DNA of 64,000 nt from Acididesulfobacillus acetoxydans (GCF_902729405.1 NZ_LR746496.1:4092001-4156000); one strand, 5' to 3'; positions 1-64,000 are shown, counted from the first letter of the stretch. Made by a program: numbers and translations. The notes: generated from the letters alone by a model not told the origin.

Positions 1-1292
1 GTAGTGAATCCCCCATGAGCCGCTTCACTCCACTGCATAGGCGTTCTCGCGTTGTCCCGGCTCTTGGCGCAGATGCTCCGCATAATCTCCTTAACCGGCC
101 GCTCCCCTTGAGCCATTTGCTCTTTGTACCAGTTTATCGTCTCAATATCCCGGTAGTCCTCGATCCGCTCAAAGCAGACATTGGTCATCCCGATTTCTTC
201 ACCCTGATAAATAAAAGGGGTACCCTGCAAGGTATGCAGAAGCGTGGCTAACATCTTAGCCGATTCCACACGATACTTCCCGTCCTGGCCAAAGCGGGAG
301 ACCATACGCGGTTGATCATGATTGTTCAGGTAGAGACTGTTCCAGCCCCGGCCGTATAGTTCTCTTTGCCAGCGACTGCAAATCCTCTTAAACTCACTGA
401 CCTGCCAATCCCGGACATCCCACTTGCCGCCCGGGCCGCTGTCAATATCCATCAACTCAAACTGAAAAACCATGTTCAATTCTGCCCTGTTAAATCCCGT
501 ATATTCCAAAGCTTCCTTCGGGGTGACGGAGAGCGTCTCCCCCACGGTCATCACATCATAATGGGATAGGACCTCGGCATTCATCTCCCGCAGATATTCG
601 TGCACACGAGGCCCATTGAGGAAAAAGGCTCCTCCCCAGGCTAATTTCCCGCCTTCGGGGGCATCGGGCAAGCCGGGGGTTTTGGAAATGCAGCCGATGA
701 CATCCATGCGGAAACCATCAACCCCCTTGTCAAGCCACCAGCGCATCAGATCATGGATTTCCGCTCTCACCCGCGGATTGTCCCAGTTGAGGTCAGGCTG
801 TTTGGCCGAGAAAAGATGCAGGTAATACTCATTCGTTTTCTCATCCAACTCCCAAGCCGAACCGCCAAAAAAGGACGACCAGTTATTGGGCTTTTGGCGC
901 CAAATATAATAATCCCTGTAAGGATTGTCTTTCGCTGCCCGCGCTTGGCGAAACCACTCGTGTTCGTCTGAAGTGTGGTTGACCACCAGATCCATCACCA
1001 GCCTCATCTCCCGTTGATGCAAACCCGACAGCAGCCTGTCGAAATCAGCCATGGTTCCGAATTGAGCCATGATGGAACGATAGTCACTGATGTCATACCC
1101 CATATCATTATTGGGTGACTCATAGATGGGACTGAACCAAACGACATCAACCCCCAGCCACTTAAGGTAATCCAACTTTGCCAGGATCCCTTTCAGGTCG
1201 CCAATTCCGTCACCATTACTGTCCATAAAACTGCGGGGGTAGATCTGATACACCACTGCTTCTTTCCACCACATTCTCTCTGCCATTTTCAT
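1..1292 (-). CDS. GH13 alpha-glucosidase (oligo-1,6-glucosidase type), C-terminus beyond window
   Basis: Cytoplasmic retaining alpha-glucosidase that would cleave short alpha-1,6 or related gluco-oligosaccharides to glucose. 430 codons are visible of a family length near 550-560. The start ATG at 1292 is followed by the family opening WWKEAVVYQIYPRSF and the calcium loop DSNGDGIGD. Catalytic residues can be placed: nucleophile D197 (DGFRMDVIG), acid/base E252 (GETLSV) and the transition-state Asp D326 (NNHDQPR). The last readable stretch, RTPMQW, is also diagnostic. There is no signal peptide. It is the last gene of the 1-7.7 kb operon, so it probably finishes what GH66 and the ABC importer begin. 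A trehalose-6-phosphate hydrolase is an alternative that the missing C-terminus prevents excluding. Confidence 0.93.
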   Translation of the reverse strand, partial: MKMAERMWWKEAVVYQIYPRSFMDSNGDGIGDLKGILAKLDYLKWLGVDVVWFSPIYESPNNDMGYDISDYRSIMAQFGTMADFDRLLSGLHQREMRLVMDLVVNHTSDEHEWFRQARAAKDNPYRDYYIWRQKPNNWSSFFGGSAWELDEKTNEYYLHLFSAKQPDLNWDNPRVRAEIHDLMRWWLDKGVDGFRMDVIGCISKTPGLPDAPEGGKLAWGGAFFLNGPRVHEYLREMNAEVLSHYDVMTVGETLSVTPKEALEYTGFNRAELNMVFQFELMDIDSGPGGKWDVRDWQVSEFKRICSRWQRELYGRGWNSLYLNNHDQPRMVSRFGQDGKYRVESAKMLATLLHTLQGTPFIYQGEEIGMTNVCFERIEDYRDIETINWYKEQMAQGERPVKEIMRSICAKSRDNARTPMQWSEAAHGGFT

Positions 1293-1449
1293 ACTACACC
1301 CTACCCCACTTTTTCCACAAAATTAGGATTTGCTCGTTCTCCATCCGCCAACTGTTTCCCCTGGCTCCCTCTCACCCTTTCCACAAATTAAGCTCTGCTC
1401 GCACATATTCGTCTTTTCATGAATTCCCTTGGCAGGCTTTCTACCCTCG

Positions 1450-1497
1450 TTCATCCAATCGTGAGACTCCCTCTTCTGCAAGTGGGAGTAGTTCCTC
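1450..1497 (+). repeat. Dispersed 48-bp repeat, copy 1 (hairpin, IS605-end-like)
   Basis: About 48 bases beginning TTCATCCAATCGTGAGACTC match, with a handful of changes, the reverse strand of 8127-8174. Both copies contain a stem ACTCCC...GGGAGT with an inner CTT/AAG. The rest of the 1293-1507 gap holds two imperfect copies of a TTTCCACAAAATTA-type word near 1313 and 1379 and no gene. The hairpin could also act as a weak terminator for GH66, but no T-run follows. Confidence 0.6.
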
Positions 1498-1507
1498 GTT
1501 CATCCTT

Positions 1508-3202
1508 TTAATCTCTCCGCTGATAAGGCACAAAAACCATCGACCAAACATCAAAAGGCGCTACGGTCAGGTGAATTCCCCGCCCTCGAACATGAGGCTG
1601 CCAACTCCACTTCACCTTCTGCCAGACCGCTTCTTCCGCCCGTTGAACCCAGACGTCTTCAAGCGGATGATTCCACTCTATGGTCAGGGCCAAGGGCGGA
1701 GTCGCCCGGAAGGGCTCCGTGTGCAGGCAGTTCCACTCCTCCCGCATAATCCAGAGAAGATTCACCAGATGGAGAACCAGGCCGTGCGGGGTCGTCGTTA
1801 CGTGCAGCCAAATCTTGCCGGCTTCAGGCTCGACCGCGCTCGGAGCCCCGTCTACGAGAATCTGATCGTTGATACCTCCGGCAAAACTCCAGGTCACATC
1901 GATAACATCCGCCGCCGACAACAGTTCCGCATCAGCCGTTAGTATATCATACATAGCCCGGAGGGGCTCCGCCAGTGCCGGAACCATCGGCCCGTAATCC
2001 GGGTAATAAGCCTCAGTCAGTATTCCGCCTGACTCTCCCAGCAGCAGGTGGTATCCCCCACTCACAAAAATGACGGCGCTGAGGAGCAGGGTGCTCCTCG
2101 CCACGGCATCAGGATCTGCGTCCTTTGTCTCCCGCAAAGGCTGAAAATAAGCGGCCAGAATGACCTTTTTGCTGCCCCCAACCGCGGCCCTGATTCGCGC
2201 CACCAGTTCCGACAAGTGGCGGTAGCGCACCATCGGCGGCCACACCTCCACGTAAACCGCGTCCTGCGCCGATCGGCCCACCGAATGCACGGGGTAACCG
2301 GATACCGCGTTAAAAATAAGCCCAACCCCATCACCCAGTCTCCGGCGGCAAGCGTCGATGAAGGATGGATAGGCGTCATCCAGCCAAAGGGCTGAACCGT
2401 CTGATCTCCGGGCCGATTTCGGATAACCATACTGGTCTAAGTGCAGGCCCTCAAAGCCAAACTCGATCGCCCGGGCAAATTCCTCCAAGATGTGATTGCG
2501 CCAAGGAGAACCCTCCGAGATGTCCATCAAATAAAAGATATCGATCAGTGAGTACTGCACCCCCTGATTATCGTAGAGTCCCTCTTCCGGATGTGCCGAG
2601 GCGTAGTCGGCCAAAGAGGCATAGACCGCCGCATAACCCAGCGGGGCCGAACCGATCTCTCTCAGCGCTTCGATACGCGACAAGATTTCTTCTGCGCTCA
2701 GCCTGCGGCCCATGGGATCGGTGAACTCCGGGGTTTTCGGCACCAGAGCATCATGGCGTTCCATCCAGTCATAGAACTGGACGACGTTAAGATGAAATTT
2801 GCGAAAGAACCTCTGAATTTCACCGCCTGACTTTGCGGATTGGAAATCGCACAAAAAACCATAACGCGGTGCCTCCCGCCAGTGCGCCCTGACATCGAAG
2901 GCACTCCTCAAAGTGATACTTCGCGACTTCAAAGTAATACTTTGGGAGCCGCTCTCCAGATGAGCAACCACTCTGTAGCCTCCCGGGGCGAAGACACCCA
3001 AATCGATCCCTTCGGCGCCAGCCGGCATCTGCTTAACCGAGACCGTCCTGGCCTCCGCTAGGCAATGATGGTGAAATACTCGAATATCGACCAGGGTATC
3101 CCCCCGGCAGTTATCCGGTGCTTCCAAGAGGATATGCACCCTTTCACCCGGTCTAAATTGGGACTTTGCGGGATACATCTCGAAGTCTGTCCCAGCTGTC
3201 AA
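1508..3202 (-). CDS. GH66 dextranase / cyclodextran-type glucanase
   Basis: Glycoside hydrolase family 66, which cuts alpha-1,6-glucan (dextran) or makes cyclo-isomaltooligosaccharides. Family landmarks are FYDWMERHD, the nucleophile region GLHLDQYG (D258) and the acid/base region YVEVWP (E321), counted from position 3208. The length (about 564 aa) is near the minimal family core. There is no signal peptide, so it would act inside the cell on imported glucans, unlike the secreted dextranases. The reading frame opens with TTG CTG TTG directly after the stop of the upstream permease. The second TTG (3202) has AAAGGGGTGA at a good distance and is the likelier start. It sits between the permease and GH13 genes in one operon. 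Confidence 0.88.
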   Translation of the reverse strand: MTAGTDFEMYPAKSQFRPGERVHILLEAPDNCRGDTLVDIRVFHHHCLAEARTVSVKQMPAGAEGIDLGVFAPGGYRVVAHLESGSQSITLKSRSITLRSAFDVRAHWREAPRYGFLCDFQSAKSGGEIQRFFRKFHLNVVQFYDWMERHDALVPKTPEFTDPMGRRLSAEEILSRIEALREIGSAPLGYAAVYASLADYASAHPEEGLYDNQGVQYSLIDIFYLMDISEGSPWRNHILEEFARAIEFGFEGLHLDQYGYPKSARRSDGSALWLDDAYPSFIDACRRRLGDGVGLIFNAVSGYPVHSVGRSAQDAVYVEVWPPMVRYRHLSELVARIRAAVGGSKKVILAAYFQPLRETKDADPDAVARSTLLLSAVIFVSGGYHLLLGESGGILTEAYYPDYGPMVPALAEPLRAMYDILTADAELLSAADVIDVTWSFAGGINDQILVDGAPSAVEPEAGKIWLHVTTTPHGLVLHLVNLLWIMREEWNCLHTEPFRATPPLALTIEWNHPLEDVWVQRAEEAVWQKVKWSWQPHVRGRGIHLTVAPFDVWSMVFVPYQRRD

Positions 3203-3208
3203 CAGCAA

Positions 3209-4036
3209 TCACCCCTTTACCGCGCCTGCCATCAGGCCTCTGATAATGTGTCGTTGAAAGGCGATGAATATAGCAATGATCGGAAGTACCTGAATGACAG
3301 AAGCTGCGAATATCATGCCCCAAGCGCTGGTGTGTTGTCCCTGAAAGAGCTGCAGGGCGATCGGCAGAGTCCACTTGTGCGGGTCGTTGATGAAGGTAAG
3401 GGCCAACGTATAATCATCCCAACCGCCCATAAAATTGAACAACACCGCCGTCACCAGAGAGGGCAGGGCCATGGGCATCATAATACGCCAAAACAGGGTC
3501 CACTTGCCGCCTCCGTCCATGACCACAGCATCTTCTATCTCCTTTGGCACCTCATCGAAGAAACCCTTCATCAGAAAAGTCGTGAAAGGAATCATTCCGG
3601 CCGTATAGACTAACAACAGCCCGTTCAAGCTATTCAGCAAATGCAGGTGTTCCATCTCTTTGAACTGAGGCAGAATAAAAGTCATACTGGGAACCATCAT
3701 CGAACCCAGGAAGATCATGTAGATAAGCTTGCGCCCGAAAAAACGGAAGCGGGAAATGACGAAAGCTGCCGCACAGGCAATAATCGTTCCCAACAGGGTC
3801 GATATCACCGACACCCAGAGGCTGTGCAGGAAGTACAGTTGAAAATTATTGGATTGCCAAGCCTGAACGTAGTTGCTCAGCGTCGGGTGGAACGGCCACA
3901 ACTGGGGCGGGTATTTCAGCGCCGACTCATTGGGGGTAAACGAAAGAACAAGCATATAGTAAAACGGAAAAACCATAACCAGGGCCAAGAGTCCGAAGAT
4001 AAGAAAACGTGCTTTCCTCTTTTTTGAATTGAACAT
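3209..4036 (-). CDS. Carbohydrate ABC transporter permease, MalG type (CUT1)
   Basis: Inner-membrane permease subunit of a CUT1 sugar importer, 275 aa with six predicted helices. The cytoplasmic EAA loop that docks the ATPase is visible as EIEDAVVMDGGGKWTLF followed by WRIMMPMALP. The frame is open further upstream, but ATG 4036 (MFNSKKRK) has GGAGG seven bases before it and starts two bases after the stop of the partner permease, so it is preferred. No ATPase gene is present in the operon. As in many Firmicutes, a shared MsmK-type ATPase encoded elsewhere probably energises it. Confidence 0.94.
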   Translation of the reverse strand: MFNSKKRKARFLIFGLLALVMVFPFYYMLVLSFTPNESALKYPPQLWPFHPTLSNYVQAWQSNNFQLYFLHSLWVSVISTLLGTIIACAAAFVISRFRFFGRKLIYMIFLGSMMVPSMTFILPQFKEMEHLHLLNSLNGLLLVYTAGMIPFTTFLMKGFFDEVPKEIEDAVVMDGGGKWTLFWRIMMPMALPSLVTAVLFNFMGGWDDYTLALTFINDPHKWTLPIALQLFQGQHTSAWGMIFAASVIQVLPIIAIFIAFQRHIIRGLMAGAVKG

Positions 4037-4038
4037 GT

Positions 4039-4935
4039 TCAAACCTCCTGCACGCTGCGCGGCCTGAATACCCAAAACTGAATGACGGTGAACACCACGA
4101 TAATCGCCGTAATGACCCAGGAGAAAGCTGCAGCGTAGCCAAACTCCAGGTTGCTGAACGCCTGCTGATACATCCAAACCAAGGGCACCTGAGTCTCATT
4201 GGCCGGCTGACCCCCAGTCAGGATAAAGACCGATATAAAAACTTGAAAAGCCCCCATCATTAACATCACTGTGACAAAGAAGAACGTCCCCCGGATCATC
4301 GGCAAAGTGACAGACCAAAACTGCTTCCACTTTCCCGCCCCGTCGATAGCGGCGGACTCATACAATTCATCGGGAACGCCTTGCAGTCCGGCCAAAAAAA
4401 TCATCATTGCCCAGCCGATGCCCTTCCATCCCCCCAGAATGGCGGCTACAGTGAGTGCACTGTAGCGGTTTGCTAACCAAGGTACGGCACTCCGGCTGAG
4501 GTGAAGAGACATCAGCAGCCAATTAATGATTCCGTAGTCTGTGTTAAAGAGATACTCAAACAACAAAGTGACGACGACCCAAGACGTAATGACGGGGAGG
4601 TAGTACATGAGGCGAAGGGCTCCCCGCCCGCGCATCGGGCGATCCAAGCCCATCGCCACGAGAAGGCCCAGGACGATCTGGATGGGGACAGAGACAATCA
4701 GGTAAAAGATGGCGTTCACCAGGGAAGTGCCCACCACCGGATCATGCAGGACCTGACTGTAGTTGTGCAAGCCGACAAAGTGGGGAGAACCCACAAGGGG
4801 CCAGTTCGTAAAGCTCATGACAAATGAGTAGAGGATTGGATAAACCGAGAAAACCAGGAAGAAGCCCACGGCGGGCAGCAAGAAAAGATAGATCCCAAGA
4901 TGGTGCCGCAGACCCCGGCGAAATTTACCCTTCAT
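4039..4935 (-). CDS. Carbohydrate ABC transporter permease, MalF type (CUT1)
   Basis: Second membrane subunit of the same importer, about 298 aa. After a short basic N-terminus (MKGKFRRGLRHH) the first helix begins at LGIYLFLLPAVGFFLVF. The EAA loop is ELYESAAIDGAGKWKQFW followed by SVTLPM. Two in-frame ATGs lie close together (4941 and 4935). The second has the better spacing, eight bases from the GGAG core. The upstream gap to the ROK gene is filled with 17-bp tandem repeats. Confidence 0.94.
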   Translation of the reverse strand: MKGKFRRGLRHHLGIYLFLLPAVGFFLVFSVYPILYSFVMSFTNWPLVGSPHFVGLHNYSQVLHDPVVGTSLVNAIFYLIVSVPIQIVLGLLVAMGLDRPMRGRGALRLMYYLPVITSWVVVTLLFEYLFNTDYGIINWLLMSLHLSRSAVPWLANRYSALTVAAILGGWKGIGWAMMIFLAGLQGVPDELYESAAIDGAGKWKQFWSVTLPMIRGTFFFVTVMLMMGAFQVFISVFILTGGQPANETQVPLVWMYQQAFSNLEFGYAAAFSWVITAIIVVFTVIQFWVFRPRSVQEV

Positions 4936-4940
4936 AACCA

Positions 4941-5027
4941 TTTCTCCCCCCTGTTGACTGTTCTTCCCCCGTTGCTATTCTTCCCCCGTTGTGATTCTTC
5001 CCCCATTGCTATTCTTCTCCCCTCTTG
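4941..5027 (-). repeat. 17-bp tandem repeats in the permease leader
   Basis: Plus-strand units at 4960-4976, 4977-4993, 4994-5010 and a decayed unit at 5011-5027 share the core ATTCTTCCCCCGTTGCT. A further half unit runs into the ribosome binding site at 4941. In mRNA sense each unit offers a GGGGGAAGAA purine block resembling a Shine-Dalgarno sequence. The array fills the whole gap between the ROK stop and the permease start. Confidence 0.85.
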
Positions 5028-5038
5028 CCGCCCAGGCA

Positions 5039-6250
5039 TCAACTCGACAAAGGCAGTTTGAAAAACTCTTCGATGATGAGTGCCGCCGCGCCCTGCAGCC
5101 AGGCGTCTTCACTGCCGTCATCCACCACGATTTCAACCTGGTCGGCTAGGTGGGGAAAGGCATACTTTGTGGCGACATCCCGCACGGTATCGACAAAGAA
5201 CTTGGCGGCGACCGCTCCTTCGCCGCCAATCACTATTTTTTCCGGATCGAAAAGGTTGATCAGGTTAGCCACGCCGCAACCGAGGTTCCTCCCGAGTTCC
5301 AGGTAAATATTTCTGGCTGCTTTATCCCCGCTTTCCGCCGCTCGGAACAAGGCCGCCGGGGAGAGTTTCCCGTCTGCCTTGATGGCCTGCAACCTTGGGG
5401 ACTGGCCGGACTCAATGATGTCCTCGGCCCGGGCGAGCAGAAACTGATCAGACGCCAGTACGTCCAGACATCCCCGCCGTCCGCAGGAACAGCGCGGCCC
5501 GTTTTGCTCAATGGTCATATGACCAAACTCTCCGGCCCCACCGTGGCTTCCCCGATACAAACGTCTGTCCAGGATGATTCCGGCACCGACACCCGGACCG
5601 GTCGTGATACAGATCATGTCTTTAACCGACGCGTTTGCCTCATGAAGAAGGGTACCGTAGGCAAAAGTATTGACATCGTTCTCTACCGCCACATCCAGGC
5701 CGCTGAGTTGTGACAAGAGTTCTCCGATGGGCACGTTTTCCCAGTCTAAAATCGGACTGTAAAGGCAGACTCCCTTTTCGCTGTCAATCAGCCCCGAGAC
5801 ACTGACACCGATGCCCAGCACACTTTGCCCGGAAACGCGGTGCTTCTCTCTCAACCTTTCCATCCCTGCGAACACTCGGGTAAAAAGTATCCCCGGGGGT
5901 TCTTCGGACAAGAACGTGAACTGTTCCGTGTCTATTTGGCGCATTCGCAAGTCAAACAGGGAGATCCAAACCCTCTTTGGACCGATTTTCACGCCGAAGG
6001 CGCAGCGCGCGGTTTCATTAATGTCCAACAGACCCGGACGCCGCCCGCCGCTTGAATCACCCTCACCAACCTCACGAACTAATTGCTCTGCCAGCAACTC
6101 AGTCACAATGTTTGAAATGGTGGAAAGGCCGAGCCCGGTCTGTTCGGAAAGTTCGGGTCGTGATATGGGACCGCTGACCCGTACCCGTTGCAAAACATGC
6201 ATATTATTGATTTCCCGCATCAATTTACGGTCTGCCTTCGCCATTGCCAT
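5039..6250 (-). CDS. ROK-family transcriptional repressor (XylR/NagC type)
   Basis: 403-aa sugar-responsive DNA-binding repressor. Residues about 10-80 form a winged helix-turn-helix (ISRPELSEQTGLGLSTISN). The rest is a ROK sugar-kinase-like fold with ITTGPGVGAGIILD, the GEFGHM signature and the zinc motif CSCGRRGCLD. Start ATG 6250 has GAGG nine bases upstream. It lies inside the operon it presumably controls, between the binding-protein and permease genes. GTTGAAC palindromes before it (6307-6318) and before the binding-protein gene (7909-7926) are the likely operators. The inducer is probably a glucose oligomer or its phosphate; this is inferred from context only. Confidence 0.93.
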   Translation of the reverse strand: MAMAKADRKLMREINNMHVLQRVRVSGPISRPELSEQTGLGLSTISNIVTELLAEQLVREVGEGDSSGGRRPGLLDINETARCAFGVKIGPKRVWISLFDLRMRQIDTEQFTFLSEEPPGILFTRVFAGMERLREKHRVSGQSVLGIGVSVSGLIDSEKGVCLYSPILDWENVPIGELLSQLSGLDVAVENDVNTFAYGTLLHEANASVKDMICITTGPGVGAGIILDRRLYRGSHGGAGEFGHMTIEQNGPRCSCGRRGCLDVLASDQFLLARAEDIIESGQSPRLQAIKADGKLSPAALFRAAESGDKAARNIYLELGRNLGCGVANLINLFDPEKIVIGGEGAVAAKFFVDTVRDVATKYAFPHLADQVEIVVDDGSEDAWLQGAAALIIEEFFKLPLSS

Positions 6251-6306
6251 GCGTCAGAACCTCATAAAGTCTTTCTAAATTATTGTAGGATTATTGTGGG
6301 GTAAAG

Positions 6307-6318
6307 TGTTGTTCAACA
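6307..6318. promoter_or_regulatory. Candidate ROK operator overlapping a promoter
   Basis: Perfect palindrome TGTTGTTCAACA. On the minus strand it covers a possible -35 (TTGAAC) with TAATCC 17 bases downstream, so binding would block transcription of the ROK gene. The GTTGAAC half-site is shared with 7909-7926. The rest of 6319-6422 is a GC-rich spacer without a gene. Confidence 0.5.
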
Positions 6319-6422
6319 TTACAAAAGAGATGGCTAACAGGTAAAGGGAGCGAGCCCTCCTGATAAACGGGGCCAAGTGCCACCGCGGGGCCCGCCCCCC
6401 TCGCACCCGCTAACCTTCGGGA

Positions 6423-7700
6423 CTAACTCGCCAAGAGCGCATTGGCCTCCTCTGTCGCCTTGTCCAAAGCCTGCCGGACGCTTTCGTGCCCTTGCACTGC
6501 CTTCGTTACCTCTGTCTCAATGTCCTGCTCGATTTTTGTAAAGGCGGGAACCGAGGGACGGGATTTGGCAGTGACCAACTGTTTTCTGAAGATGTTAAAG
6601 TAATCCAGTCCGGCCAAAAGCTTCGATGACGGGAGCTTCTTAAGGACGGACATCTGTCCGGCCGCTTGCATCTGAGTCTGGGCCTCGGTAGACATCATAT
6701 ATTTCTCAAACTCCCAAGCGGCTTTCTCATGGGCGGAATCGGTACTGAAGATCCCTATATCTTCGCCGCCCACGACCTGTACTGACCCCGCCGGACCGGC
6801 CGGCCACAAAGACAGGTTGTATTTTACCTTCGGGTAAGTCTTGGCCATGGACGGGACGTCCCATGGTCCTTCATCTATGAACGCATATTCCCCTTTGGCC
6901 AAACCATCCATGTCCCCGGTCGCCCCCGGAAGAATACCGGTAATGTAACCCGCCTTATAGAGGCTTACCAAAGTGTTGATAGCGGCAAAAGTCTTCGGCC
7001 CATTCAAATAACCTGTCGCCGTCTTCTGGTCCGGGCTGAGAACAGAACCGCCAAACGAGTCAATCCAGGGTATCAATTGCCAAAGACTGTCACCGGGCAA
7101 GGTATACCCATAAACCCGGTTTTTGCCCGTTCCGCCGGATGCCTGCTTGATGTCGGCAATGAACTGGTCCATAGTAGTGGGCGGATGATCAATCCCATGT
7201 GCCTTCAGCACGGCAGGATTGGAAAACAGCACTTTGGTATTGGTGTCGAGGGGTAACCCGTAATATTTTCCATTGTACAAATTCGTTGACAGCGGGCCGG
7301 AGAACACCTTTTTGCTTAAATCACTCCACCCGGGCAGGCTCTGCTGAGGAACTAAAACCCCCAGTTCCGCCAGTTGAGGCATCCAAATGATGTCCAGACG
7401 CGCAACATCCGGGAGGCTTTTACCGGCCGCGGCCGTAAACAGTTTTGCCTGCATATTGCTGTACGGAAGTGTAACATTCTGCACCTTGATTCCGGGATGT
7501 GACCTTTCAAAGGCGGGAATAATATCATTGACAATGGTCTTCTCTTCATTATCCGTCTCAGAGTAAGCATTCCAAAACGTGATCGTAACCGACGGGGAAC
7601 CTGTTTTGCCCGATGGCGCCGGTGCCGTACCGCATCCGACGGCCGTTCCCACAAGAATGCTCAGAGCCGCCATGATGGCTGCTAAATGTTTTAGTCTCAC
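6423..7700 (-). CDS. Extracellular solute-binding lipoprotein, sugar ABC importer
   Basis: About 425-aa family-1 solute-binding protein that captures the oligosaccharide outside the membrane and delivers it to the two permeases. The N-terminus is a lipoprotein signal peptide ending in the lipobox VGTAVGC, and the mature part begins with TITFWNAYSETDNEE, typical of sugar-binding proteins. GTG 7706 abuts the GGAGGT site, so GTG 7700 (MRLKHLAAIM), seven bases from GGAGG, is the likelier start. It is the first gene of the glucan operon, behind a clear promoter. Confidence 0.93.
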   Translation of the reverse strand: MRLKHLAAIMAALSILVGTAVGCGTAPAPSGKTGSPSVTITFWNAYSETDNEEKTIVNDIIPAFERSHPGIKVQNVTLPYSNMQAKLFTAAAGKSLPDVARLDIIWMPQLAELGVLVPQQSLPGWSDLSKKVFSGPLSTNLYNGKYYGLPLDTNTKVLFSNPAVLKAHGIDHPPTTMDQFIADIKQASGGTGKNRVYGYTLPGDSLWQLIPWIDSFGGSVLSPDQKTATGYLNGPKTFAAINTLVSLYKAGYITGILPGATGDMDGLAKGEYAFIDEGPWDVPSMAKTYPKVKYNLSLWPAGPAGSVQVVGGEDIGIFSTDSAHEKAAWEFEKYMMSTEAQTQMQAAGQMSVLKKLPSSKLLAGLDYFNIFRKQLVTAKSRPSVPAFTKIEQDIETEVTKAVQGHESVRQALDKATEEANALLAS

Positions 7701-7720
7701 CTTCACACCTCCAAAAATAT

Positions 7721-7801
7721 TCTCATAGCCTGTTCCTCATACTTGTTCCTCATAGCCTGTTCCTCATAGCCTGTTCCTCATACTTGTTCTCCATTGCCTG
7801 T
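7721..7801 (-). repeat. 13/14-bp tandem repeats in the operon leader
   Basis: Six consecutive units of the type TCCTCATAGCCTGT or TCCTCATACTTGT (13 or 14 bp) lie between promoter and start codon. In mRNA sense each carries ATGAGGAACA, a purine-rich word like a ribosome binding site. Unit length, sequence and position parallel the 17-bp array before the permease. Confidence 0.85.
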
Positions 7802-7849
7802 TCTAAAACTCACCTCCAACTTACTTCATTCACTGAACGAATTAAGTTA

Positions 7850-7878
7850 AGTGTAGCACATCCTTTCTGAATTATCAA
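7850..7878 (-). promoter_or_regulatory. Sigma-A type promoter of the glucan operon
   Basis: On the minus strand TTGATA (7878-7873) and TACACT (7855-7850) are separated by exactly 17 bases. Transcription would start near 7842, giving a leader of about 140 bases that contains the tandem repeats. ATTC...GAAT (7829-7843) overlaps the presumed start site. Confidence 0.7.
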
Positions 7879-7902
7879 TATCCTTTTGGGGAAAAGCAAA
7901 GT

Positions 7903-7926
7903 GAACTCGTTCAACCAAAGTTGAAC
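7903..7926. promoter_or_regulatory. Candidate ROK operator upstream of the operon promoter
   Basis: GTTCAAC-CAAA-GTTGAAC is a perfect 7-bp inverted repeat, overlapped by GAAC-TC-GTTC. It ends about 25 bases upstream of the -35 box. The same half-site recurs before the ROK gene, which fits autoregulation by that protein. Confidence 0.55.
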
Positions 7927-7930
7927 ATCA

Positions 7931-8174
7931 CGATAGTGTAGACACTATCGCCGAACCGCAAGCTTTCAAAGAATACTTGTGCGGTGAGGATGACTTCGGT
8001 GACGAAAGTCTCCAGTGGAGAGTTTCGCCGAAGCCGCCTATCCCAAAATTACACTTCGCGGCGTAGGCGTCATTGTCCGGTGGACAATGACGGCCGAAGG
8101 CTGAGTTTACCCCCACCGAAGCAACGGGGGAACCACTCCCACTTGTAGAAGAGGGAATCTCACGGTTGGATGAA
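7931..8174 (-). repeat. Hairpin array, probable IS605-group/TnpB-end remnant
   Basis: Three strong short-loop hairpins occur in a row: 7931-7950 (8-bp arms), 8003-8027 and 8069-8091 (10-bp arms). The three stems differ in sequence, but each is followed by a similar GCCGAA-type linker. A fourth hairpin (about 8137-8156) lies in the block 8127-8174 that is repeated at 1450-1497. No protein is convincing here. The layout resembles the structured 3' end of IS200/IS605-group elements, but that assignment is inference. Confidence 0.5.
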
Positions 8175-8190
8175 TAGCCCGGAAACCCCG

Positions 8191-8313
8191 TCAGGGGCGC
8201 AGCGCGTAGAAGGCGATGATCAGCGCGGCACCCGCCAAGATAACCAGGATAATCGCGACTTCCTGGCGAGAGGGCTTTCTCAGGAAGGAGCTTTTAAATG
8301 TTTTCCACGGCAT
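8191..8313 (-). CDS. 40-aa single-helix membrane peptide, MPWK family (copy A)
   Basis: A 40-codon gene with start ATG 8313 preceded by GAGGTGA six bases upstream. It has a basic N-terminus MPWKTFKSSFLRKPSRQE, then one hydrophobic helix VAIILVILAGAALIIAF, and a short tail ending LRP. Three relatives occur in the window at 46927-47050, 48775-48897 and 62649-62771 with the same length and layout. The family is not one I recognise. It always lies beside surface-type genes (YdcF, VanZ, DUF457-like or the Gly-rich anchored protein), which suggests a membrane-associated accessory role. Confidence 0.75.
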   Translation of the reverse strand: MPWKTFKSSFLRKPSRQEVAIILVILAGAALIIAFYALRP

Positions 8314-8560
8314 ACACATCACCTCAACCAAGCACTCCGTTGGCATTCGGCTGAGAAGCCCCGTGCAAACGGCGACCGCCCCCGGATTCCAGGACACCCC
8401 GGCTCGGTCCGTTTCCTTATGGCCTCTAAGGATCTTCAATGCTGACGTCTTTCGTCCTAGGACCTTATTCCTAAGGTATTCTTCACCGTCCGAGAAAATC
8501 CTGCTCCCACTCAAAAAACTTTCCGGAGCTCGTCTCCACCCCGCGGTCCCGAACCCCGAG

Positions 8561-8719
8561 AGATACAGCGCCGGCGACCCAACTCCGTGGGGCCCAACTC
8601 CGGACCCCATGACCAAGAGGCTTAGCCGCATGCCCCTGGCTTTAGCTGGCTTTAGCCATGGGGAGATTCAGATACAGCGCCGGCAACCTAACTCCGGGGG
8701 GCCCGACTTCGGACCCGTC
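8561..8719. repeat. Two 49-bp direct repeat copies in a gene-free gap
   Basis: The block starting AGATACAGCGCCGGC at 8561 recurs at 8670 with a few substitutions, both copies running through AACTCCG and GGGGCCC words. Between them lies a GGCTTTAGC duplication (8639-8657). The whole 8314-8763 gap shows no convincing gene; its open frames lack ribosome binding sites and recognisable domains. Confidence 0.6.
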
Positions 8720-8763
8720 CGACCTCATACGCTCCCTAATCCCCCTCACCGGCCGCGGTAGGT

Positions 8764-9528
8764 TCAAGATCGGAAAGGCAAGAGATACAAGGCCAGGATA
8801 CCCAGATATTCCTTCAACGCGATAGCCGTCTGATTGAGACCCGCGGCCGTAGGCACAAAGCGAAAGAGGTAGATGGGCTGAACGATGCTCACCCTGTAAT
8901 CACAGGGATAGGGCTGCACGGCAATCCCGATCTTGACAAAGTTGTCCACGGCTCTCGGCATGTGAAAAGCCGAGGTCACCAGGATTGGACGAGTGAAATG
9001 ATTGTGCTCCAGTATCTTTTTGCTATCCAAGGCGTTTTCCGTAGTGGTCCGGCTCCTGTCATCGAGGAAAATTTTACTGTCCGGAACACCCAATGAAAGC
9101 ATAACCCTTTTAGCAATCCGGCCCTCGTTCCCATCATCCGCGAACACCTGTCCCGACGACATCAGGATCGGCAACCCGGTCTTCTTGTATAAGCGAACCG
9201 CGGTGACCACCCGGTTCATGCTCGAGCCGCTGAGACTTCCCGCTCCGTCCACATCGGGGGTGTCCGCGGTCGCACCTCCCCCCAGTACAATGATGACATC
9301 CCCGCTCAAGACGGACGGCGGGCTGTACTGCCTCTCTAAACTGCGCAGCAAGAGAGAACTGAGGGCATCTGTGGAAGAGGCATAGACCACCGCGGCTGTC
9401 ACGAGCAAGATAACCGCTGCCACTCGCTCGCGCCGGCGCAGCCACCACGCCAGCAGCAGCAGCACGACGATAAATATTCCTGGCGGCAAGAGGAAATTGT
9501 AAGCGGATTTAAGCAGATCGAGGAACAA
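8764..9528 (-). CDS. YdcF/SanA-type DUF218 membrane protein (copy 1)
   Basis: About 254 aa. Two N-terminal hydrophobic segments (LLPPGIFIVVLLLLAW and VAAVILLVTAAVVYA) precede a DUF218 domain with DVIIVLGGGA, GLPILMSSGQVF, SRTTTENA and LVTSAFHMPRA. Members of this family are linked to cell-envelope polysaccharide functions, but the reaction is unclear. ATG 9576 is an alternative start. TTG 9528 has GGAGG seven bases before it, and the paralogue at 29076 has the same TTG with GGGAG at the same distance. Paralogues lie at 29076-29867 and, broken by two insertion sequences, at 54643-59384. Confidence 0.88.
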   Translation of the reverse strand: MFLDLLKSAYNFLLPPGIFIVVLLLLAWWLRRRERVAAVILLVTAAVVYASSTDALSSLLLRSLERQYSPPSVLSGDVIIVLGGGATADTPDVDGAGSLSGSSMNRVVTAVRLYKKTGLPILMSSGQVFADDGNEGRIAKRVMLSLGVPDSKIFLDDRSRTTTENALDSKKILEHNHFTRPILVTSAFHMPRAVDNFVKIGIAVQPYPCDYRVSIVQPIYLFRFVPTAAGLNQTAIALKEYLGILALYLLPFRS

Positions 9529-9639
9529 GCGCAACCCTCCTACGCTAACATCGGATCGTCTCTCAACCCGGTTCATTGTTTTACGGTTGGTGCAACCTCC
9601 CCATGGCTAAGGCCGGAAGCAGGCGACTGAGACTTTTGG

Positions 9640-10794
9640 TCACACCTCGAGGAAAATCGTGTCCGGCTTACTCGGATCCAATGGTTTATTGGCCCAGGGG
9701 ACCATCACCAGGTCAGTATCGCCGAGATTTTGCATATGATGCACAAAACCCGGAGGGATATCCACTACTTCCGGATTTTCCCCGCTCACAAAGTAGGCGA
9801 GCACCTTGTCGCCATGGACCTTGCGCAGACGCACGACCCCTCGGCCGCTTACGGCCAAGAGCTTCTCGCAGCGGCTGTAGTGCCAATGGTTGCCCATCGT
9901 GGTACCCGGCTTGAGTGCGTACACGGACACCTGTCCGCGATCAGGCGTCCTGATAAACTCGGTAGAGGAACCGCTGGCGGAGACCTTTGCTCTCAATGGA
10001 TAGCTAAACCTATGTTCCGGCAGATAACTAAGATAAGTGCAATAAAGTTTCCAGGTAAACTCATCCCCAACATTCGGAATCGTTAGATTTTCGCGCCCCG
10101 CCTTGAAGTAATAGAGGAGATCCGCAAGCTGGCCCAGTTTCAACGGATAGACCGGATAGACCGAATAAGGCGTCCAGCGTTGTTTCGACATCAACACAGC
10201 CACGGGCAGATCAGGTCCAAACTTCCCCTCCAGCTGACCTATAAATTCACCGACAACATCATCAACATGAACGAAATTCAGCGTAACTCCCGGGTCGCTG
10301 ATCGTGATGGGGAGACCGTTGGCGATGTTATGGCAGAACGTGGCAACAAAACTATTATGATTGGGCAGGCACCATTTGCCGAAGACGCTAGGCAGCCGGT
10401 AGACAAAGACGGGGGCCCCCACATCTTGGTCATACCTGAGTACCGCAGCCTCCGCGTCCCGCTTGCTCCACCCGTAAGGATGGTCCAACTCCGCCTCTGT
10501 AGAGGAGGAGAAGAGGAGCGGAGTTTTCCGACCCGCCTCCCGGAGATAGGCCACCAGATCTTCCGTCAGCCGGCGGTTTCCCATGTCATACTCCTCGGGG
10601 TCCTGTGAACAGTCTACCCCGGCCTGGTGAAAAATAGAGTCAGCGGCTCCTGCCATATCCCGAAGTTCTTCCTTGGTATTCCCCGTGTCGAATCTGAGAA
10701 TCTCCACATTCTCCAGGGCTGCTAGGGCGCCTGTCAGATTTCTGCCGATGAAACCGGCTGCGCCCGTCACCAGTACAGTCTTGATAGCAATCAT
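9640..10794 (-). CDS. CapF-like NAD-dependent epimerase/reductase with C-terminal cupin (copy 1)
   Basis: 384 aa, two domains as in CapF/WbjC enzymes of UDP-N-acetyl-L-fucosamine synthesis. The N-terminal short-chain dehydrogenase fold has VLVTGAAGFIGRN and a YGWSK active-site motif. The C-terminal cupin begins near residue 290, with the metal motif GNHWHYSRCEK. The start ATG 10794 follows GGAG at eight bases; the frame is open further upstream but without a site. A nearly identical gene of the same length is at 14568-15722. A role in capsule or exopolysaccharide sugar-nucleotide supply is inferred from the family. Confidence 0.88.
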   Translation of the reverse strand: MIAIKTVLVTGAAGFIGRNLTGALAALENVEILRFDTGNTKEELRDMAGAADSIFHQAGVDCSQDPEEYDMGNRRLTEDLVAYLREAGRKTPLLFSSSTEAELDHPYGWSKRDAEAAVLRYDQDVGAPVFVYRLPSVFGKWCLPNHNSFVATFCHNIANGLPITISDPGVTLNFVHVDDVVGEFIGQLEGKFGPDLPVAVLMSKQRWTPYSVYPVYPLKLGQLADLLYYFKAGRENLTIPNVGDEFTWKLYCTYLSYLPEHRFSYPLRAKVSASGSSTEFIRTPDRGQVSVYALKPGTTMGNHWHYSRCEKLLAVSGRGVVRLRKVHGDKVLAYFVSGENPEVVDIPPGFVHHMQNLGDTDLVMVPWANKPLDPSKPDTIFLEV

Positions 10795-11416
10795 CCACCC
10801 TTCTCCACACCAAGACCTTTTAAAGTCTAAGCAGACGACGCCACCCGCAACGCTGAAGCATTCGGCCCGCATGTAGGTCTGAGGCAAGACCACCGGGGCA
10901 CGCTGAAAATCCATCCTGTCTGAACTTGACGACCCCTGTCCACCTCGCTTTCTTGCTCGCGTCCGCCTCCCCAGAAGCGTACCCGCGTTCGCCTCAGTTT
11001 GACAAATTGCTCGCGTCAGCCGCCGCTTGACTCTTCTCTATAGTAGCAGGTAGCACAGACATGAATCTGGGACACCCGTCCCCAGGGACATAGAAGGGGA
11101 AACTAAAGCAAGCCGCTCGTTGCGCACCTATCTGTTGCAAGGTTTTGTTGAACCTTCCTATGGCTAAAGCCGGAACCTGCGGCTAAGCTTTTGGGGGGGC
11201 AAGATTTCCACGGGACCACTCGGGCCCCCGTTACCGAATCGAACCCTGCGTATTTATTTGGTAGTGGTTTAGATGGCTTACCGACTTTATGCCTACTGAA
11301 CGTACTATTCGTCGTCCGCAGGGAAAATCCTTCCTGCCAATCATAGTTCACCTTTGCGACCCATTAAATTACCAAAAGGTAACTATACTTATCATTTACC
11401 AAGGCTATGACTCGTC
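10795..11416. other. Gene-free interval between CapF copy 1 and the helicase
   Basis: About 620 bases without a supportable gene. It has repeated TTGCTCGCGTC words near 10955 and 11010, a GGCTAAAGCC hairpin near 11161-11192, and ATTACC-AAAA-GGTAAC (near 11369-11384), which could help end helicase transcription but has no T-run. Confidence 0.6.
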
Positions 11417-13909
11417 TCATCCCTCCCAAAACTCCTTCAGCACCCCCCCGACTCCCTCTGTCTTTCCCACATAACGGGCATTTCCCCATTCGCGCGGGAA
11501 GATCTTCTTGTAATCATGGCGGCCAAAGCGTTCGTCGATCAGGAGCACCACCCCCTTATCCGTTTCCGTTCGAATCACCCGCCCGACGGCCTGCAGCACC
11601 TTATTAAAGCCCGGATACATATAAGCAAATTCAAAGCCCTGCCGGCAGCGTTCCTGGTAATACAAACGGATGAGTTCACGTTCCAGACCGATTTGGGGCA
11701 GACCCACTCCCACGATGACGGCCCCGGAAAGCCTGTCCCCGCTGAGATCGATGCCCTCGGCGAAGATGCCCCCCATCAAGGCAAATCCGACCAAGGTTTC
11801 CTCCCGCTCCGGCGTGAAGAGCGCTAAGAAGCCTTCCCGCTCGGCTTCCGCCATGCCCGGAACCTGGCAAACCACCCTCGGCCCTACGTTCAAACCTGTG
11901 AACTCACGGTAAACCGCCTCAAGGTACTCATAAGACGGAAAAAAGACGAGGTAATTTCCCTTCTTCCCGGCTACCGTCGAAGCGATGGCTTCCGCTACCA
12001 TAGGATAGGTTGCCGAGCGCTGTCGGTACTTCGTGGAGATGCGATTTTCAATGAGTAAACTCAGGTTTTCCGCCGGAAACGGCGAGCCTAACCTCAGTTT
12101 ATAGGAATCCGACTCCCCGCCCAAGATTTGCATGAAATATTCCAAGGGGCTCAAGGTTGCCGAAAATAGCAGCGCCGCCCTCGCCCGTCCCCAGGCCTCT
12201 TTTAATGGCAGGGACGGATCCAGGCAAAAGAGTTTCACTCTGAGATCCGGCGGCTCAGACTCCCAGTAAGTCACATAATGCTCATCATAGCCCTCAGAAG
12301 TCCGGAGAAAATTCAACGCCTGAAAGTACAACTCGAGAAATTCATCCTGCCACGGCACGGGTTCTGCGTTCTTCCTGAGAAAGATTTCCGCTTCCCGGAC
12401 GAACTTCCGCAGGGCCTGAAGCAGCGCGTTGGGAAGGCTCTTCTCGGCATAATCCTCATGACCGGTACCCCGGGTTCGGCCCCTCGGGCTGCCTGTCAGG
12501 CTGCCCGAGAGGCTCCTTGACTCCTGTTGCTGTGCAATGTTTTCTTCCGGCAGAGCCTCGATCCGTTTTTTCTCCTTGACAAACGCGGTATTCACCCTGG
12601 TCATACTCTTCGAGAGCCCCGGGAAGTCTTGCACAACCCGCTTTAATGTCCGCCAAGGCTCATTTGTGAGATCTGCCGAAAACATTTCCCGCGCCCGGTC
12701 CGCCAGGTTATGCGCCTCATCAACCAAAAAGAGGTACTCCCCCCCTTCCAGGAAAAAACGCCGTAAGTAGACCCGCGGGTCAAAGGCATAATTATAATCA
12801 CATATGACCACATCGGCCCAATTCGCTAACTCCAGCGAAAACTCAAAAGGGCAAAGCGCCTGCTTCCGGGCATACGCTTCAATAACCGGGCGGGTCCAGG
12901 CCCTTTCCGTAAACACGTCCTCCATCGCCGGACGCAGCCTATCATAGTACCCGCGTGCGAAGAGGCAGATGTTGGGATCGCAGACTCTTTCAGGCAGAAA
13001 ACATATTTTATCCTTCGCAGTCAGCGTGAGCGCTTTCAGCGAAAGTCCCTCGTTTCGTAAGTCCCCCAAGGTTTTTTCGGCCACGGTCCGCGTGATGGTC
13101 TTGGCCGTTAAGTAAAAAATCGTTTGGCTCAACCCGTCCGCCAAACTCTTCAAGGCCGGAAAGAGGACTCCCATCGTCTTTCCGATACCGGTCGGGGCTT
13201 GGACAAACAGCTTTTTCCCTTCTTGAATCGTCTTGTAGGCCGCAACGACCAAATCCCTCTGGCCAGGACGGTAGGAGCCAAAAGGAAATTTGAGCCGGTG
13301 GATGCTCGCGTCCCGCTCTTTTTTCCAGTCCTGCAAACGAACGGCCCAGGCCAGATAGTCCCGGATCAGGGAAAAGAAAAAATCCGACAGTTCGTTGAAG
13401 CTGAAGTGTTTTCTCAGCCGTTTAGTCTGGGTGGTATCGAGTTGAAAATAGGTTAACTGCACCCCGATTTCCTCAAGGCCCTCCTGAACAGCGTACATAA
13501 AGCCATAACACTGAGCTTGACTCCAGTGCAAAGCGCTGTATTCCTCATCAATCAGGTCCAGTTCAAAAGTCGTGGACTTGATTTCTTCGATACAGACACC
13601 CGATGCATCCCGCATGACCCCGTCGGCCCGCCCCTTGATCTCCAGGCGCAGGTCGCCCTCTTCATAGAGATAAGTCAGCGTCACCTCCGGCAAATACTGA
13701 GGCACCGTACCTCCGTCCGCAGCGTTGGCCTCAAGATTTGTTCCCTCAGAAGCGGCCGCGTTTCGTCTCTCCGTTCTCTCCACACCCGCTTTTTGCAGAT
13801 ATTGATGGGCCTTTATCCCCTCCAGCGTGCGCGACGCCCCGGCCGACCCCATCTGCAGATCCCCCTGCTGCAGGACAAATTCGACCAGTCTGCGAACCGA
13901 AATCTTCAT
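11417..13909 (-). CDS. DinG/XPD-type helicase with N-terminal PD-(D/E)XK nuclease domain
   Basis: 830-aa DNA repair or defence enzyme. Residues about 70-140 look like a PD-(D/E)XK nuclease (D96, then E109-I-K111 and the downstream QAQCYGF). A superfamily 2 helicase of the XPD/DinG class follows: Walker A APTGIGKT (K244), four cysteines placed as in the XPD iron-sulfur domain (C303, C310, C315, C353), DEAH at 397-400, LLFSATLSP, and motif VI near GRVIRTETDKG. A low-complexity insert rich in Ser, Gly and Arg lies near residue 470. ATG 13909 follows AAAGGGG. It is flanked by the two CapF copies, which suggests that it and the TA remnant were inserted or trapped between duplicates. Confidence 0.9.
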   Translation of the reverse strand: MKISVRRLVEFVLQQGDLQMGSAGASRTLEGIKAHQYLQKAGVERTERRNAAASEGTNLEANAADGGTVPQYLPEVTLTYLYEEGDLRLEIKGRADGVMRDASGVCIEEIKSTTFELDLIDEEYSALHWSQAQCYGFMYAVQEGLEEIGVQLTYFQLDTTQTKRLRKHFSFNELSDFFFSLIRDYLAWAVRLQDWKKERDASIHRLKFPFGSYRPGQRDLVVAAYKTIQEGKKLFVQAPTGIGKTMGVLFPALKSLADGLSQTIFYLTAKTITRTVAEKTLGDLRNEGLSLKALTLTAKDKICFLPERVCDPNICLFARGYYDRLRPAMEDVFTERAWTRPVIEAYARKQALCPFEFSLELANWADVVICDYNYAFDPRVYLRRFFLEGGEYLFLVDEAHNLADRAREMFSADLTNEPWRTLKRVVQDFPGLSKSMTRVNTAFVKEKKRIEALPEENIAQQQESRSLSGSLTGSPRGRTRGTGHEDYAEKSLPNALLQALRKFVREAEIFLRKNAEPVPWQDEFLELYFQALNFLRTSEGYDEHYVTYWESEPPDLRVKLFCLDPSLPLKEAWGRARAALLFSATLSPLEYFMQILGGESDSYKLRLGSPFPAENLSLLIENRISTKYRQRSATYPMVAEAIASTVAGKKGNYLVFFPSYEYLEAVYREFTGLNVGPRVVCQVPGMAEAEREGFLALFTPEREETLVGFALMGGIFAEGIDLSGDRLSGAVIVGVGLPQIGLERELIRLYYQERCRQGFEFAYMYPGFNKVLQAVGRVIRTETDKGVVLLIDERFGRHDYKKIFPREWGNARYVGKTEGVGGVLKEFWEG

Positions 13910-14024
13910 GGTTACCCCTTTCCTAAGAATTCCTTGGCGATTTTCCTAATGGGGTCTAACATTCCACAAATTCCCCCAAAGTCCTGCAAACGGCTGTTGT
14001 CTGAAAAATTGTTATGCCATTGTG

Positions 14025-14440
14025 ATGAACGCAAACCTCTATGCTATGCGCACCTTGCAAAAGGAAATGAGCGGTGAATTTGAGAAGGCAGGGATTAATA
14101 GCGAAGAAGACATTATGGGCTTAGTACGCAAGATAAGGGCGGAGATTCAATATGATGTTGTCATTTCGCCAATCGTCGAAAATATGGCGGAATTCGATAA
14201 ATATAAAGCGGCCAACGCCTTCTTCCGAAATGTGGACAAAGAAGGGGTACGGATCAGTGCCTAGTCAGGAGAGGGTAGACCTTGCAAAATACCGTCTAAA
14301 ATCGGCTTTCGAGGACTATATTCGACATATCCATGTCCGAAATCATAAATGACGCAAGCGTTATCCGCAATGAAAGCGACTACAGCGATTTTTGCATTGC
14401 CACCAAAGATGAAGCCAATATTACTCACCTACAATTTGTG
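14025..14440 (+). pseudogene. Decayed MntA/HepT (MNT-HEPN) toxin-antitoxin remnant
   Basis: Three pieces in order on the plus strand. First, an antitoxin-like N-terminus (MNANLYAMRTLQKEM...). Second, fused in frame after about residue 42, the tail of a nucleotidyltransferase (YDVVISPIVEN, then FFRNVDKEGVRI), so the catalytic GSxxxG core is deleted. Third, a HEPN toxin start (VPSQERVDLAKYRLKSA), then a frameshift, and a HEPN C-terminus (VIRNESDYSDFCIATKDEA). The middle of the HEPN domain is missing. Recognition rests on remembered family sequence. No ribosome binding site remains. Confidence 0.6.
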
Positions 14441-14567
14441 CAGAGGCCAGCGCCTTCAGATCATTTGTTGCTATGCCGGGTATGGATGATCTAGGGGCGT
14501 CCTTATTTAGTCACCTAACCATAACGAGTTCAAAACAGCATGAGAATGAGTCGCCAGGCTTTGTGGG

Positions 14568-15722
14568 TCACACCTCGAGAAAACTCGTGCCCGGCTTGCC
14601 CGGATCAAACGGCTTGTTGGCCCAGAGGACAATCACCAGCTCTGTATTGCCGAGATTTTGGATATGATGCGCGAAGCCCGAGGGAATGTCCACAACTTCC
14701 GGATTGTCCCCACTGACGAAGCAGGCCAGTACCTCATCACCGTGGACCTTGCGCAGACGCACGACTCCCCGGCCGCTCACGAGCAGGAGCTTCTCGCAGC
14801 GGCTCTGGTGCCAATGGTTGCCCGTGGTGGTGCCCGGTTTGAGAACGTGCACGGACACCTGCCCCCGCTCGGGCGTCTTGATAAACTCAGCGAAAAAGCC
14901 GCCCGCACCGGCCTTTACTTGCAAAGGGTAAGTGAACCTGTTTTCCGGCAGATGACTCAGATAAGTGCAGTAAAGCTTCCGGGTAAACTCATCCCCCACA
15001 TTCGGGATAGCGAGAGTTTGGCGTCCCGCCTTGAAATAATAGAGGAGATCCGCGACTTGCCCCAGCTTCAGCGGGTAAACCGGGTAAACCGAATAGGGCG
15101 TCCAGCGTTTTTGCGATATCAACTCGGCCACCGGCAGCTCCGGCCCGAACCTTCCCTCCAGTTGCCCCATAAATTCGTCGACAACATCATCGACATGAAC
15201 AAGGTTCAAAGTGGCCCCCGGGTCTCTGATCGTGATGGGGAGATCGTTAGCGATATTATGGCAGAAAGTGGCAACAGGACGCTTGTCGTTGGGCAGGCAC
15301 CATTTGCCAAACACGCTGGGCAGCCGGTAGATAAAGACAGAAGCACCCGTATCTCCGCCATATCCGAGCACCGCCGCCTCCGCACCCCGCTTGCTTCGCC
15401 CGTAAGGATGGTCCAGTTCCGCCTCTGTGGAAGAGGAAAGAAGGAACGGAGTTTTCCGACCCGCCTCCCGAAGATAAGCCACAAGTTCTTCCGTCAGCCG
15501 CCGGTTCCCCGCGTCATACTCCTCGACATCCTGCGAACAGTCGACCCCGGCCAGATGAAAGATGAAATCAGCGGCCTTAGCCATCTCCTGCAGTTCTGCC
15601 CCCGTATTCTCCCCGTCGAACCTGAGAATCTCCACATCGTCCAGGGCAGCCAGAGCGCCTGCCAGGTTTCTGCCAATAAAACCGGCTGCGCCAGTCACCA
15701 GTACCCTCTTGATGGCAACCAT
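14568..15722 (-). CDS. CapF-like NAD-dependent epimerase/reductase with C-terminal cupin (copy 2)
   Basis: 384 aa, the same length and domain order as 9640-10794, and clearly a duplicate (most residues shared, VLVTGAAGFIGRN and GNHWHQSRCEK conserved). Here the residue after the active-site Tyr-Gly is Arg (YGRSK). Start ATG 15722 follows GGAGAAAGGGG. A long plus-strand open frame across this gene is only its shadow. Divergence between the copies is spread along the length, so the duplication is not very recent. Confidence 0.88.
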   Translation of the reverse strand: MVAIKRVLVTGAAGFIGRNLAGALAALDDVEILRFDGENTGAELQEMAKAADFIFHLAGVDCSQDVEEYDAGNRRLTEELVAYLREAGRKTPFLLSSSTEAELDHPYGRSKRGAEAAVLGYGGDTGASVFIYRLPSVFGKWCLPNDKRPVATFCHNIANDLPITIRDPGATLNLVHVDDVVDEFMGQLEGRFGPELPVAELISQKRWTPYSVYPVYPLKLGQVADLLYYFKAGRQTLAIPNVGDEFTRKLYCTYLSHLPENRFTYPLQVKAGAGGFFAEFIKTPERGQVSVHVLKPGTTTGNHWHQSRCEKLLLVSGRGVVRLRKVHGDEVLACFVSGDNPEVVDIPSGFAHHIQNLGNTELVIVLWANKPFDPGKPGTSFLEV

Positions 15723-15860
15723 CCCCTTTCTCCGCACAAGAACCTTTCTGCTCGGTCTAGACCGGCAATAGCTCCCACAACGCCGTGCCACTTCGGCCCG
15801 GGGAAACAAGCGGCTGACCGGTGAGCCAGGCAAAGGTCTGCCCCCGCCCCAGAGTGACGG

Positions 15861-16294
15861 CTACTGACCGCCACGGTAATCCCACTCGGCCAAGCTGAAC
15901 ATTTCCCATCTCTCGCTTTCGTCTACAACCTTAGGAATGTCGTTTAAAGCTTCACCGACCTTCGCTTTCGGCGGCGGAGGAAAGTGGGGATTATACTCCT
16001 TACCGCAGCGACATAGGTGTTTTCCCCCACCGCGACATACCCCGCGATCCACTCCAAAGGTTTCATCAGGCTCCCCCTGGGAAATATGGGGATCGCTTTG
16101 CCTGCACTTATCATAAGTACATCCTGACCGCCAAACACCTCCTTAAAGTTCCCGATTTCTCCGATAATGACAAAGTCTCCGCCGGGATACAGCTCCCTCA
16201 TTTTATTAACGGTACAATAGGGGATTTTGCTTCGGCTGTTTTTCTCCCTGAACATCCGAGTCTGGTTTGTTTGCGGATAAAGCCGGTAAAGCAT
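15861..16294 (-). pseudogene. Unrecognised protein, frameshifted
   Basis: Start ATG 16294 follows AGGGTG and opens MLYRLYPQTNQTRMF. The frame runs through GYVAVGENTYVAAV and then loses sense (VRSIIPTFLRRRK). The adjacent frame continues plausibly as EYNPHFPPPPKAKVGEAL and ends EWDYRGGQ at 15861. A single-base indel near 15995 would join them into about 143 residues. I do not recognise the family. It could be a sequencing error or a decayed gene. Confidence 0.45.
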
Positions 16295-16426
16295 CCCGAT
16301 CACCCTATTTCAGTATAACTTAGAAAATAGCCCGCGGCATGGACATGGCGAAATTGACCCCCTTTTTCGCCGAAATTGGTATAAAAATACCCTGCAAAGC
16401 ATGTTGCAAGGTAAAGAATCGTAGAA

Positions 16427-18409
16427 TTATGATGAGTGAATGGCTGCATCCGGCGGATTGCCGCCGTGGCTGTCCTCCGCAGCGCAGGGATTGGGAAAGG
16501 CGGCCATCAGGGTGAAAACTTTCCCGTTGTGTTGAGTTTTGACGAATCCCCCGCAGGCATCCACGACCTTTTTGATATTCTGCAGGCCTATTCCGTGAAA
16601 TTCTCCGCTCTTGGTTGAGCGATAGTCCCCGTCTTGGAGGTTCAGGCGGCCGTTATAGGCATTCTCGATTTTTAAAAGCAACTGACCGTTGACGGTTCGC
16701 GCCTCCGCCGCTAGGAACCGCTCATCCGGATTGTCCAGATTCCCGCACGCCTCGATCGCGTTTTCCAAAGCATTACTCAAAACGACACAAAGATCGCTGT
16801 CGCTCATGGCTAGTCGGCTTGGGATGCTGCAGGCGCAACGAAACGGAAGGCCAACTTCCTTGGCCTTCAAGGAGTAGTACCCCAAAATGGAATTGGCCAC
16901 GACATTTTCGCAAAAGAACGGCAGCGGATCGGTTTCGCTCTTTTCCGCGTATTCGCTCACAAACCGTTCCAGGTCGGCATAGCGTCCTTCCTCTGCCAAC
17001 CCCCTGATCACGCCGACAAAATGGCGCAGGTCGTGCCGGATCGCGCGAATCTCGTTCATCTGCCCGCTTAAGGTGTCATAATATTCCTTCTGCATGTCAA
17101 TTTGGCTCTTGGCCAGCGCCAGACGGGAAGAAGATAAGGCCAAATCGTTGTACACATCCGCAGTACGCAAGGCGTAAGCCAGGCTGAGGATCATCAGGTA
17201 GGCCGAAAGCAAAACGAACAGTGCCAGCGACATATTGGGGTAAATGTTGCCGTTGATATAATAGCTGTCCATGATCAGCCCGGAGATAGCCAGGACAACG
17301 CCCCAGTAAATCAGCAGGCCGTGCTTTTTCAGTTGCTGCCGGCCGAAGTAGATCTTAAAAAAGGAGTAGAACTCCAAAGCAAAGGTGGAAGCAGGCAGCG
17401 CTATCGTCAGATACCGGTTGTAGACCCCGTGCGGAATGAACAGATATAGGAGGTAGAGCGCGGTATAGTAAAGGAAAAAGAACCCTTTTTCCTTGCGGGA
17501 AAAAGCGACCCCGAATTGCTCCTGGAGCAGAAAAATCAGCAAGAATTTGAGCGCGAAGGTGGCAAAAAACATCAGAGCGTTGGTGGCTTCATAGGAGAGA
17601 TTGAAAAATACGGTTTTCTGCCAGAAGCTGTAGAACTCGGTGGTCAGCATCAGACGCAAAAGCACGAAGAAGATCATCGCCGGCAGCCAGGCGGAGCGTA
17701 TCCCTTTGCGGAAGGAAAGCTTGTAGATGATGCTTAGGACGAAAAAGGAAAACAGCACGGTTCCGAAGAGAATAAACCGGATATTATCCCGGGCGCTTTC
17801 TTCCTGGAGGGCACGGCCATAATCCTCTAGAACAGGGGCCATGTACAGTCCGGAAAACCGCGTGCTCGCCGCCTCGATGACCACCTCGTGCGTTTCTCCC
17901 GCAGACAGCGTCACAGGGTAGAGTTTCGCCTTGGGAACCGTAAATATCTTTTGGGTGTCCTTCGATAAGATGCCGCTTTCCGCGGCCGGCACGCCATCGA
18001 TGAATACACGGTAGGCGCTGCCGAAATCCGGTAGGTAAACCGTGACGGGACGGGGATAGTCAAACCCTTGGAGCGTGAGGCGATAGCTTGCGAACCCGCT
18101 CGCGGGCAGCCACTTGCCATTGATTTTGTACTTCGACCAATAATCCGGCACCCTGATGAGAAAATCCGGCTTGTCCGCCTGCTCTGGTTCGCCGGCAATC
18201 AGGCGGTTCCAATAGAATTCCCACTTCCCGTCCAGAACGATTTTCCGGGCGGGAGAAAGCCCCGTTAGATTAATGCATCCGCCTGCCGCGGTCGGGGCGC
18301 CGGTCAGGTTATGATAAAACAGGGTGTACATGACCGGCAGGTGGCTCGCCAGGATCACGAAGATCAGCCCCGCAATCAGGTGCGCTTTCGTATGCTTTGC
18401 TTCAATCAT
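16427..18409 (-). CDS. 7TMR-DISM sensor histidine kinase (GHKL type)
   Basis: 660-aa membrane sensor. After an N-terminal anchor, an extracellular jelly-roll (DGKWEFYWNRL and following, about residues 45-200) is followed by a seven-helix 7TMR-DISM block (about 205-410). A coiled linker then leads to a kinase core with IRHDLRHF (phospho-His near residue 458) and an ATP-binding GHKL domain (VLSNALENAIEACG, GIGLQNIKKVV). ATG 18409 overlaps the stop of the response regulator gene as ATGA, indicating translational coupling. The longer open frame upstream lies inside the regulator gene. The ligand is unknown; the outer domain suggests a carbohydrate-like or small-molecule signal. Confidence 0.9.
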   Translation of the reverse strand: MIEAKHTKAHLIAGLIFVILASHLPVMYTLFYHNLTGAPTAAGGCINLTGLSPARKIVLDGKWEFYWNRLIAGEPEQADKPDFLIRVPDYWSKYKINGKWLPASGFASYRLTLQGFDYPRPVTVYLPDFGSAYRVFIDGVPAAESGILSKDTQKIFTVPKAKLYPVTLSAGETHEVVIEAASTRFSGLYMAPVLEDYGRALQEESARDNIRFILFGTVLFSFFVLSIIYKLSFRKGIRSAWLPAMIFFVLLRLMLTTEFYSFWQKTVFFNLSYEATNALMFFATFALKFLLIFLLQEQFGVAFSRKEKGFFFLYYTALYLLYLFIPHGVYNRYLTIALPASTFALEFYSFFKIYFGRQQLKKHGLLIYWGVVLAISGLIMDSYYINGNIYPNMSLALFVLLSAYLMILSLAYALRTADVYNDLALSSSRLALAKSQIDMQKEYYDTLSGQMNEIRAIRHDLRHFVGVIRGLAEEGRYADLERFVSEYAEKSETDPLPFFCENVVANSILGYYSLKAKEVGLPFRCACSIPSRLAMSDSDLCVVLSNALENAIEACGNLDNPDERFLAAEARTVNGQLLLKIENAYNGRLNLQDGDYRSTKSGEFHGIGLQNIKKVVDACGGFVKTQHNGKVFTLMAAFPNPCAAEDSHGGNPPDAAIHSS

Positions 18410-19134
18410 CCCAATGATGCTCTGCCCATATGCGAAAATAAGTAGGCGTAATATTGATCTTTGGCGGGCTTCAAATACTTTTTGGAAATGCCGATCACAA
18501 CCTGTCCGAGGCGGAAGTGATTTTCCGCCATTTCCGTAACGTAAGAAGTATTGACGATAAAGCTCTGGTGGCAGCGGATGAAGGAGTGCATCGGCAGCTC
18601 TTGGGCAATCTCGTCCAGTTTCCCGTAGCAGCGCGAAGTACTTCCGTCGGCCAAGTGGAACAGTAGGAGTTTGTCCCGGCTTTCTAGATACAGGATATCG
18701 CGGCAATCCACACTGTACAGGGCCGATTTGTAGCTGAAGCTGATTTTATGGCTGTGTTCTCTCTTGATCTCGTCGATGGCGCGCTCCAGCACGCTGTACA
18801 AGCGTTTTCTGTCGAATGGTTTCAGGAGATAATTAAAGGCGAATACCTCGTAGGCCTGTGGATAGTGCTCCTGGCTCGACGAAACGAAAATGATTTTGAG
18901 ATCCTTTCTCTTGCCGCGTAAACTCTGCGCTGTCTTTATACCGTCGATTCCGGGCATATAGATGTCCAGAAAAAGGATATCGGCGGAGGAGCCGGAATCC
19001 AGAAATTCCTCGATCAGCGTCTCCCCGTTGGTATAGGTGACAATCTCAAAGGAAGGGTCGTATGTAGAGAGATCGCCTGACAACCGGACGATATCCTCCG
19101 CCGTGTCGTCGCAGATGGCAATTTTAATCGGCAT
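18406..19134 (-). CDS. LytTR-family response regulator
   Basis: 242 aa. The receiver domain has acidic residues ICDD and phospho-acceptor D57 (DILFLDIYMPG). The C-terminal LytTR DNA-binding domain covers about residues 140-240 (YLESRDKLLLFHLADG, HSFIRCHQSFIVN). Start ATG 19134 follows GGGAGG. It is co-transcribed with the downstream kinase. LytTR regulators usually control surface, competence or quorum functions; no target site was identified here. Confidence 0.92.
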   Translation of the reverse strand: MPIKIAICDDTAEDIVRLSGDLSTYDPSFEIVTYTNGETLIEEFLDSGSSADILFLDIYMPGIDGIKTAQSLRGKRKDLKIIFVSSSQEHYPQAYEVFAFNYLLKPFDRKRLYSVLERAIDEIKREHSHKISFSYKSALYSVDCRDILYLESRDKLLLFHLADGSTSRCYGKLDEIAQELPMHSFIRCHQSFIVNTSYVTEMAENHFRLGQVVIGISKKYLKPAKDQYYAYLFSHMGRASLG

Positions 19135-19164
19135 AACACCGCCTCCCTGTAAGGTTAAACGAGC

Positions 19165-22100
19165 CTAACGAATATTCACCCTGTCACCCTCTGTTTCCGC
19201 CCAGCCCCGTTTAACGGCTGCCTCCAGGCCGGCTTTCATGGCAAGCTCGACATCTCTGCCCAAGCGGTGATAACCCAGAATCCTAGCGGTCTCCCGGATC
19301 AGTTCCTCCCGCGGAAGTCCGATTTCGGTCATGAGCACATATCTGACAGCGCAGGCAGTTTCCTCCGGGGCGAGGTCCTCCGCACTCCGCCGCGCGTTTT
19401 CGTTCTGCGCAACCCTGTAGAAATCCAGGCTTTGCGGGGCCTGTTCCTGCCGCCAGAAAAATGTGTTCTGTCCCTTTTTCGTTTTGCTCGGCTTAAGCTT
19501 GAGGAACAAATGACTGAACTGTCTTTCTAAGCGAGCCCCCGTCCGGGCAATACCAAATGACTGCAGAACCCTCTTACAAAGGAGGCTTTTGCTTATGGGA
19601 GCCTCAACCCGTATGACCTCCGCGATGGCTTGCATAATTTCCCTCGCGTTTTCCGGCAGACAGAATTCAGTCGCCGATAGCTCGTGCCGCGGCAACACGG
19701 CAATGACGTAATCCCTCTGGTACGGGTTGACTCGGGTCGCCATCTGCGCAGCCACTTTTGCTGTCGGAATTGTTGAGACCGAGCCGGCCGTCTTGTGCCC
19801 TGCCCCCTCCTCTTCCATCGCAACCCTTGCAGGCTGTTTCTCAAACCGACCGTCGCTTTCACCCCTATTCTGACCAGAAGAGAAAAACGGTTTCGTTTTG
19901 GCAGGCGAAAGTTCATCCCGGTGATCCGAGTCACCCGGATGTCCCTTCTCCAGGAGTCCCTCGATGACAGAAAGGATTTTCTTCATCTCTTTCTCCGGGC
20001 TTTCCCACCAGTCCACCGCCCATACCTTGTGAATGTTCCAGCCCAACCGCCTTAAGACATTTTCCTGCAGTAACTCGCGGTCGCGGGCGGTCCTGGCACT
20101 GCGGTAGGATCTTCCGTCTGTGACAATACCCAAAAGATACTCTGACGGCTTTTCCGGGTGAACGACCGCCAAATCAAGGCGATAAGCGGAACTTCCGATA
20201 TCCAGCTTGGCGGTGTATCCGTGTTCCCTGAGCTCAGAGGCGATGAGATCGCTGATTCCCAGCGCAGCGGCCTTTGATCCGCTCGGACCGGCCTCTAACT
20301 CGTCAGCCGGCACGACTAAAGCCGCCTTTCCCTTCTGCGCAAACTCAAGAAACGCCTTTAAGTCGGCCACTCCTTGGGCGCCCGTCCGGCTGATATCTAA
20401 CTGCTCCGGCCGGATGGTGGAGTAAACCACCATCTCAGAGCGCGCCCTCGACACGGCAACATTCAAACGGCGCCAGCCGCCATCCCGGTTTAAGGGACCG
20501 AAGTTCAGACTCAGTCTGCCCTTTTCGTCCGGCCCGTAGCCGACGGAAAAGAGGATCACATCCCGTTCATCGCCCTGCACATTCTCCAGGTTTTTGATGA
20601 AGATAGGTTCCTCAGCGAGGGCGTGCCCTTCCAGAGCCGGATCAGCGCTCAAGGCGTCCTGCAGCAGGTCCTCGATGAGATTCTGCTGGACCGAACTAAA
20701 GGTGACAACGCCGATACTCTGCCCACACACCCCGGGATCTGTAAGCCGACGCACAATCTCGTCCACGACAGCCTTTGCTTCCGCCTTATTGTGTTTCGTT
20801 TTACCTCGATCATAAAAGCCCTCGACCAAGCGCAGGCTGACCTTGGAAACAAGATCATGGGGCGACGGAAAGGTAAACAGCTTATTTTCGTAATAGCGCC
20901 GGTTGCTGAAAGCAATCAGGCTTTCGTGCTGACTGCGGTAGTGCCATGAGAGATGGGCTTCCGGTATGGCCAGCGCCAAACAATCGTCAAGAATACTCTC
21001 AAGGTCACCTGAAGCGAGAATGTCCTCATCTACCATCCGGTTGGAAGTAAAGAAACTGGTCGGCGGCAGTTGCTTAGGATCACCAACAATGACCGCGTTT
21101 TTCCCTCTCGCCAAAGCACCTACCGCCTCACAGGTCGGCATTTGGGAAGCCTCGTCAAACACCACCAAATCGAATGGCGTGTGTTTTGGGTCGAGATATT
21201 GGGCCACGGACATAGGACTCATGAGCAGACAGGGACATAAACGGGGCAAAAGGCCCGGGATCTGCTCAAACAGCATGCGCAAAGAAAGTCCCCTGCCGTT
21301 GCTCTTGATGGCCCTGCGCAGGATACCGAGTTCCGAATTTTTCGAGGCTTCGACAAGAAAATCAGGTATCCTGGCCGCCAGACGGGCATAGATCTCACGG
21401 CGGGTCAATTCTTCGAAAGCGGTGTCAGTCTCTCTGAAGCGACGGATTTTCTCTTCAAACAGTTGCCCGGAGAAAGAGTTAAGCGCCGGTTCGCGGGAAA
21501 TGATAAATTCTGCGCAGGCTCTGTACAGTCCTTTTTCAAAAGCCGCAGCCACCTCGTCGTTTGCCAGCCGGCCGGACTCGTATTCCTCCACGAGTGAGGT
21601 CAGCCCGGGCCCTGCCTCGCAGGCCTTGCGCCGCACGTTGAGCCAGGTACACCAAGCTCGCAGTCCCTCAAGTCCACTCAGCCAGGAAGACGTCTTCTGT
21701 CCGAGAAGGCCGAGCCAATTCACGCCCTCGTGCCGAATTGCGTCCATTTCAATTCCCAGCAGGCGGCTCACCTCGCCTTGGAGCGAAAACAGACGACGGG
21801 AAGCAGCCTGAAACTGATCGAACATCTTTAAGTCGAGCCCCGCTTCAGAGATAACATCCGCAAACCGGCAGCGAATCTGCCCTGCCTCTGCCCTGTTTGT
21901 ATAAATCGCTAAATTTCGCTCCAGTTCAGCCACCGCCAGAGCCTTCCGCTCGACCTGCTGCCAATCTGTTTGCAGATCTTGCCACAAGACGCCCAGACAA
22001 GGCAAAACCTCAGGCAGGCGGCTTTCCATTCCTTCCCTTTCCTTCTTAGCCTCTGAGATAAGCTCTAAATGAGCGGGGATTTCCTCTTTGGAAACTCCTT

Positions 22101-25100
22101 TTTTACTCAAGGCCAACTGACGCAGCGCCTTCTTAATGTGATTCCGCTCCCAAGCTTGCGGCAGAAACCAACGTAGGCCTGCCTTCTGCCACTCCGCCGA
22201 CATGGCCTGGACGTCGATGTCCCAGACGCTTTCCCGATATATTCCCGATATTTGTTGGTGAAGGTTCCTATAGCGTTCGCCGTGTTGAAGGACGTCTTTA
22301 ATTCGGGCAACCTTGCCATCCACCTCATCCATTTTCAGCATTGAGACCGGAACGCCGGCCAATTCGGGTACCAGCCCGCTCACCTCGGCCAGCGCTTTGA
22401 CCTGCAGCGGCGAAGTAAGCAAGTCAGGGAAGTCTAACCTGCGGCTGATTTCGCCGGCGAGTGCGGCACACTCCCGGATCACGTCCGCATATTCCTCCAA
22501 CAATTGCTGCGCGGATGCCTTCACACTCTGGGAATAAGCGGTCAAACAGATTTCACGCAAGGGGTGGTTATGCGGATGCCCGGTTTCCGCACCGGCCACG
22601 GCCAGTTCCTTGGCCAGGTCCATCCAGCCGTTCAACTCCCGGTGTGACAGGGTGGCAAAGACTCCCTGATCAAATTTCACTCCATCTTGCGCTCGTGATA
22701 CATGACTGAATCGCGCGATGGCATCGTAGAGCGTAATATCGAAGGGGTACCTTGTATGAAGGGCTTGAACATAGCCGTTGAGTTCCGTTCTCAGTCTCGC
22801 CAGCCTCTCCCCCTCTTCCCGATACTCCTCCGGGGAACGTCTCTTCACGGTCTCTGCAGCCGCCCCAAGTTGGTCTAGCACATCCTTTTTTCTCGTCTTG
22901 TTGGAATGCACTTCCAAACAGAACGGGCCCAAGCCGATAGCTTCCAGCCGTTTTTGCACGACTGAGAGGGCTGCCATCTTTTCCGCCACAAACAAGACGG
23001 TCTTGCCTTGGGCCAAAGCATTAGCGATGATGTTCGTGATGGTCTGCGATTTGCCTGTACCCGGCGGTCCGTGCAGAACAAAACTCTTCCCCTCAGAGGC
23101 CGCCGTAATAGCGCAGAGCTGAGACGCATCGGCGCTGACCGGCAGGAAGACATGACCCGGCGGATAAGTTTCATCGAGGTCTGCTTCTGCAGCGGTGATG
23201 CCTTCAGGGAGCCATTCCAACTTGCCCGACATCAAGCTGGCCACAATTTTGTTCTTAGCCAAATCCTCACTCCGGTTCCGGATATCGTTCCACATGATGA
23301 ATTGGCTAAAGGAAAAAATGCCTAAAAAGGCTTCCTCGCTCACATCCCACCTCGGCATATGCATAACGGCCTTACGAACAATGGTAAGAATGCGTCGTAA
23401 ATCGACCCCGTGTTCATCCGTGGGCAGGGGATCAAGGCCTCCGATCACCAGTTCAAAGTCCTGTCTCAGCATTTCGAGTAGGGTTATGTTCATCTGAGTC
23501 TCTTCATCCCGGCTTCTGACAACATATCCGCGCTTGGCGGATTTTCGCGCTATCTCGACCGGCACAAGCACAAGCGGAGCGTATCGCACCTGTTGGCTGG
23601 CCGGCGCCTCATACCACTTCAGGAAACCCAAAGCAAGATAGAGCGTACTGACGCCGTTCTCCTCCAGAGCTGTCCTGGCGGAGCGATAAAGGTTGGTAAC
23701 GCTTCTTGTCAACTCCACCTCGCTTAACGGTGTTCTCAGCCGCTTCTGCTGAAACTCGAATTCCAACAATTGTTGCATCGGGTCGAGTTGATTCCGAATC
23801 TCAAATACCCGTGCGTCTCTCGCGGTGTTGTCCCAATCAGTGGGTTTCTCAAGAATCTGAAACTCACTCCCCTGGGCTAAGGAGTCCTCCAGCCTTCCCA
23901 GGTTTAGCGCTAACAAACGGATTGTGCCGGCGGTGACCCGGAAATTGAGCAAGGTGTTTCTCAGACTCAAGTCGAGCAACTTACGTTCCCACTGCTGTTG
24001 GCGCGTCAGAGGAGTGGTCCCGGCCTGAACAATCTCATCCGGAACAAGGGCGGTATGGAGGCCGGTCGGAGCTTCGGTTAAAGCGCGCTGACCCCGCTCT
24101 CCCGCCTCGACCTCCCAGCCTTCCGCAGTTAAAACCCTCATGGGCAAAGGCCTGATACCGCCGGCCCTGGTGCGCTTAATGTCAATGAGACAAACAAATT
24201 CTTTATCCCCGGACAAGTGGGCTACTCCAAGCCTTTGGGCCTCCATATAGCCAATAGTCTTACCCTCCGTACAGGCTGTCGTCTCGACCACGCATATCTG
24301 GTTGATACCGTCGGCCAGTCTTTTCGTTAAAAGAGACGGATCATCTTGAACCGCTTCGGGAAAGCAGTCATCGACCAGCCAGGCAGCGACAAAGGCATGG
24401 CCCTCGAGAATAACAATTAACGGGTTCAGTCCAATCGCCTCTAGGCAGGAAGCGTAAAGCAAAGTCAAATCCAGACAGGTTCCCAGTTTTTGCGCCAAGA
24501 CGGTATCGCAGAGCCGAATCCGCTGACCTTGTCTTTCAAAACTGGCCGGAGGCACGCAGTAGATAATGTTCTCAGCCTGCACGGCCGCATAGATAGCGGC
24601 GACCTGCAGCTTGACACGGCTGGGATCCTTACTTAGATAACCGTCTAAGGCAGAATTTCCGCTCCATCGTTTCAGTACTCGGGACGCTGCCGCAGTGAGC
24701 CTGGAAATCAGCGGGTGATTCGGTGTGACAAAGGCCGCCAGCATCTCCGGCATAAACGGATACCCGCCCCACTCGTCAAAGGCAAGCACGTCAATGCTCA
24801 ACGTTTCGCTATGCAGCACCTCATCGCCGCAGAACGCGGATATGAGAAGCGTTCCTGACAATCGTTCCGTCAGGGCGGCCAAGTAGGCGGGGGAAAGCTG
24901 CAAATCGATTAACCCCACATTAACCGGTTGGTCAGGCGGCAAAACAGCTACCCTTTTTTCAAACGGAAAGGCAAACTCCGGCGCAGCAGAAAACCTAAAG
25001 GCAACGTTACTCAGATCATGAGCCATATTATTAGTGACAACAAGCTCGCGGATGATCGGCACATGGTTCTGCTGCATTGCGTAGTTAACAACGGAACTGT

Positions 25101-25137
25101 ATGTGCAAGTGAGCATGAGTTTTGCTTCGGCAGGCAT
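19165..25137 (-). CDS. DUF4011 - SF1 helicase - Vsr/DUF559 nuclease - DUF3320 defence protein (Hhe-like)
   Basis: A 1990-aa multidomain protein. The N-terminus contains a transglutaminase-like Cys-His module (GTCLDLTLLYASCLEAIG, then EGHAFVAAWL, about residues 215-260). DUF4011 follows, then a superfamily 1 helicase with Walker A HGPPGTGKSQ, FDEASQMPT and ERDVILFSVGYG. Near residue 1650 is a Vsr/DUF559-type nuclease (YRLDLAVVHPEKPSEYLLG, TARDRELL, LGWNIHKVW), and DUF3320 is at the end. The usual IECDG element of that nuclease reads IVTDG here, so catalysis may differ or be lost. The domain order matches the single-gene antiphage helicase-Vsr proteins named Hhe. It lies next to fragments of a second copy (26130-26262). 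Confidence 0.85.
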   Translation of the reverse strand: MPAEAKLMLTCTYSSVVNYAMQQNHVPIIRELVVTNNMAHDLSNVAFRFSAAPEFAFPFEKRVAVLPPDQPVNVGLIDLQLSPAYLAALTERLSGTLLISAFCGDEVLHSETLSIDVLAFDEWGGYPFMPEMLAAFVTPNHPLISRLTAAASRVLKRWSGNSALDGYLSKDPSRVKLQVAAIYAAVQAENIIYCVPPASFERQGQRIRLCDTVLAQKLGTCLDLTLLYASCLEAIGLNPLIVILEGHAFVAAWLVDDCFPEAVQDDPSLLTKRLADGINQICVVETTACTEGKTIGYMEAQRLGVAHLSGDKEFVCLIDIKRTRAGGIRPLPMRVLTAEGWEVEAGERGQRALTEAPTGLHTALVPDEIVQAGTTPLTRQQQWERKLLDLSLRNTLLNFRVTAGTIRLLALNLGRLEDSLAQGSEFQILEKPTDWDNTARDARVFEIRNQLDPMQQLLEFEFQQKRLRTPLSEVELTRSVTNLYRSARTALEENGVSTLYLALGFLKWYEAPASQQVRYAPLVLVPVEIARKSAKRGYVVRSRDEETQMNITLLEMLRQDFELVIGGLDPLPTDEHGVDLRRILTIVRKAVMHMPRWDVSEEAFLGIFSFSQFIMWNDIRNRSEDLAKNKIVASLMSGKLEWLPEGITAAEADLDETYPPGHVFLPVSADASQLCAITAASEGKSFVLHGPPGTGKSQTITNIIANALAQGKTVLFVAEKMAALSVVQKRLEAIGLGPFCLEVHSNKTRKKDVLDQLGAAAETVKRRSPEEYREEGERLARLRTELNGYVQALHTRYPFDITLYDAIARFSHVSRAQDGVKFDQGVFATLSHRELNGWMDLAKELAVAGAETGHPHNHPLREICLTAYSQSVKASAQQLLEEYADVIRECAALAGEISRRLDFPDLLTSPLQVKALAEVSGLVPELAGVPVSMLKMDEVDGKVARIKDVLQHGERYRNLHQQISGIYRESVWDIDVQAMSAEWQKAGLRWFLPQAWERNHIKKALRQLALSKKGVSKEEIPAHLELISEAKKEREGMESRLPEVLPCLGVLWQDLQTDWQQVERKALAVAELERNLAIYTNRAEAGQIRCRFADVISEAGLDLKMFDQFQAASRRLFSLQGEVSRLLGIEMDAIRHEGVNWLGLLGQKTSSWLSGLEGLRAWCTWLNVRRKACEAGPGLTSLVEEYESGRLANDEVAAAFEKGLYRACAEFIISREPALNSFSGQLFEEKIRRFRETDTAFEELTRREIYARLAARIPDFLVEASKNSELGILRRAIKSNGRGLSLRMLFEQIPGLLPRLCPCLLMSPMSVAQYLDPKHTPFDLVVFDEASQMPTCEAVGALARGKNAVIVGDPKQLPPTSFFTSNRMVDEDILASGDLESILDDCLALAIPEAHLSWHYRSQHESLIAFSNRRYYENKLFTFPSPHDLVSKVSLRLVEGFYDRGKTKHNKAEAKAVVDEIVRRLTDPGVCGQSIGVVTFSSVQQNLIEDLLQDALSADPALEGHALAEEPIFIKNLENVQGDERDVILFSVGYGPDEKGRLSLNFGPLNRDGGWRRLNVAVSRARSEMVVYSTIRPEQLDISRTGAQGVADLKAFLEFAQKGKAALVVPADELEAGPSGSKAAALGISDLIASELREHGYTAKLDIGSSAYRLDLAVVHPEKPSEYLLGIVTDGRSYRSARTARDRELLQENVLRRLGWNIHKVWAVDWWESPEKEMKKILSVIEGLLEKGHPGDSDHRDELSPAKTKPFFSSGQNRGESDGRFEKQPARVAMEEEGAGHKTAGSVSTIPTAKVAAQMATRVNPYQRDYVIAVLPRHELSATEFCLPENAREIMQAIAEVIRVEAPISKSLLCKRVLQSFGIARTGARLERQFSHLFLKLKPSKTKKGQNTFFWRQEQAPQSLDFYRVAQNENARRSAEDLAPEETACAVRYVLMTEIGLPREELIRETARILGYHRLGRDVELAMKAGLEAAVKRGWAETEGDRVNIR

Positions 25138-25144
25138 AACGCGT

Positions 25145-25372
25145 TCATCCCTTTCAAACGCCAGAATATTGATACCGACTGTCGGAGGAATTGTGGCCGA
25201 ACCTCGCCAATAGGCTTACCGAGGCTCCACCCTTCCCTCCGGGTGAAACAGACGGTACGGACCCCCCGGGCGTTGCTCCCGGCACACCCAGGCGGCCGGG
25301 ATAGTCAGTCGCCAAGCCGGTATCGGAGAACACGGACGGGCTTAAGGGCGAGAACTCCCGGACACCATGCAT
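25145..25372 (-). other. GC-rich insert with an open frame of unknown origin
   Basis: About 220 bases much richer in GC than the gene it truncates. On the minus strand a 72-codon frame is fully open (MHGVREFSPLSPSVFSDTG... to SDSRYQYSGV), and its N-terminus overlaps the end of the truncated gene. It ends just before the helicase ribosome binding site. It could be the remnant of a mobile element or a structured RNA; I cannot assign it. Confidence 0.4.
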
Positions 25373-26112
25373 TTCTTACTCAATTCGTCCCCGGAAAGGA
25401 GCCTGTCAATTTTTCGCAGCAGCCCTGTTAAAAAGGTTCGCATATAGACTGGGCGCTGCGTTAAGAGTGCACGTACCCCCGCTTGGATACCATTCACATT
25501 TCCCCGTATATCATCGTCTTGCTCAATCGTTGCGCCCTTGCAACGGTCGCGAAGTACCTCCGTCATACGATCGATTGCAGGGTCATCTGGATAGACCAAA
25601 CAATCCAAATTGTTCTTATAAAAGCGAAGCAAAAAGTCACATAAGGCAAAGAAACTCTTCCTCGGAGCGAGCGCGTGTGCCAACACAGTTGAATAATAGC
25701 TGTTATCACCGTTTGCTTCTTTAAAGAATGCACGGTTGTAGTGTTCACAAGCCTTCTTAACTGATTGGGTCAGTATTCCATAAAGCGGCTCCGAATACTT
25801 ATAACCGATTTGCTCGGATATGTAGGCCCAGAACCCGCCACCTTCAGTACGCGTCCAATTTTTAGCATACTGAATGACAGTCAGGAATATCACGAGATGG
25901 GCAAAATTGGTTAATTCTCTAAAATCAAGGGCAAATTTAATTGCTTTAAGGGCTTTCTTTTCAAGAATTTCAAAGTTCTTATCGGAGATGGTCACTGTTC
26001 CTAAAAGTGGACACGTAACCGCGATCTCGTTCAAATAATCTGCTATAGTTTGTTTTTCCTTCGGCGATGAAACGTAAAATAGACTCATATCCTTTTCCAC
26101 TTTAATGCTCAT
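25342..26112 (-). CDS. N-terminal part of a larger unrecognised defence-island protein, truncated
   Basis: ATG 26112 (MSIKVEKDMSLFYVS) has AGAGGG six bases upstream and is a convincing start. The frame carries 256 residues with motifs such as FWAYISEQIGY, YYSTVLAHALAPRKSFFAL and GNVNGIQAGVRALL, which I recall from the N-terminus of much longer Clostridia proteins without known function. After GDELSKK the sequence runs into the GC-rich block at 25145-25372 and stops within ten residues, so the gene is probably cut. No catalytic motif is visible. Confidence 0.55.
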   Translation of the reverse strand: MSIKVEKDMSLFYVSSPKEKQTIADYLNEIAVTCPLLGTVTISDKNFEILEKKALKAIKFALDFRELTNFAHLVIFLTVIQYAKNWTRTEGGGFWAYISEQIGYKYSEPLYGILTQSVKKACEHYNRAFFKEANGDNSYYSTVLAHALAPRKSFFALCDFLLRFYKNNLDCLVYPDDPAIDRMTEVLRDRCKGATIEQDDDIRGNVNGIQAGVRALLTQRPVYMRTFLTGLLRKIDRLLSGDELSKKCMVSGSSRP

Positions 26113-26129
26113 AAGTACCCTCTTTTCAC

Positions 26130-26262
26130 ACTGCCATGGGAGCTCCTTCCTCAAGACCCCCAGCCTTTCACCCTGCTCCCTGTACTCCTCGGGCGAACGC
26201 GCCTTCACTATCTCCGTTGCCGCAGCCGATCGAGGACATCTTTCTTCCTCGTTATCAATGAA
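26130..26262 (-). pseudogene. Fragment of a second DUF4011 helicase
   Basis: Two frames separated by one indel near 26217 encode TRKKDVLDRL and then RSPEEYREQGERLGVLRKEL. These match TRKKDVLDQL and RSPEEYREEGERLARLRTEL just after the Walker A region of the intact helicase at 19165-25137. Only about 45 residues survive. The fragment lies directly upstream of the truncated gene at 25342, so a second helicase locus was largely deleted here. Confidence 0.75.
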
Positions 26263-26304
26263 GCAAACAAATTCTTTCTCCGAACCAAACTCTCCCCTAC
26301 CGGA

Positions 26305-26551
26305 CTCTTCAGCTTTTCGACATTCTCCTCAATATTCCTGCCAGTAACCCTGGAAAATTTGGGACCTTCGTGCCATTCGTGGTTACCACCAGTCCTGCGC
26401 CCCCCTGCTGCGTGCCTACCCTCGATCATGTGCGTCCGACAGGCTGCGCCTCCACCACAGCCCTTGTGTTTAATTGTAACACCCCTCCAAGACAAATAAT
26501 TGATACCGGCTTCGTTACTCATACTCATGCGACATCCGCGGCCTTTCATTG
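26305..26551. repeat. Long direct repeat, left copy (pairs with 45213-45451)
   Basis: About 247 bases starting CTCTTCAGCTTTTCGACA and ending CGCGGCCTTTCATTG correspond along their length, with scattered changes, to 45213-45451 in the same orientation. The shared words include GTAACACCCCTC, AGACAAATAATTGA and TGGCTTCGTTACT (or close variants). The two copies bracket the Fic gene, the amidase remnant and the BREX-like operon. Confidence 0.8.
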
Positions 26552-26575
26552 ACGCGATCCGCCGCGCCGAGCCAT

Positions 26576-26615
26576 AAAGACGGCCTCGCGGTTTTTTCTC
26601 CGCGAGGCCGTCTTT
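26576..26615. terminator. Bidirectional terminator between the repeat and fic
   Basis: Perfect 16-bp stem AAAGACGGCCTCGCGG / CCGCGAGGCCGTCTTT with the loop TTTTTTCT. The fic stop codon lies in the outer stem, so this hairpin ends fic transcription on the minus strand. Confidence 0.85.
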
Positions 26616-27531
26616 AGTCCTGCAGCAAGCGCAAATATTGGGAAAGCCTTTCCTTTACATACTCTCCCGCCATGTTCACCATCGGGGACGCGTCGTTATC
26701 CCGGTAATAGCTGTCAAAACAGGCGTAGTATTGTCTCCTGTCCGCGAACTTCACGTCGATGGGCGGGTAGCCTGCCTGCATCAGCATCAGGTTCAGAATC
26801 AGCCGCCCGGTGCGGCCGTTGCCGTCGATGAACGGGTGGATTCCCTCAAAATTCAGGTGGAACATCGCCGCCGTTTCTATGGTGTGTCGGTTGTCGTGGG
26901 ACAAATCCGAAACCAGCCGCTCCATCTGAACCGGGACAAGATAAGGCTGCGGCGGTTCGCGGTGTGCGCCCATAATTTTTACCGGGATTCTCCGGTACAC
27001 GCCCTTATCCTCCGGTCTGTCCATCAAAACAAGGGAATGGATTTCGCGGATGACCCTCTCCGAGATCGGAACCTTATCCTTGACGAGAGAAACCACATAA
27101 AGGAAAGCGTCGCGGTGCCCCACCGCTTCCAGATGGTCTTTCAGCGGCTTTTTATCGATTGTCACGCCCTCCAGCGCCAGCGCGGTCTCCTGCAGCGTGA
27201 GCATGTTGCCCTCGATGGCGTTGGAGTTGTATGTGAATTCCACGAGGAATTCGTCCTGCAGGCGCTTCAGTTCTCCCGCAGTCAGCGGACGGCGGCGGTC
27301 AAGCTCCGCCTTTATTTCATCAATCGACACGAAAAGCCCGGCGTATTGTTCCGGAATATCTTTGCCGCGCAGGCTGCGCCCGTCAATCGGCTTTAACGCG
27401 TCCTCCGGAATGAGGTAGGAACGCCCCTTCTGAACGACGCCCTCTATCCGCCCCTCGGCGCAAAGTAGGCGAACCCTGCGGTCTGATATTCCCCACCGCT
27501 CCGACGCCTGTTTGACGGTCATGTACTGCAT
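26614..27531 (-). CDS. Fic-domain protein with N-terminal helix-turn-helix
   Basis: 305-aa Fic enzyme, which typically transfers AMP from ATP to a target hydroxyl. The catalytic loop HPFIDGNGRTGR is at residues 232-243. The inhibitory helix motif SNAIEG (103-108) lies upstream, as in self-inhibited class II proteins. Residues 1-50 form a MerR/excisionase-like DNA-binding domain (YMTVKQASERWGISDRRV), so it may regulate its own gene. ATG 27531 has GGGAGG nine bases before it; the two in-frame upstream codons lack such a site. Its sequence is intact. It could be a regulator, a toxin held by its own inhibitory helix, or part of the adjacent defence cluster. Confidence 0.9.
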   Translation of the reverse strand: MQYMTVKQASERWGISDRRVRLLCAEGRIEGVVQKGRSYLIPEDALKPIDGRSLRGKDIPEQYAGLFVSIDEIKAELDRRRPLTAGELKRLQDEFLVEFTYNSNAIEGNMLTLQETALALEGVTIDKKPLKDHLEAVGHRDAFLYVVSLVKDKVPISERVIREIHSLVLMDRPEDKGVYRRIPVKIMGAHREPPQPYLVPVQMERLVSDLSHDNRHTIETAAMFHLNFEGIHPFIDGNGRTGRLILNLMLMQAGYPPIDVKFADRRQYYACFDSYYRDNDASPMVNMAGEYVKERLSQYLRLLQD

Positions 27532-27556
27532 CGCTTCACCTCCCAATCTTTTTTAT

Positions 27557-27618
27557 AGTATACCACATCATCGGAATAATACCGACTCTTATTCCAAAAT
27601 ATATTTGTAATTATTCCG
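27557..27618 (-). promoter_or_regulatory. fic promoter region with GGAATAA repeats
   Basis: The minus strand has a -10-like TATACT (27562-27557) about 25 bases before the fic start, without a good -35. Upstream lie three GGAATAA half-sites, at 27572-27580, 27589-27595 and 27611-27618, the outer two inverted as CGGAATAAT / ATTATTCCG. They are plausible operator sites for the DNA-binding N-terminus of Fic. Confidence 0.45.
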
Positions 27619-27643
27619 ATATGTTTCAGCGGCCACTACCCTA

Positions 27644-28147
27644 TGCAAGCAGTACGGTTTAACGGAAAAGAACATCATCTGCCACAGCGAAGGGCACAAG
27701 CCGGGGATCGCCAGCAACCACGCCGACGTGATGCACTGGTTCCCGAAGCACGGGAAGTCGATGGATACCTTCCGCGCGGAGGTCAAGCGTTTGCTGAAAA
27801 GCGGTGGCTCGGGCATTTCCGCCGAATCTAAAACGGTGGACGAATTGGCGCGGGATGTCATCCGCGGCGACTGGGGCAACGGCGAAGAACGCAAATCCCG
27901 CCTGACCGCTGCCGGGTACGATCACGCCGCCGTGCAGGGTCAACGAGATTCTTTCCAGGGAGAAAACGGAAACCGCGCCGGCTACTTATGAGGTCCACAC
28001 CGTGGCTAAGGGCGACACGCTCTGGGGCATCGCCGCCAAAAAACTCGGCAGCGGCCAGAGGTACAAGGAAATCAAGACGCTGAACGGCGTGTCCTCGGAC
28101 ACCATCTAATCTACGCCGGGCAGAAACTGAAAATCCCGAAAAAGTGA
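27644..28147 (+). pseudogene. Phage-type N-acetylmuramoyl-L-alanine amidase remnant (amidase, CW_7, LysM)
   Basis: One of the few plus-strand genes. Pieces in order: the amidase_2 C-terminus (KNIICHSEGHKPGIASNHAD, MHWFPKHG), a CW_7/Cpl-7-like repeat (ELARDVIRGDWGNGEERK, AAGYDHAAV), a frameshift near 27938, and a LysM domain (VHTVAKGDTLWGIAAKKLG). A second frameshift near 28109 precedes the final YAGQKLKIPKK. The N-terminal half of the amidase is absent. It is a decayed endolysin, evidence of a lost prophage. Confidence 0.85.
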
Positions 28148-28159
28148 ATACCGGCTGCC

Positions 28160-28202
28160 AAACGGCCCCTCGCTGTCCTGTGGACGGTAAGGGGCCGTTT
28201 TT
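28160..28202 (+). terminator. Rho-independent terminator of the amidase remnant
   Basis: AAACGGCCCCT (28160-28170) pairs with AGGGGCCGTTT (28190-28200), followed by a T-run, 12 bases after the old stop codon. Confidence 0.85.
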
Positions 28203-28729
28203 GACATCGACGATATCACTGCGGGAAGTCACTAACAGAGGTCGTTACAAAATAGCAAAAACAAGTCAGAGGCCGAACAGGCGTGCCTCCACATCTGGAG
28301 CTCAGATGCTTGTTTACCCTCTTGAAAATGCGTTCCAGGAACCACCGAGGGATGTCTCGATCAGTGGCACCATAAAAAAGGGTATACTACTCCCCCGGGG
28401 AGCGTTTGACGTTGATACCCGGGAAACATTGTAAGGTACTCGGAGATCTAGTTCACTAAGCGGCGCGAAGCACTGTATTTTTTCGTTGGTAAATGGCTTG
28501 CTCTGCCAGACGCCGCAATTGTTGGTTTCGTCCCTTGGGAATGAGGTATTCCCGGGCATGGTGAATCATCCCGAGAATTAAACGACTTAAATCGGCCAGT
28601 CGAAGGTAGGTCTCCACCCATTTTTGCCCACGTATTGTCAATTTCCTAGCCCGGACAAGCCGGAACCAAACAGGATTTTCTAAGCCCATGTCGAACGAAG
28701 TAATTCATAAACACGGGGAATGACGGATG
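28203..28729. other. Gap with an unassigned basic minus-strand frame
   Basis: The only notable content is a 77-codon minus-strand frame at 28456-28689 (MGLENPVWFRLVRARKL... ending QAIYQRKNTVLRAA). It is Arg-rich and could be a transposase tail, but I cannot name the family and it lacks a clear ribosome binding site. The remainder shows no gene. Confidence 0.35.
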
Positions 28730-28935
28730 TTACTCACCGAACAATACGAGTACCTTAATATTGATCTTAGAACTTAGAGAACCTCCCATTTCGGGAAAAT
28801 CAGTCAGCTTTTCTATAGTGGAATAAATTGCGTTTCCCATCTTCGTGGCTGCTCCAGGATTGTCCTCGGCGATATATGCTATAATTTCCTGTACATCAGA
28901 AATCGCCGCAGGGTTGATTCTGAAATGAATCCATT
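28730..28935 (-). pseudogene. RelE/ParE-type toxin fragment
   Basis: A minus-strand frame reads FRINPAAISDVQEIIAYIAE, KMGNAIYSTIEKLTDFPEMG and LSSKINIK, the body of a RelE/ParE toxin of about 90 residues. The first residues are replaced where the 28923-29053 repeat begins. After LSSKINIK the usual C-terminal strands are missing. No antitoxin gene is adjacent. Confidence 0.7.
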
Positions 28936-29053
28936 ACGCTTCGCCTCTAATTCTTTGAATAGGAGTCGTTCGTCTGTGCCTCACCTCCCAGAGCCTTGCC
29001 TACCTCCCCCTCAACGCCCGGCCTAAAATCGCCGAGCGCCTGGCCGCTTTGGC
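28923..29053. repeat. 131-bp direct repeat, left copy (pairs with 46042-46172)
   Basis: Nearly identical over 131 bases to 46042-46172 in the same orientation, starting AAATGAATCCATTACGCTTC. The last part encodes, on the minus strand, the final residues (KAARRSAILGRALRGR) of the Gly-rich anchored protein found complete at 46119-46910 and 61853-62632. Here the upstream part of that gene is absent. The repeat therefore records a recombination that cut that gene. Confidence 0.9.
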
Positions 29054-29075
29054 ACAATCCAAGCGGCACAACCTT

Positions 29076-29867
29076 TCAGGCGTTCCGCAAGGCTTCGCTG
29101 AGTCCGTGCATAAGCGCCAAGATCCCGAGGTATTCCTTAAGTGCGACTCCGGTATTGTTAAGCCCTCCTGCCGTCGGCACAAAACGGAACAAATACAAAG
29201 GCTGAGCCATACTCACCTTGTAATCACAAGGATACGGCAGCACTGCCACGCCCACCTTCGAAAAATCATCGACCGCTCTGGCCATGTGAAAGGCCGAGGT
29301 CACTAAGATCGGATGGGTAAAATGCTGTGCTTCCAGTATTTTTTTGCTGTTCACGGCGTTCTCCGTCGTAGTGCGGCTTGTATCATCCAGATAGATTTTG
29401 TCTTCTGGGACTCCCAACGAAACCATAACCCTCTTGGCAATCTGTCCTTCATTCCCGGTGTTGGCGAAAACCCGGCCTGACGACATGATGATGGGCAGTC
29501 CCGTTTTCTTATACAACCTGACGGCGGTCACGACACGATTCATGCTGGAGCCACTGAGGTTTCCCCTGCCGTCTACGTCCGGAGTGTCTAACGTGGCCCC
29601 GCCGCCAAGCACGATTAGAACGTCTCCGTTTAAAGCAGTCGGAGGATTGAATCGGCTTTCCAAACTGCGCATTAAGAGTGAACTGACAATATCCGTTGAG
29701 CAAGCATAAAGGATGAAGGTCGTTGCGAGCAAAATGATCGCTGCGGTTCGCTCACGCTTGCGCAGCCACCAGGCTAAGAGAAATAAGATGAGAATGAATA
29801 ACCCTGGGGGCAACAGCATGTTATAACCTGATTTCAGGATATCCAGAAACAAAAACAACACTCCCAT
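29076..29867 (-). CDS. YdcF/SanA-type DUF218 membrane protein (copy 2)
   Basis: About 263 aa, a close paralogue of 8764-9528: LLPPGLFILILFLLAWW, DVLIVLGGGATLDTPDVDG, GLPIIMSSGRVF, SRTTTENA, LVTSAFHMARA. ATG 29867 (MGVLFLFLDILKSG) is used here; TTG with GGGAG seven bases upstream, as in copy 1, is an alternative. The open frame upstream comes from a RhuM remnant fused in frame. The C-terminus reads MHGLSEALRNA instead of YLLPFRS, so the end was also altered by recombination near the 131-bp repeat. Confidence 0.85.
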   Translation of the reverse strand: MGVLFLFLDILKSGYNMLLPPGLFILILFLLAWWLRKRERTAAIILLATTFILYACSTDIVSSLLMRSLESRFNPPTALNGDVLIVLGGGATLDTPDVDGRGNLSGSSMNRVVTAVRLYKKTGLPIIMSSGRVFANTGNEGQIAKRVMVSLGVPEDKIYLDDTSRTTTENAVNSKKILEAQHFTHPILVTSAFHMARAVDDFSKVGVAVLPYPCDYKVSMAQPLYLFRFVPTAGGLNNTGVALKEYLGILALMHGLSEALRNA

Positions 29868-29889
29868 TATTTCATCAGTGGGCTGATAA

Positions 29890-30059
29890 CCAACAGAAAT
29901 TATGACATCCAAATTGTAGTAATCAACGTGATATGTTTTACCGTCAGCAGCAGTTGTTGCAAAATTTGCAACAACTGAATTTCTTATCAGTTCACCTTCG
30001 TTGAATATATTTTTAATGTGGCGAGAAATGGTAGATTTATCACGCTGAAATAACTTTTT
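29890..30059 (-). pseudogene. RhuM-family protein fragment
   Basis: A minus-strand frame reads LFQRDKSTISRHIKNIF, then SVVANFATTAADGKTYHVDY and YNLDVIISVGYQ, the conserved N-terminal region of the RhuM family. It is then joined in frame to the leader of the YdcF gene. Its own start and C-terminus are missing. A striking palindrome at 29951-29977 lies within this coding fragment. Confidence 0.75.
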
Positions 30060-30192
30060 GGACCCGTATGAGGACTACATATCGAAATATCAACAACCCT
30101 ACAAAACACTGCTTTGATACGGGTTTGAACAAAAAACGCTATATGAACACATGGCCCATCTCGATGACTTAAAGCAGGAAGAGACAAACCCT

Positions 30193-30340
30193 GTGGCCGG
30201 TTAAGGGCCACTCTGGGGTAGACTTGACGTAGGACCCTACGTCGGATGCTTCGATGGTTCGAGGGCTGTGGCTCAAAGGATGTATTCCTTTGTAGTAAGC
30301 CCCATCCCTTCACCAAGGGTAGCATCCCCCATGTCAAATC
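30193..30340 (+). other. Hairpin cluster, possible TnpB-end/omega-RNA remnant
   Basis: In 150 bases there are GTGGCC...GGCCAC (30193-30211), the palindrome GACGTAGG-AC-CCTACGTC (30226-30243), CAAAGGA...TCCTTTG (30274-30292) and CATCCCTT...AAGGGTAG. The segment AAGCCCCATCCC resembles the scaffold that follows many IS605-group tnpB genes. Just upstream a short plus-strand frame ends HLDDLKQEETNPVAG, compatible with a tnpB tail. The assignment is tentative. It lies between the RhuM fragment and the end of the BREX-like operon and may also serve as its terminator. Confidence 0.35.
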
Positions 30341-30355
30341 TTGTTTTGGCCCCTT

Positions 30356-31516
30356 CTACAAATTCGAAGTTGCTCTAAAAATCTTGTCGTATGCATTGCA
30401 AACGGCAAAAATGACAGACTCCACTTCCTGCATGGTGTTGTATTTGCCATACGAAATGCGAATCGCCGATTTGGCTTGTTTCTCAGACAATCCCAACGCC
30501 ATTAGCACATGAGAAGGTTCATCTTTACCCGATGTACACGCAGAACTCGTTGAAACGCAAATACCTTTTAAATCCAAAAGGTGCATAAGAGATTCACCTG
30601 AGCTGTTTTCAAACGCAATATTAACTATTCCAGGCAAGCGGTTTTCAGGATCACCATTGACACAGATATTCGGTACTTTAGCTCTAATACCATCTATTGT
30701 GGCTTGGACAAAGGTAACTAATCTATTAGCAGTTCCCCTCATATCCGAAATGTTTTCTTCCAGCGCATATCCAGCGGCTACTATCCCAGCAACGTTCTCG
30801 GTACCTGAACGCAGTCCATACTCCTGTTCTCCTCCAAAAACAATTTGCGGCACTGAGATGCCTGAGCGCTTGTATAGGATGCCTGTACCCTTAGCACCGT
30901 TGAACTTGTGAGCAGAGGCAGCAAGAAAATCCACATAAAGTTCATTAACATTTACAGGTATATGGCCCATTGCTTGAACGGCATCAGTATGAAATAGTAT
31001 ATTTTTGTCACGCAAGTAGCGGCCAATCTCAGCTATCGGTTGAATTGTGCCGATTTCGTTGTTAGCCAGCATTAAAGAAACAAATTTTGTATCAGGTCGT
31101 ATAGCCGCTTTTAGATTATCTAGTGTTACACGACCAACCCTATCAACAGACAGGTAAGTAACATCAATGCCTTTTTGCTCAAGAGCGTGACAGGCACGCA
31201 GTACAGAATGATGTTCAATTCCGGAGGTGATAATGTGGGTACCCTTGTTACCGAACAGCACTGGTACGCTTGACAAGACCCAGCTATTACTTTCTGAGCC
31301 GCCAGAGGTGAAAATAATATTATTTCGTTCTGCACCAATTCCAACGGCAACTTGTTCTCTTGCTTGTTCGATGGCCCGTTTTGATTTCATTGCGAGCGAA
31401 TACTGGCTCGAGGCATTACCATATTGTTCTTGTAAAAATGGAAGCATTTTTGCAAACGCCACATCTGACATTTTTGTTGTCGCAGCGTTGTCGGCATAAA
31501 TTAGTTCTCTCGGCAC
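30356..31516 (-). CDS. Cysteine desulfurase (NifS/DndA-like), last gene of the BREX-like operon
   Basis: 386-aa PLP enzyme that removes sulfur from L-cysteine as a persulfide. It has the N-terminal YADNAATT, PLP-binding Lys K204 in SAHKFNGAKG, the catalytic loop Cys C327 in STSSACTSG, and RISYG near the end. GTG 31516 follows GAGG at seven bases, and the gene starts nine bases after the brxL stop, so it is in the operon. In Dnd phosphorothioation a cysteine desulfurase feeds the PAPS-reductase-like DndC. BrxP, five genes upstream here, has the same PP-loop/Fe-S chemistry, so this protein is the obvious sulfur donor (inference). A housekeeping IscS is less likely, given the absence of iscU. 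Confidence 0.93.
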   Translation of the reverse strand: MPRELIYADNAATTKMSDVAFAKMLPFLQEQYGNASSQYSLAMKSKRAIEQAREQVAVGIGAERNNIIFTSGGSESNSWVLSSVPVLFGNKGTHIITSGIEHHSVLRACHALEQKGIDVTYLSVDRVGRVTLDNLKAAIRPDTKFVSLMLANNEIGTIQPIAEIGRYLRDKNILFHTDAVQAMGHIPVNVNELYVDFLAASAHKFNGAKGTGILYKRSGISVPQIVFGGEQEYGLRSGTENVAGIVAAGYALEENISDMRGTANRLVTFVQATIDGIRAKVPNICVNGDPENRLPGIVNIAFENSSGESLMHLLDLKGICVSTSSACTSGKDEPSHVLMALGLSEKQAKSAIRISYGKYNTMQEVESVIFAVCNAYDKIFRATSNL

Positions 31517-31525
31517 ATTACCACC

Positions 31526-32974
31526 TCAATACTTGTATCGAATGTTTGGTACATTCCTTTTTCCCGGTACGTCAAACTCTTTAGGGTCAACGATACAGAG
31601 CTGTTTTTTAATAGCGCCTCTCATTTCCATTGCCGGTTCGAGGCAATACTCAACGAATTCGTCAGGGTCTATATCCTGTTTCGACTTAGCCTGTGGGAAA
31701 AGGAGCTTGACAAATCCTGTGCAAAGCCGCTTAATGGCAGTCAAATCGCGCATATCAGGTCTTTCAGGTATATCGAGACATTCTTCAACGATTGCAGCGT
31801 AAAGCATTTCATCGCGCAAAGAATGAAGAACCTCCGCGAAATATTCCGTATTCAATGCCCAACCGTCAGCAACTAGGCCTCTATGCATACGAGGAATTTC
31901 CCATCCCGGAATAAATCCATGAAACCGATCCAGTGTGGCAGACTCACGAAAAATCGGATTGATTTCTTCAACCATATTAGCACTGGTGTCAAATCTTCCG
32001 GCATCAATATTGCCCAGAACTATAATTCCTGCATCAGCTTCGGTCTTTGAATCAAACCCTTTTACCTCGCCGAACTCCATGTAGTCTTTTAACGCAGTTT
32101 GAATCTGTCCGGGCTGATCGAACTTCATTGTTTGAATTTCATCAAAAGCAACGAAGTCAAAGCGTGTAATAAGACCGCCAGTCTTCTTTGCATTATCATA
32201 GATTAGAGAAGCGCGTGATACAGTCCCACCTGAAATTAACCAACCTCTCTTACTTATTTTATGATAGATATAGCTCTTTCCTGTGCCTTTGGGCGCAAGC
32301 TCTATAAGATTGATGCGTCGCTCGACAAATGGCAATAACCTACGCAAGACAAATAGTTTCTGGCGCTTGGTTTCATATCCGTTAGGATTATAGTCTGCAG
32401 AAGAAATAAGCACATCTATCCATTCTTCTGTAGAAAACTTCTCGCGACCTTCACGATAAACATTTATGTCAACTGTATAAGGACAAAAAGGACTGTAGTC
32501 TTCCATGGAAACGTAACCATTTGCCTTTTTTCTCGAATAATCTCTATTCCATATTAACTCAACAATACCCCAATTCTCGTTCTCTCTTAGCAGTGTATCC
32601 TGCCATTCGTCAACGACAGAGTATTTTACAATGCCCCCCGCACCTGATCGGTTCCCACCGAAGTCCGGAAGCTCAAATGTGGTTTTGCCCGTTCTTATAT
32701 CTACCGCGACACGAATTCTCGCCAAAAACCGCACAGATTCGCCGTTTATAAGCCGAAACTTTAACTGTTCAAAGTCGTCACGATTAGGTATATATGTTTT
32801 GATGTACGAAGAGACACGCTCTATGTCAGTTTCCCCTGTTGAATCAGAAAACTTCATAACAAGCCAGTCACGCATATAAGACGGCAAGCTAAGATTAGAG
32901 AAGAACTCTGTTCGTTTGGGATTTTTTAGAACCACCATATCTGGAAAGACTTCTCTTATTCTTTGGCTATTCAT
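31526..32974 (-). CDS. brxL: BrxL, short form (AAA+ BREX protein)
   Basis: 482-aa BREX ATPase. After an N-terminal region (REVFPDMVVLKNP, FSNLSLPSYMRDWL) the AAA+ core has Walker A APKGTGKSY, Walker B FDFVAFDEIQTM and a sensor region LGNID. It ends CIVDPKEFDVPGKRN. It lacks the C-terminal Lon-type protease domain of the about 680-aa type I BrxL, which agrees with the shorter family version. ATG 32974 (MNSQRIREVF) has GGAG seven bases upstream; earlier in-frame codons overlap the small upstream gene. BrxL is thought to act in phage restriction in BREX systems. Confidence 0.88.
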   Translation of the reverse strand: MNSQRIREVFPDMVVLKNPKRTEFFSNLSLPSYMRDWLVMKFSDSTGETDIERVSSYIKTYIPNRDDFEQLKFRLINGESVRFLARIRVAVDIRTGKTTFELPDFGGNRSGAGGIVKYSVVDEWQDTLLRENENWGIVELIWNRDYSRKKANGYVSMEDYSPFCPYTVDINVYREGREKFSTEEWIDVLISSADYNPNGYETKRQKLFVLRRLLPFVERRINLIELAPKGTGKSYIYHKISKRGWLISGGTVSRASLIYDNAKKTGGLITRFDFVAFDEIQTMKFDQPGQIQTALKDYMEFGEVKGFDSKTEADAGIIVLGNIDAGRFDTSANMVEEINPIFRESATLDRFHGFIPGWEIPRMHRGLVADGWALNTEYFAEVLHSLRDEMLYAAIVEECLDIPERPDMRDLTAIKRLCTGFVKLLFPQAKSKQDIDPDEFVEYCLEPAMEMRGAIKKQLCIVDPKEFDVPGKRNVPNIRYKY

Positions 32975-32988
32975 AATCATGCTCCAAT

Positions 32989-33180
32989 CTACAAGAATAA
33001 AGTACAACCTTGTTCCTTAAATTCCTGTATCTTTATTCTTAAGTCATCACAATTACATTCGAGGTATTCGGCTAAACAATTTATGCAGTATAATTCGCAA
33101 TTTAAGTCGATTAGCTTTTTTGATAGAGCGACCTCATCTTTTTTAAGAGGCCTATTGCACTCAGAACATCTTTTCGACAT
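32989..33180 (-). CDS. 63-aa zinc-ribbon protein between pglZ and brxL
   Basis: Small protein with paired cysteines: CSECNRP at residues 5-8 and CINCLAEYLECNCDDL further on, enough for one zinc ribbon plus additional ligands. Its ATG overlaps the pglZ stop as TAATG, a classic coupled arrangement, and brxL starts 15 bases after its stop. The position inside the operon argues that it belongs to the system. I do not know it as a described BREX component. A protein- or DNA-binding adaptor is plausible. Confidence 0.8.
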   Translation of the reverse strand: MSKRCSECNRPLKKDEVALSKKLIDLNCELYCINCLAEYLECNCDDLRIKIQEFKEQGCTLFL

Positions 33181-35534
33181 TACGGCAAACCTCCCATACT
33201 TCCTTTACTAATACCTACAGTAATAACAGGGAGAACTGCCTCTTGGGGAAGCACCTTCCCGTTAGCGGTTATCGATAGTTCTATTGATGCACCTTCAAGT
33301 CCTGTAAAGTTAATACTCCATTGTTTTTCATCTATTCTAGAACAAATACAAACTCCGTTTGAGGAAGCAATGTCGAGAGTATCAACAGAGCGGTTAAAGC
33401 TGATTTCAATACTTGCCTTACCGCCCCTTTTTGCGAGCTTTTCGGCAGAAAAAACATAATTAAGGGGTTTGGGCACGTTCTTTCTTTTTAAAACTACAAC
33501 AGGTACAATACATTCTTCTGGGGTCATACCACCATGTATTTCGCCAGCTACTGCATTTTCATCAGAATTTCCCCCAGCAGCATTACCAGATTGCTTGTAA
33601 TGTTCGTAGTCTTTCATGACTAAATACTTCTTATCATTGAATCTACACAAAGCAACGTTAGGTAGAAGGTCTTCATCTCGTAGCTCTTTTGTCAATTCAC
33701 AAAAGCGACCATGAGACATCGGTATTGCGCCTGGGGGCGCAAATGTAGCTAATTCATGGAATGCCAATGCAGCAAGGCGACTGCTCCCGTGGTCACCCGT
33801 AATTATTACAAGGTCGTTGCTTTCAAGAAGCTCGACAGCTTCATATAGCATCTCACAAACGGTCTGAATTTGGGCCACAATACACAAGAAATAATCCGAG
33901 TCATCCGGTACACCCTTGTGAGCAAGAGTATCTAACCGGTTGTGTTTTATATATTTAAAATCATTGTCTGCCCATTGCTCATTGAAGGCAGTTTCAGACG
34001 GAAGTCTTGATATAGCGATATTAGATGTGAAATCAAAAAGATCGTTCGTCTTTTTATCGAGAACTGCACATATCAATGACAGCCATTCAATACCCAAACC
34101 ATCCACCCACAACGCCTTACAATCTGAACCGTTATACTTAGCGAGGATAGAATAGCGAGCATCAATACTCTCGACATCGAAGGTTGAAATCGGGGATTTT
34201 ACCGGGCGGTTAATTAGCTTACTTTTCTTATACCAGCCAAAATAGTCTGTAAAAGATTTGTATTGATGACGCGGGGTCTCAAGATAGTATGCCAGCTCTG
34301 GGTATAACCCTTTTAAGGCAGTGATAAGTCTATCAACGGTATCTGCCGTTGAACTTAATCTCAACCATCGGCTTACAGTTTTGACAATAAAAGCACGTTC
34401 CTCTTGGGACTGCGCTGTAAGTAGGCCCAAAGCTGTTTCTGGCATACGTTTATCAAGGGCATCAAAAAACTTACTTGAAGGCACAGCATTTCTCATGCCT
34501 TGCATGATACCTCTGCGCTGAGTAATCCAGTCCTTATTATCTGCATAGAGAATAATGTCGTTGGCAATATGAGTAGCAGTATCCTGTAAATCATTAGGTG
34601 AGAGATTATGGATAATCGTACCGGCATAATCTTTCGGAGAATATAATTGGTGCCAAATCCAAGCGTACCACCGTTCTATGTCATCAAGATTCTCCCATTG
34701 AGAGACGACGCTAATGCTATCATAATACTTCAAATTCAGTGTCGCAAGAATTGCATCTGCGACAGATTCATTTCTTTGCGTATCACTGAGAAGCCTCGCC
34801 CAATAATCATCAGGTGCGCAACTTGATGGAATCATTGAAATCCCCGGCTCCATCCCACACAGGAATTCATAGGGACTTTCGATTATATTTACAGAGACTT
34901 GACCATATGTCTTCTCACAATCCTTGAATCGGGCAGTTACAAGAACCGGCTGCTGGGTTGACAATGCCTCCACCCAGTTCAAAAGCCAATTTTTAAAGCC
35001 TACGATTACGCCACGATCAGCAAGAGTATTTTTAAACCTATCTGAATATACTATCACGTTATAGTGATCACTGGAATCGTCATCTAGACTCCACAAAAAA
35101 TCTCCTTGCCTCTCATCTACTTCTTTTACGACTCGTTCAAAAAGTTCTTTTGCGGCAAAGACGGGAATAAAAACCCGAATCTTGGAGTCCACAGAATATT
35201 GTTCACACCAGAAATCACGAAACTGCGCATATTGTGGATCTGTAGTTTCTCGAATTATTGCCAGTCGGAGATATTCTCCGATGGATAGAAGCAATATGTG
35301 CTTATCTGCCTCTCCCTTAATACGTTTCATCAATTTCGAGAATTTAGGATGTTTATCATCATCACCGCAGAATTCAGCTAAATTCAGCGTCAGCTCGCAC
35401 GAAGTTCTCAGCCATAATACAAGAGCATTATACTGCGCAAGGCTATTGCAAAAAATTAAACGGATAGGATAACGGGAGGTGATATTATGTTCCTCCTCAA
35501 CTTTTTTCTGTATCTCTTCTCTCTCAATCGACAA
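33180..35534 (-). CDS. pglZ: PglZ, BREX phosphatase-fold protein
   Basis: About 784 aa. The C-terminal half is the PglZ alkaline-phosphatase-superfamily domain: ALWVDGLGIEWLSL (first metal Asp), VIITGDHGSSRLAALAFHE, and GEIHGGMTPEECIVPVVVL. The N-terminal half (RYPIRLIFCNSLAQYNALV and following) is specific to this BREX type. The frame is open into the end of brxC. No ATG is available near the gene border, and TTG 35534 gives an 11-base overlap with brxC, the most economical start. PglZ is a core protein of all BREX types and is needed for modification. It is followed by the zinc-ribbon gene through a one-base overlap. Confidence 0.9.
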   Translation of the reverse strand: MSIEREEIQKKVEEEHNITSRYPIRLIFCNSLAQYNALVLWLRTSCELTLNLAEFCGDDDKHPKFSKLMKRIKGEADKHILLLSIGEYLRLAIIRETTDPQYAQFRDFWCEQYSVDSKIRVFIPVFAAKELFERVVKEVDERQGDFLWSLDDDSSDHYNVIVYSDRFKNTLADRGVIVGFKNWLLNWVEALSTQQPVLVTARFKDCEKTYGQVSVNIIESPYEFLCGMEPGISMIPSSCAPDDYWARLLSDTQRNESVADAILATLNLKYYDSISVVSQWENLDDIERWYAWIWHQLYSPKDYAGTIIHNLSPNDLQDTATHIANDIILYADNKDWITQRRGIMQGMRNAVPSSKFFDALDKRMPETALGLLTAQSQEERAFIVKTVSRWLRLSSTADTVDRLITALKGLYPELAYYLETPRHQYKSFTDYFGWYKKSKLINRPVKSPISTFDVESIDARYSILAKYNGSDCKALWVDGLGIEWLSLICAVLDKKTNDLFDFTSNIAISRLPSETAFNEQWADNDFKYIKHNRLDTLAHKGVPDDSDYFLCIVAQIQTVCEMLYEAVELLESNDLVIITGDHGSSRLAALAFHELATFAPPGAIPMSHGRFCELTKELRDEDLLPNVALCRFNDKKYLVMKDYEHYKQSGNAAGGNSDENAVAGEIHGGMTPEECIVPVVVLKRKNVPKPLNYVFSAEKLAKRGGKASIEISFNRSVDTLDIASSNGVCICSRIDEKQWSINFTGLEGASIELSITANGKVLPQEAVLPVITVGISKGSMGGLP

Positions 35535-38500
35535 AGAATTTATACAGTTCAGGAAAACTATCAAATGCTGTGAGTATCCGAGTTCGCAATTCAGCTTCTT
35601 GCAAAGTGTTGACTTTATCTCTTGCAACTGCTTTTACTTTGTCGGCGAATTTTGCTTTTAGGAAGCCTTCTATCAGGCCCACTATTTTTGCTCCCTGATT
35701 TGCCCATGCATGGACGTCTGCTCCACATTCTAGCCTTATCCTTCCTAACAAATCATCACGATAGTTGGTAAACCCTTCGCAATTTTTTTCTCCTATTTGC
35801 TCAAAGAACTTATTTTGAATAAAATTGACATCCTGCAGATAAGCAAAGTTCTTACCATTTAGATAATGCACAGCATTATTGAGTTCCTTTTCACTTACCA
35901 ATCTTCCCGCGTTGACATTTAGCACGCAGTCAAAATACTGCAAATCTTCGGGGGACGCGACCCATTGAATTGGTACATTGTATTTCCTGCACCAGTCTTT
36001 TATTGTCTTTGTCCCACCGATTTCAAGCCATCGCGTCAAAAGAAGCGTTTTACTATGTTCGTGCTTAATGTCTCCAATCAGTGGCTTAATCATTGATTCA
36101 TAAACCGGCACAGAGGTGGCATATGGGCACTCATTGATACCACCAAACACCTTCACCAGATCATCTTCATTATAAATGACACCTTTTTTATCTAGGTATT
36201 TAGCAAGGAGATTTTTTGAGCTACTGAGGTTCTGCCATGCATCTCTGGCATACTCTTTGAAACAGTCAATAATAGCTTGCTTTTGATTTGCCGTTAGATT
36301 TTGCCAAGGGGTCAACGTAAGATTACGCATTTCAGCAAGGGCATGAAACCACGGCGCATCAAGCGTTTCAATAACCGTACCAGGAACCTTCATTAAATCA
36401 AAGCAGTTTTTTAGAGATTCTATATGCTTAGCCAAAGTCTTTTCGCTTACACCTAGTGCCTTATTCAATTCAGCTATGACGCCATATTCCAAAGTCAAAG
36501 TAGATAACTTTGCTTTAACTTGTTCTTCTTCCCAAGTTTCAATCGCTTTTTGCATAAGCCGCTTAATCGCATCAAATAAATCGTTATCGTTCAGCTTAAG
36601 AGTGGCAATAAGCAATCCTAAGTCACTATCTGCTGACATGATAATAAAAGACTTGAAAGCAGAATAACGGAGCGCATCATTTTTGAAATTGGCATTTAGT
36701 GCTTGCCTTATCTTACCTTTTCCGGTAAAAAGGCTCACAACTTTTGCCATAATATCTTCTTGGTTATCCTCGTTTCGATTTAAAACAAACAAACTGAAGT
36801 TGTCGATTATGCTATCGTAGACGGCTTTATTCTCTATACCGCCGGTTTCATTAGTGTCAACATATTTTAAAGCCCATAGAGGCGTACCACTGTAAGTAAT
36901 TTTGCTAATTAGATAATGACGTGCCCTTTCCTCATTAGGGACTTCATTATCTTGAAGTTCAAATACACTTTTAAGATACGGCTTAAACTTTTGCCATATC
37001 TCCGAGCCGGAAGAAAGCGTATTGTTTGGAACTTTGTCTTGGCACATATTGTTTATCATTGTTGCCAAGTTGTTATCGTTCAAAGGAAAAGGGTTGGAAT
37101 CACTATTCACCCAATTAAATTCGCTGTCTTTCCAAAAACGGAAAACAAAACCCAACAAATAAGCACAGGCTAAGTTGTTGTAATAGCCAAACGGCGGTTT
37201 TTGCAAATTCAACCAGAGCTGATCAAGACGGATTTTTGCACCTTGTGTCATTTTTCCATGAATGAACTTTGCTAGCTCTGCTATTGTCTTGGCACCAACT
37301 GAACCAGTCGCTGTTTCAAGTAATTCTATCGAAGTGCACCCCCAGACTTTTGCACCGATTACACCTGTCTCTATGCTCTTAATTTGTGCACTCTTCGACT
37401 CGCGAGTTATCCCAGCAAGTGCTGCACTTTCTTGCGCCCGTCTATATGCTGTATTAGTCAATACAACTTGTTCAGGCGCAGCTGGAAACATAGTAAATAT
37501 TACGTCCTGCTTAATATGGCGCATTAGGTCTCCGCTACCGAAAATGGATCGATATGTTTTAGAACCATAAAAGGCTACTAACTGCTCATTAGTCGCATTG
37601 CTGCTCCACGATTCAAGGATCGTTCCCATTTCCTGTTCAAATTTACTCTTCGAGCCTTGTAAACCGTCTTCATTTGCCAGTTCAACATGCGTTTTTGCAC
37701 GAAGCCAATCTTCCAAAGTCTGTGCAGCAAGCTCTTTTTTTAGGATGCAAAAAACTAATCTTCCAGTTTTATCATTTTTTATATACTCTTGCAACTTCGT
37801 TTGTGTAGGTACAAAGTGACTTGGTTCGGCAATAACTACAACTAAAAGACCGACCTTGTACTGGAGTCGGTTTAGTTCCGCTTGCAATTCGTTAAATCGC
37901 TGGTTCAGCGAATTGGTTTCTTCAGTACAAGCAGCGATGTACATTCTACCAAAAGTCGCGTCGGTTTTGCTCCAAATCTTGTCTTCGACAGTCCTTGCGA
38001 ACTCACCATTCTTTTTAAACAGCTCATAACGAGTATATCGTTTTTGAATTTCTTCCAACCGAACATCGAACTTCTCAACATTTCTGCCATATGGTAACTC
38101 AACTCTGGCATCCCTGCTACCAGATATTTGAGCCAGCATAAGAATATTGCTGTCGTGGAAAGATTGAAGATAATCGTCTACACGGCTTTCTACAAGCTGC
38201 CCAACAAAGCACTTTCTGAGAGTGCTTCTCGTTGCATCAACTTTACTCGAACCGCCCTTTGTGTAGGTGACTTTGTCTGTAGCCATGATAGCTATCAGCA
38301 GAAGTGCAGCTTTGAATACACGCAGTGCATATTCATCGCTTTCCACGAGAGTTTTTTTCTGTCCGTAAAGTTGATAAGCGCGACGCGCATCCTGACTAAA
38401 ACTACGAATATCAGAGTCGGCACCAAAAAAGTAATCCCACAGATAATCGATCGTCAGCCAACGCCAGTCTTCAGGGCCGTTTGTCTCAATATAATAGAGG

Positions 38501-39726
38501 AAGCCCACATTTTGTTCGGACTTTGCTTGGTCTTTCATAAAGCTGAAAAGAGTCCGGGAAGCTGCAGCAAAATTCCCAGAAACTTTTGTAAGCAGACTAA
38601 GCGTCATCGGATGAATAGGACACAGCTGAATCAGCTGATCTTTTTTAAGCCCATAAGAAACCTCGTCAAATTCTGAGATTATCTCCTTTACAAGACTGTT
38701 TCTAACTGCATTCCAGTTATCCTCCATACCTTTTTTACATTCGATGGATTCACCGATCATCTCATAAGCAGCACTTTCGCTAATATGAAATTCTAACTCG
38801 TGATACCGGTGCATAATACGGTTATATGTGTCTTCCCCAAGTGCACTTAACCAACTTGTGTCAACGTGAACGATAAGAAACATGAAAAACGGCTGTTTCT
38901 TGCAGTATTCGGACAATCTTTGAAGCACATTATCATCCCCGCTGCTACGAACAAAGTCTGTAAACTCGTCCCACAAGAAGACTATCCCTTTATCCTGCAG
39001 ATGGTTCTCAACAATGGCATCGGTTATCCAGTGTTCGAAATTCTCAACAGAAGCAAACATCGCCCAGCCTTTGTCTCGGCAAATTTTCGCGACAGTATTA
39101 CAGGCCTTAATATCACCACCCAGAACGTCGTCTTTAAAGCTATCAAAGTCTTCATAATCGTCTTCAAGCCGATATGAAGGCTCTCCAAAAATTGCATTCC
39201 AATTGTATGCTTTATCGGAAACAATACGTTTTGCTTCGTCCACTAAGGAATTACGGCCGTAACAGGCATTTTCTCCAAAACGTTCTTTGAGAGCCTTCCT
39301 GATGCTCATTTCCATTTCCATCATCAGCTGCGTACCCGTGGCAATACCCGTACAACCGCTCTTCCACACAACCAGAAATTCACCCTCACCCCTATTGCGA
39401 ATGGACAAGAATTTATTCTTGTATGGAGTTAAAAGTCGTTTGCGGTCAAAGAAATTCTCTATGTTATTAATTGAGTCAGTGAACAGATGCTTTAGGACAA
39501 TAGCGGCATAGCTTTTTCCCGTACCATAAGTGCCATGAATCCAGAAAGAACGCCTTTGGTTCGGATCTTCCATCTTCAAGCTGTCGCAGATTTTCTCTAC
39601 GGAAATTTTCATATCATCATGTACGATATATTCCTGCCATAAATTCGGATTCCTTTCCTCACTGCCGATATCCACGACAGATTCATAACCAGGGCGCAAT
39701 TCAATGTATCTGCTATACTTGGCCAT
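35524..39726 (-). CDS. brxC: BrxC-type large P-loop ATPase
   Basis: 1400-aa ATPase, the size and architecture of BrxC/PglY. Walker A is HGTYGTGKSY (K71) and the Walker B/DE motif is IVFLWDEFTDF, followed by FFMFLIVHVD. The N-terminal phrase RRSFWIHGTYGTGKS is typical. The long C-terminal part is helical with no enzymatic motif. ATG 39726 has GGAGG eight bases upstream and lies 15 bases after the brxP stop. BrxC is thought to use ATP to assemble or move the modification complex along DNA. Confidence 0.9.
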   Translation of the reverse strand: MAKYSRYIELRPGYESVVDIGSEERNPNLWQEYIVHDDMKISVEKICDSLKMEDPNQRRSFWIHGTYGTGKSYAAIVLKHLFTDSINNIENFFDRKRLLTPYKNKFLSIRNRGEGEFLVVWKSGCTGIATGTQLMMEMEMSIRKALKERFGENACYGRNSLVDEAKRIVSDKAYNWNAIFGEPSYRLEDDYEDFDSFKDDVLGGDIKACNTVAKICRDKGWAMFASVENFEHWITDAIVENHLQDKGIVFLWDEFTDFVRSSGDDNVLQRLSEYCKKQPFFMFLIVHVDTSWLSALGEDTYNRIMHRYHELEFHISESAAYEMIGESIECKKGMEDNWNAVRNSLVKEIISEFDEVSYGLKKDQLIQLCPIHPMTLSLLTKVSGNFAAASRTLFSFMKDQAKSEQNVGFLYYIETNGPEDWRWLTIDYLWDYFFGADSDIRSFSQDARRAYQLYGQKKTLVESDEYALRVFKAALLLIAIMATDKVTYTKGGSSKVDATRSTLRKCFVGQLVESRVDDYLQSFHDSNILMLAQISGSRDARVELPYGRNVEKFDVRLEEIQKRYTRYELFKKNGEFARTVEDKIWSKTDATFGRMYIAACTEETNSLNQRFNELQAELNRLQYKVGLLVVVIAEPSHFVPTQTKLQEYIKNDKTGRLVFCILKKELAAQTLEDWLRAKTHVELANEDGLQGSKSKFEQEMGTILESWSSNATNEQLVAFYGSKTYRSIFGSGDLMRHIKQDVIFTMFPAAPEQVVLTNTAYRRAQESAALAGITRESKSAQIKSIETGVIGAKVWGCTSIELLETATGSVGAKTIAELAKFIHGKMTQGAKIRLDQLWLNLQKPPFGYYNNLACAYLLGFVFRFWKDSEFNWVNSDSNPFPLNDNNLATMINNMCQDKVPNNTLSSGSEIWQKFKPYLKSVFELQDNEVPNEERARHYLISKITYSGTPLWALKYVDTNETGGIENKAVYDSIIDNFSLFVLNRNEDNQEDIMAKVVSLFTGKGKIRQALNANFKNDALRYSAFKSFIIMSADSDLGLLIATLKLNDNDLFDAIKRLMQKAIETWEEEQVKAKLSTLTLEYGVIAELNKALGVSEKTLAKHIESLKNCFDLMKVPGTVIETLDAPWFHALAEMRNLTLTPWQNLTANQKQAIIDCFKEYARDAWQNLSSSKNLLAKYLDKKGVIYNEDDLVKVFGGINECPYATSVPVYESMIKPLIGDIKHEHSKTLLLTRWLEIGGTKTIKDWCRKYNVPIQWVASPEDLQYFDCVLNVNAGRLVSEKELNNAVHYLNGKNFAYLQDVNFIQNKFFEQIGEKNCEGFTNYRDDLLGRIRLECGADVHAWANQGAKIVGLIEGFLKAKFADKVKAVARDKVNTLQEAELRTRILTAFDSFPELYKFFVD

Positions 39727-39741
39727 TTATGATCCCTCCAA

Positions 39742-42075
39742 TTACTGAGCAAGATTGAGGATGTCAATCAAATTAATATCTCTGCACAGTATGACGTTGT
39801 CAAGGTTTACTTGAAAAGAAACTCGGATAAATTCTTCAAATTGTAAAGCCAACGACTGTAATATTTCCTTTAAATTATCATCTGAAATTCCGAAAATAGC
39901 GCCGGGATCAACCCCGAGCCAGTTGGCGTTCCTGCGATTCTCTATCATCGTTTTGTGGAGTGAAAACGTATATTCTCCCGTAGCTTCCGCCCATTTATAC
40001 AGAGAAAAGAGGATTGCCACGGCGTTCGGGCTTTCCCAGCCTGACTTGGAAAACTTGTATGATGCACCTGTGGAAATAGGAATACCTTGCTTCAATGTTG
40101 AACCTATTGGGCTATGGCGAAACGTCTCTAACAAAGCCGTAATCGCATTGTCACGGGTGGATTGCGAGTAATCATCGCCGAGCATAAACACAAGGTCGTT
40201 CTTCTCATATACCTCGCCAACAGGGGCATATAGCATATACCACTTACAAATGACGGAATTGTAAGCGAGGTTCGTCCAAATAATCGCCCAAACAACTGGG
40301 TTAAAAGGTCCCAGTGGCTCCAGCTTTTCAAACAATGCTGTCGGGGTCCCGGACTTATCACCTTTATTATTCGGATACAAAAGCTCAGCCTCCTTGAGCC
40401 AGACCTTTAACGCGTCGTATTGCCTGTTGCCTAGAACACCCATATTGAAGCATTCGCTCTTATAGTCGAAAAAGTGTTCAAGAAATTCGCGTCTCAATCC
40501 AAAATGTTGATACCTATTCATCCCTTTAAGCTCCATTCCGGAACCTCCTGTCGTACTTAATGATTTTGCGGCTAAACAACCTTTTCCGCCAGTAAATTCT
40601 ATGCAGTTACTGCAATGAACACATTTGTCCTCCCGAATAAAAATATGATTACTATCATCTACCAAAAATGCGTTACAGGGACATTGTACCATACAAGCCT
40701 TGCAACCAAAGCAATAAGCCACTTTATTTGCTATTCCTCTTAAATGGCTTATTACAAATCTATCCATTAGTTTATATGGTGAATAGGACACGCTCTTTCT
40801 GTCATCTGAAATACAGAAAGCATACTCACGATTAGCTATTAATTGGATTCCTTTGTTACCGTCTCGCTCCACGATAGGTCCTAAAATCACAACGACAGAT
40901 AACCAATCCTGCTTTCTCTCTGAAAAATGAAATGTAATAGCATCTCCATTTATTGTTTCTGAAACGCGGTTTCCTCCATTTGGTAATCCACGTCCACCCA
41001 TTCGCGCTTTCCAGCCACCTTGCTCAATGAACCTCTTTTGTTCTTTCGGGGGCTTAGTTAGCTCGGCATATTTCTCGACCTTTTTTAATAAAGGTGCTAG
41101 TTCTTTTCCGTAATAATCATTTGTTATACCGTCCCACCAACTAGAAGACATAGGACACACCATACAGCCAACACGAAATAATCCTTGCCTGTACGCCTGA
41201 TTAAAAAGGATATTTCGATGTATCAAATAGAGATAAAGTTCACCTGTACTCCATTTTAGAATAGGACTGCAATTGATTTGATTGATGTTTTTTGCGCCAA
41301 CGCTTGTTTCGATATAGTTTGCCCGTTGGGCACTTTCTTCGCGACGAACGCCATCAAACACCACCGCCTTAACATCGTAATTGCCAGTAATCTCCCGCAT
41401 AGTAAGTATAGTAGGCACAGACTTATGTACCGAACAACACCATCGCATCCTTCTTCCCGGCGGCCCAAATTCACCCCAGCTTTTCTCCGGGTTCAAATGG
41501 CTCTTTGCTTCAAGAAAACGAAGATCTGGCCAATGCCTTTTTGCTTTCTCGACAGCTTCAATTGTACAGCTTAATTCCATACCCGTATTGTTAAATATAA
41601 CATAAAACTCACCCGGCGACAATGCGCGGCTTACAAGGTCCAAGAGAACGAGTGAGTCCTTCCCGCCACTGAAAGCGACAACAAAAGCATAACCTTGTTT
41701 TGCGTACTCGTTGTATGTTTTCCGAATAAACGACTTCGCGGTATTCTCCAAACCGAACATTATCTCCTCGTTCTGCTTCCACAACGCCTTAACATCAATA
41801 GGCTCAAGAGTCAAGTCCATTTCGTTCACCACAATTTGTGGCTTGGAATAGAACCCACCACCTTTCGCTTCTGCGACGCAACGACCGTCTATTACATAGC
41901 GACGTATTCCTTCCGCCCATAAAAGAGGAGCTTTGGTGTCCGGGTATGTCCAATAGTGGTTCATCCCGAAATAGTCTAACTCTTCTTTGAAAACAGGACG
42001 TATCTCCTTCTGAACTTTACCGTTTATGACAAGCGCGTATATTCCGTTTTGCCTAGTCCATTCGTATGCGTACAT
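39742..42075 (-). CDS. brxP: BrxP: PAPS-reductase-like PP-loop protein with Fe-S ferredoxin domain
   Basis: 777 aa. The PP-loop SGGKDS is at residues 136-141. Conserved cysteines WCCSVHK (213-214) and GCMVC (304, 307) match the Fe-S site of PAPS reductase/DndC relatives. A two-cluster ferredoxin domain follows: C455, C458, C461, C465 and C485, C488, C491, C500. The about 280-residue C-terminal part is unassigned. ATG 42075 (MYAYEWTRQNG) has AGGA seven bases upstream. This type of protein replaces the methyltransferase in BREX type 4. With the operon's cysteine desulfurase it suggests sulfur insertion into DNA, as in Dnd systems (inference). Confidence 0.88.
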   Translation of the reverse strand: MYAYEWTRQNGIYALVINGKVQKEIRPVFKEELDYFGMNHYWTYPDTKAPLLWAEGIRRYVIDGRCVAEAKGGGFYSKPQIVVNEMDLTLEPIDVKALWKQNEEIMFGLENTAKSFIRKTYNEYAKQGYAFVVAFSGGKDSLVLLDLVSRALSPGEFYVIFNNTGMELSCTIEAVEKAKRHWPDLRFLEAKSHLNPEKSWGEFGPPGRRMRWCCSVHKSVPTILTMREITGNYDVKAVVFDGVRREESAQRANYIETSVGAKNINQINCSPILKWSTGELYLYLIHRNILFNQAYRQGLFRVGCMVCPMSSSWWDGITNDYYGKELAPLLKKVEKYAELTKPPKEQKRFIEQGGWKARMGGRGLPNGGNRVSETINGDAITFHFSERKQDWLSVVVILGPIVERDGNKGIQLIANREYAFCISDDRKSVSYSPYKLMDRFVISHLRGIANKVAYCFGCKACMVQCPCNAFLVDDSNHIFIREDKCVHCSNCIEFTGGKGCLAAKSLSTTGGSGMELKGMNRYQHFGLRREFLEHFFDYKSECFNMGVLGNRQYDALKVWLKEAELLYPNNKGDKSGTPTALFEKLEPLGPFNPVVWAIIWTNLAYNSVICKWYMLYAPVGEVYEKNDLVFMLGDDYSQSTRDNAITALLETFRHSPIGSTLKQGIPISTGASYKFSKSGWESPNAVAILFSLYKWAEATGEYTFSLHKTMIENRRNANWLGVDPGAIFGISDDNLKEILQSLALQFEEFIRVSFQVNLDNVILCRDINLIDILNLAQ

Positions 42076-42099
42076 AACATCTTCCTCATGTGGCAAATT

Positions 42100-43959
42100 C
42101 TATTTTCCAAGGATTTTCACCGAATTATTATCGCTTGCCCAAGCGAAACGTCTATCTTTTAACGCTTTGTGCATGTTGGAAATCAATTCGTTCCCTTCAA
42201 TCATACCAATTCGCTTCAGCAATTCCCGTAGCTCCTCTGCTGCAAGGGGCTTGGGAAAGGGCAGTAAGTTTTCCACAACCAAATAAGCGTAGACAAGATC
42301 AGCAAAGGCATTGATAACCGAATCTTGCGGGACAATACCGGCTTTGATTGTATCTAGACTCTGCCCATCTAACGCCTGGATTGTCCGATATTCAGGAATA
42401 AACTTTTGGATCACCTCTTGCAGAAGAAGGAGCTCCCAGTTCAAACCCAGGGGGAGAGTAGGTAATCTATTAAACCAATGTGTATTTAGCCCTCGCAGTA
42501 TAATATAGGGACGGTCTTCTAAGACAAGGTTGAGACAGGCCTTGACTTGCCCAAGCCAGTGATCGTCAATGTCTAAAACTTCACATAACAGGTATTCACC
42601 CGGCCTATATTGTAAGACATCCCGGTTATTCTCAACCCGCAGTAAGCCATTGATATTTCCGCTGGCAATTTTGAGTTTATCCAGATAATTTGCACACTCG
42701 TCTCTCGTAGCTTTACCCCCACAACTCTGTATAAATGACATGAGAACACCGCGTATGTTTTTAGGCATTACGGATTCAGTCTCCCAAATATGTTTGTTAC
42801 CATAAAACACGAGGTTATTTCCCGCATATTTTTCAACAGAGAAAATATGTCGTGCCAAGTAATAGACTTTTTGGGGTTCGGCTAAATTATTATCGTTAAG
42901 GAACATCGGTAATTCAATGGCTAGCGCATCGAAGAAGACAGTATCCGTTGTGTAACCATTAAACATCCAAAATTGCATTTTCAAAATCTTAAACATTTTT
43001 TCGGCCGCCTCGTCGAAATCTATAATGCAGTCACGATGAATGTAGAGGTGGTCGGGCATAGTAACCGCCCATTTTGCAGAATCTAAAAAGGCTTTTATCG
43101 GATTAACCCCGCGTCCGGTAGGCGATACATACGCAACAATATCGTCAAGCTTTGCGCCACATATATCAGCAGATTTAATGAAGCTCTCTATTTTTGTTAA
43201 TTCGTTTTGAAAATCCTCTACCAATGGTTTTCCCGCATACACATCAGCTTTGTTATCGGGTTCCTGTACATTCCGGGCATCTAAAAGATAGTAAAACTTT
43301 TCACCCTTCGCGTCAACCGTACAACGGAAATAGTCTTTAGTCGCACGATATGTATAATTGGATCCCTTACATGCACTTTCAATTTGAATTCGTACTACAT
43401 TAAGCGGATTTTTCGCGCCGAAAGAATAAAGTTCGTTCTCAATAATCTTATTATAAATCTCTCCAACAGTCATTCCTCTTTGCGATAACTGCAAAATTTT
43501 GATTACAGCTCCTCTTATTGTTAACCGTTCACTCACTTGGGAATTAATTCCTATGCTCTGATTCGAGGCTTTAAGAAGCGACGGTTTACTCTTCAAAAAT
43601 CTTAAAAAAGCCTGTCCCACCTGAACAAACGTGGCATATGTCTTTTTATCAGTTGCTCTAAACTGCTTGTCATTCAGGGCTTTATCGTAGATGCTTTTGA
43701 ATAGCTCAAAAGTCGTGAGCTCCCACAATCCTACCAAAGATAACTTTCTGCGGATAAGGTAGGCAGAAACTTTATCAATACAGGACAGGTAAATCGCGGG
43801 AGAATACTTTTTAGCGTGTCCGTCGAAAAGCCATTCAGAAAAAGACTCCTTAACCATAACCAGTGAAGAGGACGCACTTTCAACGGTGTCATTTGTATTA
43901 GATTGCTGTCCCACTCTTACCACTTCCCTCAGTTTTCTCTTTTTACTTTCCGTGTCCAT
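42100..43959 (-). CDS. HARE-HTH protein with integrase-like N-terminal domain, first gene of the operon
   Basis: 619 aa. Residues about 35-125 resemble the SAM-like core-binding domain of tyrosine recombinases (YSPAIYLSCIDKVSAYLI, TYATFVQVGQAFLRFLKS) but no catalytic integrase domain follows. Residues about 150-230 look like a HARE-HTH domain (IRGAVIKILQLSQRGMTVGE, NPLNVVRIQIESACKG, YYLLD). The rest has no motif I recognise. The ATG lies four bases after the stop of an excisionase remnant, and brxP follows at 24 bases. HARE-HTH domains are predicted to sense modified DNA, so a reader or regulator role is a reasonable guess, not shown. Confidence 0.7.
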   Translation of the reverse strand: MDTESKKRKLREVVRVGQQSNTNDTVESASSSLVMVKESFSEWLFDGHAKKYSPAIYLSCIDKVSAYLIRRKLSLVGLWELTTFELFKSIYDKALNDKQFRATDKKTYATFVQVGQAFLRFLKSKPSLLKASNQSIGINSQVSERLTIRGAVIKILQLSQRGMTVGEIYNKIIENELYSFGAKNPLNVVRIQIESACKGSNYTYRATKDYFRCTVDAKGEKFYYLLDARNVQEPDNKADVYAGKPLVEDFQNELTKIESFIKSADICGAKLDDIVAYVSPTGRGVNPIKAFLDSAKWAVTMPDHLYIHRDCIIDFDEAAEKMFKILKMQFWMFNGYTTDTVFFDALAIELPMFLNDNNLAEPQKVYYLARHIFSVEKYAGNNLVFYGNKHIWETESVMPKNIRGVLMSFIQSCGGKATRDECANYLDKLKIASGNINGLLRVENNRDVLQYRPGEYLLCEVLDIDDHWLGQVKACLNLVLEDRPYIILRGLNTHWFNRLPTLPLGLNWELLLLQEVIQKFIPEYRTIQALDGQSLDTIKAGIVPQDSVINAFADLVYAYLVVENLLPFPKPLAAEELRELLKRIGMIEGNELISNMHKALKDRRFAWASDNNSVKILGK

Positions 43960-43963
43960 AATC

Positions 43964-44123
43964 TACTCTGCATCTTCCGAATCGCCCTTAGCCGCTGCGC
44001 CGCCAGAGCGAATCCAATCATCAACCTCGGAAATCTTGAATTTCCAAAGCCGGCCGACTTTGTGAGCGGGCATATTACGGTTACTAATCCAGTGCAGAAC
44101 AGTTTCCCGACTTACATCAATTT
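43964..44123 (-). pseudogene. Excisionase-family helix-turn-helix fragment
   Basis: The minus-strand frame reads IDVSRETVLHWISNRNMPAH and KVGRLWKFKISEVDDWI, the second half of a small excisionase-type DNA-binding protein, ending SGGAAAKGDSEDAE four bases before the HARE-HTH gene. A TAA stop lies immediately before IDVSRETV and no start exists, so the N-terminal strand is lost. A rare start codon that keeps it functional cannot be excluded. Confidence 0.65.
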
Positions 44124-44260
44124 ATCCGGGGCGGGTACAGTTATAACTTCGCATTTTTAGCCTAATTTGCATTTGGATAACGGGAGTTATTATTTGATGA
44201 AGGTACAGTTAAATATTAGACGAAGTAGATTCCTTTAAAACAAAGTCACAAATCGGTGTT

Positions 44261-44587
44261 TTAGGGTACTTCTAGTTCATCCAATCGATCGTATTCGTAC
44301 AGTCTTAGGCGCTTATAGGCAGCCCACAAGTCTTCATAAGTGAACAACTTCCGGTATTTGGATTCCAGAATAATCTTCTCAACTGATAAGTCCATTCTTT
44401 TATTCTCGAAAAGAGTAGCGAACCCTGAAGTGCCACCTTCCTTATAAACCAATCTTCTTGTTACCTCGACAATGTCTTCATTGCTTACGACCATGTCCAA
44501 AAAGGCCCGAGGAGAGTACTTGAATCTTTTACATTCATTGTAAGTCGATATGTACCTTTCTCTGAGTTCTCGCTTCAGTTGTTCCAT
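44261..44587 (-). CDS. Unrecognised 108-aa protein
   Basis: ATG 44587 (MEQLKRELRERYISTYNECK) has AGGTG eight bases upstream; the GTG three codons earlier overlaps that site. The protein is charged and helical (RFKYSPRAFLDMVVSNEDIV, LFTYEDLWAAYKRLRLYEYD) with no motif I know. It lies about 300 bases upstream of the BREX-like operon on the same strand, behind a short gap, and could be an accessory or control gene. Confidence 0.6.
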   Translation of the reverse strand: MEQLKRELRERYISTYNECKRFKYSPRAFLDMVVSNEDIVEVTRRLVYKEGGTSGFATLFENKRMDLSVEKIILESKYRKLFTYEDLWAAYKRLRLYEYDRLDELEVP

Positions 44588-45212
44588 CAATTGCACCTAC
44601 TTGTTATCGATTTAATTTTGACAAGCTATACTGTTGACTTTGAATCTCACCACGACGAAGGGCGAGGCCAACGACCTACCAAACACTTCACCCCTAGCAT
44701 TCAACATTTCCCCAGGCTTTCCTTCTAGTTTCCGGCGCAAACTTTCCTTCTCCTCATAACAAAAAAAGCCAGACCGTTCAAACGATCTACCTCACTGTCC
44801 TCTATCGGCCAACAATACCTCGCGGAATAACTTACCATGCTTTCTTCCACCAATTACATAAATCGGCTTTTTACAGTCTCATGGGTCCCCTTACACTCTG
44901 AGTCACCTTTTCCCATATTTTAGTCCACTTTTCCCCTAAACATGTCTCCATGGACGCAGCTGGTCCTATTAAATTGTTACACAATTTCAAGGCGCATTCT
45001 GAGAGCCTTACTACAAGCGGCTTCCAGGGTGTGCATTTTCTTAATCTTACCACAGTCTCAATGTGACGTGTCCGCGGGAACATATCTGTTTCTCTCTCAT
45101 GTCTCCCGCGACGCAGGCACCTCCAAAACCGCTAACCAGATCGTTGTCTCTATTTATCTTTCAAAGATCAAAGCGGAGCACAACCCTCCGCAATACACCC
45201 AACCCCGTCCGC
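44588..45212. other. Gene-free interval
   Basis: About 625 bases in which neither strand carries a supportable gene. A TTGACA-like word at 44619 has no matching -10. Short open frames are present without ribosome binding sites or recognisable motifs. Confidence 0.5.
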
Positions 45213-45451
45213 CTCTTCAGCTTTTCGACACTCTCCCTCATATTCCTTCCAGTAACCCGGGGAAATTTCCACCTTCGTTAGGGCCTTCGCACCATTCCTT
45301 GTCAACACCACTCCTCCGCGTCCCCAGCTACTTGTCTGCCTCCGACATGCTGCGGCTCTAGCGCAACCCTTGTTTTAGATTGTAACACCCCTCACAGACA
45401 AATAATTGACATTGGCTTCGTTACTTGTGCGACGTCCGCGGCTTTTCATTG
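45213..45451. repeat. Long direct repeat, right copy (pairs with 26305-26551)
   Basis: About 239 bases matching the left copy from CTCTTCAGCTTTTCGACA to TTTTCATTG with scattered substitutions and small indels. Same orientation as the left copy, 18.9 kb away. Neither copy encodes an evident protein. Confidence 0.8.
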
Positions 45452-45490
45452 TTCCTTGCGCAAAAACTGGCTAAATGTTAATGCCCCTAC

Positions 45491-45778
45491 TCACCGCGGG
45501 ATTCCCGCAAGCCGACTCATTGCTGGTCGGTAGAGTCCTCTTCTCCGCCGCCACCAGTTACAATGCGCACTTGTTTCTCCGTTCTGCCCCCCATTTCTGT
45601 ACAACTGCTCCTGCGGCTCGCCAAGTACCGTGGACAGCTTGGCAAAAAGCGCAACACTTCCCCGTATCCCGTGCTCCAAGCCGCCGATGTAGTTACCGGT
45701 TGCTCCCACCCGCTTTTTCGACTTGAGTAAGGCCTTTCTCCTTACGAGACGGACCAGCAATTGGCCGATGTTCTCCAT
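45491..45778 (-). pseudogene. XRE-type repressor remnant (copy 1)
   Basis: The frame MENIGQLLVRL... continues with KKRVGATGNYIGGLEHGIRG and LFAKLSTVLGEPQEQLYRN, an XRE helix-turn-helix. The first recognition segment reads RRKALLKSK instead of the RREKGLSQAELG seen in copy 2 (47560-47662), so the helix-turn-helix is damaged. The tail RRRRGLYRPAMSRLAGIPR is not XRE-like. An overlapping frame at 45742-46053 (MDSFWKTPEVESKV...) is unassigned. Confidence 0.55.
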
Positions 45779-46041
45779 ATGCTCGCTCGCCCGCTCCACG
45801 GGCTTGGGGAACGATGGTCCCCACATACAGTGCGGTCTGCGGGGTACGACCTCAGCTCACGCACGGGGCGGAGGAATTGGGGGTAACCCAGAGTTTTTGT
45901 CTCAGTAGAGAACAACTTCTCGAATTCAATGGCAGGTTGGTATGCTGTCACATAAGCCCATCCAAAATGGTGGCCTTGACTGCCATCCTTGACATTTACT
46001 GGGATTGTCCGGACTTTGCTCTCCACCTCAGGCGTTTTCCA

Positions 46042-46172
46042 AAATGAATCCATTACGCTTCGCCTCTAATTCTTTGAATAGGAGTCGTTCGTCTGTGCCT
46101 CACCTCCCAGAGCCTTGCCTACCTCCCCCTTAACGCCTTGCCCAAAATCGCCGAGCGCCGGGCCGCTTTGGC
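46042..46172. repeat. 131-bp direct repeat, right copy (pairs with 28923-29053)
   Basis: Nearly identical to the left copy 17.1 kb away. Here it overlaps the 3' end of the intact Gly-rich anchored gene, so this copy is the likely source and the left copy the recombined product. Confidence 0.9.
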
Positions 46173-46910
46173 CGCTTCATACTGGCTTTTAATCACCCCC
46201 ACTTCATCCGTCGGCAAGCCGTCGGAGACCAGCTCGGAGTGCAGGGAGCCCATGATGCTGTAGAATCGATTATCCACATTGGCCTCTAGGAGATTTCCCG
46301 CCTGGATATATTTCTGGGCCAGGGCCGCACGGTTAAGGGTACCGGCCGCTTTGTCCTCCCGGTACTCCTGAACAGCCGCCGCGTACAGCGTATCCAGGCG
46401 GCTGAGGGCTACGCTTTGCAAAGAACGGATTTCCGGTAGATACTGCCCGACGACCCCGGCCTCTGTGAGCAACGGGGCTCCACTCCCGAGAGACGAATTG
46501 GGATTTCCCGGCGCACTCCCCCCGGACGTACCTCCCGGTACGCCGCCGCCGGGGTCATGGCTCCCCGTGCCGGTACTCGCTGACAAACCCCCCGCTGAAC
46601 CCCGGGACGGGTCGAAAGGCGCAGTGGACCCAGGTGCTCCTGGATCCGCGCCGGCTCCGAAGTTTGCCGCACCGCCCGGCTTCACCCCTGCTCCCTGGCC
46701 GGTCACGCCCCCGGGAGCCGCGGAATTCTTCCCCCCTGCGCTATCCGGAAACGTGTTGAAGAAGTTCGCTCCGAACTGGTGATAGAGCTGCTGCTTCACT
46801 TTGGGGTTAACCCGGAAAAAGACACTGTACCCCCAAAGCCCCACAACGGCCAAGACCACAACGATAACACTTGTCAGTACCAGAAGTTTCTTTTTCATTG
46901 TCTTTTCCAC
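46119..46910 (-). CDS. Membrane-anchored protein with Gly/Pro/Ser-rich linker (copy B)
   Basis: About 263 aa. The basic start and one hydrophobic helix (LLVLTSVIVVVLAVVGLWGY) would anchor it with the C-terminus outside. Residues about 55-150 form a Gly/Pro/Ser/Ala-rich linker. A helical C-terminal domain follows (LSRLDTLYAAAVQEYREDKA, AQKYIQAGNLLEANVDNRFY, KSQYEAAKAARRSAI). GTG 46910 (MEKTMKKKLL) has GGAGG four bases upstream; ATG 46898 is the alternative. A second copy is at 61853-62632 with a shorter linker. Family and function are unknown; the layout suggests a wall-spanning surface protein. Confidence 0.75.
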   Translation of the reverse strand: MEKTMKKKLLVLTSVIVVVLAVVGLWGYSVFFRVNPKVKQQLYHQFGANFFNTFPDSAGGKNSAAPGGVTGQGAGVKPGGAANFGAGADPGAPGSTAPFDPSRGSAGGLSASTGTGSHDPGGGVPGGTSGGSAPGNPNSSLGSGAPLLTEAGVVGQYLPEIRSLQSVALSRLDTLYAAAVQEYREDKAAGTLNRAALAQKYIQAGNLLEANVDNRFYSIMGSLHSELVSDGLPTDEVGVIKSQYEAAKAARRSAILGKALRGR

Positions 46911-46926
46911 CCATCCTCCGTGATCC

Positions 46927-47050
46927 TTAAGAGCGCAGCGCAAAGAAAATGATAGCCAAAGCGGCGGCCAGGGCGACGACCAGCAACAATCATAACTTCC
47001 TGACGACTGGGCTTTTCTAAAAGGGCTCCCTTCCAGGCTTTCCACGGCAT
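46927..47050 (-). pseudogene. 40-aa membrane peptide, MPWK family (copy B, frameshifted)
   Basis: Opens MPWKAWKGALLEKPSRQEVM, like its relatives, from ATG 47050. The hydrophobic helix (LLVVALAAALAIIFFALRS) is in the next frame. The total length is 124 instead of 123 bases, so one extra base near 46986 breaks it. It lies between the VanZ gene and the Gly-rich anchored gene. Confidence 0.7.
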
Positions 47051-47064
47051 AATCTTCACCTCCG

Positions 47065-47463
47065 TCAAAACCGATGCCGCTTCCTAATCCGCCTCAACAC
47101 AAGAATCACAATCAACGCCGCAGCTGAATCCAGCATGACATCCTGCACCGCAGGAGTCCGACCCGGCACAAAGATTTGATGGAACTCGTCGGAAGCCGCA
47201 TACAGAGTTGCCAGTCCATATGAAAGGACCGCACGGTGGCCCGTGGCGAAGAACAAGAGTAAGGCCAACACAGCATAAACGACTACGTGCGCCGTCTTGC
47301 GGACAAGAACATTCAGGGATTTTAGGTTCCTCAGCGGCACATGGGCAAATTGCTCCAGCACAATGCCTGTATTCTTGCCGGTGAAAATGGGAAGCGCTGT
47401 GAATCCGAAAATCACAACACACCAGAGCACAGCAACGAGCAGCCAATTCCTTTGTGTAAACAT
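47065..47463 (-). CDS. VanZ-like membrane protein (copy 1)
   Basis: 132 aa with four hydrophobic segments. VanZ landmarks are RKTAHVVVYAVLALLL and DEFHQIFVPGRTPAVQDVML. ATG 47463 has GGGAGG nine bases upstream. VanZ proteins are found with cell-wall and teicoplanin-resistance loci; the biochemical role is unknown. It precedes the MPWK peptide and the anchored protein in one transcription unit. A paralogue is at 53064-53522, and three tail fragments (about 14 codons) occur in the R repeats. Confidence 0.88.
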   Translation of the reverse strand: MFTQRNWLLVAVLWCVVIFGFTALPIFTGKNTGIVLEQFAHVPLRNLKSLNVLVRKTAHVVVYAVLALLLFFATGHRAVLSYGLATLYAASDEFHQIFVPGRTPAVQDVMLDSAAALIVILVLRRIRKRHRF

Positions 47464-47559
47464 GTCTAAGCACCTCCCTTAGGCCCCGCAAGCGGTACCG
47501 CACAAACAATAGTCCCTGCTTAGGTGTCAGAAAAGACCCGCGGGAGCGGCGACCAAGGG

Positions 47560-47662
47560 GAACCTCTCTGTTACCAGTTGCTCCCACCCGCTTTCCCAGT
47601 TCTGCCTGGGAAAGGCCCTTCTCCCTACGGAAACGGACCAGCAATTGGCCGCTGTTGTCCAT
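47560..47662 (-). pseudogene. XRE-type repressor remnant (copy 2)
   Basis: MDNSGQLLVRFRREKGLSQA and ELGKRVGATGN form the first half of an XRE helix-turn-helix, then the sequence departs (REVPLGRRSRG). Copy 1 at 45491-45778 retains the second half. The rest of the 47464-47750 gap has no gene. Confidence 0.6.
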
Positions 47663-47750
47663 TTGCTCGCTCCCTGACGTCTCGTTATCGCCCGCGCAAG
47701 CTCGACGGGCTTGGGTGCTTGGGTAACGGTGGTCCCCGCATACTTCAAAC

Positions 47751-48627
47751 TCATATTTCCTCTTCACGGATCCCTTTTATCGCTAAGTAGGCCTTGAGTC
47801 GTTCGACAGGCTTACAATTCGTTCCGTTCCACTTGCCCATTTCCTTATAGGCCTTGGCCAATTTTTTGGCGGCCTCCGGGGTCGCCGCCTCCGGGATACT
47901 CCGGTCACTTACCGTAACTCCCCTGTAACCCCCGGGAGACAGCAAATAGTTTAACGGCTTTGTCTATCCTAGCGGTATCGACCGTTCCGTCTGCGTTCCG
48001 ATACGGCATTTTCCACGTTGACTTATTGTGGATATCCCCGATGTAGGCAAAAGCCGAACGGGGAAGACTGACCCCATGATGCGTTTTAAAATCACCTGAG
48101 GCATTTGCTTTGAAGTGTTCGAAACTGAATAGCTTTTCAGTGGGCAATTTCGAGAGCCCATATAAAGTTAAGTAAAAGAGGTCGTCCGCGGGATCTGGAG
48201 AATTGACCTTAAGATCGAGCAAAACACTGATTTCGCTCTCAGCACGAATTGCCAATACGACGCTTTCTCCGTCGAAGGCGATGAGATTTGCGACTCGGTG
48301 GCGGTCGGCATAATTTGCCGCTTGTCCAAGCGCTTTCAGTAAATTATCTTTCTTGCGGAAATACTCCCAGCCCTTAGCCTCTGCCACCGCAACCTTAAAA
48401 TCCCTCGACATTAAAACGTAATCCGCGTAATCCGGCTGACGCGAGATCTGATCCGGTGTATACCCCAGAGGACCGGTCAACAATTTGTCAAATACCGCCT
48501 CAACGTCTTTCTCTGACAAACTTCTGCCGTTTATCAAATGGCGGTAGGTCGCTTGCCTATAAGCATAGAAATCTTGCCATCTCTCTTGGAGAGCTTGCCT
48601 AGCGCTCGTTTCTTTTTTAGTTGGCAT
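47751..48627 (-). pseudogene. PD-(D/E)XK protein, HsdR N-terminal-like, frameshifted
   Basis: ATG 48627 has GGGAGG nine bases upstream. The frame carries DYADYVLMSRDFKVAVAEAK, the PD-(D/E)XK signature as in the N-terminal domain of type I restriction subunits, then NYADRHRVANLIAFDGESVV. After RIDKAV the frame is lost, and the next frame continues YLLSPGGYRGVTVSDRSIPE to KAYLAIKGIREEEI. Removing one A from GTTAAACTATT near 47948 restores a protein of about 291 residues. This may be a real mutation or a sequencing error in a short homopolymer. No helicase domain is present, so it is a stand-alone nuclease-fold protein. Confidence 0.65.
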
Positions 48628-48774
48628 TTCTTAAGACCTCCCGTGATTCGGATTCTGTAAAGACCTTGGCAAAAAGGGGGAATCGTCGTGCGCCGTCGTC
48701 TGCTCGTGTCGCTTCTCGTCCCTTTAAGAAGCTTCTTGATTCATGATCCCTCCCACCCCGCTTTAACGTGATCC

Positions 48775-48897
48775 TTACGAGCGCAGTACAAAGAAACCAA
48801 TGACAACCGCCGCGACCAGCACGATGGTCAGGACCATCATAGCTTCCAGACGGCTGGGCTTTTGCAAAAAAGCACCTTCAAAAGCTTTCCACGGCAT
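48775..48897 (-). CDS. 40-aa single-helix membrane peptide, MPWK family (copy C)
   Basis: ATG 48897 with GGAGGTG upstream encodes MPWKAFEGAFLQKPSRLEAM followed by the helix VLTIVLVAAVVIGFFVL and RS. It has the same length and plan as copies A and D. It follows the DUF457-like gene. The gap 48628-48774 has no other gene. Confidence 0.75.
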   Translation of the reverse strand: MPWKAFEGAFLQKPSRLEAMMVLTIVLVAAVVIGFFVLRS

Positions 48898-48923
48898 CCG
48901 ATTCACCTCCACCCAAGACGACC

Positions 48924-49468
48924 CTATCCCATTTTCCCGGTTCTTAAGAAGGTTGAAAACCCACGCCGCTTGTAGAGTCTGACGGCAAAGTAGGTTGTGA
49001 TCCCAAACCCGATGATTTCAGAGATGTAGATCTAGGGATCCGTCATCAGGCCTTGAAATTCCGAGTAAACCCAGGCCATCTTGGCCGCCGGAAGGGCTCC
49101 GTTCGTCTGTTGACTCAGCTGTGTGCTGATGAACGGCCAAAACCAGATACGCGGCAACATCCACATGCGGTCGAACACTTCGTGTAACATACTCGCTCCG
49201 GCCAACACCAGCCAGCCCAGCTTATCATACCGGTACAACCGATATAACCCTATCCCCGTGAGAAGTAGGACAAAAGCTAAGGTGTGGGCATAGACCCTCC
49301 CGCTCTCAAATGTACTCTGAAACAGGACTCTCCCGATGGGTTTATCGATAAGGTCCGGAAGGAGTGAACCGACCCCCACCAGCCGATAATCCAGCCTTTT
49401 TTCGCCGGTAACCTTTTCGACCCCCCGGCCGCCAAGGTCGTAAAACCCACATGACCAAAAATGAACAT
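48924..49468 (-). pseudogene. DUF457/YdjM-like membrane protein (copy C): A6 frameshift plus nonsense codon
   Basis: ATG 49468, with AAAGGA six bases upstream, opens MFIFGHVGFTTLAAGGSKRL and PAKK. At the A6 run (49397-49402) the zero frame leaves the family sequence. A -1 shift there continues RLDYRLVGVGSLLPDLIDKP, TFESGRVYAHTLAFVLLL and MLHEVFDRMWMLP, typical of DUF457-type integral membrane proteins. After GLMTDP a TAG (49032-49034) replaces the TAC of copy D, removing the last 35-40 residues including a final helix. The otherwise near-identical copy D (62798-63342) has the same A6. Function unknown. Confidence 0.7.
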
Positions 49469-49584
49469 CTTTTATCCTTTCGTGCCTTGGGTGACTTCGG
49501 AACCTTGGCGTTGACTTATACTTCGACCGCATATTTCCCCTCGCCTCATACCCAGCCCCCATCCGCCGCCCCCCGCTCGGAGGC

Positions 49585-50136
49585 TCAAAACCTCGGCAGC
49601 ATCCCTTCGGCCAAGTCCTTGAGCCTTCCGTACCTCTGGTCCTTCTCGGACAACACGGGCTCCCTGACCGGCCACTCAATGCTCACATCCGGGTCGTTCC
49701 AGATAATCCCGTGTTCCGCCTGGGGGTTGTATCCATCGGTGCATTTATAGGCAAATAGTGCGGTTTCACTCATGACGCAGAAGCCATGGGCAAACCCTGC
49801 GGGGATGTAAAACTGCCGTTTATTCTCACCGGAGAGCCTGACCCCCTCCCAGCGGCTGAAGCTAGGCGAACCGATGCGAATGTCCACGGCCACATCAAAG
49901 ACCTCGCCCTGCAAGACATAGACCAGCTTGCCCTGCGAATTCGGGTTCTGAAAATGGAGCCCGCGCACCACCCCTTTCTGGGAAAAGGAGAGATTGTCCT
50001 GCACAAAGCGCTCCGGCAGCCCGGCCTCGGCATAACGATCCTCACGCCAAGTTTCCATAAAGAACCCCCGCGCATCGCCGAAGACATGCGGCTCAATGAT
50101 GACGACACCGGGTAATTTTGTCTTCACGATATTCAC
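49585..50136 (-). CDS. rfbC: dTDP-4-dehydrorhamnose 3,5-epimerase
   Basis: 183 aa, usual family length. Converts dTDP-4-keto-6-deoxyglucose to the L-rhamno epimer. Landmarks are [49 protein letters not shown] and [16 protein letters not shown] 50136 overlaps the rfbA stop by four bases (GTGA), indicating coupling. It is last in the rfbDBAC operon. Its final ten codons recur, fused to another gene, at 63459-63490. Confidence 0.95.
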
Positions 50137-51017
50137 AGAGACACATCCTCCCTCACTAAAGTACGCAGGTATTGACCATAGCTGTTTTTGGTCAGCGGGT
50201 CCGCTAAGCGGAGCACTTGCTCGGCGTGTATGTAGCCCATGCGGTAGGCAATCTCTTCCGGGCAGGCCACCATCAGCCCCTGCCGCTCTTCCACGGTCTG
50301 AATGAAATTCGAGGCCTGAAGGAGGGACTCATGGGTGCCGGTGTCAAGCCAGGCATACCCGCGGCCTAATTTCTCCACGCGCAGGGCCTGATGATCCAGA
50401 TAGACCTGATTGACATCCGTGATCTCCAGTTCTCCCCGGGTGGAGGGCTTGAGGCTGGCCGCGATGTCCACCACCCGGTTATCATAAAAATAGAGTCCCG
50501 TCACGGCGTAGTTGGATTTTGGCTGGCGCGGTTTTTCCTCCAAACTCACTGCCCGCCCCTCCGCGGCAAATTCCACCACCCCATAACGCTCCGGGTCCTT
50601 CACCCAGTAAGCAAACACAGTCGCGCCACTTTCCTGCGCCACGGCCCGCGCTAAGCTCGTGGTGAGACTGTGGCCGTAGAAGATATTGTCTCCTAAGACC
50701 AGGGCGCACCCTTCCCGGCCGATGAAGTCCCGGCCAATGATGAAGGCCTGGGCCAGCCCGCCCGGACTCGGCTGGACGGCATACTCCAGACGGATTCCCC
50801 ATTGACTCCCGTCTTGCAAAACCCCTTGAAAGAGTGCCCGGTCATCCGGTGTGGTGATGATGAGGATTTCCCGAATCCCGGCCAGCATCAGGGTGGTGAG
50901 TGGATAGTAAATCATGGGCTTATTATACACGGGCATGAGTTGCTTGCTCACGCTCAGCGTGAGCGGGTATAAGCGGGTGCCGGATCCCCCGGCCAGGATA
51001 ATGCCTTTCTTGATCAC
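50133..51017 (-). CDS. rfbA: Glucose-1-phosphate thymidylyltransferase
   Basis: 294 aa, first enzyme of dTDP-L-rhamnose synthesis (glucose-1-phosphate plus dTTP). It has the nucleotide-binding signature [17 protein letters not shown], the [15 protein letters not shown] motif, [11 protein letters not shown] and [23 protein letters not shown] 51017 ([11 protein letters not shown]) has GGGAGG nine bases upstream. The longer open frame lies in the end of rfbB. It starts 14 bases after rfbB. Confidence 0.96.
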
Positions 51018-51031
51018 GTCCCTATCCCTCC

Positions 51032-52099
51032 CTAACGCGCGAATTCCCGAAGTCCCAGCCGTTCCCGGCGGTAACTGCCATCGGTCACCCTTTGGCACCA
51101 TTCCCGGTGGGCTAAATACCACTCCACAGTCTTTTTGAGTCCTGTGGCAAAAGTCTCCTCTGGCTTCCAACCCAGGGTCGTTTGCAGTTTGGCGGAGTCT
51201 ATGGCGTAACGACGGTCATGACCCGGCCGGTCCTTAACAAAAAGGATCTGGCGCCTGTAGCTCTCACCGTCCGGCCGCGGAAGCAATGTATCCAGCACAT
51301 CGCAGAGGAGATGGACCACTTCCAGGTTGCTTTTTTCACTGTGTCCTCCAATATTGTAGGTCTCGCCCACTCTCCCGCGCTCGATCACGGTCTGGAGGGC
51401 CCGGCAATGATCGAGGACAAAGAGCCAGTCCCGGACGTTCTGACCGTCGCCATAGACTGGCAAGGGCTTTCCGTCCAAGGCATTGAGGATCATGAGGGGA
51501 ATGAGTTTTTCCGGAAACTGATAAGGCCCGTAATTGTTGGAACAGTTTGTGGTGAGGGTCGGGAGATCATAGGTGTGATAATAAGCACGAACCAAATGGT
51601 CGGAGGCCGCTTTGGAGGCCGAATAGGGTGAATTGGGGGCATAGGGGCTATCTTCCGTAAAATAGCTCGTCTCTCCCAAGGAACCGTAGACCTCGTCGGT
51701 TGAGACCTGGAGAAAGCGGAAATGGCCCTCCAGCTTTTCTTTGTTTTCCCGCCAATAGCCGCGCACCGCTTCTAAGAGCTCAAAGGTCCCGACGATGTTG
51801 GTCTGGATAAAGTCCCTTGGGCTGTCAATGGAACGGTCAACATGGGATTCGGCCGCAAAATGAACGACGGCTTCGGGCCGGTATTTCCTGAGCAGGCTCG
51901 CGACCAGAGCCCGATCGCCAATATCCCCATGACAGAAGGTATAGTGCGGATGAGCCGATACATCCGCGAGGGAATCGAGGTTTCCGGCATAAGTGAGCTT
52001 GTCTAAGTTCACCACGCTTACCTCCCCCTCGTAAAGCATACGCCGGATAAAATGACTGCCGATGAAACCCGCTCCCCCAGTGACCAGATACGTCTTCAA
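51032..52099 (-). CDS. rfbB: dTDP-glucose 4,6-dehydratase
   Basis: About 355 aa, NAD-dependent dehydratase forming dTDP-4-keto-6-deoxyglucose. It has the Rossmann motif [39 protein letters not shown] and active-site [15 protein letters not shown] 52099 ([11 protein letters not shown]) gives the usual family start and has GGGGG eight bases upstream; ATG 52114 and TTG 52126 are alternatives, the last overlapping the rfbD stop. Second gene of the operon. Confidence 0.95.
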
Positions 52100-52122
52100 T
52101 GCTTTTTCCCCCATCCCCGGCT

Positions 52123-52959
52123 TCAATGAACCGCGTTTTCCAGATAATCCTGTAAGGCCTCTTCCCAGGGCCGCATCACGTCAAGCCCTCTGAGTTTAAG
52201 GAGCTTGTTTTCCATGACCGAGCACCTCGGGCGCTCCGCCTTGGTCGGGTATTCGGCACTGCTTACGGGCTCAACCTTGACCGTCTTGCCCGTAAGTTCA
52301 AAAATCTTTCGGGCAAATTCGTACCAGCTGCAGCTCCCGTTGTTGGAAGCGTGATACACTCCATAGAAATCTGTCTGCATCAGCTTCTCGATCACCCAGA
52401 CTAAATCTTTAGTATAGGTGGGGGTGCCGTACTGATCCGCAACCACGCTGAGCTTGTCCCGCTCGTCGGCGAGTTTCAACATCGTCTTCACAAAGTTGTG
52501 ACCCTCGCCGTAGAGCCAGGAGGTCCGGAGGATAAAGGACTCCCCGCCCACGGCTTCGACGAGTTTTTCCCCCCAGAGTTTGCTTTTGCCGTAGACCGAG
52601 AGCGGGTGAGGGGAATCGAACTCTTCGTAAGGCGCGCTCTTCGTCCCATCGAAGATGTAATCTGTGCTGATATGCACGAATTTAGCCCCCACCCGTTTGC
52701 AGGCGATGGCCACGTTTTGAGCCCCTATGGCGTTAACCTGAAAAGCCGTAAGCTCCTCTTCCTCCGCTTTTTCCACGTTCGTGTAAGCGGCCGTATTGAT
52801 GACCACTGACGGGTTAATCTCCGAGATACGGTCTTTGACGGACGGATAGTCGGTGATATCCAGGCCCGGCGCGTCTAGATCATAGCATCCCTGAAACTGC
52901 TGTCTGATTTCCCGGCCCAGCTGACCGCTCGCACCCATAACCATCACTTTCACGTTCAC
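52123..52959 (-). CDS. rfbD: dTDP-4-dehydrorhamnose reductase
   Basis: 278 aa, final reduction to dTDP-L-rhamnose with NAD(P)H. It has the Rossmann motif [43 protein letters not shown] and [12 protein letters not shown] 52959 ([12 protein letters not shown]) has AAGGGGTGA five bases upstream. First gene of rfbDBAC; the product presumably feeds a rhamnose-containing surface glycan, fitting the many envelope genes around it. Confidence 0.95.
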
Positions 52960-52992
52960 GCTCACCCCTTCTCTAAAACTCTCGCGCCGCAT

Positions 52993-53043
52993 GTGAGACG
53001 CTAAGCGCCGAGTCCGTGCTTAGATCCCGAGGTATTCCTTTCA
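52993..53043 (-). repeat. Fragment of the YdcF gene tail
   Basis: The words GAGTCCGTGC and AGATCCCGAGGTATTCCTT match the 3' end of the YdcF gene at 29095-29136. Only about 12 codons remain (..EYLGI..). It marks another break point of the amplified surface module, just upstream of rfbD. Confidence 0.5.
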
Positions 53044-53063
53044 TCGGTGGGCAGGAATTATCG

Positions 53064-53522
53064 TCAAGAAGACCAATGGGGCTTTCTAATCTGCCTTAAG
53101 ACGATGATCATAACCAACGCCGCAGCTGAATCCAGCATGACATCCTGCACCGCAGGAGTCCGGCCCGGCACAAAGATTTGATGGAACTCGTCAGAAGCGG
53201 CATATAGGGTTGCCAGTCCATAAGAAAGGAGCGCACGCTTGCCCGTGGCGTAGAACAAGAGTAATGCCAACACCGCATAGACCGTGACGTGCGCTGCCTT
53301 ACGGACAACGAAATCCAGAGAACCTAAGTCCCTCTTGGGCACATGGGTAGACTGTTCAATAACGGTTCCTGTGTTTTTGGCTGTAAAGACGGGGAATGCC
53401 GTGAAGCCAAAGATAACAACGCACCCTATGATGACAAGTATCCACCGGGTCTTTTGCGAAAATATGTCGAGCACCCCCCTGTAGTAATACAGGTTATCGT
53501 ATACCTGCTGAGCCACGGACAT
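53064..53522 (-). CDS. VanZ-like membrane protein (copy 2)
   Basis: 152 aa, paralogue of 47065-47463 with the same RKAAHVTVYAVLALLL and DEFHQIFVPGRTPAVQDVML. In copy 1 the start is ATG after GTGCTTAGAC; the equivalent position here is ATA. The frame therefore probably uses ATG 53522, 18 codons earlier, which has GAAGGA four bases upstream and overlaps the SGNH gene by 29 bases. The N-terminus is thus longer (MSVAQQVYDNLYYYRG). Confidence 0.85.
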   Translation of the reverse strand: MSVAQQVYDNLYYYRGVLDIFSQKTRWILVIIGCVVIFGFTAFPVFTAKNTGTVIEQSTHVPKRDLGSLDFVVRKAAHVTVYAVLALLLFYATGKRALLSYGLATLYAASDEFHQIFVPGRTPAVQDVMLDSAAALVMIIVLRQIRKPHWSS

Positions 53523-54330
53523 TCATTCCTTCACTCTGACCCAATACTCCCACCGCATATTTCCCCATCGCCTCATACCCTTGAAGCGAAGGGTATTTGC
53601 CGTCGCTAGACATGCCCTTGAGATATTCTCCCTTGCTATTGAACAGGACTGTGGCGAAATCCAGGGTCTGGAGCTTCTCTTCTTTGGCGTAGTGGCTAAT
53701 CCAGTCCCGCAGTGTCTTGATGCTCAGCTGGAACCCCGGATAAGGCAGAGGGAGTGCCAAGATGGGGATGATGTGATGAGCCCGCGCCCGCGCGACCATG
53801 GTCTTGATGGCATTCTGAGAATCTGTTTCACTGACTCGCTTGATTACATCTCCGTCTCCGACAAAGATGATGACCCGGCCTGGCTTGGCCGCTACGACAT
53901 CCTGGCTAAAATGCGCGAGTACATCCTGAGAGGTCTGACCGACCTTGCCTTGGTTGGTGACTGGGACTCCGAGGTGATCCGCTATCCATTTTGGCCAGGA
54001 GTACCCTGGACCGACTGGGTTGCCATAGGTGAACGAGTCACCCACAGTCACAATCTTCGTGTTCGTGAGTTGAGGCGCGGTCGTTTGTCCTTGGGTTTCA
54101 GTCTGAGGTTCGGATTGGGTCTGTGTCCGATTAAGGGTCGGCTGAGCAGCCTGCGAGGATGTTTGCGTCGGTTGACTTGCCGCTGTTTGGCCGGACAGAT
54201 CCTTCGCCGCCACGGGATTGCCACTGCGCTTGGCCCCCGAATTGGTTCGGAGATAGAGTGCAATTATAACCACAACCGCGATTACAAAGGTTACTCCGAC
54301 AATACGTATCTCTACATGTTTCCTGCGCAT
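53494..54330 (-). CDS. Membrane-anchored SGNH/GDSL-like hydrolase
   Basis: 278 aa. The N-terminal anchor (VEIRIVGVTFVIAVVVIIAL) is followed by a Thr/Gln/Ser-rich linker and an extracellular SGNH domain from residue 92: IVTVGDSFTYG (nucleophile S99), QGKVGQTSQD, FVGDGDVIK in place of GxND, and DGKYPSLQGY, where the catalytic His of DxxH is Tyr246. ATG 54330 has GGGAGG six bases upstream. Such proteins deacetylate or acetylate cell-wall glycans; with His missing it may be inactive or binding-only. A truncated copy is at 63459-63749. Confidence 0.82.
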   Translation of the reverse strand: MRRKHVEIRIVGVTFVIAVVVIIALYLRTNSGAKRSGNPVAAKDLSGQTAASQPTQTSSQAAQPTLNRTQTQSEPQTETQGQTTAPQLTNTKIVTVGDSFTYGNPVGPGYSWPKWIADHLGVPVTNQGKVGQTSQDVLAHFSQDVVAAKPGRVIIFVGDGDVIKRVSETDSQNAIKTMVARARAHHIIPILALPLPYPGFQLSIKTLRDWISHYAKEEKLQTLDFATVLFNSKGEYLKGMSSDGKYPSLQGYEAMGKYAVGVLGQSEGMNVRGSAGIR

Positions 54331-54410
54331 TTCGTTCCTCCCACGACGCTGACGCGTTACATCCCTACAAGGGCAACGCTCAGATTATTTCAACGCCCAC
54401 ATTATGAGTG

Positions 54411-54642
54411 GGCAGGTATTATACTCAAGAAGACCGATGGGGCTTTCTAATCTGCCTTAAGACGATCTGTAATGCGCCCTATTTTAAGACGAAAAAACGC
54501 TAGAGCCTATTTATTTGAAGGCTTTGGCCAAGTTAATCAATCGCGCTGTGTTGCAATTTAATTGTCAGAATACTTTCCCGTTGTGTGGGGGACTGACCCC
54601 GGCACAATTCCGACGGGACGGAGGAATTGTGGTCGAGCAGGT
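54411..54642. repeat. R repeat, copy 1 (VanZ tail plus unknown frame)
   Basis: Begins with the 3' tail of a VanZ gene (minus strand IRKPHRSS-like end) and continues into about 170 bases that encode, on the plus strand, KALAKLINRAVLQFNCQ, FPLCGGLTPAQFRRDGG and IVVEQ. It contains the palindromic GGGGACTGACCCC. Copies lie at 59385-59610 and 63829-64000. The upstream part 54080-54410 is shared only with the third copy. Confidence 0.8.
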
Positions 54643-55280
54643 GTTGGCGAAAACCTGGCCTGACGACATGATGATGGGCAATCCCGTTTTATTATACAAC
54701 CTGACGGCGGTCACGACACGATCCATGCTGGAGCCACTGAGGTTTCCCCTGCCCTCTACGTCCGGAGTGTCTAACGTGGCCCCGCCGCCAAGCACGATTA
54801 GAACGTCTCCGTTTAAGGCAGTCGGAGGATTGAATCGGCTTTCCAAACTGCGCATTAAGAGTGAACTGACAATATCCGTTGAGCAAGCATAGAGGATGAA
54901 GGTCGTTGCGAGCAAAATGATCGCTACGGTTCGCTCACGCTTGCGCAGCCACCAGGCTAAGAGAAATTTATAGAGATTTATGATGTTCCTAGATACAGAA
55001 AAAGCCCGTGATTAAAAATCAGTGGCTTTAAAGAGGGCAATCACGCCGAGAAGTATACTGAACGTCATGAATCTGTTGTTGTACTAAACCGTCTGCCGGA
55101 TGACAGTCTGTCTATATGGGGATTCAATCTTTTCCATGGGGGCCAAAATTGTCTTGGGGAGAGAAACCAATCCGGATAGCTTATCGAATTCGTTCAAATT
55201 AGCCGGTAAAATCCCCAAAATGGGTAAGCTCCCCCCTCCCCAGAAGGGGCAGTTTAAATTAATCTTCAGTTCCGGGAGAT

Positions 55281-56389
55281 TCATGGACTGGCGGGAGCGT
55301 GTTTGGGAAAAACAAGCGCCACCACGTCAAGACTTCCACAGGCAGGGCAAGACTTCGCGTGTTTCTTAAGGTCCGGGATCGAGGGCCCGCTTCCAGTAAG
55401 ACGTCTGCATTTTGAAAGCAAGGTATGGATATTCCGGCTGCAAAGGATGCCATAATGCCGGATCTTGATAAATCGATCTGGGAGGACATGCAGAAGAAAC
55501 CTTCGGGTAAACTCGGCCGCATCCAGGGTCATCACTTTCGATTTACCGTTGTCTTTATAATCCTTCCAGGCAAAACGGACAGAATGGCCGTCAAAGGACA
55601 GAATTCTAGAATTGCTAATCGCGACCCTGTGGGTATAACGGCCAAGATAGCGAACGACGTGCCCTGGAGACTTGAAGGGCTTCTTAGAAAAGACAACCCA
55701 GGGGGTGCGATACAGTGGATCGATCAGGGAAAGGAAGTGACTTGGGAAGGCAAGTTGGGCAGTCTCATTAAAGAAGACCAATTCCCTCTTGTCGTAGGCC
55801 TGTTTGAGAAGGTAAAGAAACTTACCTCTGAACTTGTTAGAAATGACTTTTACAGGGATGAAGAATTTCTTGCGGGAATAGACAAAGCGAAGGCCGTCGT
55901 TAGCAAGGCCGCCGCCCGGAACAATACAGTGAACGTGAGGATGAAAGGATAGGTTCTGGCCCCAGGTATGAAGGACTGAAGTCACTCCGATCGTTGCGCC
56001 GAGGAATTTACGATCTTTAGCCAGTTCAGTGAGCGTCTGGCCGCTTGCATCAGGATAGAGTAGAGAAGCTTCTGATTCTGAAAAACGGGGGTATTCAGGG
56101 CCTGAGGGAGGGTAAACACGACGTGAAAATAGCCCACCGGCAAAAGTTTGGTCATCTGAGCTTCAACCCAGTCTTCTTGAACCGCGTGTTGGCATTTGGG
56201 ACAATGCCGGTTACGACAGGAGTTGTAAGAAACATCCACGAAACCACACTCTGTGCAGACTTCGGCAGGGTAGCCGAGGAGTGAAGTTCGACAGTGACGA
56301 ATCATGTTGAAAGCTTTGGCCTGAGCCGGAGACATGGCCTCAAGATGGACCTGATTAAAGATATCCTGCAGTTCAGGCATTGGGATCAC
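55281..56389 (-). pseudogene. IS91-family transposase, frameshifted
   Basis: The N-terminal frame (56389-55982) has the zinc domain CTECGFVDVSYNSCRNRHC and PKCQ. The C-terminal frame has the HUH motif FHPHVHCIVPGGG and the tyrosine region VVRYLGRYTHRVAISNSRIL. The frames join if one base is restored near 56034 (family reading TLTELAKDRKFLGATIGVT). Rolling-circle type DNA nicking enzyme; inactive as read. Confidence 0.85.
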
Positions 56390-57233
56390 GTCCGTCCAGA
56401 GGACTTCTTACGGAAGCCAGATGCTGAGTTGAGAGGTGAATGTCGTGAGCCGTCGTCGAGATATCGCTGTGCCCCAGAAGCATCTGAATCGTACGTAGAT
56501 CCACACGTGATTCAAGAAGGTGGGTGGCAAAACTATGCCGCAGGGTATGGACCGTAGCGGGTTTGGCGATGCCGGCTTTCTTTTTGGCCCGTCGAAAACT
56601 TTGTTCGATACCACTGGCGGCCATGGGCTTCCCTAGAATCAGCCCAGGGAAAAGCAGGTCTGTGGGTCTATACAGTGGCCCGTAGCTTCTGAGCATTTTT
56701 AGATTTTCAAGGGACAGAACGGTTAATCGATCTTTGTTGCCCTTGCCACGATGGACCCGGATCATCATGTTCTTGGAATCAATGTCTGCAATACGGAGAT
56801 TCAGGGTTTCAGAAATACGTAGGCCGGAAGAGTAGGTGGTCAAGAGAATAACCCGGTGCTTCGGATTAGCCACGCGATCAAGGATAGAGAGAATCTCGGT
56901 CTTAGACAAAACAGAGGGAAGCTTTTTAGGTCTTTTGGGCCGCACGATCACGTCGTCCGACCCGCCATAGTGGAGGACCTTGTTGAAAAAGAGTTTAAAA
57001 TCGTTGCAGGAGATGTTAATATTACTGTAGCTAAGACCGGATTTGATGCGGACATGGAGATACGCTTTGAGTTCATCTGGTGAGACCTGGGGCGCCGACT
57101 TGTCAAAATGCTTTTCCAGCATCCTTAAATGACAGAGATAATGTTTGAGGGTGTTTGGGGAAAGGCCACGAAGCTCCATTTCGAACTTCATCTGTTGGAG
57201 ATGGGAAGAAAGCGTTTGAGAGTTTTGGGGCAT
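56373..57233 (-). CDS. Tyrosine-recombinase-like integrase of the IS91-like element
   Basis: 286 aa. The N-terminal SAM-like domain (LRGLSPNTLKHYLCHLRMLE) precedes the catalytic fold with Arg in TTYSSGLRISETLNLRI, HTLRHSFATHLLE and LLGHSDIST. Where the catalytic Tyr is expected (TTxxYxHLS) the sequence is TTAHDIHLS, so the nucleophile appears to be Asp. ATG 57233 has AAAGGA eight bases upstream. The end overlaps the transposase start by 17 bases. Confidence 0.85.
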   Translation of the reverse strand: MPQNSQTLSSHLQQMKFEMELRGLSPNTLKHYLCHLRMLEKHFDKSAPQVSPDELKAYLHVRIKSGLSYSNINISCNDFKLFFNKVLHYGGSDDVIVRPKRPKKLPSVLSKTEILSILDRVANPKHRVILLTTYSSGLRISETLNLRIADIDSKNMMIRVHRGKGNKDRLTVLSLENLKMLRSYGPLYRPTDLLFPGLILGKPMAASGIEQSFRRAKKKAGIAKPATVHTLRHSFATHLLESRVDLRTIQMLLGHSDISTTAHDIHLSTQHLASVRSPLDGRDPNA

Positions 57234-57450
57234 GATCATCATCCTTTCTAAGTCAAATTTGGGGACTAAGAAGGCATCGTGTCTCAAATTAAAATAGTGG
57301 GCTATTGGCTAATCCTTAGCCGCCGCGCAGCGGTTTAGTACAATAAGATGAGAATGAATAACTCGCTTTCGACAGTCCGTAGACACGGGAAGTGCCTCAA
57401 ACCCTTATGGCATCTGGGCTTCAGGCACTTGTGGATAACGTACCGTGTAC

Positions 57451-59106
57451 CTACACTTTTTGTCCCTTGGGAAGCGAAATATCCCATATTCTCGGGGGTT
57501 CCGGCAATTTGAGTGCTGAAAAAATACCCGTTTGCTCTTGGGTTAATTCTGTCCTTTGAAAGACTTTCCCGTCCGTCGATTCCCACTCGACGAGATAAAT
57601 TTTCTCCAGTTCGAAACGAAGGTTGGCCCAGGTTTGTTGAGTCTCTACTTCTGCCAGGCGTACCAGGAGCAAAGCCAGCCAACACAGCAGGACATGGGCA
57701 CAGATCCGATCGTCTTTTCGGTGGTAAACAGGCCGTAGCTCCAGAGTCGTTTTGAGCGTGCGAAAAGCCCGCTCCACTTCCCAAAGCTGTTTGAAGCCCA
57801 AGGTGATATCCTCTATGGAGAGGGTGTCATCCGAGGTGCGGATAAGGTATTTCCCGTCCAACCTTTCCGCGGCTTTGACCGCTTTCTGGTTAATCCTAAG
57901 GTTGCCTTTAGCATCGATTTGCAAATATCGCTTGTAGACGATATGGCTGTAGAGGGCACAGTGTGCTTTGGTGTGCGCTTCTCCGTCCAGCTCCTTCAGC
58001 TTCGCGAGCTTCTGCTTCAGCTTCTCCAGGTGCTTGGTGCGGGTATGGGCATCACGCTTGGCTTCCGCAGGGTTACGGACCAGAACGTAGCGGATGCGGG
58101 CCTCACCGTGGCCGACAACGACTTCTTTCGCCTCCAGATTCTCTTGAAGCGTGCGAAACCTTCCGGGATGGGAGAGGGCCTCCTCGACTTCGGGCTTACC
58201 GGCTCTAAGACGTTCTCCAGCGATGTAGTGGCCCCCGGTCCTTTGCAGAATCCGCAAGTTTTCCTCGGAGGAAAAACCCCTATCCATCACACTCACGACC
58301 CGCCCCAACTTCCAACCCGCCAGATCCCGCTTGACTTCCGGGATAACCGACATATCGGAGGTATTGCCGGGCCAGACCCAAGAGCGAATCGGGATCCCGT
58401 CCCGTGTGACCGCCAGGCCGATCACAATTTGGGGCAAATCGGGCCGGCTGTCCTTTGAGTGACCCAGCGCCTTTAAGTCCTGTTCCTCATCGTCCCACGC
58501 GTCCATTTCAAAGTAAGTCGAGATGGTATCGAAGAACAGGAGATCGACTTCAAGATGGAACAAGTCCGCTACGGCATAAAACACCTCTCGCTCAACGTCT
58601 TCCTGGGATTCCAAGAGGAAATCCATCGCGCGATAGCAGTGCTGAACCTCCACGTTCGCAAGGCCGGGAATGACTACCTTTTCGGGCACCCATTTCTCCA
58701 ATTGCAGCTTGCTCAAAGGTGCCAAAGCCCGGTTAGCCACCATCGCGAACAGAGCGCGTTCCACCTCCGTGCGATACTCGCGCTCTTTCAAGCGGCGCTT
58801 CAAAATGCTATCGATTCCGAGTTTCCGCCAGAGCTGATCCAGAAACCAGGCACCGCCCAGCGGGCGACAGGAGAGGAGCTCCGGTTTCGGGGCCTCCACC
58901 GGATCGAGCGGTTCCCCGAGGAAACGCCGGATACTGCGTTCCAGCCGGCGAAGGGACTCCATATCCAACCGATCCAAACGTCCGAAATTAAAAAGGACAT
59001 TCGCCTGCGGAGAGCCGGTTTCCGGATTACGAACGTTATGAGCTAACTGAACGTACTTAACCACACTATTATCTTTGTTCTTACGAGACGTCACACGTAT
59101 ATACAT
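57451..59106 (-). CDS. IS1634-family DDE transposase
   Basis: 551 aa, full length. DDE residues lie in LLFFDTISTYF, VVSVMDRGFSS and WEVERAFRTLK, the last followed by LELRPVYHRKDDRICAHVLL. The N-terminus YIRVTSRKNKDNSVVKYVQL is typical of the group. It catalyses cut-and-paste transposition of the surrounding element. Confidence 0.93.
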   Translation of the reverse strand: MYIRVTSRKNKDNSVVKYVQLAHNVRNPETGSPQANVLFNFGRLDRLDMESLRRLERSIRRFLGEPLDPVEAPKPELLSCRPLGGAWFLDQLWRKLGIDSILKRRLKEREYRTEVERALFAMVANRALAPLSKLQLEKWVPEKVVIPGLANVEVQHCYRAMDFLLESQEDVEREVFYAVADLFHLEVDLLFFDTISTYFEMDAWDDEEQDLKALGHSKDSRPDLPQIVIGLAVTRDGIPIRSWVWPGNTSDMSVIPEVKRDLAGWKLGRVVSVMDRGFSSEENLRILQRTGGHYIAGERLRAGKPEVEEALSHPGRFRTLQENLEAKEVVVGHGEARIRYVLVRNPAEAKRDAHTRTKHLEKLKQKLAKLKELDGEAHTKAHCALYSHIVYKRYLQIDAKGNLRINQKAVKAAERLDGKYLIRTSDDTLSIEDITLGFKQLWEVERAFRTLKTTLELRPVYHRKDDRICAHVLLCWLALLLVRLAEVETQQTWANLRFELEKIYLVEWESTDGKVFQRTELTQEQTGIFSALKLPEPPRIWDISLPKGQKV

Positions 59107-59240
59107 GCCTACATTTTACCACAAGTCAGACATACCTTCAAGTATTAATAAGGGCTATCCACAGCTTATCCACATAATCGTGTGCCTACACATTTTCACT
59201 GTTTTTGCCTGTGGATAAGCCCTGAAACCCGCATGAATAA

Positions 59241-59266
59241 AGGCATCCATTTTTTAACGGATGCCT
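59241..59266. terminator. Hairpin near the right end of the IS1634-type element
   Basis: AGGCATCC and GGATGCCT enclose a T-rich loop. It lies between the outer end and the transposase gene, where such hairpins stop outside transcription from entering the element. TTATCCACA words at 59160-59220 are also present. Confidence 0.5.
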
Positions 59267-59384
59267 AAATCCACGAAAAACTGTCGAAGCCGAGAATAAC
59301 CCTGGGGGCAACAGCATGTTATAACCTGATTTCAGGATATCTAGAAACAAAAACAACACTCCCATTATTTCATCAGTGGGCTGA

Positions 59385-59610
59385 AATTATAGTCAAGAAG
59401 ACCGACGGAGCTTCCTAATCTGCGTTAACACGATCTGTAATGTGCCCTATTTTACGGACGAAAAAACGCTGGAGCCTATTTATTTGAAGGCTTTGGCCAA
59501 GTTAATCAATCGCGCCGTGTTGCAATTTAATTGTCAGAGTACTTTCCCGTTGTGTGGGGGACTGACCCCGGCACAATTCCGACGGGGCGGAGGAATTGTG
59601 GTCGAGCACT
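59385..59610. repeat. R repeat, copy 2
   Basis: Starts at the end of the YdcF fragment with the VanZ tail (AAGAAGACCGACGG) and matches copy 1 through CGGAGGAATTGTGGTCGAGCA. Plus-strand reading YFTDEKTLEPIYLKALAKLI extends the unknown frame upstream. After 59610 the sequences diverge and the AT-rich islet begins. Confidence 0.8.
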
Positions 59611-59699
59611 TTTCGAAGATGTTTGGACTTAAGAGCTTAAACGGGTATATGGATAATGGGAAGTGGGTAAACTGACAATTACATATGGTGCGGTTCACC

Positions 59700-60365
59700 T
59701 TAATGTATTAGGTAAAGATTTAAACTTTCCGTTAACTGTATACTTAGACCTTCAACTCTTCTGTATGCTAAAAGCCCCATCTCAAGATTGTAATCCAGGT
59801 TCTTCCTTAACTCTGCTTCTATATGTACTGTATTTCTATATTCATATAATTTGATTAGGTCTTCTCTTAATTGTGAATCAATAAGTTTTAAATGATAACA
59901 AGAATTTACCTTTTGGTCATATCGTATTTTTGTTTTATCAATTGGCTTTTTTTCTTTATAATAAATTAATATCTCTTTCCCATCATGAACAAGTTCTTTT
60001 TGCAATTTTTCTTTTTGATATTTTGGTATCATAATTTGTGTAAGTCTTTCTTGATAAAGTAGTTCACGCACAGGGTCTTGATCTACTAATAGTTCAAACA
60101 AAATATAGTTAATAACTGCTTCTTGTATAGAAACATACATAATCACTTGAGTTTTTATTTGAGCTAATAATAATTCGCCTTCTGCTTGTAGTCCCTCAAA
60201 AATTTTATAGATAACTCGACTATTTTTATACTCTACAATTAATCTTTCTCGCAAATTCGCGTCTTTGATAAATGGATAAAAATTCTTATCATACCAATCT
60301 TTACTTGGCAAATGTCCATAGACATATTCCCGTATTTTATCGTGTATTTCATTTATAAATGGCAT
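59700..60365 (-). CDS. Unrecognised 221-aa protein, AT-rich gene
   Basis: ATG 60365 has GGGGG eight bases upstream. Helical, charged protein (MPFINEIHDKIREYVYGHLP, YVSIQEAVINYILFELLVDQ). Near the C-terminus LIKLYEYRNTVHIEAELRKN contains an Arg-x3-His resembling, but shorter than, the HEPN Arg-x4-6-His motif. Base composition is far more AT-rich than the flanking envelope genes, which points to recent acquisition. No family assigned. Confidence 0.65.
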   Translation of the reverse strand: MPFINEIHDKIREYVYGHLPSKDWYDKNFYPFIKDANLRERLIVEYKNSRVIYKIFEGLQAEGELLLAQIKTQVIMYVSIQEAVINYILFELLVDQDPVRELLYQERLTQIMIPKYQKEKLQKELVHDGKEILIYYKEKKPIDKTKIRYDQKVNSCYHLKLIDSQLREDLIKLYEYRNTVHIEAELRKNLDYNLEMGLLAYRRVEGLSIQLTESLNLYLIH

Positions 60366-60486
60366 AAATTAGTCCCCCTCTTATAGTTTTTATACAAATA
60401 TTTACTCCCTGCCATGACGGCTTAGATTAATGCGACCGATTATTACTTAACATTCTTCCGTAGCGTATAATATATTCATAATTGGC

Positions 60487-60629
60487 TAATTAGATTCCCC
60501 TGAAAAACTGCTAATTCGAAGAAATCTCTGCCAGAGATATCCAACCCAACTCGCATGAATAAAGGGTTTAGCAACGGAGGCATTGGCTGGATGTTATAAA
60601 ATAGGGACTTTTTCAGGGGAATCTAATTA
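60487..60629. mobile_element. 143-bp MITE-like element with 21-bp perfect inverted repeats
   Basis: The terminal sequence TAATTAGATTCCCCTGAAAAA (60487-60507) is repeated exactly in inverse at 60609-60629. There is no coding capacity inside, but an internal hairpin (ATCTCTGGCAGAGAT type) is present. The ends begin with TA, as in IS630/mariner-type insertions. The rest of 60366-60721 has no gene. Confidence 0.75.
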
Positions 60630-60721
60630 CGGGAACACGTTGTTAAGTGAAGATGGTCGAACCCCATATTAAGGATCCGCAGGACGGCGCTCCCTTGAAG
60701 AATACCATCCTTATAATGACT

Positions 60722-61585
60722 TCACCAATATATTTGATAAAAATAGTTAGGACAAATCATCTTATAACTTTTTGTCAAATTACACTCATCACATAGTAAC
60801 TGAAAATTTGTTGAGTCGTTTGATCCACCTTTTTCGAGAGGCACTACGTGGTCAAAATGAGCACCTTTATCATCAACGATATTTAATAATCCGGTCAAAT
60901 CCTTGCCACAATGTTGACATTTTCCTCTGTCCCGGAAATAAATTGCCTTTTTCAGCCAAACTGTACATCTTCTTATATGACCACTTTCATCAAAAACGTC
61001 CGATGTAATATTCTTTTGATTCATATATGCTGATAGAAAGAAGTTAAATTGAAATAGAACTAACAATAAATAAAATGTTGCAGTAACAACACTGCCTTCA
61101 ATATTTTCGAATAGCCCAATTATTTCATCGCAAATCTCTCTAAATCCTTGAGTATATTTAGAGTCGTTTTTTAAATTTGAATCTTCAAATTCCTTATTAA
61201 GTTTTAATAAATTTTCGGGATAATCTTTTACACTTATATTATATTCATTTAATACTTTGACTTTAGCATCTAAAAATACCTTAATAAATTCAAGCTCTAA
61301 ATCTTCAATAATTGAATCAACAAAATAATATCTCTCATTTTTTAAATAATTTATAAAATAGACTCTAATAAATTCATGTAACAAAGTATTCTTGTCTGGT
61401 TTTAGAAGTTTAGCTGAATTCTCCTCAATCATATATTTAATAAAATCATCTGCCTCAATCGCATCTATCCAAAGCATGGTGTTTAGATTACTTTCAACAT
61501 CATCTGAATTAAACAGACTAATCATCTTATCAGCAATAGAGAACGCGAAGTGCATATCTATACGTTTTATTTTATTTTCTGGCAT
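60722..61585 (-). CDS. HNH endonuclease-domain protein
   Basis: 287 aa. The C-terminal HNH domain is clear: RGKCQHCGKDLTG, then FDHVVPLEKGGSNDSTNFQ and LLCDECNLTKS, with the two zinc CxxC pairs and His-Asn-His core. The N-terminal 200 residues are helical and unassigned. ATG 61585 (MPENKIKRIDMHF) has GAGAGG nine bases upstream. It is AT-rich like 59700-60365, and the two probably arrived together. It could be a defence nuclease or part of a mobile element. The gap 61586-61852 has no gene. Confidence 0.85.
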   Translation of the reverse strand: MPENKIKRIDMHFAFSIADKMISLFNSDDVESNLNTMLWIDAIEADDFIKYMIEENSAKLLKPDKNTLLHEFIRVYFINYLKNERYYFVDSIIEDLELEFIKVFLDAKVKVLNEYNISVKDYPENLLKLNKEFEDSNLKNDSKYTQGFREICDEIIGLFENIEGSVVTATFYLLLVLFQFNFFLSAYMNQKNITSDVFDESGHIRRCTVWLKKAIYFRDRGKCQHCGKDLTGLLNIVDDKGAHFDHVVPLEKGGSNDSTNFQLLCDECNLTKSYKMICPNYFYQIYW

Positions 61586-61852
61586 GCTTAAATCCTCTCT
61601 TGCGAAATTCCCGCGCATAAAGGCGCGGCCTTTCAGTGATTCGGCTAACGTCCCGCGTATTCCTGAAGTCTGCTTATTATTTTCATGTTCTCTCAGATTT
61701 TATGAAAACGCTGTTATCCGTTGCCACGATAAAGACTTTCTTAAAGCAAGTTTTTAAAAAATAAGTAGCAACTATGTGCTCCTTAGTTGATTAAGCTACT
61801 TGCATATTCGTTTAGCAACACGGCCCGTTTTTCAACAAAATCCTCGTATTGC

Positions 61853-62632
61853 CTACCTCCCCCTCAACGCCTGGCCCAAAATCGCCGAACGCCTGGCCGC
61901 TTTGGCCGCTTCATACTGGCTTTTAATCACTCCCACTTCATCCGTCGGCAGACCGTCGGAGACCAGTTCGGAGTGCAGGGAGCCCATGATGCTGTAGAAG
62001 CGATTATCCACATTAGCCTCTAAAAGATTTCCTGCCTGGATATATTTCTGGGCCAGGGCCGCACGGTTAAGGGTACCGGCCGCTTTGTCCTCCCGGTACT
62101 CCTGAACAGCCGCCGCGTACAACGTATCCAAGCGGCTGAGGGCTACGTTTTGCAAAGAACGGATTTCCGGCTGATACTGCCCGACGACCCCGGCCTCTGT
62201 GAGCGACGGGGCTCCACTCCCGAGAGACGAATTGGGATTTCCCCCGGACGTACCTCCCGGTACACCACCGCTGGGGTCATGGCTCCCCGAGCCGGTACTC
62301 GCTGACAAACCCCCCGATGAACCTCGGGACGAGTCGAAAGGCACAGTGGACCCAGGTGCTCCGGGATCCGCACCGCCCGGCTTCACCCCTGCTCCCTGCC
62401 CGGTCACTCCAGTCCCCTGCCCGGCCACGCCCCCGGAAGCAGCGGAATTCTTCCCCCCGGCGCTATCCGGAAACGTGTTGAAGAAGTTCGCTCCGAACTG
62501 GTGATAGAGCTGCTGCTTCACTTTGGGGTTAACCCGGAAAAAGGTATTGTATCCCCAAAGTCCCACAACGGCTAAGACCACAACGATCACACTTGTCAGT
62601 ATCAGAAGTTTCTTTTTCATCGTCTTTTCCAC
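61853..62632 (-). CDS. Membrane-anchored protein with Gly/Pro/Ser-rich linker (copy D)
   Basis: About 259 aa, close duplicate of 46119-46910: the same anchor (LLILTSVIVVVLAVVGLWGY), a rearranged and slightly shorter Gly-rich linker with a GQGTGVTGQGAGV duplication, and the same helical C-terminal domain ending KAARRSAILGQALRGR. GTG 62632 with AGGAG five bases upstream, or ATG 62620. Linker length differs between copies by repeat gain and loss. Function unknown. Confidence 0.75.
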   Translation of the reverse strand: MEKTMKKKLLILTSVIVVVLAVVGLWGYNTFFRVNPKVKQQLYHQFGANFFNTFPDSAGGKNSAASGGVAGQGTGVTGQGAGVKPGGADPGAPGSTVPFDSSRGSSGGLSASTGSGSHDPSGGVPGGTSGGNPNSSLGSGAPSLTEAGVVGQYQPEIRSLQNVALSRLDTLYAAAVQEYREDKAAGTLNRAALAQKYIQAGNLLEANVDNRFYSIMGSLHSELVSDGLPTDEVGVIKSQYEAAKAARRSAILGQALRGR

Positions 62633-62648
62633 CCATTCTCCTTGGTCC

Positions 62649-62771
62649 TTAGGAACGCAGCACAAAGAAACCAATGACAACCGCCGCAACCAGCACGATG
62701 GTCAGAGTAATTATAACCTCCTGACGACTGGGCTTTTGCAAAAAAGCACCTTTAAAAGCTTTCCACGGCAT
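62649..62771 (-). CDS. 40-aa single-helix membrane peptide, MPWK family (copy D)
   Basis: ATG 62771 with GGAGGTG upstream encodes MPWKAFKGAFLQKPSRQEVI and the helix LTIVLVAAVVIGFFVL ending RS. It lies 16 bases before the anchored-protein GTG and 26 bases after the DUF457-like gene, so the three form one transcription unit. Confidence 0.78.
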   Translation of the reverse strand: MPWKAFKGAFLQKPSRQEVIITLTIVLVAAVVIGFFVLRS

Positions 62772-62797
62772 CCGTTTCACCTCCGCCCAAGACGACC

Positions 62798-63342
62798 CTA
62801 TCCCATTTTCCCGGTCCTTAAGGGGGTTGAAAACCCACGCCGCTTGTAGAGTCTGACGGCAAAGTAGGTTGTGATCCCAAGCCCGATGATTTCAGAGATG
62901 TAGATGTAGGGATCCGTCATCAGGCCTTGAAATTCCGAGTAAACCCAAGCCATCTTGGCCGCCGGAACGGCTCCGTTCGTCTGTTGACTCAGCTGTGTGC
63001 TGATGAACGGCCAAAACCAGATACGCGGCAACATCCACATGCGGTCGAACACTTCGTGTAACATACTCGCTCCGGCCAACACCAGCCAGCCCAGCTTATC
63101 ATACCGGTACAACCGATATAACCCTATCCCCGTGAGAAGTAGGACAAAAGCTAAGGTGTGGGCATAGACCCTCCCGCTCTCAAATGTACTCTGAAACAGG
63201 ACTCTCCCGATGGGTTTATCGATAAGGTCCGGAAGGAGTGAACCGACCCCCACCAGCCGATAATCCAGCCTTTTTTCGCCGGTAACCTTTTCGACCCCCC
63301 GGCCGCCAAGGTCGTAAAACCCACATGACCAAAAATGAACAT
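62798..63342 (-). CDS. DUF457/YdjM-like membrane protein (copy D), expressed through a -1 shift at A6
   Basis: ATG 63342 with AAAGGA upstream opens MFIFGHVGFTTLAAGGSKRL. At GCG AAA AAA GGC (T6 at 63271-63276 on the plus strand) a -1 slip gives AAKK-RLDYRLVGVGSLL, the family sequence, and reads to 62798 (about 181 aa, last helix YISEIIGLGITTYFAV). In zero frame only a 63-aa protein is made. The A6 run is a good site for ribosomal or polymerase slippage, but mutation or sequencing error cannot be excluded. Copy C shares the same run. Function unknown; an integral membrane protein beside surface genes. Confidence 0.65.
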
Positions 63343-63458
63343 CTTTTATCCTTTCGTGCCTTGGGTGACTTCGGAACCTTGGCGTTGACTTATACTTCGA
63401 CCGCATATTTCCCCTCGCCTCGTACCCAGCCCCCATCCGCCGCCCCCCGCTCGGACGC

Positions 63459-63749
63459 TCACGACCTCAGCAGCGTACCTTCGGCCAGGTCCGTCGTTTG
63501 TCCTTGGGTTTCAGTCTGAGGTTCGGATTGGGTCTGTGTCTGTGTCCGATTAAGGGTCGGCTGAGCAGCCTGCGAGGATATTTGCGTCGGTTGACTTGAC
63601 ACTGTTTGGCCGGACAGATTCTTCGCCGCCACGGGATTGCCACTGCGCTTGGACCCCCAATTGGTCCGAAGATAGAGTGCGATTATAGCCACAACCGCTA
63701 TTACAAAGGTTACTCCGACAATACGTATCTCTACATGTTTCCTGCGCAT
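63459..63749 (-). pseudogene. Truncated SGNH gene fused to the rfbC tail
   Basis: ATG 63749 opens like 53494-54330 (MRRKHVEIRIVGVTFVIAVV) and runs through the Thr/Gln-rich linker. At 63492 it switches to the last codons of rfbC (DLAEGTLLRS, compare [10 protein letters not shown] at 49585). The catalytic domain is absent. The join is a clean recombination point between copies of 54080 and 49617. Confidence 0.9.
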
Positions 63750-64000
63750 TTCGTTCCTCCCACGACGCTGACGTGTTACATCCCTACAAGGGCAACGCTC
63801 AGATTATTTCAACGCCCACTTTATGAGTGGGCAGGACTTATCGTCAAGAAGACCGATGGGGCTTTCTAATCTGCCTTAAGACGATCAGTAATGCGCCCTA
63901 TTTTACGGACGAAAAAACGCTGGAGCCTACTTATTTGAAGGCTTTGGCCAAGTTAATCAATCGCGCTGTGTTGCAATTTCATTGTCAGAATACTTTCCCG
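63493..64000. repeat. R repeat, copy 3, with SGNH upstream region, cut by window edge
   Basis: Matches 54080-54580 along its length, with scattered changes and a 6-bp CTGTGT insertion. It includes the SGNH start, the GCCCAC...GTGGGC hairpin, the VanZ tail and the beginning of the unknown frame. The segment 63750-64000 has no other gene. Confidence 0.88.

Follow-up and report, generated by a model that had tools for sequence, protein, structure and literature searches.

The first gene of a type 4 BREX operon in Acididesulfobacillus acetoxydans encodes an array protein in which a constant C-terminal domain, tied to operons that carry brxP, is joined to DNA-binding blocks that are exchanged between operons. 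Because of these two properties we propose, tentatively and at somewhat less than even confidence, that this protein is the target-recognition subunit of the system, which has no PglX for that role. This component is what is new here, the rest of the operon being of a known type. It bears on what picks the phosphorothioate (PT) site in type 4 BREX, which works without PglX, and offers a concrete, testable candidate.

The operon occupies positions 30356-43959, on the minus strand, of the 64,000-nucleotide stretch of DNA that was analyzed as a whole (hereafter the window). A preliminary description of this DNA had reported seven close minus-strand genes with no PglX or other methyltransferase, and both points hold: the seven genes lie where it had placed them, in a compact arrangement in which they abut or overlap, and no methyltransferase is encoded within the operon. 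The first gene (42100-43959, 619 aa) is followed, all on the minus strand, by brxP (39742-42096), encoding a PAPS-reductase-like PP-loop sulfurtransferase with ferredoxin-type cysteines and a C-terminal DUF4007-like region; brxC (35524-39726), encoding a P-loop ATPase with GTYGTGKS at 65 and LWDEF at 251; a pglZ of the BREX-4 type (33180-35627); a gene for a 63-aa zinc-ribbon-like peptide of the form CxxC...CxxC (32989-33180); a short brxL with BrxL_N and ATPase domains (31526-33007); and a cysteine desulfurase gene (30356-31516). Type 4 BREX is recognized by a BrxP that replaces the methyltransferase, here identified with 750 bits by the profile PDLC02510, and by BrxC, a type 4 PglZ and BrxL in one operon, all of which are found; the linked cysteine desulfurase, an optional feature of the type, is present as well. 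The GC content of the operon is 41.6%, compared with 53.4% and 50.3% in the flanks, and this AT-richness suggests horizontal acquisition. Directly upstream of the first gene lies an excisionase-like HTH frame, apparently without its N terminus (43963-44121, minus strand), whose membership in the system is uncertain; small HTH ORFs homologous to it precede the first gene in four other loci (L043, L047, L059 and L098).

The core proteins were assigned by profile searches. BrxP matches its PADLOC profile with an E value of 6e-226 and the Pfam family PAPS_reduct (PF01507) with 2e-28. As already noted in the preliminary description, it carries an SGGKDS PP-loop, Fe-S cysteines and a ferredoxin-type domain, and these features are invariant in nine BrxPs, with 12 conserved cysteines made up of a CC...CxxC set (C220, C221, C311, C314) and eight of the ferredoxin type. 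Residues 527-781 match a second BrxP profile (265 aa) with an E value of 4e-20, Pfam DUF4007 reaching only a sub-threshold 0.24. That the first gene itself corresponds to DUF4007/BrxA is not the simplest reading, given that the DUF4007-like region is this C terminus of BrxP. A search of viral contigs for BrxP relatives found none. BrxC matches its PADLOC profile (E = 5e-68) and also SspC profiles (E = 3.5e-20), PglZ matches the BREX-4 PglZ model NF033445 (E = 1e-87, 295 bits; cut-off 140), and BrxL matches the short-form PADLOC profile (E = 6e-183), with no further C-terminal domain detected by profile scans beyond BrxL_N and the ATPase. Since the pglZ ORF overlaps brxC by 104 nt, the true start of PglZ may lie further downstream. 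Across homologues, the zinc-ribbon peptide keeps its C..C and C..CLA motifs as well as a C-terminal GC.LF, which provides a conserved extra cysteine besides the two CxxC pairs.

The brxPCZL genes have been placed with dnd and ssp among the gene families for PT synthesis, with reference to Yuan et al., the main paper on PT modification by type 4 BREX, and antiviral activity has been ascribed to type 4 BREX (PMC11931770). In a January 2026 article, type 4 BREX is presented as PT-based, a DndA-like cysteine desulfurase is counted in 255 of 457 type 4 taxa (56%) and put forward as a potential sixth core component, a small zinc-finger protein is said to accompany this desulfurase often, BrxP is equated with SspD, and DUF4007, described as a BrxA-like, tripartite DNA-binding protein, is given as a type 4 component equated with SspB (PMC12839542). 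In type 4 loci the DUF4007 component is often fused to BrxP. The first-gene array protein is not described in the type 4 section of the same article. The central inference of the preliminary description, sulfur marking of DNA with a linked desulfurase, is already published, and its label of a BREX/phosphorothioation “hybrid” was the wrong word, because type 4 BREX is in its own right a PT system.

The operon desulfurase has DndA and SspA as its best PADLOC profiles, with near-equal scores of 446 and 441 bits (E = 3e-134 and 9e-133), and NifS as its best NCBIfam model, with a score below the equivalog cut-off of that model. The two residues previously reported as intact, K204 (within SAHK) and C327 (within SSACTSG), are indeed present and are invariant, together with H102, in 43 operon desulfurases. 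To survey BrxP loci, genome contigs were scanned with a nine-sequence BrxP alignment, and the best 80 matches were kept along with nine loci from the window's class, a choice of best matches that biases the sample to window-like BrxP. A survey for linked desulfurases had been suggested in the preliminary description, and in this one the gene is present in 45 of the 59 assessable window-like loci, including one (L111) with a divergent copy on the opposite strand. That the linkage is unique to the window genome is thus ruled out, both by these loci and by the tree described below. In a sample of the phylum drawn evenly and not by similarity, 4 of about 13 assessable operons have the desulfurase (the window, G079, L168 and L170). 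The zinc-ribbon peptide is commoner than the desulfurase in the window-like survey (55 of 55 assessable loci with a fused BrxP, 1 of 4 with a split BrxP) and occurs where the desulfurase is missing; its gene is also missing from several operons of the phylum sample.

We then placed 43 operon desulfurases in a quick tree together with 12 others, all of the latter coming from the class of the window; neither DndA nor SspA was part of the set. Forty-two operon sequences and one labelled as other (L135) form a single clade (SH-aLRT 99), with the sampled housekeeping enzymes outside it, as is the L111 enzyme. L135 sits directly after brxL and a zinc-ribbon gene on a broken contig, and since it too lies in an operon, the clade is purely operon-linked. 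The dedicated sulfur donor of the preliminary description is supported by the linkage and by the distinct clade, but many loci have no desulfurase, so the enzyme is dispensable. In one of them, G048 (L156:346-2923), about 20 desulfurase codons follow the zinc-ribbon gene and run into a group II intron-like reverse-transcriptase ORF, a remnant that looks like desulfurase loss. The operon is, very probably, a PT-BREX core whose desulfurase is dedicated to it yet dispensable. The link to the desulfurase bears out an idea already in print, and the phylogeny lends further support to a dedicated donor.

The main task of the desulfurase could alternatively be the assembly of BrxP's Fe-S clusters, the sulfur in DNA then not coming directly from it and being available from IscS/NifS. 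The 12 invariant cysteines of BrxP would fit such a role, as would the loci without a desulfurase, among them the one with the interrupted remnant, and the presence of other class V aminotransferase/desulfurase homologues in the window genome. A single operon-linked clade extending across several phyla argues instead for a dedicated role, although it does not indicate the acceptor, and we regard cluster building as the main function as possible but doubtful.

The first gene is the most unusual of the seven, and the preliminary description had passed over it. Its C-terminal domain (aa 262-619; 42100-43176, minus strand) is tandem winged-helix-like and lies beside brxP. In 69 of the surveyed loci, brxP is directly preceded by a gene whose product has a related domain of ~310 aa at its C terminus. 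Searched with an alignment of this domain, 83 genomes of the class yielded it in six, always beside brxP and never in a genome without brxP. Among 398 genomes of the phylum, all eight strong matches (E below 1e-50) adjoin brxP, which in one case runs off the contig end, and three genomes have weak matches (best E 3e-24 to 3e-15) that are not beside brxP. A different C-terminal domain, 45-53% identical to L043, is found in the upstream protein of four class genomes. This second type is perhaps distantly related to the first, a profile comparison of the two subfamilies being suggestive only (hhalign probability 46%, E = 2e-4). The first C-domain occurs in 7 and the second in 2 of the 15 phylum-sample genomes with BrxP, so the first gene is common in type 4 BREX, not universal. 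As for the remaining genomes, one type 4 operon has upstream of brxP a gene for a sigma-70-like protein with regions 1.1 to 4 (L159:13627-15108, minus strand), nothing was recognized at this place in the others, and no such gene is visible in L161. Proteins with sigma region 1.1 also stand upstream of brxP in three loci (L071:9299-9928, L073:2134-3054 and L074:9170-9844).

The N-terminal region, which in the window protein (aa 1-261; 43177-43959, minus strand) consists of an integrase-SAM-like helical block and a HARE-HTH winged helix, is hypervariable and exchangeable. Where it exceeds 120 aa its length ranges from 172 to 1103 aa, with some values truncated because the contig stops there. In pairs of operons whose BrxPs are 60-70% identical, similarity between N-terminal regions is detected in 54%, over a median of 42% of the shorter region; in the same pairs BrxC, PglZ, BrxL, the desulfurase, the zinc ribbon and the C-domain are detectably similar over their full length in 100%. 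At this level of BrxP identity, 37 of 80 pairs share nothing detectable N-terminally, and another 21 share a block whose distance from the C-domain differs by more than 50 aa. Even above 70% BrxP identity, blocks are displaced in 10 of 21 pairs and permuted in 3. In L054 and L055, with BrxPs 88% identical, the same two blocks stand in opposite order, residues 10-243 matching 124-358 and residues 250-355 matching 10-115. The window N terminus has no detectable similarity to those of L054, L055 and L125 (BrxP identity 68-70%), and is 54% identical over 226 aa to that of L043, an operon in which BrxP identity is 30% and the C-domain belongs to the other subfamily. Errors in gene models cannot easily account for such displaced, permuted and swapped patterns.

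The recurrent Pfam matches in 52 first-gene members are DNA-binding modules, namely Sigma70_r4 (7 members), HARE-HTH (5), RNAP alpha-CTD (4) and integrase SAM (4 and 2). Self-comparison of the first-gene protein revealed no significant internal repeats. PADLOC matches are scattered in these members (for example HNH in 2 and MzaA in 4), and the idea of a nuclease effector, with HARE-HTH fused to an REase, was rejected, as Pfam and PADLOC found no recurrent nuclease domain in the 52 members. For the window protein, described earlier as a HARE-HTH protein, the Pfam match falls short of the threshold (23.6 bits, cut-off 25.9), while the fold model does contain a winged helix at that place. This AlphaFold2 model (mean pLDDT 86, pTM 0.62) has a helical block at 30-124 and the winged helix at 148-225, and in our reading its C-domain appears to repeat a winged-helix-like pattern of secondary structure about five times. 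VIA-align related it to forkhead, linker-histone and bacterial winged helices with Z scores of 7-8.5, which shared architecture alone can produce, and a Foldseek search of the PDB returned nothing at an E value of 1e-3 or better. In the model of the L055 protein (mean pLDDT 85) the N-terminal blocks are helical and alpha/beta; the VIA-align matches, of middling Z and mostly to winged helices, barely cover these blocks and did not identify their folds.

Cysteine desulfurases take sulfur from cysteine, and the operon enzyme would do so as a member of this family. BrxP, a sulfurtransferase of the Fe-S ATP-pyrophosphatase type that carries a ferredoxin-type domain of its own, would then insert the sulfur into the DNA backbone, in line with what is known of its family and with the published PT activity of brxPCZL. 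By analogy with other BREX types, BrxC may scaffold or translocate, and PglZ and BrxL would act against unmarked invading DNA. We envisage that the first-gene protein docks on the BrxP/BrxC core through its C-terminal winged-helix domain, while the exchangeable blocks at its N terminus choose the site to be marked. In type 1 BREX, BrxX/PglX recognizes the BREX site, a binding step required for methylation as well as for defence (PMC11842806). Because specificity there comes from PglX, which is absent from type 4, we propose the first gene as its source. Counting against target recognition, not every type 4 operon has the gene, the structural matches have only middling Z scores, and the DUF4007-like region of BrxP is a rival, or second, candidate for the choice of site.

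Two other roles for the first gene need to be weighed. It might be a sensor of invaders, or a trigger: on binding phage-specific DNA or other features, its variable blocks would activate PglZ/BrxC, the PT motif being set by the DUF4007-like region of BrxP or by BrxC. Fast evolution fits such an arms race, operons without the first gene exist, and the tripartite, BrxA-like DNA binding ascribed to DUF4007 in PMC12839542 agrees with it; however, the recurrent modules bind DNA and are not diverse ligand sensors, and the permutation and swapping of blocks resembles the exchange of target-recognition domains, which makes a sensor unlikely in our view. Still less probable is that the protein, built from polymerase-associated modules, regulates the transcription of the operon or of phage genes. 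The recurrence of Sigma70_r4, RNAP alpha-CTD and HARE-HTH modules speaks for it, as do the sigma-70-like gene of L159 and the sigma region 1.1 proteins of L071, L073 and L074 in the same place, but regulating a single conserved operon does not call for a hypervariable array of permuted blocks as long as 1100 aa, and the strong matches to the C-domain are confined to brxP neighbourhoods.

The surroundings of the operon contain further genes of interest. Beside it, on the minus strand, are encoded a 1990-aa protein matching the PADLOC candidate PDC-S37 with 1268 bits (19165-25137) and a Fic protein (26614-27546; PF02661, SoFic/PDC-S04 profiles), because of which the locus looks like a defence island. 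Downstream of the operon, at about 29900-30100 (minus strand), is what we take to be the end of a RhuM-like protein (KLFQRDKSTISRHIKNIFNEGEL...), an apparent remnant that runs into the start of a DUF218 ORF. The window also contains, both on the minus strand, genes for a tyrosine integrase (56373-57287) and an HNH endonuclease-like protein (60722-61618).

Compared with known systems, the operon resembles the type 4 BREX of PMC12839542 in having BrxP, BrxC, PglZ_4, BrxL, the desulfurase and the zinc-finger peptide and no methyltransferase; it differs in that the zinc-ribbon gene precedes brxL in the window and its nearest relatives, whereas it follows brxL in most loci. With Dnd (DndABCDE) it shares a cysteine desulfurase and a PAPS-reductase-like sulfurtransferase, but instead of DndD and DndE it has the AAA+ protein BrxC, PglZ and BrxL, and a search of the window genome gave no DndC match. 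The likeness to Ssp (SspABCD) lies in BrxC, which matches SspC, and in the desulfurase, which matches SspA; unlike Ssp, the operon has PglZ and BrxL and a BrxP fused to the DUF4007-like region, and PADLOC found no SspE/SspFGH in it.

Distant relatives of the array protein lead to another Dnd-like kind of system, CxC-ABC ATPase/PbeABCD. The genes of two large proteins that are weak C-domain relatives (1320 aa in G462, L164:4491-8453; 1156 aa in G392, L166:6532-10002; both plus strand) immediately precede those of strong homologues of PbeA and PbeC (PADLOC ~750-920 bits). These systems differ from the operon in their HKD-helicase and DndD-like ATPase and in the absence of BrxP, and no DndC match was found in the two genomes. 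CxC-ABC/Pbe systems have a small fast-evolving protein, PbeB, and the consulted passages on Pbe systems make no mention of a large array protein beside Pbe (PMC10853773). The recurrence of C-domain relatives beside PbeA/PbeC homologues suggests a wider family of array proteins that may serve several DNA-marking or DNA-scanning systems.

The specificity subunit of type I restriction systems, HsdS, combines a constant part with two target-recognition domains on coiled coils. Pfam and PADLOC scans of the window protein and the 52 members gave no match to the HsdS family, and the first-gene proteins differ from it as winged-helix arrays of variable number. The likeness is one of design: a constant part conserved with the enzyme core, and DNA-binding parts that can be exchanged and are swapped from one operon to another. 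Many type 4 operons may possess an HsdS-like subunit, with a docking winged-helix C-domain and shuffled blocks that set the PT motif, and with relatives that serve CxC-ABC/Pbe-type systems, a generalization that we hold with slightly less assurance than the role proposed for the first gene itself.
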